From the NCBI GenBank assembly GCA_020072655.1, contig JAIQGH010000024.1:1-39198 (forward strand): 39,198 nucleotides of DNA. Reading direction: 5' to 3'. Shown piece by piece: positions 1 through 39,198 of this stretch. The notes below the pieces were generated by a model. It ran no database searches, was not told the origin of the DNA, and worked only from the letters and a program-made list of their open reading frames with translations. The translations under genes were made by a program, and so were the position numbers. How positions within the stretch are numbered: position 1 is the stretch's first letter; each line of letters opens with the position of its first letter. The stretch comes from Terriglobia bacterium (GTDB lineage: Bacteria; Acidobacteriota; Terriglobia; UBA7540).

Positions 1-53
1 CCCCCACCGAGCTTCGCCAGGATGCGGTAGTGGGAAACGGTCTGGCCGACCAT
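1..53 (-). CDS. Ser/Thr protein kinase, N-terminal 17 codons only (runs off the left edge)
   Basis: The reverse strand from base 53 reads MVGQTVSHYRILAKLGGG and then leaves the window. This is the characteristic start of the large soluble Ser/Thr kinases of Acidobacteriota and related phyla (usual form M-[IV]-G-x-T-[IV]-S-H-Y-R-[IV]-L-x-K-L-G-G-G-G-M-G, where the Gly run begins the ATP-binding P-loop). The ATG at 51-53 is supported by GGTGAGG ten bases upstream. Only the first strand of the kinase lobe is visible, so catalytic residues and C-terminal repeats cannot be judged. The identification rests on a short but distinctive stretch. Confidence 0.75.
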   Translation of the reverse strand, partial: MVGQTVSHYRILAKLGG

Positions 54-376
54 GCGGTACTGGCCTCACCGCAGGATGTGGGCTAAGTGTGGATGGCGCC
101 AGCATACGCCGGGTGTACCGGCAAGTCAACGCATGTTGGATATGGAACCAGTCTCCCTTTGCCGAAACGGTTCCCGTGCGGCGCAGCTTGAAAGGACAGG
201 CAACAACTGCAGCCAGAGGAGCTACGCGAAGTCACCAAGTGTTACCGACGCTTCCGCAGGGCCGAACCAAGATTGTGGACGAGGGACGGCGAACTCGGAA
301 AGAACCCCGCCCTAAGTTAGCGCTTAGGGGGAACGCCCCCTCGTCGCTGAGGCTGAGGCCGACACGGAATCCATTG
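54..376. other. intergenic region, nothing recognised
   Basis: About 320 bases between the kinase start at 53 and the 3' end of the hybrid kinase at 377. Apart from the ribosome binding site for the left-edge kinase (about 64-70, minus strand) I see no gene, hairpin terminator or repeat. Open frames here have no protein-like composition. Confidence 0.5.
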
Positions 377-1719
377 TCAAGCATTTGGCTGGGGAATCGG
401 TTCCGGCCTCGCATCCAGGAGCTGTCTTACCTTCTCCACGAGCGAACCAGCAGTAAAAGGCTTTGGCAGGAAGGATGCGCCGAACTTTTCGCTTCCGACG
501 AGCGCAGCGGGATTCTCAACATATCCGGACATATAGAGAACCTTGGTATTCGGACACCAGAAGCCCAGGTATTTCGCCAGGTGGTGCCCGTGGAGGATTG
601 GCATAACCACGTCAGTCAGCAGGAGATGAATTGTCTCCGAATACTCCTTCGTGATCGTGACTGCTTGCTCGGGGTCGGCTGCGACAAGCACGGTGCACCC
701 TCGCGCCTGTAGGACCCTGGTCACAAACGATCGGACGGTCTCCTCGTCTTCCACTACGAGGACAGTTTCGGACCCGCGGTTGATCACCGGGAGATCACCG
801 CCGGCTTTCGGCAGCTCGGCAGCCGACTTTTTCGGGATCGCCGGCAAATAGATCCTGAAGGTTGTTCCTTTCCCCAGCTCGCTGGAAACCCGAACGTGGC
901 CGCCGCTTTGCTGGACGATCCCGTAGACCACGGCCAGTCCCAAGCCTGTCCCCTTGCCCTTTTCTTTCGTGGTGAAGAACGGTTCAAAGATGTGCGACTG
1001 AGTCTCAGCGTCCATGCCCCCGCCCGTGTCCCTGACCGCCAGCAGGACGTAAGGGCCCGGCGGGATGGAGAGGCGGTCGGCGGGCGGGCTTTTGTCGAAT
1101 TGGACGTTGGCTGTCTCGATCGTAATCGTGCCACCGTGCGGCATGGCGTCCCGCGCATTTACGCCCAGGTTGAGGATCACCTGCTCGATTTGCCCAGGGT
1201 CGACCTTCACGCTCTCGAGGTCGCTCCCACCGGCGTTGACAAGGAGAATGTCCTCCCCAATCAACCGCCGCAGCATGTTCTGAATGTTGGCCACGGTGGC
1301 GTTCAGATCGAGGACCTGCGGCGACAGGACTTCGCGGCGACTGAACGTCAAAAGCTGCCGAGTCAGGGAGGCGGCCCGGTCGGATGCTTTCTTGATTTCG
1401 ATGACCTGCGCATGGCAGGCATCGTTGGCATCGAACCGCTCCAACACGAGGTCGCTATGTCCCCCGATGATGGTCAGATGGTTGTTGAAGTCGTGCGCGA
1501 TTCCTCCCGCGAGTCGCCCGCCGGATTCCTCAGCCAGCGGGCGGGCAGGGTCAGAAGCAGGACAGAAGAAACAAGGAAACCGATGGCAAGCAGCCAGAGA
1601 TTTGGTGAGACCGTCGAACTGCGGAAAAACAACATCGCCGTGAGGATAAGCCAGAGAATCCCGCGCAACTCAAACAACGCTGACCGCTTGTTAGGACTTC
1701 CCCCACTTCCGCCAGGCAT
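377..1719 (-). pseudogene. hybrid sensor histidine kinase, broken between membrane region and kinase core
   Basis: A sensor kinase that would autophosphorylate on His and pass phosphate to its own receiver. The translated frame ending at 377 contains the H-box GGIAHDFNN (about 1480-1508), an ATPase domain with N-box NLGVNARDAMP, DTGGGMD and GKGTGLGLA, then a receiver with VVEDEE, phospho-acceptor LLLTDVVMP and LPKPF. The upstream part is in a different frame. It starts at ATG 1717-1719, behind a strong GGAGGAA site, and encodes KRSALFELRGILW and two hydrophobic segments ending at LPARWLRNPA (about 1520). The two frames meet near 1515-1535. Related proteins carry more membrane helices and a GAF/PAS region between these points, so the lesion looks like an internal deletion that also shifts the frame. 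A short soluble product from GTG 1447 would lack the H-box. It could instead be an assembly error. Confidence 0.65.
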
Positions 1720-2446
1720 GAAGCTTCCTCCATTCCCACGAGGCCTTGGAACGAGACGCGTGGGCCCGATGGACTCCACCTTACCCCCGCCCAGACGAGC
1801 GGGAGTCCCACACGGGAACACCTTTTGAACGCTCGTTCCCCAGCCATGGCATCGTGGCAACGCGGATGCCAGACCTCAAAATGTCCTAGCTGAGTATCTC
1901 CTGTGGTTTCTGTTGGTTACGAGATGGATTTGGTTCGCCCCGAGTGCTACGCAGGCCGCTTGATGGGCCCCGAGGGGAAACGATCTATCAAAACGAGACA
2001 GCGACCAACCAGGACGCCCGATTCCAGAGCACCGGCAAGTCGGTTAGTACTTCGCGTTGCCGTTGCCCCTTTTTGCTACAGAAAGCCGTCGTCGGGCTGG
2101 CGGCCTGGCGGCACCTGAGACGGTCGCTGCTGAAGTGGGCGCTGGCGGGCCGCTCGCAGCATGGACCCGACGCCGCGGCCCCCGCCGACAGCACTAGCCG
2201 AAGATTTTGGCGCCGCTTGGCCACCACTGTCTCCCAAGGGGAGCCCAACACTCGGGGGCGCCAAGGAGGCAAATTGGAGCTCCAATGCCTGAACGGCCGA
2301 GCGGCTATGGTGCATGACCCACTCGCGACTGCCAAACTTATTTTCAGGAGCACAAGCGCAGCTATCTGGGTTAGAATCTCCGCGCCTGAACCGCGCTCGC
2401 GGCAAAAGAAGCGTTCTCTCTTCCACACGGAGATCAACGAGGTTTC
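1720..2446. other. intergenic region between divergent genes, no gene seen
   Basis: About 730 bases between the hybrid kinase start and the thymidylate-synthase-like gene, which are transcribed away from each other. It should hold promoters for both. A TAGAAT at 2372-2377 could be a -10 box for the plus-strand operon but has no convincing -35 partner. I looked for a cobalamin riboswitch here because B12 genes follow and saw no B12-box-like sequence. The open frames across this stretch show Arg/Pro/Ser-rich composition typical of non-coding GC-rich DNA. Confidence 0.5.
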
Positions 2447-3298
2447 ATGAACGGCATCCCGGTTCTGCACGTCGAAGCGGAATCGATCGCCCGCGCGTGG
2501 GAAGCATCCCTCATCGAGCTTCATCACCACGGCGGTAGCGTCAAGACGCAGTATGACAAGCCCGAGGATCCTCCCAGCAAAGACGCCACGATGCTCATCA
2601 CCGTCACGGACCCGCTCCGCGAGCCGATGATTCACCGAGACTTCCCCGGCGGCCCCGAGGACTTGCAGGAATACGTCATGGAAGTTTGCGAGGGGATCAA
2701 GGACCATCTGGTGCGTGATCCCAACGATCCCACCGATAGCCGCTGGGAATACACGTACCATCAGCGGCTTTTCGCGTATACGGTGCCCGGCCAAGCGCCG
2801 GTCGACCAAATCGAAGCTATGTGCCAGAAACTCGCGCAGGCCCCCTTCACGCGGCGCGCCCAGGCCATCACTTGGAAAGTCTGGGAGGATAACGCGTGTT
2901 ACGACGCGGCGTGCCTGCAGAGTATCTGGTGTCGGATCACGGAGGACGATGGCCAGCCGGTCCTGAGCATGAACGTGCGTTTCCGCTCCAACGACGCGTA
3001 CAAGGCAGCCTTCATGAACATCTTCGCGCTGGTGGAACTCCAGCGCCGGATCGCCGCGCGGCTCGGCGAACTTTCCGGACGGCCGGTTCGCGTTGGACGT
3101 TACTGCCACCTCGCCGACAGTTACCATATCTATGGGTCGTACTTCCGGGAGTTCGAGGAGCGCTTCTTGCGCTCGCTCGAAAGGCGGACCTTCGAAAAGC
3201 GCACCATGCGCTATGCAGACCTGCACGAGATGATGGAAGGGGCGCGCCCGGCTATCTTGGAAAAAGCCCGGAGAATGGGTGGGGGGAAGCGCGAGTAG
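2447..3298 (+). CDS. thymidylate synthase family protein (archaeal/divergent type)
   Basis: A 283-residue member of the thymidylate synthase/dCMP hydroxymethylase fold, which moves a C1 unit from methylene-tetrahydrofolate to a pyrimidine nucleotide. Residues I can place by the family pattern are nucleophile Cys156 (AACLQ), Arg180-Ser181 and Asp183 in RFRSND, Asn191 in MNIFAL, and His227/Tyr229 in YHIYGS. The usual PPCH is replaced by AACL, so the His after the nucleophile is missing, and the N-terminal 140 residues do not resemble E. coli ThyA. The ATG follows CGAGG at short spacing. It is the first gene of a folate/cobalamin block, with 140 bases before the corrinoid gene, which fits shared use of methylene-THF. 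Whether the product is dTMP or a modified base cannot be told from sequence. Confidence 0.75.
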   Translation: MNGIPVLHVEAESIARAWEASLIELHHHGGSVKTQYDKPEDPPSKDATMLITVTDPLREPMIHRDFPGGPEDLQEYVMEVCEGIKDHLVRDPNDPTDSRWEYTYHQRLFAYTVPGQAPVDQIEAMCQKLAQAPFTRRAQAITWKVWEDNACYDAACLQSIWCRITEDDGQPVLSMNVRFRSNDAYKAAFMNIFALVELQRRIAARLGELSGRPVRVGRYCHLADSYHIYGSYFREFEERFLRSLERRTFEKRTMRYADLHEMMEGARPAILEKARRMGGGKRE

Positions 3299-3438
3299 GC
3301 GATGGGCTACGCCATTATGTCCGCCTGTTCGCTGGCTCCCTGCCCGGCCGCGCGGGATTCCTGCAACGAAAAGGACTTGGATTACTTGGGGTTTGGCAGT
3401 AAAGATGCCACCTAACATACTTTCTGGGGGAGGGTAAA

Positions 3439-4074
3439 ATGCCCGAGTTGTCAAAACTGACCGATGCCATTATTGACGGTGACTCCAAGACAGCCGTCGC
3501 CCTCACCAAGGAGGCGCTCGACGCAAAGGTCGATGCGCAGGAACTGGTCAGCAAGTACATGATCCCCGCGATGGATGAAGTCGGCCGGCGGTATGAGATC
3601 GGCGACTGCTTTGTGCCCGAGCTCCTCATTGCCGCGCGCGCCATGAAAGGCGCGCTGGAGCTTATTCGTCCGCTGCTGGCGGCGAGCGGGGCCAAGCCCG
3701 TGGGACGGGTGCTGATTGGCACGGTCAAAGGAGACCTGCACGACATCGGAAAGAACTTGGTGGCCTCGATGCTGGAGGGGGCAGGGTTCGAGGTCATTGA
3801 CCTGGGCGTCGATGTTCCGCCGGAGAAAATCCTCGGCGAACTCAAGACCCGAAAAGTCAACATGGTGGCACTCTCGGCCCTGCTGACCACCACCATGCCC
3901 GGCATGAAGACCGTGATCGAAGAGCTGAAGAAAGCGGGCGTGCGGGAACAAGTGAAGGTCATCGTGGGTGGCGCGCCGGTGACGCAGCGGTTCGCAGATG
4001 AGATCGGCGCCGACGGTTACAGTGACAACGCGAACGGCGCGGTCAGTGTGGCGCGGAAGCTGGTAAACGCATGA
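3439..4074 (+). CDS. corrinoid (cobalamin-binding) methyl-carrier protein
   Basis: A 211-residue stand-alone corrinoid protein of the MtaC/MtbC/MtmC type, which carries a methyl group on cobalt between methyltransferases in the cytosol. Residues 1-85 form the B12-binding cap helical domain (GDCFVPELLIAARAMK). The Rossmann B12 domain follows with the lower-ligand motif D99-x-H101-x-x-G104 in GDLHDIGKNLV, then SALLTTTMPGMK and the GGAPVT loop. Length matches the family. The start at 3439 has GGGGGAGGG just upstream. It precedes methylene-THF reductase, a pterin-binding methyltransferase and a homocysteine methyltransferase, so it is more likely the B12 module of a split methionine synthase than part of a methylamine or methanol system, for which no MtmB, MtbB or MttB is present. 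Confidence 0.92.
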   Translation: MPELSKLTDAIIDGDSKTAVALTKEALDAKVDAQELVSKYMIPAMDEVGRRYEIGDCFVPELLIAARAMKGALELIRPLLAASGAKPVGRVLIGTVKGDLHDIGKNLVASMLEGAGFEVIDLGVDVPPEKILGELKTRKVNMVALSALLTTTMPGMKTVIEELKKAGVREQVKVIVGGAPVTQRFADEIGADGYSDNANGAVSVARKLVNA

Positions 4075-4247
4075 ACAAACCTTGGCCGCGCCATCCAGCC
4101 GTCGAGGTGGGGCGGACGGCGCCGCTCCGTAAATTGTCTTAGCTCCCAAGTTCCGTAAGCAGCTCGTGCGCCGGTTGCCCTCCGCAGGGGTTGAGTCTGC
4201 CCCATCCAGCCTGCGACGAACCACTTCCGATTCATGGAAGGAAAGCA

Positions 4248-5846
4248 ATGAGCGGTGACGCAGGACGTGATAATGGCAACCTTTTGAAGTCGGCCTTTGA
4301 GGGCGGGCATTTCCTGACGACGGCGGAGCTGGTCCTCGGCCGGGACCACAACGTCGCGGAAGCGGAGACCTTTGCCCGGGAGGCGTCCGAGCACCCGAAC
4401 GGGATTCGCGTCGTCAGCGTCACGGACCTTCCGGGGGGGAATCCCGCGCTGCCGCCGGAAGCCTTCATCTCCACCCTCCTCGCCCACAAGCTGACGCCTA
4501 TTGCGCATCTCACAGGCAAAGATGGCAACCGGGCATTTCTGGAGGGTCGCCTCCACGCCCTGGCGCGCCTCGGCGTGGAGAACATCCTGGCCCTGACCGG
4601 GGACGCCCAGAAAGAAGGCTTCGGCGGCAGATCCAAGCCGGTGTATGACCTCGATTCGGTCCTCATCTTGTGGCTGCTTCAGGCGATGCGGAGCGGACTC
4701 GAGTACAACCTGGGCGCCCGTATGGCGCGCACCACCCCCTTTGATTTCTTTGCGGGCGCGGTCGTCAACCCTTACAAGGTCCGGGAGCCGGACCAGATGA
4801 TGCAGTTCTACAAGCTGCAGTTGAAGGTCGCCGCTGGGGCCCGTTTCATCATTACGCAATTGGGGTTCAATCTCCGCAAGCTATATGAACTCAAGCAATA
4901 CATGGAACGAGAGGGGCTGGCCCACATTCCCGTGTTGGCGAACGTCTACGTGCCGACCGCCAAAATCGCGCAGATGATGCAGTCGGGGGAGCTCGCGGGC
5001 TGTGTGGTGAGCGATGAGTTCATCCGGCAGCTGGAGAGCGAGAAAAAGCCGCAGCGCCTGGAGCGGGCCGCGCTCATGGTGGCGGCGGCGAAGGAGCTGG
5101 GATTTGCCGGCGCACACATTGGCGGGTTCGGGCTGACGCATCGGGATTTCATGAGCATCATCGAACGGGCCGCCGCGATCGGCGGCGGGTGGCGGAACCG
5201 CCTGGAGGAACTCGTCTTCGCCTATCCGAACGAGTTCTATCTCTTCCCGCGCGGCCATGACGGCCTCAGCGATGGGCGGGGCAGCTATCAGCTCACGCGT
5301 GTCCGGCCACGAGCTTCCTGGACGCAAAGCTTTTCCAGCCTGTTCCATCGTCACTTCATCTCTCGGGAATCTTTCGTGGCGCGCTTCCTCGCGGCGCGAT
5401 TGAAGCCGGGGAACCAGCCGAATGGTGGCAGTTCCTGGCGGCGCGGCTTGTGGTGCGCCCTGCTTGAACCATCTTCACTTTACCGCAAGGCGACAGTGGG
5501 GTGTGTGAGTTGCGGCGATTGTATCCAGGAACATTTGAATTATGCAGGGTGCTCCATGCGTTGGTGTTATAAAGAGCTGCGGAACGGCCCTTGTGGCGGG
5601 TCGCGCGTGGATGGCAGTTGTGAGGCGCGTCCGGAGTTGCCCTGCATCTGGAACCTCGTCTACCTGGCGACGCTGGCCGTCGGCGACGACCCGAAGAAAT
5701 TCGCGCGGACGCTGATCCCGCCGCGCAACTGGTGTCTGGACCGCACGAACGCACTGGCGAACCGCCTGGCGGGCTTGGACAACCTCTGCAAGCGGCAAGA
5801 ACTGCCGGTCGCTGCGGAGAAAACACAGGAAGGGAGCCGAACGTAA
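4248..5846 (+). CDS. metF: methylene-tetrahydrofolate reductase with fused MetV-like Cys-rich C-terminal domain
   Basis: Reduces methylene-THF to methyl-THF, supplying methyl groups to the corrinoid protein. The start at ATG 4248 (532 residues) is preferred over an upstream in-frame start because GGAAGGAAAG lies directly before it. Residues 15-330 form the FAD-dependent MTHFR barrel (TTAEL with the expected catalytic Glu, LTGD, GARFIITQ, then VLANVYVP). From about residue 417 there is a Cys-rich segment (VGCVSCGDCIQ, AGCSMRWCYK, GPCGGSRVDGSC) matching the MTHFR_C domain. In acetogens this is the separate MetV subunit linked to non-NAD(P)H electron donors. MTHFR alone is about 290 residues, so the extra length is this fusion. 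The TAA stop overlaps the next gene's ATG by one base, showing translational coupling. Confidence 0.9.
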   Translation: MSGDAGRDNGNLLKSAFEGGHFLTTAELVLGRDHNVAEAETFAREASEHPNGIRVVSVTDLPGGNPALPPEAFISTLLAHKLTPIAHLTGKDGNRAFLEGRLHALARLGVENILALTGDAQKEGFGGRSKPVYDLDSVLILWLLQAMRSGLEYNLGARMARTTPFDFFAGAVVNPYKVREPDQMMQFYKLQLKVAAGARFIITQLGFNLRKLYELKQYMEREGLAHIPVLANVYVPTAKIAQMMQSGELAGCVVSDEFIRQLESEKKPQRLERAALMVAAAKELGFAGAHIGGFGLTHRDFMSIIERAAAIGGGWRNRLEELVFAYPNEFYLFPRGHDGLSDGRGSYQLTRVRPRASWTQSFSSLFHRHFISRESFVARFLAARLKPGNQPNGGSSWRRGLWCALLEPSSLYRKATVGCVSCGDCIQEHLNYAGCSMRWCYKELRNGPCGGSRVDGSCEARPELPCIWNLVYLATLAVGDDPKKFARTLIPPRNWCLDRTNALANRLAGLDNLCKRQELPVAAEKTQEGSRT

Positions 5847-6649
5847 TGTGGCTTATCGGTGAACTGATCAATTGCACGCGCAAGAAGGTGGGCGCCGCCG
5901 CGGCAGCTCGAGACGCCGAATTCATCAAAGAAACGGCGCGCAGGCAAATCAGCGCCGGGGCGCACATGCTGGACGTGAACGGGGGCCTTCCCGGCCAGGA
6001 GGCGGAGTGTCTGACCTGGCTGGTGAACGTTGTGCAGGAAGCCGTGCCGATTCCCCTCTGCCTGGACAGCGCCGATCCGGTGGCCCTGCGCCAGGCGCTG
6101 CCGCTTTGCCGGCAGCGGGCGATGATTAATTCCATTACCGATGAACCGGCTCGCTATGAGGCCCTGTTGCCGCTGATTAAGGAATTCCATCCGAAAGTCA
6201 TCGCCCTTTGCATATCACCCGCCGGACCGCCCACCGGCGTCGAGGACCGCATTGCCACGGCGTCCCGGCTGGTGGAGCGTCTTACGGGGGAAGGCCTGGC
6301 GCTCGACGACATTTACGTGGACACCTGCGTTCTCCCCGTCAGCACCGGCCCCGAGCACGGCAAGGCGTTTATCGAGGCCGTCGGCCAGATCCGCCAGCGA
6401 TATCCTGGTGTCCACATCAGCGCCGGGGTCAGCAATGTTTCGTTCGGCCTTCCCCTGCGCAAACTCCTGAATGAGGTTTTCCTGATGCTCCTGATGGCCC
6501 ACGGCCTGGATACGGCCATCGTGGATCCTTGCGACCATCAGCTGATGATGAATCTGTGGGCAGCGGAGGCTCTCCTCGGCCGCGACGAGTATTGCCTCAA
6601 CTACCTGCGCGCCTTCCGGGAAGGGAAACTGGAGTTGCCTGCCGCCTGA
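5846..6649 (+). CDS. methyltetrahydrofolate:corrinoid methyltransferase (AcsE/MeTr-like pterin-binding protein)
   Basis: A 267-residue TIM-barrel pterin-binding protein that moves the methyl of methyl-THF onto a corrinoid protein. Pterin-site motifs visible are GELINCT near the N-terminus, MLDVNGG (Asp43, Asn45), LCLDSAD (Asp74) and MINSIT (Asn95). Length agrees with AcsE (about 260). ATG 5846 is used because it overlaps the previous stop (TAATG) and GGAAGGGAG precedes it. A longer frame starting at 5732 would lie inside the reductase gene. In acetogens the partner is the CODH/ACS-linked iron-sulfur corrinoid protein, but no CODH/ACS genes occur here. The partner is most likely the protein encoded at 3439 and the pathway methionine synthesis. 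Confidence 0.88.
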   Translation: MWLIGELINCTRKKVGAAAAARDAEFIKETARRQISAGAHMLDVNGGLPGQEAECLTWLVNVVQEAVPIPLCLDSADPVALRQALPLCRQRAMINSITDEPARYEALLPLIKEFHPKVIALCISPAGPPTGVEDRIATASRLVERLTGEGLALDDIYVDTCVLPVSTGPEHGKAFIEAVGQIRQRYPGVHISAGVSNVSFGLPLRKLLNEVFLMLLMAHGLDTAIVDPCDHQLMMNLWAAEALLGRDEYCLNYLRAFREGKLELPAA

Positions 6650-6749
6650 GATCCTGCGCGGAGGTCAGGCTCTTAACACGTCCGCTTCTAGCGACGGCTT
6701 GCCGCGGCCGGGCCCGGCGAGCGCGCTGACAGCTTTGAGGAGAAACCGC

Positions 6750-7634
6750 ATGAGTGCCGTCCTTCAAAAACTTCTCGCCCATGCTCCTGTCTTGCTGGAT
6801 GGTGCGCTCGGGACGCAGCTTCTCAAGCGCGGTCTCCGCGCCGGGGAGTGTCCGGACGCCTGGAATCTCTCGCGCCCCGCGGAAGTGGAGGCAGTCGCCC
6901 GTTCCTACGTTGAGGCGGGGAGCGAAATCATCTTGACGAACACTTTCCGCGCCAACCGGATGGCCCTCGAAGGATATGGACTCGCAGGGAAAACCGAGGA
7001 GATCAATCTGGCCGCGGTCGAGATTGCGCGTCGCGCGGCGGCGGGACACGCCGCGGTGTTTGCCTCCGTCGGGCCCTCCGGAAAGATGTTGGCGGCAGGT
7101 GAGGTGACGGAGACTGACCTCCAGCGGACTTTCGCCGAACAGGCGCAGATACTGGCCACGGCGGGCGTGGAGGGCTTTGCTATCGAGACCATGGCCGACC
7201 TCGCAGAAGCCAAGGTCGCCGTGGCCGCGCTGCGCGAGACGGGCTTGCCGGTGGTCGCCTCGCTGGTCTTTGACTCCGGCAAGGACAAGGATCGCACGAT
7301 GACCGGCGTCACGCCTGAAAAAGCCGCACAAGAATTGACCGCCGCCGGCGCCGACGCCATCGGGGCCAACTGCGGCCGTGGCATCGCCGGATACATTCCC
7401 ATCTGCCAGCGACTGCGCACTTCGACCGACCGGCCCATCTGGATCAAACCCAACGCGGGCTTGCCGCAGATGGTGGACGGACAGGTCGTCTACAAGACCA
7501 CGCCCCCGGAATTCGCGGGCTTCATCTCCGCCCTGCTGCAAGCTGGAGCGAGTTTTATCGGCGGATGCTGCGGAACCGGGCCGGACTTCATTCGGGCCGT
7601 CGAAGACACGCTGCGCCGCTGGCGGCGCCACTGA
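6750..7634 (+). CDS. homocysteine S-methyltransferase, stand-alone (MetH Hcy-module type)
   Basis: A 294-residue homocysteine methyltransferase barrel that binds homocysteine through zinc and accepts a methyl, here probably from methyl-corrinoid. The zinc ligands are visible as Cys208 in IGANCGRG and Cys273-Cys274 in GGCCGTG. The N-terminus has LLDGALGTQL and ILTNTFRANR, as in the first module of MetH. The start at ATG 6750 follows GAGGAGAAACCGC; an in-frame start at 6699 has no such site. It lies 100 bases after the pterin methyltransferase. With the separate corrinoid and pterin proteins this completes all catalytic parts of MetH except the SAM-dependent reactivation domain, whose role the next gene could fill. 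Confidence 0.88.
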   Translation: MSAVLQKLLAHAPVLLDGALGTQLLKRGLRAGECPDAWNLSRPAEVEAVARSYVEAGSEIILTNTFRANRMALEGYGLAGKTEEINLAAVEIARRAAAGHAAVFASVGPSGKMLAAGEVTETDLQRTFAEQAQILATAGVEGFAIETMADLAEAKVAVAALRETGLPVVASLVFDSGKDKDRTMTGVTPEKAAQELTAAGADAIGANCGRGIAGYIPICQRLRTSTDRPIWIKPNAGLPQMVDGQVVYKTTPPEFAGFISALLQAGASFIGGCCGTGPDFIRAVEDTLRRWRRH

Positions 7635-7770
7635 CGAGATTGGGGCGAGGTCCCAAGGGGAACGCCCAGTGAGAACGCCCGCGCGCTTTCGGAAAACGCC
7701 CAGGCGCGCCGAAGGACGGGTTGACGACCCCGGACTGATAGACTCGTAAATCCGCAGACTCTTCGACCTC

Positions 7771-9291
7771 ATGGCTGACCGCGTCCGCATTGAACTCCAA
7801 CCGCTCGGTGAATCCTTTGAGCTCGAGCGCGGCACGCAGCTCCAGGATGTGCTCTTCGCGCACGGCGTCGAGTTCCCCTGCGGCGGACGGGCGCGCTGCA
7901 AGGGCTGTCGCGTGCGGGTCGTCCAAGGCACTCTTCCCATTACGCCGGAGCAGGAAGCACTTCTCACGCCGGAGGAACTCGCAGCAGGCTGGCGGCTGTC
8001 ATGCACGGCCAAGGCGGAGAGCGACCTCACCCTCGAACTGGGCCAGTGGGAAGCCGCCATCCTCGCCGACAATTCGATTTTCGAGTTCACACCGCGCCCC
8101 GGTCTGGGTGTGGCGATCGACCTCGGTACCACTACGATCGTGGCGCAATTGCTCGACCTCACGAGCGCCCATGTACTGGCCGTGCGCTCCGCGCTCAACA
8201 TGCAGGCTCGGTACGGCGCCGACGTGATGAGCCGCGTCAACTTCGGACTCAAGGCCGAAGGACTGACCCGACTTACCGCCCTGGTTCGTCGTCAGCTTGG
8301 GAAGCTCGTTGAGGAGCTGCTGGCGGCTGCCGGGCAGAGCCAAGCTCGCCTCGAGAATCTGACCGTCGTCGGCAACACCGCCATGCACCACCTCTTTTGC
8401 GGTATCGATGTCACCCCCCTCAGCCGTTATCCGTTCGAGCCGGAGCAGGACGGGCTGCAAGTTTTGCGTTCGAGCGACCTGGGCTGGGATCTTGACGGGG
8501 ATCCGCTCGTTCGCTTCCTGCCGTGTCTGGGCGGATTCGTGGGCAGCGACATCCTCGCTGGCATACTGGCCACGAAGCTGAGCGAAAGCGAAGCCCTCGT
8601 GGGTTTGGTGGACCTCGGGACCAACGGTGAAATCGTCATCGGGAATCGCCAGCGACTTCTCTGTGCTTCCACGGCGGCGGGCCCAGCGTTCGAGGGGGCG
8701 CGTATCTCCACGGGCATGCGCGCCGCCACCGGAGCCATTTCCAAAGTGACGCTGGAGGCCGGCCGGCTGCAATGCCACATCCTCGGCAACGTCGCGCCGC
8801 GCGGCATCTGCGGCAGCGGTTTGGTGGATGCCGTGGCAGCAGGCCTTGACCTCGGCCTGATCGAGCCGAGCGGGCGATTGCGCGACGGCGCCAACCGCAC
8901 GCTGATGCTCTCCTCGCCAGTGGCGCTCACGCAGAGCGACATCCGCGAGCTGCAGCTCGCTAAGGGCGCCATCGCTGCGGGCACCCGCCTACTTCTCGCC
9001 CGTTGGGGGGCTGAGGCGAAGGACCTGACGCGGCTCTATCTCGCCGGCGCCTTTGGGAATTACATCAACCGCACGAGCGCCCGCCGCATCGGCTTGCTGG
9101 ACTTCCCCATTGAAATGGTCAAACCCGCGGGCAATACCGCTCTGCTCGGCGCCAAACTTGCCCTCTTCAACCGGCGGCAGGAGGACTTTCACTACTCGCC
9201 GCTTCGCGCCAAATGCCAACACGTCTCCCTCAACACCGAGCCAGGCTTCCAGGAGGTTTTTGTCCAAGAAATGGCGTTCCCGCCTGCATAG
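7771..9291 (+). CDS. RACE-type reductive activator of corrinoid proteins (2Fe-2S + ASKHA/DUF4445)
   Basis: A 506-residue ATP-dependent activator that re-reduces Co(II) corrinoid to the active Co(I) state. Residues 1-95 form a ferredoxin-like [2Fe-2S] domain with ligands Cys37, Cys43, Cys46 and Cys78 (FPCGGRARCKGC, LSC). After a linker, the ASKHA-fold RACE domain runs from about residue 112: AIDLGTTTIVAQL, VGNTAMHHLF, LVDLGTNGEIVI, APRGICGSGLVD and LAGAFGNYIN. RamA-like activators carry a 4Fe-4S C-terminal part instead; this one follows the RACo-like 2Fe-2S layout but is shorter, lacking an obvious long middle domain. Position directly after the methyltransferases implies that it keeps the corrinoid protein at 3439 active, taking electrons from a ferredoxin. 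Confidence 0.9.
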   Translation: MADRVRIELQPLGESFELERGTQLQDVLFAHGVEFPCGGRARCKGCRVRVVQGTLPITPEQEALLTPEELAAGWRLSCTAKAESDLTLELGQWEAAILADNSIFEFTPRPGLGVAIDLGTTTIVAQLLDLTSAHVLAVRSALNMQARYGADVMSRVNFGLKAEGLTRLTALVRRQLGKLVEELLAAAGQSQARLENLTVVGNTAMHHLFCGIDVTPLSRYPFEPEQDGLQVLRSSDLGWDLDGDPLVRFLPCLGGFVGSDILAGILATKLSESEALVGLVDLGTNGEIVIGNRQRLLCASTAAGPAFEGARISTGMRAATGAISKVTLEAGRLQCHILGNVAPRGICGSGLVDAVAAGLDLGLIEPSGRLRDGANRTLMLSSPVALTQSDIRELQLAKGAIAAGTRLLLARWGAEAKDLTRLYLAGAFGNYINRTSARRIGLLDFPIEMVKPAGNTALLGAKLALFNRRQEDFHYSPLRAKCQHVSLNTEPGFQEVFVQEMAFPPA

Positions 9292-9298
9292 CGTGGCA

Positions 9299-9451
9299 TT
9301 AATTAGGGGGATACTTGCAGTTGTCCCGCATAACCTCGTAGAAGGCTAGCAGGTTCTCCCCCGAGACGCTCGCCCGCACATTGCAGCCAAGCGCGAAAAG
9401 ACCCAGGCCAAAGTCGGACGGAGGGGTGAAGGCGGACAAATTGTATGACTT
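9299..9451 (-). pseudogene. possible C-terminal gene remnant (50 codons, no start)
   Basis: A frame on the minus strand runs from just after a TGA (9452-9454) to TAA at 9299-9301. It encodes a protein-like tail containing FTPPSDFGLGLFALGCNV and ENLLAFYEVMRDNCKYPPN. Codon choice (many third-position C/G, balanced hydrophobic and charged residues) looks like real coding DNA, unlike other intergenic frames here. There is no ATG/GTG start and I do not recognise the family. It could be the end of a gene deleted when the plus-strand operon took its present form, or chance. It occupies much of the gap between the activator and KorA genes. Confidence 0.3.
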
Positions 9452-9535
9452 TCACTGCCGATCTTGCTTTTCGCGCTCTCAGGCACCAGCTTAGTTGGCC
9501 GCTTTGTTGCTGGAAGTCCTAAAAGGACCTTCAGC

Positions 9536-10666
9536 ATGCCGCGACGTCTTTGTTCGGGAAATCGGATGGTGGCAGAAGGCGCGCTCGCCGCCGGTTGTCG
9601 CTTCTTCGCGGGCTATCCCATCACACCCGCTTCTGAAATCTATGAAGTGATGATGCGCGAGCTGCCGGCGCGCGGCGGCCTGGCCCTGTCCGCTCCCGAC
9701 GAAATCTCCTCGCTGTGTTATTGCGTGGGTGCAAGCCTACGCGGGCTGAAGGCGATGACGGCCACCTCCGGCCCGGGTTGGGCACTGATGATCGAGACCT
9801 TCCAATACGCACTGATGACTGAAACCCCGGTGGTGATCGCGCTGGTTGCGCGCCTGGGTCCGAGTACGGGAGGCGCCACGCAGGGCGCGCAAGGCGATGT
9901 GTGGCTGGCGGAGTTCGGGACCTCGGGCGGGTATACAGTGCCGGTCTTTGCACCCAGCACCGCTGCTGAGTGTTATGAGTTGACAATCCATGCTTTCAAC
10001 TGGTCGGAACGCTTGCGGACTCCGGTGCTGCTGCTCTCCGACAAGGAAGTGGGAATGACCACGGAGGTCGTGGACGACGATGCCCTCGCGAGGCCTACCC
10101 GCGTGGACCGGGCGCGCATAGCGGAGGGCGAGAAGCCCCGCCCGTACGGATTCAACGCGCCGGGCGACGTCCCCGCCTTCGCGGAGGTGGGCGGCGAAGC
10201 CAAGGTTACTGCGACGGGCTCGGCGCACGACCAGGAAGGACGTCTGCGGAAGAACTCGCCGGAAGTGATCGAAGTCCTGAGTCACCTCCAGCAAAAGATC
10301 GAAGCCCATGCCGAGGAGATGACTCTGGCACGGACGGATCTCGAAGCCGGCTCATCTTACCTGCTGGTCAGCTATGGCATCACGGCGCGCGCAGCGAGGC
10401 AGGCCACCTCCGCGTTGCGGCGTGATGGTGCGAGGATTTCCTTCTTGCAGCCGCAGACCCTTTTCCCCATCCCCCGCAGAACGCTCGACCGGGCTCTGGC
10501 GGGCGTGAAAACCGTCTTGGTTGCTGAGGAGAACCTGACGGGACAGTACCGAGCGTTGCTGGCGGCTCACCTCGGCGGACGGCGCATCGTGGGCATCAAC
10601 AAAATTGGCGCATTGATTTCACCCGCGGAAATCGTCCAGGCCGTGCGCAACGAGGAGGCTCGATGA
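9536..10666 (+). CDS. korA: 2-oxoacid:ferredoxin oxidoreductase, alpha subunit (KorA-like)
   Basis: A 376-residue alpha subunit covering the pyrimidine-binding and C-terminal (domain II) parts of a 2-oxoacid:ferredoxin oxidoreductase, which oxidatively decarboxylates a 2-oxoacid to acyl-CoA and reduces ferredoxin. Recognisable elements are FFAGYPITPASEIYE, TATSGPGWALMIE (TPP activation region), LGPSTGGATQGAQGD and, near the end, LQPQTLFPIP with VLVAEENLTGQY. The start at ATG 9536 follows AAAAGGA; an in-frame start at 9464 is less supported. The gamma domain often fused to the N-terminus of KorA is absent and found instead on the next gene. The stop overlaps that gene by four bases (ATGA). Substrate (2-oxoglutarate or another 2-oxoacid) cannot be decided. 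Confidence 0.88.
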   Translation: MPRRLCSGNRMVAEGALAAGCRFFAGYPITPASEIYEVMMRELPARGGLALSAPDEISSLCYCVGASLRGLKAMTATSGPGWALMIETFQYALMTETPVVIALVARLGPSTGGATQGAQGDVWLAEFGTSGGYTVPVFAPSTAAECYELTIHAFNWSERLRTPVLLLSDKEVGMTTEVVDDDALARPTRVDRARIAEGEKPRPYGFNAPGDVPAFAEVGGEAKVTATGSAHDQEGRLRKNSPEVIEVLSHLQQKIEAHAEEMTLARTDLEAGSSYLLVSYGITARAARQATSALRRDGARISFLQPQTLFPIPRRTLDRALAGVKTVLVAEENLTGQYRALLAAHLGGRRIVGINKIGALISPAEIVQAVRNEEAR

Positions 10667-12018
10667 GCGCCTACCTTGCGCCAGACGCCCAGCTTCCCTA
10701 TTGCCGGGGGTGCGGCCATGCCTCAGTGGTCCGTCAGTTGAGCCGGGCGTTCGAGCGCTTGCAGCTTCCCCCGCGCTCGGTCGCCCTGACCACGGATATC
10801 GGTTGCGTGGGCCTGGCCGATTCGCTGTTCCCTTACCTGCACACGGTTCACACCACGCACGGCCGTTCGACGGCATTTGCGACCGGGATGGCCCTGGCCG
10901 ACGTCCTGTTCGAGCAGGGCAGTTTGAAGCCCGTAGTGATGATTGGCGATGGCGGAGCGATGATCGGGCTGCTGCACCTTGTCCACGCCGCGCAGCTCAA
11001 CGTGGACGTCACCGTGCTGGTTCACAATAATTTCCTTTTCGGCATGACCGGTGGACAGCATTCGGCCTTGACCCCGGTCGAGTTCGTGACCGCAACCACA
11101 CCGACTGGGAATTACGTCCCGCCGCTCGACCTCCTGGAGTTGCTACGCGCGGCGCACGCCGGCTTCCTGGCACGCCAGTCCGCCACCGACGCCGGGCTTG
11201 ACGCCCTTATCGCTGAGGCCATCGCTTTCCCCGGATTCGCGCTGGTCGAAATCCTGGAGCTCTGCACGGCTTACGGCACACGTTGGAACAAATTGACCGG
11301 CGCCAAGCTCAAGGAGATTGCCACCCTCCAGGGATACGCGCTCGGGAAACCGGAGGCGAGCCTGGAGCGGCCGACCTTCCGGGAAGTCATTCGTCACCAG
11401 CAGCAAAACTCTCACGTTCCACACGCGACGAGGCCAGAGGTTCTCCGGCAGGTTGAGGGCGCGACGCTCGCGTCGGAACTCCGGCTGGTTGTAGCAGGGA
11501 GCGCGGGTGAGCGCGTGCAATCCGCCGCCGGCCTGCTGGCCCGCGCTGCGGTCGCGGCGGGGCTCTACGCCACCCAGAAGAACGACAACCCGGTCACGCA
11601 GGGCACGGGATTTTCCCTCTCGGAAATCTGCCTGAGCCCGCGTCCCATCGAATACACGGGGATGGAACAACCCGACGTCGTGATCGTGGTCAGCGCCGAC
11701 GGCCTGAAAGAGCTCGTGGCCAACGGCACTCTTGCAGGCACGCGGCCTGAAACCCTGCTGGTTATGGACGTGGAACTAGACGTGCCACCCGCGAACGGCC
11801 GGCTCGTAAGATTACCGTTGCGCCAGCGGGCTACTCCACAGCGCGCGGCGCTCGCTGCCATCGCCGCCTGGCAGGCGCTTGCGCCCATTCTGCCGCCCGC
11901 CGCCTGGGACGCGGCGCTCGAAACCCTCCCCGCCGACCGTCGCGGCGAGAATATCACCGCCCTCCAAGCGGGCCGCGAACTCGCCGAATGCCAATCAGGT
12001 CCAGCGAAACCAACGTAG
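10663..12018 (+). CDS. korB: 2-oxoacid:ferredoxin oxidoreductase, beta subunit fused to gamma domain (KorB-KorC)
   Basis: A 451-residue fusion. Residues 1-265 are the TPP-binding beta subunit, with GDGG at 95-98 and Asn122-Asn123 for TPP/Mg, and four Cys expected to hold a 4Fe-4S cluster (Cys14, Cys17, Cys48, Cys201). Residues from about 268 form a gamma domain: VVAGSAGERVQSAAGLLARA, QKNDNPVTQGTGFSLSE, IEYTGMEQPDVVIVVS. This domain usually stands alone (KorC) or precedes KorA. No separate ferredoxin subunit is nearby. ATG 10663 overlaps the KorA stop and follows GAGGAGG. The last 24 bases overlap the convergent permease gene end. It may supply reduced ferredoxin for the activator and the MetV-type reductase encoded upstream; this is inference. 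Confidence 0.88.
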   Translation: MSAYLAPDAQLPYCRGCGHASVVRQLSRAFERLQLPPRSVALTTDIGCVGLADSLFPYLHTVHTTHGRSTAFATGMALADVLFEQGSLKPVVMIGDGGAMIGLLHLVHAAQLNVDVTVLVHNNFLFGMTGGQHSALTPVEFVTATTPTGNYVPPLDLLELLRAAHAGFLARQSATDAGLDALIAEAIAFPGFALVEILELCTAYGTRWNKLTGAKLKEIATLQGYALGKPEASLERPTFREVIRHQQQNSHVPHATRPEVLRQVEGATLASELRLVVAGSAGERVQSAAGLLARAAVAAGLYATQKNDNPVTQGTGFSLSEICLSPRPIEYTGMEQPDVVIVVSADGLKELVANGTLAGTRPETLLVMDVELDVPPANGRLVRLPLRQRATPQRAALAAIAAWQALAPILPPAAWDAALETLPADRRGENITALQAGRELAECQSGPAKPT

Positions 12019-13060
12019 CGCCAGGAAATACGACAGCACACCCCAGAGGCACAGCACAAGGAGACGTGTTCCCTGCGTGGTAAGCGACGCCCCTTCGAGC
12101 ACCGTGGCGCGGAGGGCATCATTGAGCGCGGTAAGCGGGAGGGCTTTGATCAAAGGCTGGATGACGGCAGGAAAGCGCTCATAGGAGAAAAATACGCCGG
12201 AAAAGATCCACATCGGCATCATGACCACATTAATCAGTCCGCTGACGGTCTCGATCTTTTGGGCTCGGCTGGCTGTGAGCAGCCCCACTCCCCCGAAGCA
12301 AAGCGCTCCGACTGTACTAATGAGGAGGATCGATATCCACGAGCCCAGAACCCGCATGTGAAAGGCGAGCACGCCGAATCCGAGCAGCAGCGCCAGCTCA
12401 ATCAACATCAATGCGAGCCGGCTGCTGGCCAGGGCCAGAAGAAAATCGCTGCGGCGCATCGGGCTGGCCACGAAGCGCTTGAGCAACTTCCGCTGGCGCA
12501 TATCCACGATGGCAAACCCGATGCCCCACATGCCCGAGTTCATCAGGTTCATGCCCAGCAGCCCCGGGATCAGGAAGTCGATATACCTTGCGCCCGGCTC
12601 GCTCGACGCCCGGCTGGAAGTCGGCACGACGGTTTTTCTCCCCGCTGCGGCTTGGATGGCGTCGTCCACGACGGTGCGGGCCAGCACGCTCTCAGACCGC
12701 GCCGGGTCATAGCGATACTGAAAACTGCCATCCGCCTGCGGGGTCACGACAGCTAGCTGGAGAGGAGTTGAGCAACTCCATCGCCCGCGTCGCTCCCGGA
12801 ACCGCCACTACTACCACGCGGCTGATGTCGCTAGGTTTGTTGCGGAAGGCGATCCCCAACCCCAGCGCCAGAAGGATGGGAAACACGAAAACCCAGAAGA
12901 TGACCTCCGGCTCGCGCCACATCTCCCTTAGACGCGCCAGGAGCAGCTGGCTGTAACCTCTCCAACGGCCGCCTTCCCGGACACCTGCCGGAGAACTTGT
13001 TTCCATAGTCCGTCGCAGAGGCTCTCCTGCAATTCCTGGCTCGGTCTTGAGATCTGCCAC
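11995..13060 (-). pseudogene. ABC-2 type exporter permease, frame broken near 12745-12770
   Basis: The membrane half of a drug/polyketide-type ABC exporter. The N-terminal part starts at GTG 13060 (17 bases after the ATPase stop): LLLARLREMWREPEVIFWVF, then a helix and AFRNKPSDISRVVVVAV, ending around LLNSSPAS. The rest is in another frame, resuming at AVVTPQADGSFQYRYDPARS and SEPGARYIDFLIPGLLGMN, followed by five hydrophobic segments and ending ALRWFRWT. Family members have roughly 20 more residues between LLNSSP and the Y-R-[FY]-D-P motif, so a small deletion with frameshift is likely. Either the gene is dead or the assembly is wrong at this point. The 3' end overlaps the convergent KorB gene by 24 bases. 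Confidence 0.75.
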
Positions 13061-13077
13061 CGGTCCTCCCAGTCTGG

Positions 13078-13927
13078 TTACTCCTTGCGCAAGTGGCGCC
13101 CCGTGAGGTGAACGAAGACGTCCTCCAGGCTGGCGTGCCGCGTGGTGAGGTGGAGCAAGTGCCTGCTCTGGTTCTGCAAGGCCGCAAGCAGGGCCGGGAT
13201 GGTCTCGTGGGGCTCACGCACGCTCAGCAAATTCCACCATGTGGTGCCCGCCAAGACGTTCGCTCAGCTCGGCGGGCGTCCCGGAAGCGTTCGTGAGGCC
13301 GTAGTCGATGATGGCGATGCGATCACAGAGCCGCTCGGCTTCGTCCATGTAATGCGTCGTCAACAGCACGGTGCCCCCGCGCCGCTGGAACTGGTGGACG
13401 ATCTCCCAAACCTGCCGCCGGCTCTGCGGGTCGAGGCCGGTCGTGGGTTCGTCAAGGAACAGGATTTTCGGATTGGCCACCAGGGCGGTGGCGACCGCCA
13501 GCCGCTGTCTTTGACCGCCTGAGAGCCTTCCCACCCACGTGTCAGCCTTTTCGGTGAGCGCCAATTCCGTGAGGACCTCCGCCGTCGGCCGGGGTTGCCG
13601 ATAGAAGCTCGAAAATAGCTCCAACGTTTCGCGCACCGTCAGCTTTTCGGCGAGGCGCGTCTCCTGCAACGAAATTCCCAGGGCTTCCCGCAGTTCGCGG
13701 CTGTGGGCGTTCCAGGTTCTGCCCAGGATTTCAACGTCGCCGGACGTGGGGGCTAGGAGCCCTTCGAGGATTTCGATGGTGGTCGTCTTCCCCGCGCCAT
13801 TCGGCCCCAGCAGGCCGAAGCATTCGCCGGCCAGAATCTCCAGGTCGAGCCCGCGCACAGCCTCGACCTTGCCATCATAAGTCTTCCGCAGATTGCGGCA
13901 CCGAATTGCGACCCCCATGGTTTGCAT
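13078..13927 (-). pseudogene. ABC exporter ATP-binding protein, frame broken near 13215-13235
   Basis: The nucleotide-binding subunit paired with the permease. Walker A GPNGAGKTT, signature LSGGQRQRL, Walker B ILFLDEPTTGLD and the switch His (LLTTHYMDEAERL) are intact. The frame stops at 13214 after LGGHHMVEFAERA. In the next frame the family's normal ending continues: LLSVREPHETIPALLAAL, then TTRHASLEDVFVHLTGR, stopping at 13078. Relatives carry about 25-30 residues between HHVVEFA and L-x-V-x-E-P-H, which are missing here, so the lesion again looks like a deletion with frameshift. Start taken at ATG 13925-13927 (MQTMGVAIRC), though the second ATG is possible. ATPase activity might survive, because the lost part is the C-terminal dimer region. 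Confidence 0.78.
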
Positions 13928-14153
13928 GATAGCGAATTGCGCTGCTTCTGGAAACTCACTTTGGTTCGTTCGAGAGGCGGACTGCTCGCTGCACATAGCC
14001 TTGGTAGTAGAGGGGACGGCAGCAATTCAAGATCCTCTCGCCGATTACCACCCAGTCATCAAGGGCACTGAATTCGTGGCGCTGAAGGTGGCCGCCTCGG
14101 CCCCGCCGGAGATTACCTCCCAACGGCGCGTCCCTTGGTTCGGAATCCGGCTT

Positions 14154-14909
14154 CTATGGCTGCCCGTAGAGTGGACCGGACGGCGTGGGGTTATCGTAGT
14201 CTCGACCGTACTTGTTCTTGTGGACAAGCAGGAGGTTATCCGACGCGGCCACATGAATCACCCCGAGGGAAGCGGAGTTCCCTGAAACAGTGATTTCGTG
14301 GCCAAGGCTGCTGAGTGTCTCCGGCAGACACCTCTCGTACCACACCTTAAGAAGGTAACGGCCGGGAGGGACGCCGGAGATTTGAATTTCCCCGGAGGCA
14401 TTGGAAATGCCGTAGAAAGGCGTATCCAGCACGAGCACGACCGCGCTCATTTCCGGATGTATGTTGCAGAAAATATAGCAGACGCCGGGCCGATCAAACC
14501 TCACGGTGCGCGTGCTCCCCGCCTCATAAAGCCCCAAGTCAAAACGCTTCCCATCGAAGAGCGAGAACACGTTGTGGAAGAACGGATCAAGGTTGGGGAA
14601 TTGAACAGCAGCACCAACCGGCACCACCAGCAGGTGTGGAGCAAAGCGTTTCTGTTTCTGAACAATGCGAAATCGCGACGACTCCCCGCGATGATCCGCC
14701 CCCTCGCGGTGAACCGCCGCCGTGTCTAACGGTACGAGCCAGACAACCACGTCGGAGCCATCGGCGTGCTCAGCCTTAGAGGCTCCGGCCCGTACCGTGA
14801 CCTTTCCGGTCACCGTCAACTCTTGCGCCCAGGCTGACCCGCAAAGGCAGAGCATCAACAGCATTTGCGACGCCAGCTTGCACACCTTCGCCTTGGGCCG
14901 CTGCATCAT
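14154..14909 (-). CDS. secreted cupredoxin-like protein with carboxypeptidase-regulatory-type tail
   Basis: An exported protein of about 251 residues. A signal peptide (MLLMLCLCGSAWA, then QE) is followed by a plastocyanin/azurin-like fold: FPNLDPFFHNVFSLF supplies His112 and YIFCNIHPEM supplies Cys148, His151 and Met154, a type-1 copper set. After it, YGISNASGEIQISGVPPG resembles the carboxypeptidase-regulatory/B-type repeat that accompanies such periplasmic copper proteins. ATG 14909 shares one base with the stop of the preceding barrel gene (TGATG), so the two are translated together. It probably acts in the periplasm in electron transfer or as a copper-binding partner of the barrel; the substrate is unknown. 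Confidence 0.75.
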   Translation of the reverse strand: MMQRPKAKVCKLASQMLLMLCLCGSAWAQELTVTGKVTVRAGASKAEHADGSDVVVWLVPLDTAAVHREGADHRGESSRFRIVQKQKRFAPHLLVVPVGAAVQFPNLDPFFHNVFSLFDGKRFDLGLYEAGSTRTVRFDRPGVCYIFCNIHPEMSAVVLVLDTPFYGISNASGEIQISGVPPGRYLLKVWYERCLPETLSSLGHEITVSGNSASLGVIHVAASDNLLLVHKNKYGRDYDNPTPSGPLYGQP

Positions 14910-16504
14910 CAAAAGAGTACCCCGACACTCAGGTTTACGTGGTCAGCGGACACCTTGGAAGCGTAAATGTGTGACGTCCACAGCCGCCGGTATTCGGCCC
15001 CAAAGAGGATGTTGGAGCGAGCACGATAGATGACGTTCACGAACCCGCTCTGGTTTCGGTTAATCGTCGGGTCGGCGTAGCTGGTGCTGTTCGAGAAGCG
15101 CTCCAAGTCGCGGTCGAAGGGAACATCCTCCCCGAAAGCTGTGTTGAACTCGAGCCTTTCGGTAGGCTTGAATTTGAACTGTGACCACCCGCCAACGGTG
15201 TCCAAGCCCAGAACGGAAGTCTGGGGGTCTGTGAGATTCCCGCTGAATATGGCACTGCGACCGGTCCCCCCGCCGAGGCCACCCAGCGCACGACCCCAGT
15301 AGAACTCTCCGGCCAGCGAAAACCAAGGCCCTAGCGGAATACTCCAATCAGCGGTTCCGGCCCAGCCGTCCACGTTTCTGCCGAATCCCCAATCCTGACG
15401 GGAATAGTATCCGCCCGCACCCAAGGCAAGCGTTTGTCCCCAAGCTGTCCGGCTCCAGGCTGCGCGAGCGGCGTACGCCGGCTGGCGGCCTCGCTCGCCG
15501 GCCTGCGCATACCGGTAGGACTGGGCGTACGGGGGCTCTCCCGTAAGTGGGTCGAGAATCCCAACCTGGAAGGCCAAGTGCGACGTATCGGAAAGCGCCA
15601 CACGCCGCTCGACCCGCACTTGGGGCGTCCAAACCCATAAGTTTCCCGAGTAGGATAATGCTGGGGCTGCTAGTGAGGCGAGCGAGGCCGGTGAGAGAGG
15701 TGAGAAGAACGGGGCGTCCTGCCCGGCCACCACCGACGTGGTCTTCCAATCCAGGCTGACGCGCGCCGTACGCATCCGAACCAGCCCGGCCACGACGCCG
15801 TCAGGCGCATTGGGAAACCCGCCGAAGAAATCAAATTGGACGTCGGCGGTCGTCCGTGCACCGGCAAGCGTTGGGCCGAACACTTCCAGGCCCAACTGTG
15901 ATTGGCGCACGGTGCCACCGAAGTCACCCGCGGAATCGAAAGCCGTCCTCGGCCGTGCCAAGGTGGGCAAATCCTGGTTGTCTACTTGGCCCCGGTTGGC
16001 AAAGAGGTTGAGCAGCACGATGCCCGAAAGCCGTACACGGTACTTGGACGCGCTCTCGACTTTCGTCTGGTATTGCTCATTGATCTTCGCGCCCAGGAGC
16101 TGTTGCTCTTCCTCGACGTGCCCCAGGCGCTGTGCTACGTCCTGGTTGGACGACTGCTGACTTCCTCCCCCTCCCTCATCAGGACCTGCGGCGGGAGCGT
16201 TCTCTGCTTGCAGGGCGGCTGGTCGCTCCGTCAGCTTCTGGGAGAGCAAGGCTAGTTGCTCGCGCGTCGCGCTTACCTCCCGTCGCAATTCAGCCGACTC
16301 TTCGCGCGCTCGCGCCATTTCTGCACGCGTTTCCGCGAGGGCGGCCTGGAGTTGGCGGATTTGGCTCGCCAATTCCTCCGGCAAGAATGCCGGCGCGGCC
16401 GAAGGCGTTCCTTCCGAGGCCGCCTGGGCTGCGAGCGCGGCCGTCCACAGGATGACAAGCACAGCCAGACCTATCGCCGAACGCGCGAATCTCTCCCGCT
16501 TCAT
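14909..16504 (-). CDS. outer-membrane beta-barrel (porin-like) protein with N-terminal coiled coil
   Basis: A 531-residue exported protein. A signal peptide (LAVLVILWTAALAAQA) is followed by a heptad-like coiled coil at about 45-97 (QIRQLQAALAETRAEMARAR onward) and a Gly/Gln-rich linker. Alternating amphipathic strands then run to a C-terminus ending VNLSVGVLF, where the final Phe is the outer-membrane insertion signature. The arrangement resembles DcaP/OprP-like trimeric porins with a periplasmic coiled coil. GAGGTGAGC precedes the ATG. A TATAAT sits about 100 bases upstream. The cupredoxin gene follows with one base of overlap, suggesting linked function, for example copper or small-molecule uptake. 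No substrate can be named from sequence. Confidence 0.75.
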   Translation of the reverse strand: MKRERFARSAIGLAVLVILWTAALAAQAASEGTPSAAPAFLPEELASQIRQLQAALAETRAEMARAREESAELRREVSATREQLALLSQKLTERPAALQAENAPAAGPDEGGGGSQQSSNQDVAQRLGHVEEEQQLLGAKINEQYQTKVESASKYRVRLSGIVLLNLFANRGQVDNQDLPTLARPRTAFDSAGDFGGTVRQSQLGLEVFGPTLAGARTTADVQFDFFGGFPNAPDGVVAGLVRMRTARVSLDWKTTSVVAGQDAPFFSPLSPASLASLAAPALSYSGNLWVWTPQVRVERRVALSDTSHLAFQVGILDPLTGEPPYAQSYRYAQAGERGRQPAYAARAAWSRTAWGQTLALGAGGYYSRQDWGFGRNVDGWAGTADWSIPLGPWFSLAGEFYWGRALGGLGGGTGRSAIFSGNLTDPQTSVLGLDTVGGWSQFKFKPTERLEFNTAFGEDVPFDRDLERFSNSTSYADPTINRNQSGFVNVIYRARSNILFGAEYRRLWTSHIYASKVSADHVNLSVGVLF

Positions 16505-16603
16505 TGCTCACCTCGGACTACACGCCGGCCTCGCCCTCCAGAAAAGGCCTTAGCGCGGCGCTTCAAAGTGTTTGCTTAAGCCCTTACCCACACCTACAAA
16601 GCT

Positions 16604-16609
16604 ATTATA
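16604..16609 (-). promoter_or_regulatory. candidate -10 box for the barrel/cupredoxin operon
   Basis: The minus strand reads TTCTATAATAGC here, containing a perfect TATAAT about 100 bases upstream of the barrel start, in the 150-base gap between the two minus-strand operons. No good -35 hexamer lies 16-18 bases further upstream, so the call rests on the -10 alone. Confidence 0.35.
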
Positions 16610-16654
16610 GAACGGAAACCCCGAGGAAGCAGAAGGGTCTGCGCGGGAATGAAG

Positions 16655-17713
16655 TCAACGCGAGACGTCCGGTGGTTGAAGATGGAGAGAGCACACGCAG
16701 CGGCGGCAGATCGGATTCGTCGCGACGTCCAGGTGGGCGCGGAACTCCACCATCTGCGGGCTGTTGAGGATCTCAAGCAGAGGCGCGTCGTGAATGTTCC
16801 CCAGCGCCGGATGAAAGAAACAGGGCCGCAGGCTGCCGTCGGCCTCGACGACGGCGGAGACCCAGGGGGCGTTGCAGCGCGGAGCTACGGGCTCGACCTG
16901 CCCCAGTTGCGCACGGAAATGCCTCACAATACGCCGCAGGCTTTCTGCGTTCTGTGCCACAAAGCCGGTTGCGATGGCCTCGCGACACTCTTCCAAAAGC
17001 GCCTCGACTTCGCGGCCGAGTTCCTCGGTTTCTTGGGCATCTAGCGCCACACTTCCCTGCCGCTCCGACGGCCAGCCGGCGGGTCTATTGAATGCCGCGG
17101 AGGTAACGTCGGCGGCCAGGAAAGAAATCGAATTGAGCTGCAAGTACTTCGCCGTCCGCACAATGGCGCGGAGGGACCGGTGATTGCCTTTCTGAACTGT
17201 GCACCGAGCTGCCACCAGGATATCAGGTCGGATTCGGCGCAGCGCGGCGATGCCCCGCGCAAGCCGCTCGAATGCGCGCGGGACTCCCCGGATCCGGTCG
17301 TGGATTTCCGGCGGGCCGTCCAGCGAGACAATGACGTCGTCCAGGTGCTCGGCGACCATGCGTGCCTTTCGCTCCAGGAGAAGGCCCGCCGTCAGGAGCG
17401 TTAGTCGAATCCCCTCGCCACGACAGAGTTGGCTCAACTCCGCGAGATCGGAATGCATCAACGGCTCGCCGCCCGAGAAAACAATCCATTGGACTTTCAA
17501 GGCACGCAGAGATTCCCGATGCGGCTCGAGGTCTTCCGCTCGGATTTCGCGCACCTGGCGAATTCTCCAGATGTCGCACATCACGCAACGACAATTGCAG
17601 CGGTTATGGGGGAGGAGAAGGAGAATAGGCAAAGTGTGAATGTGATGCGGCGAGTCCCCCGGCAAGGCGGCAGCGGAGGCGGAGGCGTTCTCAACTTCAC
17701 AAAGGCTGCTCAT
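16655..17713 (-). CDS. radical SAM protein with SPASM/twitch-like C-terminal Cys motif
   Basis: A 352-residue radical SAM enzyme and the last gene of the nine-gene operon. The 4Fe-4S site is Cys39-x3-Cys43-x2-Cys46 in RCNCRCVMCDIW, followed by FSGGEPLMH (SAM-binding GGE) and DDVIVSLDGP. The C-terminus has Cys at RCNAPW and RPCFFHP and a final CRRCVC, arranged like the auxiliary cluster of SPASM or twitch proteins (MoaA, PqqE, AlbA relatives). Such enzymes modify peptides or small molecules by radical chemistry. No precursor peptide gene is visible next to it. ATG 17713 overlaps the amidohydrolase stop by four bases (ATGA), so the two are coupled. Lacking a B12 domain, it differs from the other four radical SAM proteins here. 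Confidence 0.85.
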   Translation of the reverse strand: MSSLCEVENASASAAALPGDSPHHIHTLPILLLLPHNRCNCRCVMCDIWRIRQVREIRAEDLEPHRESLRALKVQWIVFSGGEPLMHSDLAELSQLCRGEGIRLTLLTAGLLLERKARMVAEHLDDVIVSLDGPPEIHDRIRGVPRAFERLARGIAALRRIRPDILVAARCTVQKGNHRSLRAIVRTAKYLQLNSISFLAADVTSAAFNRPAGWPSERQGSVALDAQETEELGREVEALLEECREAIATGFVAQNAESLRRIVRHFRAQLGQVEPVAPRCNAPWVSAVVEADGSLRPCFFHPALGNIHDAPLLEILNSPQMVEFRAHLDVATNPICRRCVCSLHLQPPDVSR

Positions 17714-18993
17714 GCGCTCACCTGCTTGCCGGCGAGACGGATCGATTCACCCAGATAGGCTTTGCTCACCTTAATCAACCCTTCGACCGGCGCGCGAACC
17801 CAACGCTCGGTACCTTCGACCAAAAGACATGCTAGGCCGTTCAGAGCGCTCTTCGGCCAACGCTCGGCCAATTGCGGAGAGGCCAATGCAAGTCGGCCGC
17901 CGACGATTACCGCATGAATCTCCTTGAAGCTAGCCTGCACCAGCGAATCTGCCGGCGAATCGCCTCGCCACTTCAGTACCGTCAAGTCCGCAGTAGCCCA
18001 TTTGCGAAGACTGCCTTCCCCTTCGCCAAGCCGCAGGACATCTGCCGCCCCTGTAGTGACCATCGCGTAAAGCAACTCGGAACTGACCTGAAAATGCTCG
18101 TGAGCCGCCCTGAGCTCGTCGAGGAGGTCTCCCTGAGCGGTCAGCGCCGAGTCACTGCCCAAGGCAATTCGTTGGTGCCTTCCGACCGCGCGTGCCTCGA
18201 GGGTCTTCCCCAGCGTAAAGAAGTTGGAGGTCGGACACCAGACGAGCGCCGCGCCGCGCTTGTGGACCAACTCGTGCCCCGCTGAGTCCAGCCCCACACC
18301 ATGCACGATGACCGTGCGCGAGTCGAGGGCGCCCATTCGGTCCAGAAGAAAGATTTCCTCTTGACTGCGCGCATCGGTTCCCTCGCCGAGATGCAGGATG
18401 AAGGGCAGGCCTGTGGGCGTCTTCCGAAACGCCTGGGCGACGCCCGTTCCGAAGGAAAGCGAGTGCGTCCACCCGAAACGCTTGACGACCCGCACCGGAA
18501 AGCCGGAGTCGAAAACCTCTTCATACGGGTTGTGGTGGCAGACGGTAGTCACGCCACAAAGCAGGTTCTTCAGGGCACCCCACCCTAGTCGGACGGGCTT
18601 CGGGGCCGCAATGTGCTCGCGGATCGGCGAGCGATCCGGTTGGTAAATGTCATTGGCCCACTCTGTGACACTCGTATACGGTCCGTGACCGAGCCGCGGA
18701 AAGAGATTGAACTCCAAATGATCATGCGCATTTACGAGGCCCGGCAGGATCAAGCATCCGGTCAGGTCAACGGTCTCAGAGTTATCTGCGAGTCGGTGGC
18801 TCGTTGTGCCGACTTCCCGGCCACTCGGAAACTCGACCACTGACCGGATGTGGCCATCCTCGATCTCGATGTCGGCCTGCACGGCCTCCCGCGCATTGAG
18901 CGCGACTCGACCTCGGATCAGTCGAAGGGCCCCTCCCACAGCCTCGTCACCAAGGGAGGATGTTTCTTCAGACTGGGTCAAATCTGCCAGCAT
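17710..18993 (-). CDS. amidohydrolase superfamily protein (TRZ/ATZ, cytosine-deaminase-like)
   Basis: A 427-residue metal-dependent hydrolase or deaminase. The metal site is seen as H90-x-H92 in LVNAHDHLEF, His200 in ILHLGEG, His230 in IVHGVGL and Asp280 in LGSDSAL, which is the full subtype III pattern. The N-terminal and C-terminal segments (IEIEDGHIRSVV, IHAVIVGGRLAL) form the usual beta-sandwich. Substrates in this group are ring or amide C-N bonds (chloro-triazines, guanine, adenosine, imidazolones). Its place inside an operon of radical SAM and methyltransferase genes suggests a step on an N-heterocyclic or amide intermediate; this is inference. It is spaced about 25 bases from the methyltransferase gene before it and overlaps the next gene. 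Confidence 0.85.
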   Translation of the reverse strand: MLADLTQSEETSSLGDEAVGGALRLIRGRVALNAREAVQADIEIEDGHIRSVVEFPSGREVGTTSHRLADNSETVDLTGCLILPGLVNAHDHLEFNLFPRLGHGPYTSVTEWANDIYQPDRSPIREHIAAPKPVRLGWGALKNLLCGVTTVCHHNPYEEVFDSGFPVRVVKRFGWTHSLSFGTGVAQAFRKTPTGLPFILHLGEGTDARSQEEIFLLDRMGALDSRTVIVHGVGLDSAGHELVHKRGAALVWCPTSNFFTLGKTLEARAVGRHQRIALGSDSALTAQGDLLDELRAAHEHFQVSSELLYAMVTTGAADVLRLGEGEGSLRKWATADLTVLKWRGDSPADSLVQASFKEIHAVIVGGRLALASPQLAERWPKSALNGLACLLVEGTERWVRAPVEGLIKVSKAYLGESIRLAGKQVSA

Positions 18994-19017
18994 GGAACTT
19001 CATCCAAGCTTTGAGTC

Positions 19018-19734
19018 TCAATGTTGTTGAAATTGGGCAACCCAAATCGCCGGCACCCCGCAGACCGCATCAAACAAGTCGCCCTTGTCGGCGCTCCGAA
19101 AGATTTTCCTCTCCGGCTCACTAAGACTTGGCTCAAGCAGTTGCCGCAGTTCGAGGCCGTGGTCTGCAAACGCTGCGCAAACCTCCTCAATCGAGTAGCG
19201 GCTGCTGGTGATTTCAATGACCGAGCCACCGCCGCGGAAGGCGCGATGCCATCCCCTCGCGTGCGCTGAGGGGTGGAAGTCGGACACAAAGACTTGAGCG
19301 CCCCGTCGAAGGACCCGTCCGATTTCATCAACGAATCTGGCAATATCGAATAGGTACGCCACGGCAAAGGAACAAATTGCCAGGTCCGCAACACCCGGAC
19401 GGAATGGCATCGCTAAGCAATCACCAAGCACCAAGCGGCCCCGCATCGCCGGTTTTGCCCCAGCCCGCGCGAGCATCGGGGCGCAGAAGTCCAGCCCGGC
19501 GCCGGCAGAGGCACCGCGTGCCATGAGTCTTTCCAGCCAGCGGCCCGTCCCGCAGGCCAGGTCGAGCACAGACTTCCCTCGCAGGTCGGGCAACAAGGGG
19601 TCCAGGGTTCGCTCCTCGAGGGCCAGGAGCGCGTTGGGCGTCTCCTCGTAGCTTGGGGCCCACAGGACATGGCCCTCGTGGGGCGACACCCAGCGGGGCG
19701 CATCGAACGGGAGTGAGCGGGAGTCTGCAGACAA
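19018..19734 (-). CDS. SAM-dependent class I methyltransferase
   Basis: A class I (type 11-like) methyltransferase of about 238 residues. Motif I is VLDLACGTGRW, with GLDFCAPML as the acidic loop and ICSFAVAYLFD and LRRGAQVFVSDFHP as later motifs. There is no ATG near the start. A TTG at 19732-19734 preceded by GTGAGGCGG fits best, just after the upstream gene's stop at 19742; an alternative TTG at 19776 would overlap that gene by 35 bases. The C-terminal part (YSIEEVCAAFADHGLEL) is typical of small-molecule methylases. Substrate unknown; the operon context suggests the same pathway as the B12 radical SAM enzymes. Confidence 0.82.
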   Translation of the reverse strand: MSADSRSLPFDAPRWVSPHEGHVLWAPSYEETPNALLALEERTLDPLLPDLRGKSVLDLACGTGRWLERLMARGASAGAGLDFCAPMLARAGAKPAMRGRLVLGDCLAMPFRPGVADLAICSFAVAYLFDIARFVDEIGRVLRRGAQVFVSDFHPSAHARGWHRAFRGGGSVIEITSSRYSIEEVCAAFADHGLELRQLLEPSLSEPERKIFRSADKGDLFDAVCGVPAIWVAQFQQH

Positions 19735-19741
19735 AGCCGCC

Positions 19742-21205
19742 TCACAAGCTTTCAAGCTTGGGCTTGCGGAGATCAATCAACCGCTGCGCCCATTGCAGCT
19801 CGAAAGGAAAAGAGTAGAACGCGAGCCGATACCGCCAGGCGCTCAGCGCCTTCAAAAGTCGGCGCCCCCAAGCCGGCAGGCGAATGTCCTGCACGGTCGG
19901 CCAGCGCGACGCCACAACCAGTTCAAAGTTGTCGATCCGCCGCTTGAGGCGGGGGCGGAGCCAGGGCATGGCGGGATCCTTCCGCACGGTGAAGTTGAGC
20001 CACTGTTTAGTGGCCCACTCATCCGGCGTTGTGGGGAATTGAACTTGATTGTCCACCCCGCCGTACATGTGCTCGCGTTGCGGTACCGGGACGTAATGCT
20101 GGACAATGATCTCGGCCTCCGGATTGATCCTTTTGATCTTGCGAATGAATTGCAGGCATTCGTGCGTGTCGCGGTCGGGGTCGCGCGGATTGCCGACGAC
20201 AAATGAGAATTCGGGAGTGATACCAAATTGGCGAATGCGCCGAGCCAGCTCCACCGTCTGCTCAGCCCGAAGTTGCTTGTTCATTTCCTTCAGCACCCAA
20301 TCGGAGCCCGATTCAGCGCCGAAAAAGATCATCGTGCAGCCCGACCGGCGGATGGCCCCAAGGGTCGCGTCGCTGAAGCCCAGCACAATGTCAATTCGTG
20401 CCTCGCACCACCAGCTCATCTGGAGAGGTGCAATCCGGTCGGCCAGCTCGCGGGCGTGGTCCTCACGTAAGAAGAAATTGTTGTCGTAGAACTGCATGGC
20501 ATCGACGCCGTACGCGCTCTTCAGGTGGCCAAGGATGGCTTCCGTCCGGGAAGGTGATTCCATCTTTTCGCGACTTCCGTAAGCCGAAATCACGCCGCAG
20601 AAATTGCAGCGGAAGGGGCAGCCCACACTCGCCTGGTGAACCGCCGTCCGTCGGCCGAGAAACGTGGGGAGTATGTATTTCCCGGCGTCGAGCCGATGGT
20701 ATGGGTACCAGGGAAACGCGTCTGGGCTCTTCATCGCGCGTTCCGGGTTGTGATGATGTTGCCCGCTGCGGTCTTTGAACGAAAGGCCGCGCACACTCTC
20801 CAACCCCCGCGCTCCCTTTAGCGCTCCCAGAAGCTCAAGAAAGGTGTCTTCGCCCTGCCCGCGAACGGCAAAATCGACGTAGGCAGCATTGAGCGCTGCG
20901 TCAGTGTAGATGGATGGGAAGTAGCCGCCCCAAACGATAGGAACACGCGGAAAAGAAGCTCGGATCTTCCGGCACGTCTCCACGGCGGCCACCATCTGCG
21001 GACCAGGCATCACCGAGACGGCCAGCAGTTCCACGGCATGGGTGTGCATGAGTGCCTCGAGGGTCGCATCCGGCGTTGGGTCCACATTGCCATCGACGAT
21101 GACGTACTCTTCTCGGCCCTCCAGCACGGTCGCCAGGGAGAGAACCGCTAGAGGGAATCTGCGGCTGCGTGGCTTGGTCGACTTGGGATGGTAAAGAACG
21201 ATCAT
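19742..21205 (-). CDS. B12-binding-domain radical SAM protein (copy D)
   Basis: A 487-residue class B-type radical SAM protein. Residues 1-130 form a Rossmann-like cobalamin-binding domain (VPIVWGGYFPSIY, FAVRGQGEDTFLELL). The radical SAM barrel has Cys196-x3-Cys200-x2-Cys203 in VGCPFRCNFC, then QFYDNNFF and FFGAESGSDWVL. The C-terminus ends in FYSFPFELQWAQRL, a feature shared with the protein encoded at 26107-27615. Family members methylate unactivated carbons or remodel rings. ATG 21205 overlaps the previous gene's stop by four bases. It belongs to the same operon as the three other B12 radical SAM genes. The product is not predictable. Confidence 0.87.
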   Translation of the reverse strand: MIVLYHPKSTKPRSRRFPLAVLSLATVLEGREEYVIVDGNVDPTPDATLEALMHTHAVELLAVSVMPGPQMVAAVETCRKIRASFPRVPIVWGGYFPSIYTDAALNAAYVDFAVRGQGEDTFLELLGALKGARGLESVRGLSFKDRSGQHHHNPERAMKSPDAFPWYPYHRLDAGKYILPTFLGRRTAVHQASVGCPFRCNFCGVISAYGSREKMESPSRTEAILGHLKSAYGVDAMQFYDNNFFLREDHARELADRIAPLQMSWWCEARIDIVLGFSDATLGAIRRSGCTMIFFGAESGSDWVLKEMNKQLRAEQTVELARRIRQFGITPEFSFVVGNPRDPDRDTHECLQFIRKIKRINPEAEIIVQHYVPVPQREHMYGGVDNQVQFPTTPDEWATKQWLNFTVRKDPAMPWLRPRLKRRIDNFELVVASRWPTVQDIRLPAWGRRLLKALSAWRYRLAFYSFPFELQWAQRLIDLRKPKLESL

Positions 21206-22218
21206 TGAGTTTCGACGGTTCCCCAGGCGATGAGAAACTTCGCGGGCTCACGACGGCCCAGGAGTCGGGCGCGCAGCGGTCGCAGCGCCCAGCTCAGTCC
21301 ATGCCAGGGCCGGCAGATTTGCCAAGCGAGGCCCAGCTCGCGTGTCAATTCGTTCATCGTCTCCGCGGTCAGGAACTCCCGACTGGAAATGCTGTCCGAC
21401 CTGAACCCATACGTTTCCTGAAACTTTGCCCGCCGCTCCTCCACCATTTGCCGTCCACTTTCCTCTCGCTTGTAGAAGGGGGAGTCCACAATCAGGATGT
21501 GTCCGGGTGGACGGAGGCAGCGCAACGCTTCCTTGAGCGTCCGCACATAATCTTCAGAGTAGTGAAACGAAGCGTTGAAAATTGCGACGTCGAACGTCCC
21601 CTCGTCGAAGGGCAGTCGGTCCATTTCCGCTTGGAAGCGCGGGAAAGGTTCCGACAAGTAATTCAAGTAGTGACGAGCCGCACCAAGACCGTCTTGGTCG
21701 TCAAGCTGCAGATCCACCGCCGTGGGGCGATGCCCTCGCAAGGCCAGGCGGTAGCTCATCCAACAGTTGCCGGCGCCAATGTCCAAGACGTCGGCACGGT
21801 GAGGGAAAATCTCCTCGAGCACCGGCAGGATTTTTTGCTCGAGAAACCGAAAACTCCGTCCCCGAATCTTCCACTGCCAGGAGTTTCGGCCCGTCAGGTC
21901 CTTGTAAGGCAAGGACAGGTAGAAGTGCGCCCCGGCGGATCCACGGCCCTCACGGGTTCGGACGGCCTGATACTCACGGATAAATTGCTCGAATCGTTGT
22001 TCGCGCGACGGGGCCAGGGCCTTCCATGTCCCGCATAGCGTTTTGAAAACGAAGCCACACTCGGAGCAGCCTAGCTGCGAAGACGTGTCCAAGGGGTCCA
22101 TCGGTCCCACGCTCTCCGCACACACCGGGCACCTTAACCGCAGCGTTCTTCTGGAAGAGTCCACCCGAGGTGGCAGGGTTGGCGAAAGGCTCGGCTCTGT
22201 TGCGAATGTCGTGCTCAT
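21202..22218 (-). CDS. methyltransferase with N-terminal zinc ribbon
   Basis: A 338-residue class I methyltransferase. An N-terminal zinc ribbon is formed by CPVC (about residues 30-33) and CSEC (about 51-54). The Rossmann core has VLDIGAGNCWMSYRLA (motif I), PTAVDLQ and FDVAIFNASFHY, followed by GHILIVDSPFYKREESG. Zinc ribbons of this kind occur in methylases that act on lipid-linked, sugar or antibiotic substrates. GGAG six bases before ATG 22218 and the four-base overlap with the preceding methyltransferase stop show coupling. A nearby radical SAM gene (19742) also overlaps its end by four bases, so three consecutive genes are translationally linked. Confidence 0.82.
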   Translation of the reverse strand: MSTTFATEPSLSPTLPPRVDSSRRTLRLRCPVCAESVGPMDPLDTSSQLGCSECGFVFKTLCGTWKALAPSREQRFEQFIREYQAVRTREGRGSAGAHFYLSLPYKDLTGRNSWQWKIRGRSFRFLEQKILPVLEEIFPHRADVLDIGAGNCWMSYRLALRGHRPTAVDLQLDDQDGLGAARHYLNYLSEPFPRFQAEMDRLPFDEGTFDVAIFNASFHYSEDYVRTLKEALRCLRPPGHILIVDSPFYKREESGRQMVEERRAKFQETYGFRSDSISSREFLTAETMNELTRELGLAWQICRPWHGLSWALRPLRARLLGRREPAKFLIAWGTVETQ

Positions 22219-23039
22219 GTTGCGCTCCGCTCAAATATCAATAGGTAATGATCAGCGAATGTTCGAGCAATGGGGGCTCGGCCCAAGTGAGAATCAATGC
22301 TCGCTGCCAGGCGAAAGCCGCGAGGGACCCGTCGCACCACAGGCTCAAGACCGGTAGGAGGGACAAGCACGCCAATCCCCCTCCACTCCTTGAGGCGGAA
22401 AAAGGGCGAGAACAATCGGACCAATTCCCGCACCGACGGATAGTGAACGCGCAGTGTCGGGCCGTTTTCCCAATCAAGCAGCGTCTCGCCAGACCGGAGG
22501 CGTCTGAACGCTTTGCGAAGATCGCCGCGCAGGGCGTGCCAAGCCATTTCCCACAAACAGAAACGGCCGAAGACACAGACCATCGCTTTGGAACCCGGCC
22601 TTAAGAGGTGAGCGAGGCTCCTTGCCGCTCGCCCCAAGTCGTCGACGCAGTTCAATCCGGCAAAATTGGACAGCAGGCCATCAAATGTTCCTGCCGGTCC
22701 GACTGAAGCGACTTGTTCCGTCGCGAGAGTGCGTAGCTCGACGGAATGCAGCATTCCCGCCGTTTGCAGGCGTCGGCGCGCCACGGCGATCATCCTGGCC
22801 GATGAGTCGCAAGCCACGACCTTGAGTCCGCGTTGTGCGAGACGGACTGCGTCCACTCCCGTGCCGCAGTTGATTTCGAGAATCCGCTGACCAGGATGGA
22901 AGACGCGATCCATCTCTCGCCAGACCTGGGAACGCTGCGCCTTCCCCACAAGAGACTCCGTGAAGACGGCATCGTAGGTCTCAGCCCGAGCATCAAAGGG
23001 GGCGGTGTTTAGAGAGTGAGGAAGAACGAAGCTAGCCAT
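22215..23039 (-). CDS. SAM-dependent class I methyltransferase
   Basis: A 274-residue methyltransferase with FDARAETYDAVF at the N-terminus (as in UbiE/type 11 proteins), motif I ILEINCGTGVDAVRLA, VVACDSSARM and the post-motif FDGLLSNFAGLNC. The C-terminal third (LFSPFFRLKEWRGIGVLVPP) resembles the cap region of methylases that act on small or isoprenoid-like acceptors. The start at ATG 23039 lies six bases after the stop of the B12 radical SAM gene, with GGAGGCGTGAG upstream. The substrate is unknown. Confidence 0.82.
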   Translation of the reverse strand: MASFVLPHSLNTAPFDARAETYDAVFTESLVGKAQRSQVWREMDRVFHPGQRILEINCGTGVDAVRLAQRGLKVVACDSSARMIAVARRRLQTAGMLHSVELRTLATEQVASVGPAGTFDGLLSNFAGLNCVDDLGRAARSLAHLLRPGSKAMVCVFGRFCLWEMAWHALRGDLRKAFRRLRSGETLLDWENGPTLRVHYPSVRELVRLFSPFFRLKEWRGIGVLVPPTGLEPVVRRVPRGFRLAASIDSHLGRAPIARTFADHYLLIFERSAT

Positions 23040-23045
23040 CGCGAC

Positions 23046-24446
23046 TCACGCCTCCGCTTCGGAAAAGGCAAGCTGCAAGCCCGCGCGCGCCTGAGCAATC
23101 CTTTGCCGAAGCTCGGCAACCAAAATACCCTCCGAGCTGCCGCCTTCCCGCTTCATCGCGCGCATCAACTCGACCTCCGACCGTAGGAGTTGGTCGGCAC
23201 ATTGGTAGAAACGGCGCGAGTGCCGGCCTCGAATCCGAAAGTCCCGGTCGGAGCCATCGGCCCAGCCATTCGCGCTCATCACGCGCTCGGCGACCTGCTC
23301 GAAATAGGGTGTCCCCTTGATCGGATAAGCCACCGTGGTGAGGAACACATCCGGATTCGAGCGCTTCACGTGTTCGACGGTAGCCTCAATATCCTCGAGT
23401 TGTTCGCCCTCGTAGCCCCACATCAGGAACATCCCCGTCTCGATGCCGCGCGCCTTGCAGAGGTCTACTGCGGTTTGCACTTCCTCAACGGTCACGCCGC
23501 GCTCCATGGCATCCAGCACCCGCTGCGAGCCGCTCTCTGAGCCAATCCATACTCGCAGGCAGCCGAGTTGGGCCAGGGTGTCCGCGATGCGCGAATTCAG
23601 CCGGTCCGCTCGTGTGATGCACTCAAAGGGAATTCTCAGGCCGCGCCGTTCGAGTTCTGCGGCGTATTGAGACAGCCAGCCGGGATGAATCGTGAAGACA
23701 TCGTCGGCAATCCAGATCATGTCCGGCTCGTACCGACGCAGGATTGATTCCAGCTCATCCGCCACCAGGGCCGGCTTCCTCCGCCGGTGTGTCTTGCCAT
23801 ACACGGCGTGGCTACACCAGCGGCAGTCGTAGGGGCAACCGCGCGCCGTGATCAGAGAAACCGACCCCATGCCGTGATGCTTCCGCCACGTGTCAACGTA
23901 CTGCTCGATGCCAATTGCCTCCCGCGCCGGCCAAGGTTGCGCGTCGAGGTCAGGCATCTGCGGGCGGGGCGGCGTCCGATGAACCTCACCGGACCCGCCG
24001 CGAAACGCAATCCCCTTTACCGCCTCCAGGTCGGAGGTGTTGCCCGTGCGCAGAGCGGGAAGCAGCTCTTCCAGCGTAATCTCGCCCTCGCCAACAACTA
24101 CCACGTCAGCTCCGGCGGCCAGATATTCTGTTAGGTAAGCCGCCGGCTCAGGTCCGCCCACCACCGTCTTCCAGCCGGCTTGCTTGGCCACGCGCAGAAT
24201 CTCGACGACCTTGGGACGCGTCATGAGATTGGCATAGACTCCAAGAATCGAAGGGGGAGAGCCGTGGAGGAGGTTGAATAACTCCTGGCGCGAAGAGAAA
24301 GTAGTGTCAAACACCTCGACGTCAAAGCCTCTTGACCGCAGATGGGAAGTGAGGTAGAGGATGCCGAGAGGCGGGTAAGGCTTCATGATCTGAAGCTCTT
24401 TCGCGTCCTCGTGTAAGAAGTAGCCGTGCGTTAAGAGGAGATCCAT
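23046..24446 (-). CDS. B12-binding-domain radical SAM protein (copy C)
   Basis: A 466-residue protein with an N-terminal cobalamin-binding domain (LLLTHGYF, then PYPPLGILYLTSHLRSRGF, then VVVGEGEITLEELL) and a radical SAM barrel with Cys204-x3-Cys208-x2-Cys211 in RGCPYDCRWC, WIADDVF and WIGSESGSQRVLDAMERG. The PYPPLG motif is common to BchE, HpnR and other B12 radical SAM methylases or cyclases. It is clearly paralogous to the gene immediately upstream in transcription (24510-26009), sharing the N-terminus and the SGSQ-x-[VI]-LDAME stretch. ATG 24446 is preferred over an adjacent TTG and follows GGAAGTGAG. Reaction unknown; C-methylation or ring formation is the family expectation. Confidence 0.87.
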   Translation of the reverse strand: MDLLLTHGYFLHEDAKELQIMKPYPPLGILYLTSHLRSRGFDVEVFDTTFSSRQELFNLLHGSPPSILGVYANLMTRPKVVEILRVAKQAGWKTVVGGPEPAAYLTEYLAAGADVVVVGEGEITLEELLPALRTGNTSDLEAVKGIAFRGGSGEVHRTPPRPQMPDLDAQPWPAREAIGIEQYVDTWRKHHGMGSVSLITARGCPYDCRWCSHAVYGKTHRRRKPALVADELESILRRYEPDMIWIADDVFTIHPGWLSQYAAELERRGLRIPFECITRADRLNSRIADTLAQLGCLRVWIGSESGSQRVLDAMERGVTVEEVQTAVDLCKARGIETGMFLMWGYEGEQLEDIEATVEHVKRSNPDVFLTTVAYPIKGTPYFEQVAERVMSANGWADGSDRDFRIRGRHSRRFYQCADQLLRSEVELMRAMKREGGSSEGILVAELRQRIAQARAGLQLAFSEAEA

Positions 24447-24509
24447 CAAGTCTCACTTCCCGCGTCGCAAGGACCTTGCACGATACGCCTCGAAGGAACC
24501 GCCGTCGGA

Positions 24510-26009
24510 TCAAGCCGGCGTCGCGGCCGAGCAAGCGAGGACCGGTAGAAGCGTGGGATCCGCGTTCCGGCAGACTTTCTCTAGCTGTCCCACCCTCGTC
24601 CACAGCTCCTTCACCCGCGCAGAGTCAACCCTCGCCAAAGAGTTGGCGCTCCGGCAGCCAGGAGGTTTCCATCCCTCCGGCACAGCCCACGTGGCGGCCT
24701 CGGCGTGGAGAGCGTCATGCAGGGCTCGGTAAAACTCGCTGGTGTAAGTTCCCCTGAACATCATGGAGAGGTCCTGGCTATCCAGCCAGTTCGTTTTAGC
24801 GCCCAACTGTTCCCGCACGCGCTCGTAGAACGCGGTGCCAGGCAGCGGGTAGGACACCGAAACGCCGATATCGTCCGGCCGCGTTTCACGAACCAATTCG
24901 ATGGTTTTCTGAATGTCGGCCCAAGTCTCCCCGGGGTACCCAAACTGGAGGAAGAAACAGGCGCGCATGCCGGCGCGACGCAGGCTCTCTGTTGCCCTCC
25001 GAATCTGCTCGACTTGGGTGCCCTTCTCCATGGCATCGAGGATCTGCTGGGAGCCGGACTCGGCACCCATCCAGACTTCCATGCACCCGGCGCGGCGCAG
25101 AGCTTCGACGACTTCCTCCTTCATCAGGTCAACCCGGGACTGCATTTTGAAGGGAACGGCAGCTTGTCGTCGTTGGACCTGGTCGGCAAGATCAAGTACC
25201 CATCGTGCCTTCAGACCGAAGATGTCGTCCGCAAACCAGAGGTGCTCGGCGCCGTAAGACTGCTTGAGCACTTCCATCTCGCTGGCGACACTCGCCGCGG
25301 AGCGCAGGTGGAACGAGTCCCCGTAAATGGGCTTCGCACACCAGTTGCACCGGTAAGGACAGCCACGGCTCGCCACCACGTTGAGGGAAAAGAACCCGTG
25401 CGCGGCTTTCCAGGCGTCACGATAACGGTCGATATCCACCAAGTCGCGGGCCGGGATCGGCAGCGCGTCGAGATCGCGCATCAAGGGGCGCCGGGGTGTG
25501 CGGTGGACGGGGCCGCTGTCGTCTCGAAGGAATGCGAGTCCGGGTATTTCCTCGGCATCTCTCGCTAGCTCGCCGGTCAGGGATTCGACCAGTTCGAGGA
25601 GCGTCCATTCCGCTTCACCCAAGAGCACATAGTCCGCGCCCGAGCGGAGGTAGTCCGCCAAGTGGTCGGAGGCGTCGGAGCCGTTGACGGCGACGAGAGC
25701 ACCCGCCGCACGTGCCGTCCCGATCATTCCAAAAGCCACTTCGCGCATTCGACTCAGACACATCTTGGACAGATAGTTGAAATTGTCCTCATAGATAGCC
25801 ACGACCCTCGGACGGTGCCGGGCGACGGCTTCCGCGAACTCGCGCTCGGGATCGTCCAACATGCTGTCGAAGAGTGCCACTCGGAAGCCCTTCTCGCGGA
25901 GCAAGGCGGCGGCGTAGAGTGTCCCGAGGGGAGGATAGGGCTGCATCCTCCGCGCCTGTTTCCGGTCGAAGAAAAGATGGTAGGAGTGCGTCAGCAAAAC
26001 GTCAGTCAA
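24510..26009 (-). CDS. B12-binding-domain radical SAM protein (copy B), TTG start
   Basis: A 499-residue B12 radical SAM protein. The open frame extends upstream to 26147, but the paralogue at 23046 aligns from VLLTHSYHLF, and a TTG at 26007-26009 has GGAGGAG just before it. I therefore use the TTG, which leaves about 97 bases after the previous gene. Motifs are QPYPPLGTLYAA, VLLGEAEWTLLELV, Cys217-x3-Cys221-x2-Cys224 in RGCPYRCNWC, WFADDIF and WMGAESGSQQILDAMEKG. The C-terminal tail (about residues 420-499) is longer than in its paralogue. It follows copy A in transcription order and precedes copy C by 60 bases. Confidence 0.85.
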   Translation of the reverse strand: MTDVLLTHSYHLFFDRKQARRMQPYPPLGTLYAAALLREKGFRVALFDSMLDDPEREFAEAVARHRPRVVAIYEDNFNYLSKMCLSRMREVAFGMIGTARAAGALVAVNGSDASDHLADYLRSGADYVLLGEAEWTLLELVESLTGELARDAEEIPGLAFLRDDSGPVHRTPRRPLMRDLDALPIPARDLVDIDRYRDAWKAAHGFFSLNVVASRGCPYRCNWCAKPIYGDSFHLRSAASVASEMEVLKQSYGAEHLWFADDIFGLKARWVLDLADQVQRRQAAVPFKMQSRVDLMKEEVVEALRRAGCMEVWMGAESGSQQILDAMEKGTQVEQIRRATESLRRAGMRACFFLQFGYPGETWADIQKTIELVRETRPDDIGVSVSYPLPGTAFYERVREQLGAKTNWLDSQDLSMMFRGTYTSEFYRALHDALHAEAATWAVPEGWKPPGCRSANSLARVDSARVKELWTRVGQLEKVCRNADPTLLPVLACSAATPA

Positions 26010-26106
26010 GGCCGCTCCTCCATAACGCCCGCAAGGATTCGCGCCAGCCTGGCATTGCCTCTCGCCACAAGAACTCCATCCTTTGCTGACCCTGTCATAG
26101 TCACCT

Positions 26107-27615
26107 TCACGAACAGCTTGCCGCTGCGGGCTCGAGCAGCTTGGCATCCACGGAAGGCTTGGCTACCGCCATCCGTCGCTTGAGGCGGCGGTTGATCCAC
26201 AACTCGAAAGGAAAGGCATAGAAATCGTGCTCCAATCGCCAACGCGCCGGAAGGCTGATAGAGCGTTGCAGAGCTTGGAGGAAAGGCGAAGGCTCGTAGT
26301 GGGCGATGGGCTCCCGGTCGAACGCAATGCGCAGGTAATCCCTCATCGTCTGCACGCGCGCGTGGTCTTTGCCTTGCAACCAGGGCAAGACGGTGTAGCG
26401 AGGGAAATAGTCGGACCAGCCCTCGAGCGACTTGGGCAGCTCAATACCGAGCTCCCGAACATGCTGCATGATCGGGGAGCCCGGATAAGGCGTGAAGATG
26501 TTCGTCCAAAACTCCGTGCCCGGATAACGCCGGCAAACGTCCAGGATGAAGCGGATGGTCTCGTGCCGCTCCTTTCGACCTTCGCCGGGATAGCCGAAGA
26601 TGATGTTGAAAGAGGGACGAATCCCTGCCTTCAGGCAGCGCTCGGCCGACTGGTAGATGGAATCGAAATCCTGAAATGTCTTGTTCATCAACTTCAGGAT
26701 CTTGGGCGAAGCGGAATCTACGCCCTGGCAGATCTGGTGCAGCCCGGCACGGCAAAGCAGGCGCAGGTTGTCCTCGGTCAGGCGCGCCGTGAGGTTCGTC
26801 GTGGCCTGGATACTCCAGCGGAACCGTGCGCCCACCCGTACCAAGCCCTCGGCGATGCGCACGGCACGGTCTATGTCCACCAGGAAGTTGTCGTCCACGA
26901 CCCACAGCATTTCGAGGCAGTAGCGGGTCGCCAGGTCGAAAGTTTCCTCGACGACCTGTTCAGCCGGAAGCGCGTTCCAATTGCGGCCGTACACTCCCGC
27001 GTTGGTGCAGTAAGAACAGTTGAAGGGGCAGGCCAAACTGGACGTATACATGGCCCAACGACGGCCGCAGATCCGCTCGTAGGCATCGAAATCAGCCAGT
27101 TGGTAGGCCTTCGGCGGAAGTTCCACGATGGGACGAAGAGGTCGAGGCGGCGTGAAGACCAGCGTACCATCGCGCTTGAATCCCACTCCTTGCACATCGT
27201 CGAGCGGAGCTCCTGCCTCCAGACGCTGCACGATTTCGAGCATGGCGTCTTCGCCTTGCCCGCGCACTACGACGTCCACGCAGTCAGCCTGGAGTGTCTG
27301 GTCAGGCAAAAGGGAGGGATGCCAGCCGCCCAAAATCACCGGGAACTCCGGGTTCCACACCTTGACGGCTCGCGCCACCTGCACCGTTTCCCGGATCATG
27401 GGGCCCGTCACCAGCGAGATCCCCAGGCAGAGAGCGTCCTCGACTTCCCTGAGGACCCGCCGCTTGAAATCCGGCGTAATGGTCGAATCGACGATGGCGA
27501 CGCTGTAGCCAGCCCGCAGGAGCGGGGTCGCTACCGCGAGGATGCCCAGCGGCGCAGTCGCCTCGGAGCTGGAGAATGCGGGGAAAAAGAAAACGACTTT
27601 CTTGCGGCCTTTCAA
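26107..27615 (-). CDS. B12-binding-domain radical SAM protein (copy A), first gene of the operon
   Basis: About 502 residues. The B12-binding domain has APLGILAVATPLL, VILGGWHPSLLP and VVVRGQGEDAMLEIV. The radical SAM site is Cys196-x3-Cys200-x2-Cys203 in LACPFNCSYC, then WVVDDNFL and QGVDSASPKILKLM. The end FYAFPFELWINRRLKRR matches the tail of copy D. There is no ATG at the 5' end: a TTG at 27613-27615 with AAGGGGC upstream is the likely start, and the frame stays open to a second TTG at 27669. In the 120 bases further upstream the minus strand has TTGACA (27719-27724), a possible -35 box without a clear -10. As first gene, its promoter would serve the whole operon. Confidence 0.84.
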   Translation of the reverse strand: MKGRKKVVFFFPAFSSSEATAPLGILAVATPLLRAGYSVAIVDSTITPDFKRRVLREVEDALCLGISLVTGPMIRETVQVARAVKVWNPEFPVILGGWHPSLLPDQTLQADCVDVVVRGQGEDAMLEIVQRLEAGAPLDDVQGVGFKRDGTLVFTPPRPLRPIVELPPKAYQLADFDAYERICGRRWAMYTSSLACPFNCSYCTNAGVYGRNWNALPAEQVVEETFDLATRYCLEMLWVVDDNFLVDIDRAVRIAEGLVRVGARFRWSIQATTNLTARLTEDNLRLLCRAGLHQICQGVDSASPKILKLMNKTFQDFDSIYQSAERCLKAGIRPSFNIIFGYPGEGRKERHETIRFILDVCRRYPGTEFWTNIFTPYPGSPIMQHVRELGIELPKSLEGWSDYFPRYTVLPWLQGKDHARVQTMRDYLRIAFDREPIAHYEPSPFLQALQRSISLPARWRLEHDFYAFPFELWINRRLKRRMAVAKPSVDAKLLEPAAASCS

Positions 27616-27791
27616 GTTAGCCCCTTCGGTTTTTGATCTGCCGAGCCCTTGCAGATGGCAAGATAGCAAGTCGCGAATTGGCGAGTGTCACAGGCCAATC
27701 CGGCGGGTGCAAAAAAATTGTCAAGGGAGCTGGATGCCGGGACGGCATCGCCGCAAATTGCACAAAGGCTGCGCGCTGCTAGGGGGGCTGC

Positions 27792-29360
27792 TTATAGCGT
27801 CTTGAGAAACGCGATGAGGGCTTTGCGCTCCGCCTCTGACAAATCCAGGCCGAACGGATGTCCTGGGACGGCACCGCGCGTCGTCCCGGAGCCGCGGAAG
27901 CCGGTGGGGACGTAATCGTCGCGGACCCGGCGCGGGTCAAACCAATCTTCCAAGGTCTCCACGGAGCCGCTGTGGCCGAACGGTCCACGGAGCCAAACCC
28001 CGCGCAAGGAAGGCACCTTGTAGTAGCCGGTTCCTTCGCGAGTTTTCAAGGCCAGCCCGGGATCCGTTCCGACATCGATGGGAAGGATGTCGAACCGCTT
28101 GAGATCATCGTCCGGGGGGTGAAAGCCCGAGACCGGGGTCAGCTTGTTGTTGGTGTAGAGCGGCGGCGTGTGGCACATGCCGCAGCCTTCCCGCTCGAAG
28201 GTCTTCTTGCCCCGCGCTGCGAGAGCGTTATAAGGGTTCGGATTCGTCGGGGGTTGAAGTGAGTACAAGTAGAGAGCCAGCGCATAGAGCTCGGCATCGC
28301 TATAGCGGAGTTGCGTCGCAGGATCCGGCAGCGGGTCGAGCGTCCGAAAATCCAAGTATTGGTCAAGACGTAGGCCACCCTGAACGAGTGCCGCGTAACG
28401 CATCACGTCTCCAATGGAGCGGTTGCGAACCAAGCCGGTATGATCGAAATATCGAATGTCGCGCAGCCCGAACAGGCTGGGGATCTGGGGAGGAAAGAGG
28501 AGGCTGGTGTTGACCCGCGCCGCCACACCGGGAGGAATGGCGTCATGGGCGGCGGCAATTTCTTCCAACGACAGATGCTCGACCGCCCGATTGGGGTCCG
28601 GCAGAAGCCACGGAACACGGAAAGCCAGACTTCGCTCCTTGCGCGCGTCCTGCAAAAGCTGGAGCGGGTCGGGCGCGTGGGCCGCGAAACGTCGCAAGGC
28701 ATAGGCGGCTGCCCGGTCGTAGGGCAGGTTCCCCTGCGCTCCCTTGACGGTCGTTCCCTCCGGAAGGACCCGTGCATGGCAGGTCGCACAGGAGCCGGAC
28801 CCGAGCTCGACCTTGCCTTTTTCCCGGATCACGTAGCGGACGAACGGCAGGCTACCGTCGCGGGCGACGGGTACCCTCAGCTCGTTGTACCAGGCCGGAT
28901 TCCGCACATCCGACATGTTGATGAAAAGTTCGCTGTCGAAAGTGATGGGCGAGTCGAACACAACTTCGCCGGCTCGAATCCATTCCGCTTCGGATTTAAG
29001 CTGTGCGGGGTCGAAGGCAAGCTGCGGCTCCTGCTGCCGGAGCCATTCCATATACCCGCGTGGCTCCCGGTCCGGACGGAAGACGCGATAGCTTTTGTAT
29101 ATTACGCGAGCAGGTATTCGATAGTAGTACTCGGACGATCCATGCTTCGGCGACGCCGCAGCGTTGGCGAGTGGTACTTCTAAGGAGGCCAGTGACTCAT
29201 CATCCCAAGTCCTGGGAATCGCAACGGACCCTTCCCGCGCTGGCACGGTTGGCGCGCGTCCGGCGGCGGTGGCAAGAATCAGCCCGCACCCCAAAACGGA
29301 TGCCAAACCAGCCAGGGACGAACGGACGGTTCCTCTTCTCACATTCCGACGCCCTTCCAT
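27792..29360 (-). CDS. di-haem c-type cytochrome, cytochrome c peroxidase/MauG-like
   Basis: An exported c-type cytochrome of about 522 residues. From ATG 29360 there is a signal or anchor segment (LAGLASVLGCGLILATAAG), then two haem c sites: SCATCH at residues 191-195 and GCGMCH at about 393-397. The C-terminal part (KVPSLRGVWLRGPFGHSG, VETLEDWFDPRR, FGLDLSEAERKALIAFLKTL) matches the di-haem peroxidase/MauG superfamily. The N-terminal 180 residues before the first haem are longer than in classical CcpA and I do not recognise them. The frame continues upstream to 29429, overlapping the O-antigen ligase end, but the inner ATG makes a better signal peptide. Its partner and substrate are unknown. 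Confidence 0.8.
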   Translation of the reverse strand: MEGRRNVRRGTVRSSLAGLASVLGCGLILATAAGRAPTVPAREGSVAIPRTWDDESLASLEVPLANAAASPKHGSSEYYYRIPARVIYKSYRVFRPDREPRGYMEWLRQQEPQLAFDPAQLKSEAEWIRAGEVVFDSPITFDSELFINMSDVRNPAWYNELRVPVARDGSLPFVRYVIREKGKVELGSGSCATCHARVLPEGTTVKGAQGNLPYDRAAAYALRRFAAHAPDPLQLLQDARKERSLAFRVPWLLPDPNRAVEHLSLEEIAAAHDAIPPGVAARVNTSLLFPPQIPSLFGLRDIRYFDHTGLVRNRSIGDVMRYAALVQGGLRLDQYLDFRTLDPLPDPATQLRYSDAELYALALYLYSLQPPTNPNPYNALAARGKKTFEREGCGMCHTPPLYTNNKLTPVSGFHPPDDDLKRFDILPIDVGTDPGLALKTREGTGYYKVPSLRGVWLRGPFGHSGSVETLEDWFDPRRVRDDYVPTGFRGSGTTRGAVPGHPFGLDLSEAERKALIAFLKTL

Positions 29361-29425
29361 TTTCCTTCGTCGTACCGCCCCTTCGACGTCTGGGCGGCCA
29401 AGGGATGGTGACGGGGGGTAATGAC

Positions 29426-30820
29426 TCATTTTGGCTTTGGAGCGCCGGGCTTTAGCCCGGCAGCATCCCCCAATACCGACCTGCCCGCCCCGGCTCGGTC
29501 CGTTGCGGCCAGACGGGCCGGACCTCGCACCGGGAACGGGCCGGGGAAGATCGCCGCTACTTGCGCGGGCGGAGAAAAAAGCGACAGGGGAGGAAGAACA
29601 CTAAAGGCAAGCAGAATCAAGCCCAGCGAGTGGCCGTAGGTATAATCGAAAAACCCGGCCAGGAGGAAACCGGAAAGACCAAGCAGGGCCGCGAGCGATG
29701 CGAATCGGGCTTCCCGCGCCGTGGCGGTGAGGAGCGCCCGCCTGAGGTCCAACAGCAAAACTCCACAAAAAGCCAGCGCCGCCAAAGTAGTCGGCACCCC
29801 GAACTCCGCGGCAATCTCAACGAGATTGTTGTGCAGGTGGCCGTGGTAGGCGGGCACAGGGTCGCCGGCAGAGAGATATGCGGGATAGAGTTTCTCAATC
29901 CGACCCGGGCCGACGCCTGTCAGGGAGTGCTGCTTGATCATTTTCCAGCCCACGCGGAGCATCTGAACGCGCTCGAGGTTGGAATAGTAGTCGGGAGAGA
30001 GGGACTGGCGAAGACGGGTGCGGATTGCTCCTGGGGCCAGGAGGAATACTGTGACGACAAATGCCGGAAGCAACCAGAGCCATCGTGAGCGCCGCCAAGC
30101 GAGCACCGCTGCCCCGAGGAACAGTGATGCCAGCCAGACGGTTCGCGTAAGGCTAAGCAAGATGGCAAGCCCGTTAAGGGCCAGCACTGGCCACCAGCGC
30201 CTCCTCAGTTCAGGATAGAAGCTCCAAAAGCTCAGCAAGCCCGCTACGATCAGAATTTCTACGGTCCCGAACACCATCCAATGGTTGAGAAGTCCGCCGG
30301 TTCGAAGGTACAGGCCGACATCACCGCCGGCCGCAATTTCCCGCCGGTAATAGAAGCACCGGGAGATGAAGTCGCCGATCAGGAATAGGGAACCAAGTGT
30401 CGAGGCGATAAAGGCTCCTTTCCAGGCAAGCCTTACCGAGGACTGCTTCTGGAAGGCGGGCATTACGAAGAAGAGGCACCCCACGAGCGCCAGGTGGCGC
30501 ATCTCCCCTTTACCCGCCGTAGGCTCGGGGGAAAGGCAGCACGAAAGCAAGGCCAGCCCCGCCCAGGCCAACCAGAACCAGAAAACCCGAGGAAGAAGGA
30601 TCTGTGCCCGCCCCCTTGCGCAGCCCACAATTCTGGCCAGCAAAGCAATCGCCAGGAAGAATTCGGCCACGGCAATGGAGAGAGGAACGCACCAGATTGC
30701 CAGCGTCAGGACCGCAGTATCGACCGACTGCTCGCGCAGCGCGGCGAAGACCACCCTCCCTATGGGGGTTACTGCGGCCCTTTCCGCCGGAATTTCGGCA
30801 TGGACAATCGAACTTGCCAT
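29426..30820 (-). CDS. O-antigen ligase/polymerase-like membrane protein (Wzy_C/WaaL family)
   Basis: About 464 residues with ten or more hydrophobic segments from LTLAIWCVPLSIAVAEFFLA to LILLAFSVLPPLSLF. The signature periplasmic loop is present near AYHGHLHNNLVEIAAEFGVP (His-x5-E-x-G pattern of the Wzy_C domain), preceded by MIKQHSLTGVGPGRIEKLYP. Such proteins join or polymerise lipid-linked polysaccharide repeat units at the inner membrane. ATG 30820 is used, since the frame upstream to 30961 lies in the neighbouring barrel gene and has no hydrophobic start; no clear Shine-Dalgarno is visible. The last dozen codons run through a GCCGGGC hairpin repeat, so the native end may have been altered by repeat insertion. 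Confidence 0.82.
   Translation of the reverse strand: MASSIVHAEIPAERAAVTPIGRVVFAALREQSVDTAVLTLAIWCVPLSIAVAEFFLAIALLARIVGCARGRAQILLPRVFWFWLAWAGLALLSCCLSPEPTAGKGEMRHLALVGCLFFVMPAFQKQSSVRLAWKGAFIASTLGSLFLIGDFISRCFYYRREIAAGGDVGLYLRTGGLLNHWMVFGTVEILIVAGLLSFWSFYPELRRRWWPVLALNGLAILLSLTRTVWLASLFLGAAVLAWRRSRWLWLLPAFVVTVFLLAPGAIRTRLRQSLSPDYYSNLERVQMLRVGWKMIKQHSLTGVGPGRIEKLYPAYLSAGDPVPAYHGHLHNNLVEIAAEFGVPTTLAALAFCGVLLLDLRRALLTATAREARFASLAALLGLSGFLLAGFFDYTYGHSLGLILLAFSVLPPLSLFSPPAQVAAIFPGPFPVRGPARLAATDRAGAGRSVLGDAAGLKPGAPKPK
29444..29461. repeat. GCCGGGC-TTTA-GCCCGGC hairpin repeat
   Basis: A perfect seven-base stem with a four-base loop inside the last codons of the O-antigen ligase gene and just upstream of the cytochrome gene. 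The surrounding AGCGCCGGGC..GCCCGGCA also occurs in the larger repeat at 34916-34984, so both seem to belong to one interspersed family. No T-run follows on either strand, so it is not a typical terminator. Confidence 0.6.
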
Positions 30821-30827
30821 GTGAAGG

Positions 30828-32054
30828 TTAATAAACCTGCCTTGTGAGATCGAAGCCCACGAACAGCCCTCCGGGGGTATCGCCGGTGGGATCCCCGACG
30901 AGTGCTGCGCGCGTGGCCGCGCGCTGTGAAACCGTCGTCCCTGGACTGGTCGTGAAGCCAAAGGTAAAAGCGTGTCTCCAGATCTTCTTCTGAATCCCGA
31001 ACGAATAGGCAGGACGATGAATTCCCAGCTCCGGGCCGTTGACGAGAGTGGGAATGACCTCGGCCACCAGGGCTACCGTCGGGCGGATGTCCAGAGATCC
31101 TCCGACCCCCAACGCGAAGGTATTGAATCCCGGAAGATTGGGCCACGGGTCTTCGATCACGCGCTGCGGCGGCACGAGGGGACGGTTTTGCACGGAAAAG
31201 GTCGGCACGATGTAGATTTGCGCCCGACCCGTGAGGCTGCGCGAGAAGATTCCTTCAAAGTCCCCCGTAAAGTTCTTCGAGAAGTCGTTCTGGCCCTCCA
31301 CGGAAACGCGGACCTCGGCGTTGAAGGGGCCCCCGTCGTGTTCATCCAGCAGGTGGTAGCCGGCGGTGAACTGAATGGGGCGTCCGATGACACTGGGCGA
31401 GCGATAAACGCCCACCGAGAGGTCCTTCGTGACTCCGTAACGGAAACCGAAAGAGGAGATGGAGAAGTCGTCAAGCCCCAGCAGGACGTGGCCTCGGGCC
31501 TTGCCTTCGAACGCGGGGTTGAACGCGAACCGGTGGTTGAAATTGATGTAGAAGCCGTGCCGGTTTAGCCGGCGGCCCGTGGGCAAGCTGAACACGAAGT
31601 CGTCTCCCGGCTCATAAACTCCGGGCTTGGTCTTCTGCTCGGGGGGTGGCGTGGGCGGGCCCGCCTGGGCTTTTTGAGCAGGGTCGGCTGAAAGTTTCTT
31701 TGCGCCCGCAGGGGCGTCCTGCGAGCCGGTCACTTCGCGCACGGTCTGCGTGGCAAGATCGAGCAGGTACTTTTTCCCGTTCCGCTCGATGATTACCGAG
31801 GAACTCGATCCCTCGACGAAGCTGACGCCCAACGCCGTCGGGTCAGCAGCGGCAAGCTGCGGACCCTGCGCCACACGCGGAGGGGTCGCCGGCGAGCTGG
31901 CGGCCTTCCCATCGGGTGGAGTTGACCAACCTTGTACGGGCCCGACGCCCATTACGAGCGCTAAACTCACCAACATATGTCCCGCCGCATGGCGAGAGCA
32001 CTTTGGGCGCGCTGAGTGCCCAGCAATTTGAGGTTCCATGGTTACGCGATCCAT
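30828..32054 (-). CDS. outer-membrane beta-barrel protein, DUF5777-like
   Basis: About 408 residues from ATG 32054, which has GGGAGAGTG upstream. Although the frame extends to 32237, only the inner start gives a signal peptide (MLVSLALVMGVGPVQG). After an Ala/Pro-rich region with NGKKYLLDLATQTVREV, the second half is made of beta strands (FYINFNHRFAFN, FGFRYGVTKDLSVGVYRS, AGYHLLDEHDGG) resembling the DUF5777 barrel. The phrase VGVYRSPSVIGRP and repeated G-x-x-[YF]-G-V-T strands support it. It is divergent from the response regulator, and a direct-repeat operator lies between them, so this may be a target gene. Function in the outer membrane is unknown; neighbouring polysaccharide genes suggest envelope work. 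Confidence 0.65.
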   Translation of the reverse strand: MDRVTMEPQIAGHSARPKCSRHAAGHMLVSLALVMGVGPVQGWSTPPDGKAASSPATPPRVAQGPQLAAADPTALGVSFVEGSSSSVIIERNGKKYLLDLATQTVREVTGSQDAPAGAKKLSADPAQKAQAGPPTPPPEQKTKPGVYEPGDDFVFSLPTGRRLNRHGFYINFNHRFAFNPAFEGKARGHVLLGLDDFSISSFGFRYGVTKDLSVGVYRSPSVIGRPIQFTAGYHLLDEHDGGPFNAEVRVSVEGQNDFSKNFTGDFEGIFSRSLTGRAQIYIVPTFSVQNRPLVPPQRVIEDPWPNLPGFNTFALGVGGSLDIRPTVALVAEVIPTLVNGPELGIHRPAYSFGIQKKIWRHAFTFGFTTSPGTTVSQRAATRAALVGDPTGDTPGGLFVGFDLTRQVY

Positions 32055-32121
32055 TTTCACTCTCCCTTCATTACTCGGATACCATGGCGGAGAGGGCGCA
32101 CGGGTCAGCGCACTGTAGTGA

Positions 32122-32143
32122 ATTTGTAAAGGATTTGTTAGAC
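32122..32143. promoter_or_regulatory. 11-base direct repeat, candidate OmpR/PhoB-type operator
   Basis: ATTTGTAAAGG followed directly by ATTTGTTAGAC: two 11-base half-sites in tandem, the spacing preferred by OmpR/PhoB-family regulators. It lies between the divergent barrel gene (start 32054) and the response regulator gene (start 32246). The first half-site recurs inverted at about 35026-35036. Autoregulation by the adjacent regulator is the simplest reading, but this is inference. Confidence 0.4.
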
Positions 32144-32245
32144 TAATAAGTGCATCAGGAAAAGTGCGACGGGGCTGTGGGTGGAGTGGGGGCCCGCGTC
32201 CCTCACACGAGTATCTCCAGGGCCACCTGAGCGGCAAAGATAACT

Positions 32246-32926
32246 GTGTTGAAAGTCCTCGTCATTGAAGACGATCGAAAGCTCCATAAGGTCTTCGAGC
32301 GGGTCCTCGCCAGCGAGGACTTTGCGGTGGAGTTTGCCACGGACGGAGCCGCCGGCCTGGCAGCCTTCCGCGCTGCTCCGCCGGTCCTGGTGATTCTCGA
32401 CTTGAAGCTGCCAAAACTTTCGGGCCGCGAGGTGTGTCGGGAAATCAGACGCGAATCTCCAAGCGTCCCCATCATCGTCGTGAGCGCGACCGCCGAGGAA
32501 CTCGATAAGGTCCTTCTGCTCGAGCTGGGCGCCGACGACTACGTAACGAAGCCCTTCAGCCCCAAAGAATTGCTGGCTCGCGTGCGTGCCGTGTTGCGGC
32601 GGACACAGCCCGCATCGAAGGTCATCGACAAATATGCTTTCGACGATGTGGCGATCGACTTCGCCAAAATGGAGCTCACGCGCAACGGCCGGTCCGTTCC
32701 CATGACCCCGCAAGAGTTCAAAATCGTCAAGTACTTCGCCCAGAATCCCGAGCGGGTCATCTCCCGGGATGAGCTCCTGAATGAAGTGTGGGGATATAAC
32801 TGCTATCCCTCCACGCGCACCGTGGACAATCACATCTTGAAGCTGCGACAGAAGCTCGAGAAAGAACCCATGAATCCCGTGCATTTTCGAACCGTCCACG
32901 GGGCCGGTTACAAGTTCGTCCCTTAA
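32246..32926 (+). CDS. OmpR/PhoB-family response regulator, GTG start
   Basis: A 226-residue two-component regulator. The receiver (1-118) has the acidic pair in VIEDD, phospho-acceptor Asp52 in VILDLKLP and Lys102 in DDYVTKPFSP. The winged-helix DNA-binding domain (130-226) shows LTRNGRSVPMTPQEFKIVKY, STRTVDNHILKLRQKLE and FRTVHGAGYKFVP. Start is GTG 32246, beginning GTG-TTG-AAA with no strong ribosome site. It is followed, after a repeat-filled gap, by a histidine kinase on the same strand, its likely partner. Neither the signal nor the targets are known; direct repeats upstream fit its own DNA-binding class. Confidence 0.92.
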   Translation: MLKVLVIEDDRKLHKVFERVLASEDFAVEFATDGAAGLAAFRAAPPVLVILDLKLPKLSGREVCREIRRESPSVPIIVVSATAEELDKVLLLELGADDYVTKPFSPKELLARVRAVLRRTQPASKVIDKYAFDDVAIDFAKMELTRNGRSVPMTPQEFKIVKYFAQNPERVISRDELLNEVWGYNCYPSTRTVDNHILKLRQKLEKEPMNPVHFRTVHGAGYKFVP

Positions 32927-32940
32927 AGGGCATCATCACA

Positions 32941-33068
32941 CAGGTTGCTGAAAAACACTCCGGAACGCTGTCATTCCGAGCGGAGCGAGGAATCTCGCTC
33001 TGAAAAAAGGGGGGTTGCGAGATTCCTCGTCGTCCCGATGAAGTGCATCGGGACTCCTCGGAATGACA
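32941..33068. repeat. interspersed inverted repeat of the CATTCCGAG..GAATC type
   Basis: Outer arms TGTCATTCCGAG (32969-32980) and CTCGGAATGACA (33057-33068) are perfect inverses. Nested inside are CGAGGAATCTCGC (32986-32998) and GCGAGATTCCTCG (33017-33029), and a third small hairpin CCCGATG/CATCGGG (about 33034-33052). It is preceded by CAGGTTGCTGAAAAAC at 32941, which I recognise as often flanking such elements. This is a MITE/REP-like element common in Acidobacteriota and some other bacteria. It sits between the response regulator and histidine kinase genes, where transcripts could fold into a long hairpin and change the balance of the two proteins. Confidence 0.75.
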
Positions 33069-33164
33069 TGCTGATCGAGTCCCTCAGCGACCTGTCAGGG
33101 GCGTTGAATGCGGCAGTGGCGCGCCAACCCGCGGATGGGGGTGGCGCCCCGGAGATAAGCCTCG

Positions 33165-34919
33165 ATGGTCAGGGTCCGGCTGCGAACTAAGCTGCTGCTT
33201 TCTCTGATTCTCACTTCGACCGCGCTGATCTTTTCTTCTCTTTTTATCGTCCAGCATCAATTGCGAGAACGGGCGAGAGAAGAGATCTTCGAATCACTGC
33301 GCAACTCGGTTGTCACCTTCCAGAGCTTCCAGCGCGCGCGGCAGAACACCCTGGCGCGTTCCGCCGCACTGCTCGCGAACCTGCCGAGTCTGAAAGCGCT
33401 TATGACCACCGAGCATGAGGCCACCATCCAGGACGCCTCCGCCGACTTCTGGAGACTCGCCGGCAGCGACCTCTTCGTGCTCGCGGACCGGACGGGCAAG
33501 ATCGTCGCGCTGGAGACTGCCGCCGGGGGATTTGACCGTCAAGCAGCGCAAGCCTCTCTCACTCGCGTCTTCGAGCGCCACGCGAACCGCGATTGGTGGT
33601 TCGGCGAAGGGCATCTCTATGAAGTCTATCTCCAGCCGATCTATTTCGGGGCTCCGAGCGAAGACGTCCCCTTGGGCGTGGTGGCGGTGGGGTACGAAAT
33701 CAACGATCAGGTGGCGAATGAGGTCCGTCGCGTGGCTTCCAGCCAGGTAGGCTTCCTGTACGGAAATGAGATCGTGGTCAGCACGCTCACGCCTGAGCAG
33801 CAGGCCGAACTCGCCGGCCAGATCGGCAGGCTCTCCCCCTTGTCTCCATTAGGCGCGCATGATCTCCAACTCAGCGACGAACGGTATCTGGGCTCGGCGG
33901 TGGACCTGCCCCCGACGAGCGACCCTTCTGTGCAGCTTACCGTCTTGAAGTCCTACGACCAGGCGACCGCCTTTCTCGAAAGCCTGAACCGCCTCTTGTT
34001 GGTCGTGGGGCTGGCGGCGGTCCTTGCGGGGACCGCACTGGTCTTCCTGATCTCGCACACCTTCACGCGACCTTTAGCGAACCTCGTTTCCGGCGTGCGC
34101 GCCCTCGAAAAAGGGGACTTCATGTTTCCTCTCGACGCCCGCACCCACGACGAAATCGGAGAATTGACCACGGCGTTTGACAAGATGCGGAGGAGCCTGG
34201 AGAAAAGCCAGCGGGACCTGCTTCACGCCGACCGTCTGGCGACGATCGGTCGCATGGCCAGCTCCATCTCGCACGACCTCCGTCACCCGTTGACCGCTAT
34301 TCTTGCCTATGCCGAATTCTTGGCAGAAGACAGTACCGGCGACCAGCAGCGGAAGGAACTGTACGATGAGATCCGACTCTCCGTCACGCAGATGACCGAT
34401 CTGATCTCCTCGCTGCTGGAATTCTCTAGGGCTCAGGAGGTCCTGAAGCTCGCCTATGGAAATATCCGGGAACCTGTGGAGCACGCGATCCGGACCGTCC
34501 AGGCCCGACCCGAGTTTCGAGGGATTGCGATCACGCTCTCACAACCCGATGTCATCGAGGGTTGGTTCGACCGCAAGCGGCTGGAGCGGGCGTTTCACAA
34601 CCTCCTTCTTAACGCCTGCGAGGCAGTCCCGGCGAACTCGGGAAAAATCCAAGTGAGCACGTGCCGGCTCGTCGACAGCGTGGAGATTCGTATTGCCGAC
34701 AATGGGCCCGGCATCCCTGAAGCCATCCGTGATTCCCTCTTTCAGCCTTTCGTCAGCTACGGGAAGGAGAACGGGACGGGTCTCGGCCTCGCCGTCGCGC
34801 ACAAGATTGTTCAGGATCACGGCGGGGAAATCCGCGTCGACTCCCCCGCCGAATGCGGCGCCGTCTTCAATCTTCGTATCCCGCTTACCCCACCGTCGGG
34901 AGTCCAAAACACCTCGTAG
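33165..34919 (+). CDS. membrane sensor histidine kinase
   Basis: A 584-residue kinase, probable partner of the OmpR-type regulator upstream. A first membrane helix (about 9-29) is followed by a periplasmic sensor region (30-275) with the DLFVLADRTGKIVA strand of a CACHE/PAS-like fold. A second helix (277-297), HAMP (about 300-350), and a HisKA domain with His370 in SSISHDLRHPL follow. The HATPase domain has N-box NLLLNACEAVP, IADNGPGIPEAI and NGTGLGLAVAHKIV. Length and layout fit a classical single-receiverless kinase. The ATG is taken at 33165. Sensor ligand unknown. Its stop lies in the left end of a repeat at 34916-34984. Confidence 0.92.
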   Translation: MVRVRLRTKLLLSLILTSTALIFSSLFIVQHQLRERAREEIFESLRNSVVTFQSFQRARQNTLARSAALLANLPSLKALMTTEHEATIQDASADFWRLAGSDLFVLADRTGKIVALETAAGGFDRQAAQASLTRVFERHANRDWWFGEGHLYEVYLQPIYFGAPSEDVPLGVVAVGYEINDQVANEVRRVASSQVGFLYGNEIVVSTLTPEQQAELAGQIGRLSPLSPLGAHDLQLSDERYLGSAVDLPPTSDPSVQLTVLKSYDQATAFLESLNRLLLVVGLAAVLAGTALVFLISHTFTRPLANLVSGVRALEKGDFMFPLDARTHDEIGELTTAFDKMRRSLEKSQRDLLHADRLATIGRMASSISHDLRHPLTAILAYAEFLAEDSTGDQQRKELYDEIRLSVTQMTDLISSLLEFSRAQEVLKLAYGNIREPVEHAIRTVQARPEFRGIAITLSQPDVIEGWFDRKRLERAFHNLLLNACEAVPANSGKIQVSTCRLVDSVEIRIADNGPGIPEAIRDSLFQPFVSYGKENGTGLGLAVAHKIVQDHGGEIRVDSPAECGAVFNLRIPLTPPSGVQNTS

Positions 34920-34984
34920 CGCCGGGCGGAACCTGTCCCCACGACGTCGGGAGCCCGGCATGCCCCGATGAATCGGGGCGCTAC
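34916..34984. repeat. imperfect inverted repeat with GTAGCGCC/GGCGCTAC ends
   Basis: Ends GTAGCGCC (34916-34923) and GGCGCTAC (34977-34984) are inverse. Inside are GCCGGGC (34921-34927) with GCCCGGC (34953-34959), and GCCCCGAT..ATCGGGGC. The left end includes the histidine kinase stop codon. It belongs to the same family as the hairpin at 29444-29461. It could fold as a strong RNA hairpin between the kinase gene and the following polysaccharide genes. Confidence 0.65.
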
Positions 34985-35020
34985 TGCCCACCCGCGCCTG
35001 CGTGGTAACTTTCCTCATCG

Positions 35021-35036
35021 AAATCTTTACAAATCC
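35021..35036. promoter_or_regulatory. second copy of the TTTACAAATCC motif
   Basis: AAATCTTTACAAATCC. Reverse-complemented, it shares ATTTGTAAAG with the direct repeat at 32122-32132. It lies about 57 bases upstream of the HprK-like gene start. If the OmpR-type regulator binds this motif, the downstream HprK/nucleotidyltransferase genes would be in its regulon. Confidence 0.35.
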
Positions 35037-35092
35037 CCAACATCCGTCTGACACCCCCTTGCTTGGGCTCGTGCTACGGTCGCTATGTGACT

Positions 35093-37186
35093 ATGCAGCA
35101 TGCCCACGATTCGCTGGCAAAGGGACAGTCTGCCGAACTCGGCCGGTGGCCGGCGGGCCGGCTGGAAACCACGCCTGCAGGTCGGCCCGACTTTCTCAGG
35201 AAAGACGCCCAGACGCCCATCAGCCGGGCCTTTCACGTCGCAGGCGTACGGCTCTTCATCGAAACCAATTCTGAAACGATCTTGGAATCGGCGCACGAAG
35301 CGTTCGCCAGCTCGACGCCGGCCATGGCGGGGCGTGGCGCCAAGCTCCGCCTGTGGGTCGATCCCTCAGGGAATTCGGGCCCCCCCTGGCCTAAACCCTA
35401 CTTCCGCGGACTCTCTCACCTCATCTTTGGAGGGTTCGACAGTCAGAACTCCTTCTTGATTGACCTTCGCACAGGAACCGTTCTCGGGCGGTTCTCACCA
35501 AAGATGGCTGCTGATCGCAGCATGTGGAAGACCGTGATCTTCCCGGTGATCTTCTCGGCGCTCGCTCCGTCGCTGGACCTAGCGGTTCTCCATTGCGGGT
35601 GTGTCGGCGCCGATGGGGGCGGACTTCTACTCGCCGGCGAGTCCGGACAAGGGAAGTCTACTCTCGCCGTTGCCCTCGCTCAGGTCGGCTTCCGTTTCCT
35701 CTCCGATGATCGCACTGTTCTCTCGCTAACGAGCGAGGGACTAACCGCGTGGAGCGTCCTTCCTGGTTTGAAGCTGCGCCCGGACGCCCGAAGCCATTTT
35801 GACGGTTTGGCCGACCTTCAACCGGCTCCACTTTGGGGGGGCGAGGAAGCCTACCGCGTGGACGCAAGGGAGGAGTTGAACGTTCATACGACTCCGCGTT
35901 GCGAACCGCGCTGGCTAATCTTCCTTGAACGTCAACCTATCCCGGAGTTCACGCTTCGGAGGATTTCGGCGCCGGAGGCCGCAGCCCGCATGGAAGCAGG
36001 GCTGCCGCAGGAGATACCCGCAGCCCTCGCGCAGCAGCGCAGGACCATCGCTGCCCTTGTCCAACGAGATTGCTGGGTGCTCCGCCACGGCGGCGACCCA
36101 CACGCGGTAGCGCGGGCTCTCCGCGATTGGGTCAAGGCACTGGGGTCTCGGCGAACCAGGCTCGGGGAGACCCCGCCGGCGCCTCTGCCGCGGATCGAGG
36201 TAGCGCGCCGGGACCCGCTGCGCCGTTTCACGCCCACTCCGTTCGTTGCCCAGGTCAGCGTCATGGACCGGACGCTTCGCGTGGAAACTAATAATCCGCA
36301 AGTTCTGAAGTGCGTCCGCCAGCTCTTCGACCGCTACGGACCAGCCCCAGCTCATCCTCCCCAGTTCTTATGGCGAATCGTCACCGAGCCGGACAGCGCT
36401 CGAAAGCCGCCTTGGCCGGAGATGACGGCGTTTTCGGGACCGGGGCTGAGGGTCGTCAACCTGGGGCAACGCAGCTTCCTTGCTGTGGACCTCGAAGCGC
36501 GCGAAGGCGTGGGATTTCTGGCTGAGGGTCTTGCGGCCGAAGAGACGGGATTTGCCAGTATCTACCTTGCGGCGCTCTTCTACCTGACCGCGCCCGTTCT
36601 CGGACTTGTCTCGGTTACCGCGGCCTGTGTCGTCCACAAGGAGCGCGGCATTCTCGTCTTCGGGGAGCCCGCGAGCGGCAAAACCACCTCAAGCTACCTC
36701 GCGGAGCGCCTGGGATTGGAGTTTCATTCCGATCAGGCCACTTTTCTGGAGTTCGAAGGTCACCGACTTCGAGCGTGGGGAGACTTCTGGCCCGATGCCT
36801 TCCGCGCCGAGGCCTCGCAATTTCTTCCTGAGCTCAGCTCACAAGCTAGTGCCTTTTCCCAAGGCAGAATGACTTTTCTTGCCTTGTCGAAGTCTCGCAC
36901 CCCGAGGCCAGCACGCAGCGTGTTTCCCGCCGCCTGTATTCTCTTGGAAAAGAGAGCCATGGAGGCGCCACGCCTGACGCCGTTACCCGCTCCTGAGTTG
37001 TCGCAGCGGTTGAAAGTCTTTGTTCCCTTTAAGGACGAGGCTCGTTTCGAGGCTCAACGTGAAAGCGTGTTCCGGAGGCTGGCGGAGTTGCCGGCCTTCC
37101 GGCTGACCTGCGGCGAGCCTTGGGCGGCAGCCCGTTTCTACCGGAGCGTGCTCAGCATGGAACAGCTCCTAGAGGAAAGGGAATGA
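35093..37186 (+). CDS. tandem HprK-like kinase (two HPr-kinase-related modules in one chain)
   Basis: A protein of about 697 residues from ATG 35093 (TTG 35063 and GTG 35087 are alternatives). It contains two HPr kinase/phosphorylase-like P-loop modules in tandem. Module 1 has Walker A GESGQGKST (about 182-190) followed by RFLSDDRTVL. Module 2 has GEPASGKTT (about 524-532) followed by EFHSDQATFLEFEG. Each is preceded by a similar N-terminal region (RLFIETNSETIL versus LRVETNNPQVL), so the gene arose by internal duplication. HprK-related proteins near nucleotidyltransferases and exopolysaccharide genes are known (HPr-rel-A type) but are normally single modules. Real HPr kinase activity is unlikely; the substrate is unknown. 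Its stop overlaps the next gene by four bases. Confidence 0.8.
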   Translation: MQHAHDSLAKGQSAELGRWPAGRLETTPAGRPDFLRKDAQTPISRAFHVAGVRLFIETNSETILESAHEAFASSTPAMAGRGAKLRLWVDPSGNSGPPWPKPYFRGLSHLIFGGFDSQNSFLIDLRTGTVLGRFSPKMAADRSMWKTVIFPVIFSALAPSLDLAVLHCGCVGADGGGLLLAGESGQGKSTLAVALAQVGFRFLSDDRTVLSLTSEGLTAWSVLPGLKLRPDARSHFDGLADLQPAPLWGGEEAYRVDAREELNVHTTPRCEPRWLIFLERQPIPEFTLRRISAPEAAARMEAGLPQEIPAALAQQRRTIAALVQRDCWVLRHGGDPHAVARALRDWVKALGSRRTRLGETPPAPLPRIEVARRDPLRRFTPTPFVAQVSVMDRTLRVETNNPQVLKCVRQLFDRYGPAPAHPPQFLWRIVTEPDSARKPPWPEMTAFSGPGLRVVNLGQRSFLAVDLEAREGVGFLAEGLAAEETGFASIYLAALFYLTAPVLGLVSVTAACVVHKERGILVFGEPASGKTTSSYLAERLGLEFHSDQATFLEFEGHRLRAWGDFWPDAFRAEASQFLPELSSQASAFSQGRMTFLALSKSRTPRPARSVFPAACILLEKRAMEAPRLTPLPAPELSQRLKVFVPFKDEARFEAQRESVFRRLAELPAFRLTCGEPWAAARFYRSVLSMEQLLEERE

Positions 37187-38532
37187 ACCGAGCACTGGCG
37201 GAAACGATCGTACAGTGTCTAAGCGTCGCCCGCGATCCGACGCCGGCTTTGTTCCGCCTCGGTCGCTTCAGCGAGCGCGACTGGGTACGCACGCGCGAAT
37301 GGCTGGACCTCAGCGGGCTGGCTCTTCATCTCTGCCAGAGGCTTGAGGAATGTCGCGCCGAGCCGTTGGTGCCCGCCCGCGTGGCGAAGCGCTTGCAGAA
37401 AAACCTCGCGGATAACCGTCAGCGTCTCGCCGCGATAGCGGCCGATTTTGTTCGTTTGAACGGTCTGTTGGCGGAAGCCGGGATAGCCCATGCGGCTCTG
37501 AAGGGCCTGGCGATGGTCCCGGACTATTGTCCGGACGGAGTGCTGAGAGTTCAGTTCGATCACGACTACCTTGTCGAAGCAGAATCGCTCGCGCGAGCGG
37601 AGGAAACCCTTCAGGCTGCTGGCTACACGCGGAAGAATCCTCACGAAGCCCATCCACGCGCTTACATCAGGTCTTCCTCCGAGCGCAGCTCGCTCGAAAA
37701 GCGTACGGATTTTTATTCAGCCGAATTGATCCGGCCGGTCGAACTGCACGTCCGCCTCTGGGAAGACGAAGAAGAAGGAATCCCGATTGATCTTCCGCGA
37801 GACTTTTTGGAGCGCGCGCAGCTCCTGAAGTGGAGCGGCCACCGCTACGGGGGCCTTTCCGATGAGGATGCTCTGCTCTTCCAGGTCCTCCACGGTTTTC
37901 GCCACATGCTCAGAAACTGGTGTCGCCTGTCCATCCTCCTGGAAATCGCCAGCTTCCTCCGCTGCCGCGCGCAAGACGAACGTTTGTGGCAGAGCTTTGG
38001 TGAGCGGACCAAGAATCTTCGCTATGTCCCCCAAGCCGCGGGCGTCGTCTTCAGTTTGGCCACCCAAGTCTTCGACGGCGAGGTCCCCGCTGCGGCCAGG
38101 CCGTTCACCGTCGAGACCCTCACGCCCGCTCTGAAGCTCTGGGTCGAACGGTACGGGACGCGGCTGGCGTTGGACAACTTCCGCAAGACCAAGTTCAGTC
38201 TCTTCTTGCACCGAGAATTCGTGAGCGACGGAGCGACTTGGCGGGCGATGCTCCGGCGTCGGTTGTTCCCTCGCCATACTCGGGCGATCACCCGCACCCT
38301 GCCGGCGTGGAAGTTTGCAGCCCTTGGACCGCAATCCCTTCGGCAGGCCGCCTACGCGCTTCAGCGACTGGGGTTCCACCTCGTCGCGGCGCTGACCTAT
38401 GGGTGGGAGCACTCCCGCTGGGTCCGATTGCGCAAGAAGGTCTACGCACGTTCTGTCCAGTACGTTCGACGCCAAGAAGAAACGGATAGGCGGTCTGGCG
38501 CGATAAAGGAAATGGTGAGCTCCCCGTCATGA
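37183..38532 (+). CDS. nucleotidyltransferase family protein (PF14907, NTP_transf_5-like)
   Basis: A 449-residue protein of the 'uncharacterised nucleotidyltransferase' family. The core has HAALKGLAMVPDY then RVQFDHDYLVEAESLARAEE, giving the Gly and Asp-x-Asp metal-binding pattern (FDHDYLV). A long helical C-terminal half (VLHGFRHMLRNWCRLSILLE) follows. ATG 37183 overlaps the previous stop (ATGA) and follows AGGAAAGGGA. Members of this family regularly neighbour HprK-like kinases in exopolysaccharide or modified-peptide clusters, so it and the tandem kinase probably act together. The acceptor of the nucleotide is not known. It is followed by a polysaccharide glycosyl-phosphate transferase gene about 75 bases downstream. 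Confidence 0.8.
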   Translation: MNRALAETIVQCLSVARDPTPALFRLGRFSERDWVRTREWLDLSGLALHLCQRLEECRAEPLVPARVAKRLQKNLADNRQRLAAIAADFVRLNGLLAEAGIAHAALKGLAMVPDYCPDGVLRVQFDHDYLVEAESLARAEETLQAAGYTRKNPHEAHPRAYIRSSSERSSLEKRTDFYSAELIRPVELHVRLWEDEEEGIPIDLPRDFLERAQLLKWSGHRYGGLSDEDALLFQVLHGFRHMLRNWCRLSILLEIASFLRCRAQDERLWQSFGERTKNLRYVPQAAGVVFSLATQVFDGEVPAAARPFTVETLTPALKLWVERYGTRLALDNFRKTKFSLFLHREFVSDGATWRAMLRRRLFPRHTRAITRTLPAWKFAALGPQSLRQAAYALQRLGFHLVAALTYGWEHSRWVRLRKKVYARSVQYVRRQEETDRRSGAIKEMVSSPS

Positions 38533-38606
38533 TCGATGGTCTCGCGTGGCAAGCCCGGATTTGCGCTTCGCAGTTTTATTGCGGCGTATTGATTCTGTAG
38601 GTGTAT

Positions 38607-39198
38607 ATGTTCTTCGTTCGGTCGTTCTTGATTAACACTTGTTTGGCGCTCTTTGACCTCGCGACGACGGCCGCAAGTTACGGGCTGGTCGCCGGGATGT
38701 TCCTCCGCCGGGGTGACGGCCCACTTGCCCTATCGGCCCTTTCCACGCCTCAGCACGCGGTTTGTTTAGGTTGGATTTCGGTGGCTTGGCTCGCCGCCCT
38801 GATCTATTCCGGAGTGTACCGCTCACGCCGGATGAACTCTGCATTTTCGGACCTCGGCGTCTTGGCCAAGGCGTCGGTCGTCAGCCTGCTGATCCTCGTG
38901 GCGCTCGCTCACGCGGTTCCGGCGCTCGAACCCACACGATTTTTCCTGCTGACACTTGTATCGGTGAACTTCCTGTTGCTTGGCCTGGCACGATTTGGTG
39001 TTCGACTTCTCATGCGGGCGATTCGGCAGCGCGGTTACAACACCAAGAATCTGATCCTGGTCGCGTCACCCGCTCTCGGGGATCGCCTGGCGAAGAAAAT
39101 CGGGCGGCATTCGTCCTACGGATTCCGGATTCTGCGACGACTGGAATACCGCCACGGGCAGGACGGCGAAGCGAATCGCGTGCTTCGCGACTTTCAGG
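38607..39198 (+). CDS. polyprenyl-phosphate sugar phosphotransferase, N-terminal part (truncated by window end)
   Basis: An open frame from ATG 38607 to the last base (197 codons, no stop). It has four to five hydrophobic segments (LALFDLATTAASYGLVAGMF, CLGWISVAWLAALIYSGVY, VVSLLILVALAHAV, FLLTLVSVNFLLLGLARF), then RQRGYNTKNLILVASPALG and the start of a Rossmann-like CoA_binding_3 domain. This is the N-terminus of WbaP/GumD-type enzymes that place the first sugar-phosphate on undecaprenyl phosphate in capsule or exopolysaccharide synthesis. The catalytic half lies outside the window. ATG spacing to the previous gene is 75 bases. No strong ribosome site is seen, so a different start remains possible. 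Confidence 0.75.
   Translation, partial: MFFVRSFLINTCLALFDLATTAASYGLVAGMFLRRGDGPLALSALSTPQHAVCLGWISVAWLAALIYSGVYRSRRMNSAFSDLGVLAKASVVSLLILVALAHAVPALEPTRFFLLTLVSVNFLLLGLARFGVRLLMRAIRQRGYNTKNLILVASPALGDRLAKKIGRHSSYGFRILRRLEYRHGQDGEANRVLRDFQ

Follow-up and report, generated by a model that had tools for sequence, protein, structure and literature searches.

A cassette of nine enzyme genes, all on the minus strand, was found at positions 16655-27615 of the window (the whole stretch of 39,198 nucleotides that was analyzed). It codes for five radical enzymes, four of them with a vitamin-B12 domain, and it looks like one unit serving a single pathway. In our preferred reading, to which we give a probability of about 0.38, the nine genes form one dedicated pathway that works with no carrier protein, NRPS, PKS or precursor peptide, and whose substrate is most likely a small molecule of the purine/pyrimidine nucleoside or sugar type. 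The product is best read as a metabolite of nucleoside or sugar type that is methylated and probably also glycosylated.

All nine ORFs described in the sequence-only reading are present, and the genes overlap by exactly four bases at 21202/21205, 22215/22218 and 17710/17713. The assignment of four B12 radical SAM proteins, three methyltransferases, an amidohydrolase and a SPASM-like protein was borne out by Pfam, in which every domain call on the nine proteins was above the gathering score. For RS1-RS4, scores were 42.8-62.4 bits for B12-binding (cut-off 32.1) and 49.5-76.6 bits for Radical_SAM (cut-off 29.5). In each of the four, a B12-binding domain at the N terminus precedes a radical SAM core that carries CxxxCxxC, the arrangement of class B enzymes; these cysteines are invariant in the RS2 and the RS4 alignments. 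RS2 and RS3 share 38% identity.

Table 1. Cassette genes and neighboring genes in the window.
Feature	Coordinates	Strand	Description
RS1	26107..27615	-	B12-binding + Radical_SAM (Pfam); TTG start at 27615
RS2	24510..26009	-	B12-binding + Radical_SAM (Pfam), AprD4/OxsB-like fold; start moved from 26147
RS3	23046..24449	-	B12-binding + Radical_SAM (Pfam); start ATG 24446 or TTG 24449
MT1	22215..23039	-	class I SAM methyltransferase (Pfam)
MT2	21202..22218	-	class I SAM methyltransferase (Pfam); CPxC...CxxC zinc-ribbon-like segment at N terminus
RS4	19742..21205	-	B12-binding + Radical_SAM (Pfam)
MT3	19018..19776	-	class I SAM methyltransferase (Pfam); fused to AH in many Acidobacteriaceae
AH	17710..18993	-	Amidohydro_1 (Pfam); COG0402-type deaminase/amidohydrolase
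SP	16655..17713	-	Radical_SAM + SPASM (Pfam), SPASM domain shortened
Cupredoxin-like / CarboxypepD_reg-like secreted protein	14154..14912	-	syntenic
Porin-like protein	14909..16504	-	syntenic downstream of SP within same family
Cytochrome-c-peroxidase-like protein	27792..29429	-	variable neighbor; missing in several relatives
Wzy_C / O-antigen-ligase-like membrane protein	29426..30961	-	syntenic upstream of RS1 within same family
DUF5777 outer-membrane beta-barrel protein	30828..32237	-	syntenic
Tandem HprK-related kinase-like protein	35063..37186	+	recurrent cassette neighbor
NTP_transf_5 nucleotidyltransferase	37120..38532	+	recurrent neighbor of both cassette variants

RS2 most likely starts at TTG 26009 rather than at ATG 26147, because a GGAGGA ribosome site is found there, homologues start at this point and the 44 residues preceding it are disordered in the structure model. 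RS1 would hence end about 100 bases before RS2, without overlap.

The complete order RS1-(RS1b)-RS2-RS3-MT1-MT2-RS4-MT3-AH-SP is kept in 36 other non-redundant genomes. Most of these belong to the class Terriglobia of the Acidobacteriota, and cultured Edaphobacter and Granulicella are among the 36. A sub-order of the full arrangement is kept in 41 of the 51 named loci having at least five of the genes. The arrangement is therefore not due to chance, and the genes that had been read as an operon are conserved, not scattered, in relatives. In Granulicella mallensis X5P3 the nine genes are complete but divided between two loci. RS1 orthologues (64-82% identity) occur in every full cassette; at 67% identity or more, RS1 was found in 17/396 Acidobacteriota genomes, all 17 of which are AH-positive. 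The most widespread member is RS2 (35/396). A shorter variant of the cassette also exists, and the cultured Chryseolinea serpens carries a diverged version. In a search of plasmids, AH had no match and RS1 matched one distant Calothrix protein only.

In many Acidobacteriaceae MT3 and AH are a single fused protein. AH shows the HxH, HxxE, H and D set in a TIM-barrel amidohydrolase that is typical of COG0402 (ATZ/TRZ) enzymes, and its catalytic/metal residues H90, H92, H201, E204, H231 and D281 are invariant in 40/40 homologues. The conserved order, the MT3-AH fusion, the complete but split set of G. mallensis X5P3 and the constant association of RS1 with AH all support a single dedicated pathway.

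None of the cassette proteins reached an NCBIfam equivalog cut-off, in agreement with the earlier remark that no named pathway with this gene set was recognised; no named counterpart was found. The best scores were for BchE (146.9 bits, cut-off 481) and HpnJ (137.6, cut-off 577.6), and HpnR, AprD4, ladderane and PhpK equivalogs were likewise under their curated cut-offs. The nearest solved folds of RS2 were AprD4 (Z 29.8) and then OxsB (Z 27.5), ranks that lie close together within the radical SAM superfamily, where fold likeness does not fix the substrate. AprD4 and OxsB act on sugar carbons. Since these two are its closest likenesses, the modeled RS2 need not be a methylase. The nearest PDB match of SP was the nucleoside enzyme BlsE (E 1.5e-19).

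In Acidobacteriaceae, both the full cassette and the shorter variant are accompanied by a specialised paralog of GTP cyclohydrolase II. This paralog is an extra gene copy, scores above the curated RibA cut-off and forms one clade across full and short variants (support 100/100). Beside the full cassette it was seen only in four closely related genomes, and it was not detectable in the window's genome (96% complete) or in relatives such as G019 (95%), in which the cassette is present. The idea that GTP cyclohydrolase II always performs the first step was therefore rejected, and the chemical class of the product is proposed with moderate confidence only, because the window's genome shows no such gene. 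Three short-variant genomes have an additional copy of DHBP synthase as well; the one near locus L063 was rejected as a cluster member, as it belongs to a distant RibBA-type gene outside the cluster clade.

In phyla other than Acidobacteriota, nucleoside-salvage genes adjoin the cassette. A purine nucleoside phosphorylase (PNP) gene directly precedes RS4-MT3-AH-SP in L090, and SP is followed by Cdd, Tdk, a nucleoside transporter and PNP in L098 and L104 and by Cdd, Tdk and a transporter in L103. Only a few lineages have these neighbors, which may be there by coincidence. Among the lipid, tetrapyrrole-like and N-heterocyclic products that had been suggested from the window alone, an N-heterocyclic or nucleoside product is the best supported, by the COG0402 deaminase fold, the GTP cyclohydrolase II paralog and the PNP and salvage genes. 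The tetrapyrrole suggestion rests on BchE-like scores of 109-147 bits (cut-off 481), which reflect general superfamily similarity.

The starting point would be a nucleoside or GTP-derived precursor, which some lineages would obtain through the GTP cyclohydrolase II paralog and others from ordinary metabolism. RS2 may rearrange, deoxygenate or contract the carbon skeleton of the sugar, while RS1, RS1b, RS3 and RS4 would add methyl groups to unactivated carbons or form C-C bonds, and MT1-MT3 would add N- or O-methyl groups. AH would hydrolyse off a ring amino group directly after the MT3 step, since the two proteins are fused in many species; SP would carry out one further radical step. The final product might be glycosylated or incorporated into a surface glycan. 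The more specific proposal of a new class of hypermethylated, glycosylated, purine- or GTP-derived nucleoside-like products, made by four to five cobalamin-type radical SAM enzymes with no NRPS, PKS or RiPP logic and either displayed at the cell surface of soil Acidobacteria or exported from it, is tentative.

The sequence-only reading had overlooked the glycan-type surroundings of the cassette and the nucleotidyltransferase and HprK-like proteins that recur as its partners. In other families, a GT87-like protein often takes the Wzy_C position upstream of RS1.

Glycosyltransferases are enriched near the cassette (10/109 vs at most 1/110 in controls), and Wzy_C, GT87, Wza, Wzz, Wzx and WecG proteins also recur beside it. 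Such surroundings suit a sugar product equally well, and the genes might belong to a cell-surface glycan pathway that makes or decorates an uncommon sugar or cyclitol (C-methylated, branched or deoxy) for exopolysaccharide or glycolipid, a product with no nucleobase; the best RS2 relatives (HpnJ, AprD4 and TIGR04295 'oligo') are sugar-linked. However, neither a sugar-nucleotide dehydratase nor an aminotransferase is encoded in the cassette, amidohydrolases of COG0402 typically hydrolyse bases or amidines, and the specialised GTP cyclohydrolase II, PNP and nucleoside-salvage partners would be left unexplained, so that we regard this alternative as rather unlikely. It is improbable that AH is a housekeeping enzyme, uninformative on the product, which deaminates by-products of the radical SAM enzymes and methyltransferases (5'-deoxyadenosine or S-adenosylhomocysteine). 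Its nearest folds are indeed MTA/SAH/adenosine deaminases (Z 35-36), followed by AtzA and isocytosine deaminase (33) and guanine deaminase (31), ranks within COG0402 that are close together and do not fix the AH substrate; in many species AH is fused to an SAH-making methyltransferase, and PNP adjoins its gene in L090. Yet the AH score for 5'-deoxyadenosine deaminase was 44 bits (cut-off 522), and the column tentatively matched to E84 of TM0936, the conserved ribose-binding Glu of MTA/SAH/5'-deoxyadenosine deaminases, has no conserved acid among the 40 AH homologues when the loop is aligned by hand on the W...P motif. Overall, AH is less probably an ordinary SAH deaminase.

Lipids are among the substrates of cobalamin radical SAM enzymes, Edaphobacter aggregans DSM 19364, which produces brGDGTs, carries the cassette (L070), and the enzymes that methylate brGDGTs are not named in the open-access papers covered. 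A membrane-lipid pathway, for instance one methylating or cyclising branched tetraethers or hopanoids, is nevertheless quite improbable, given scores below the HpnJ, HpnR and ladderane cut-offs, a patchy distribution (27/396 Acidobacteriota genomes, plus Bacteroidota and Chloroflexota) and the presence of a deaminase and a GTP cyclohydrolase II, which are out of keeping with it. A bottromycin-like RiPP pathway would match superficially in gene types (several radical SAM methylases, an O-methyltransferase, an amidohydrolase), and a lasso-type one could be suspected from the HprK-like and NTP_transf_5 proteins in the vicinity; against both, the short ORFs of 84 loci yielded only near-relative families or antisense artefacts and no conserved, lineage-spanning precursor peptide, and the cassette contains neither a YcaO (Pfam, nine proteins) nor a peptidase gene. 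This origin is very improbable, and the earlier statement that NRPS, PKS and peptide precursor are lacking agrees with the gene set. An anti-phage system was rejected, the matches being weak and general (PDC-M51A, mad2, pVip); SP matched the viperin pVip with 45.5 bits over the core only and has a SPASM domain.

It is rare for a cluster to hold so many cobalamin-type radical SAM enzymes, whose chemistry is difficult to reach by other means. The cassette recurs as a clearly defined unit, with an order fixed enough for a single pathway, in a phylum that ranks among the most abundant in soil. Because it lacks both a core synthase gene and one for a precursor peptide, it probably offers little to detection tools that depend on them; no description was found in the open-access literature on radical SAM/cobalamin, amidohydrolase, Acidobacteria, GTP cyclohydrolase II, exopolysaccharide and brGDGT topics. 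Its presence in cultured Edaphobacter and Granulicella, and in diverged form in C. serpens, makes product discovery directly testable.

The bottromycin cluster likewise combines several radical SAM methylases with a methyltransferase and an amidohydrolase, but it differs in having a precursor peptide and YcaO. The hopanoid proteins HpnJ and HpnR, BchE and the ladderane B12 radical SAM proteins have the same domain architecture as RS1-RS4, although the matches of 57-147 bits fall short of curated cut-offs of 360-650 bits. With the COG0402 deaminases (MTA/SAH, guanine and isocytosine deaminases, AtzA) AH shares the fold (Z 31-36.5) and six catalytic/metal residues; it differs in lying under every NCBIfam cut-off, in a family-specific HDHLE motif and in the invariant residues E94, W112, R135, H154, H177 and S178.

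RS2 aligned with AprD4, the apramycin radical SAM diol dehydratase (PDB 6fd2), over 427 residues with 25% identity, and both have a B12-type N-domain and a radical SAM core. In contrast, the equivalog score was 113 (cut-off 500), and the cassette has no aminoglycoside genes and includes several RS paralogues and an amidohydrolase. OxsB and AlsB, which catalyse the ring contraction of oxetanocin and albucidin, differ from RS2 in sequence (16-17% identity) and in their OxsA-like HD phosphohydrolase partner, absent from the cassette, but share its cobalamin radical SAM fold; their substrate is a purine deoxynucleotide sugar (PMC13331322).

The nine minus-strand genes described in the sequence-only reading were recovered with the same coordinates and domains, and its three four-base overlaps are exact. 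The start of RS2, one of four B12-binding radical SAM proteins (RS1-RS4), was moved to TTG 26009, its most likely position, because a GGAGGA ribosome site precedes it, residues 1-44 counted from ATG 26147 have a pLDDT below 50 in the structure model, and homologues start at the TTG position in the alignment. The window also carries a separate one-carbon operon.

Features of the window, with strand and basis of assignment (MT, class I methyltransferase; AH, amidohydrolase; SP, radical SAM-SPASM protein)
Feature	Position	Strand	Basis
RS1	27615-26107	-	Pfam, above gathering score
RS2	start most likely TTG 26009 (or ATG 26147)	-	Pfam, above gathering score
RS3	24449-23046	-	Pfam, above gathering score
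MT1	23039-22215	-	Pfam, above gathering score
MT2	22218-21202	-	Pfam, above gathering score
RS4	21205-19742	-	Pfam, above gathering score
MT3	19776-19018	-	Pfam, above gathering score
AH	18993-17710	-	Pfam, above gathering score
SP	17713-16655	-	Pfam, above gathering score
One-carbon operon	2447-9291	+	
Thymidylate-synthase-like	within 2447-9291	+	by eye
Corrinoid protein	3439-4074	+	Pfam B12-binding and B12-binding_2
MTHFR-type protein	4191-5846	+	by eye
Methyltetrahydrofolate-corrinoid methyltransferase-like	5732-6649	+	by eye
Homocysteine-methyltransferase-like	6699-7634	+	by eye
RACo-like reductive activator	7771-9291	+	by eye
2-oxoacid:ferredoxin oxidoreductase-like pair (korA/korB-like), adjoining the operon	9464-12018	+	by eye

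The nine genes form one conserved cassette with intact motifs. Of 40 genomes from the window's order, 9 contain MT2 (56-64% identity). Around these hits the other cassette genes follow in unchanged order, and the porin, cupredoxin-like, Wzy_C and beta-barrel genes that flank the cassette are usually shared as well. A profile search with AH added 80 loci from named genomes, most of them in the Acidobacteriota class Terriglobia, including Edaphobacter, Granulicella, Bryobacteraceae and Solibacter-type MAGs. The complete order occurs in 36 relatives after removal of duplicate records, about half of them with a second RS1-like gene (RS1b), and of the 51 named loci that contain five or more cassette genes, 41 keep a sub-order; the arrangement is not due to chance, and the genes are not scattered. 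MT3 and AH are a single fusion protein in many Acidobacteriaceae, which argues for successive steps.

The distribution is patchy: among 396 sampled Acidobacteriota genomes, AH was found in 27 and RS2 in 35; RS1 homologues with an identity of 67% or higher are present in 17, every one of which also has AH. Granulicella mallensis X5P3 retains the gene set despite a broken operon (RS2-MT2-AH-SP at locus L061, RS1-RS3-MT1-RS4-MT3 at L191). Locus L024 of genome G003 has the same flanks and a reduced cassette, RS1b-RS2-RS3-MT1-MT2-SP, lacking RS1, RS4, MT3 and AH.

Two sub-sets also occur on their own: RS2-RS3-MT1-MT2 without AH, sometimes with RS4 or SP, in other Acidobacteriota classes, and RS4-MT3-AH-SP in some Acidobacteriota and in KSB1 (L090), or RS4-MT3-AH in a Chloroflexota MAG (L093). 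Chryseolinea serpens carries both modules within about 20 kb. In a short variant found in Acidobacteriaceae the order is NTP_transf_5-MT1-GTP cyclohydrolase II-RS2-MT2-AH-UGT, and a GT87-like protein, an HprK-like kinase or both usually come next; this variant also regularly comes with a phytanoyl-CoA-dioxygenase-like (Fe/2OG) gene (L066, L073, L078, L135, L136, L137).

A GTP cyclohydrolase II clade co-travels with the cassette. Genomes with the short variant have three or four copies of this gene, where most controls have two, and in genomes G133 and G376 an extra copy adjoins the full cassette. The cluster copies exceed the RibA cut-off and form one clade (support 100/100) across full and short variants, separate from the housekeeping copies. 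Three short-variant genomes have an extra DHBP synthase; its distance from AH is 7-8 kb in two of them and roughly 20 kb in the third. Nucleoside genes adjoin other loci: purine nucleoside phosphorylase (PNP) directly before RS4 in L090, Cdd-Tdk-nucleoside transporter-PNP after SP in L098 and L104, and Cdd-Tdk-transporter after SP in L103. In several distant loci, the gene next to RS2 encodes a protein with a nucleotidyltransferase fold.

The neighbourhoods are of glycan type: group 1 glycosyltransferases account for 10 of 109 cassette neighbours but for no more than 1 of the 110 control proteins, and NTP_transf_5 (5/109) and HprK-like proteins (4/109) were not among the families seen in at least two control proteins. 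In Acidobacteriaceae, small cupredoxin and cytochrome c genes lie between HprK-like and NTP_transf_5, upstream of the cassette (L149, 15046-15888; L150, 14944-15797); genes of the cupredoxin-like and cytochrome types are also present at the window's cassette.

In the preferred reading, the pathway starts from a small molecule of nucleoside or sugar type. RS2 would remodel the carbon skeleton of a sugar, while C-methylation or C-C bond formation may fall to the remaining radical SAM enzymes; MT1-3 would methylate heteroatoms, and AH would remove an amino group hydrolytically directly after MT3. The product might then be glycosylated or linked to the cell surface. What chiefly speaks against this reading is that GTP cyclohydrolase II was not detected in the window's own genome and several cassette-bearing relatives, so that a GTP-derived start is not general. 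The enzyme went undetected in G000 and its relatives G017, G019, G020, G013, G003 and G011, as did DHBP synthase in G000, which reflects either riboflavin auxotrophy in part of the window's family or MAG gaps.

The strongest rival, a pure glycan-sugar product, shares the glycan-type neighbourhoods and has the co-travelling cyclohydrolase clade to account for. A salvage role for AH is less likely; a lipid product is less likely again, and least likely is a RiPP, no conserved precursor peptide having been found at the cassette loci. Edaphobacter aggregans DSM 19364 (L070), a known producer of branched tetraether lipids (brGDGTs), carries the full cassette; the brGDGT literature searched was not found to name the methylation genes.

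None of the nine proteins reached an NCBIfam equivalog cut-off, and no description of the cassette was found in the open-access literature. We classify it as a cobalamin radical SAM biosynthetic cluster, assigned to no named pathway. The AlphaFold2 model of AH (pLDDT 92.5) is nearest to MTA/SAH/adenosine deaminases (Z 35-36.5), followed by AtzA and isocytosine deaminase (33) and guanine deaminase (31). Its six catalytic and metal residues do not vary among 40 homologues, and the family has invariant residues of its own (E94, W112, R135, H154, H177 and S178); the ribose-binding Glu of SAH deaminases is not conserved in the column matched to it by hand. The nearest solved sequence to SP is the cytosylglucuronate decarboxylase BlsE. 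The nearest solved folds to RS2 are AprD4 (Z 29.8), OxsB (27.5), MgmA (26.8) and TsrM (24.9); AprD4 and OxsB both work on sugar carbons, the former in an aminoglycoside and the latter, which does not methylate, in a nucleotide (PMC13331322).
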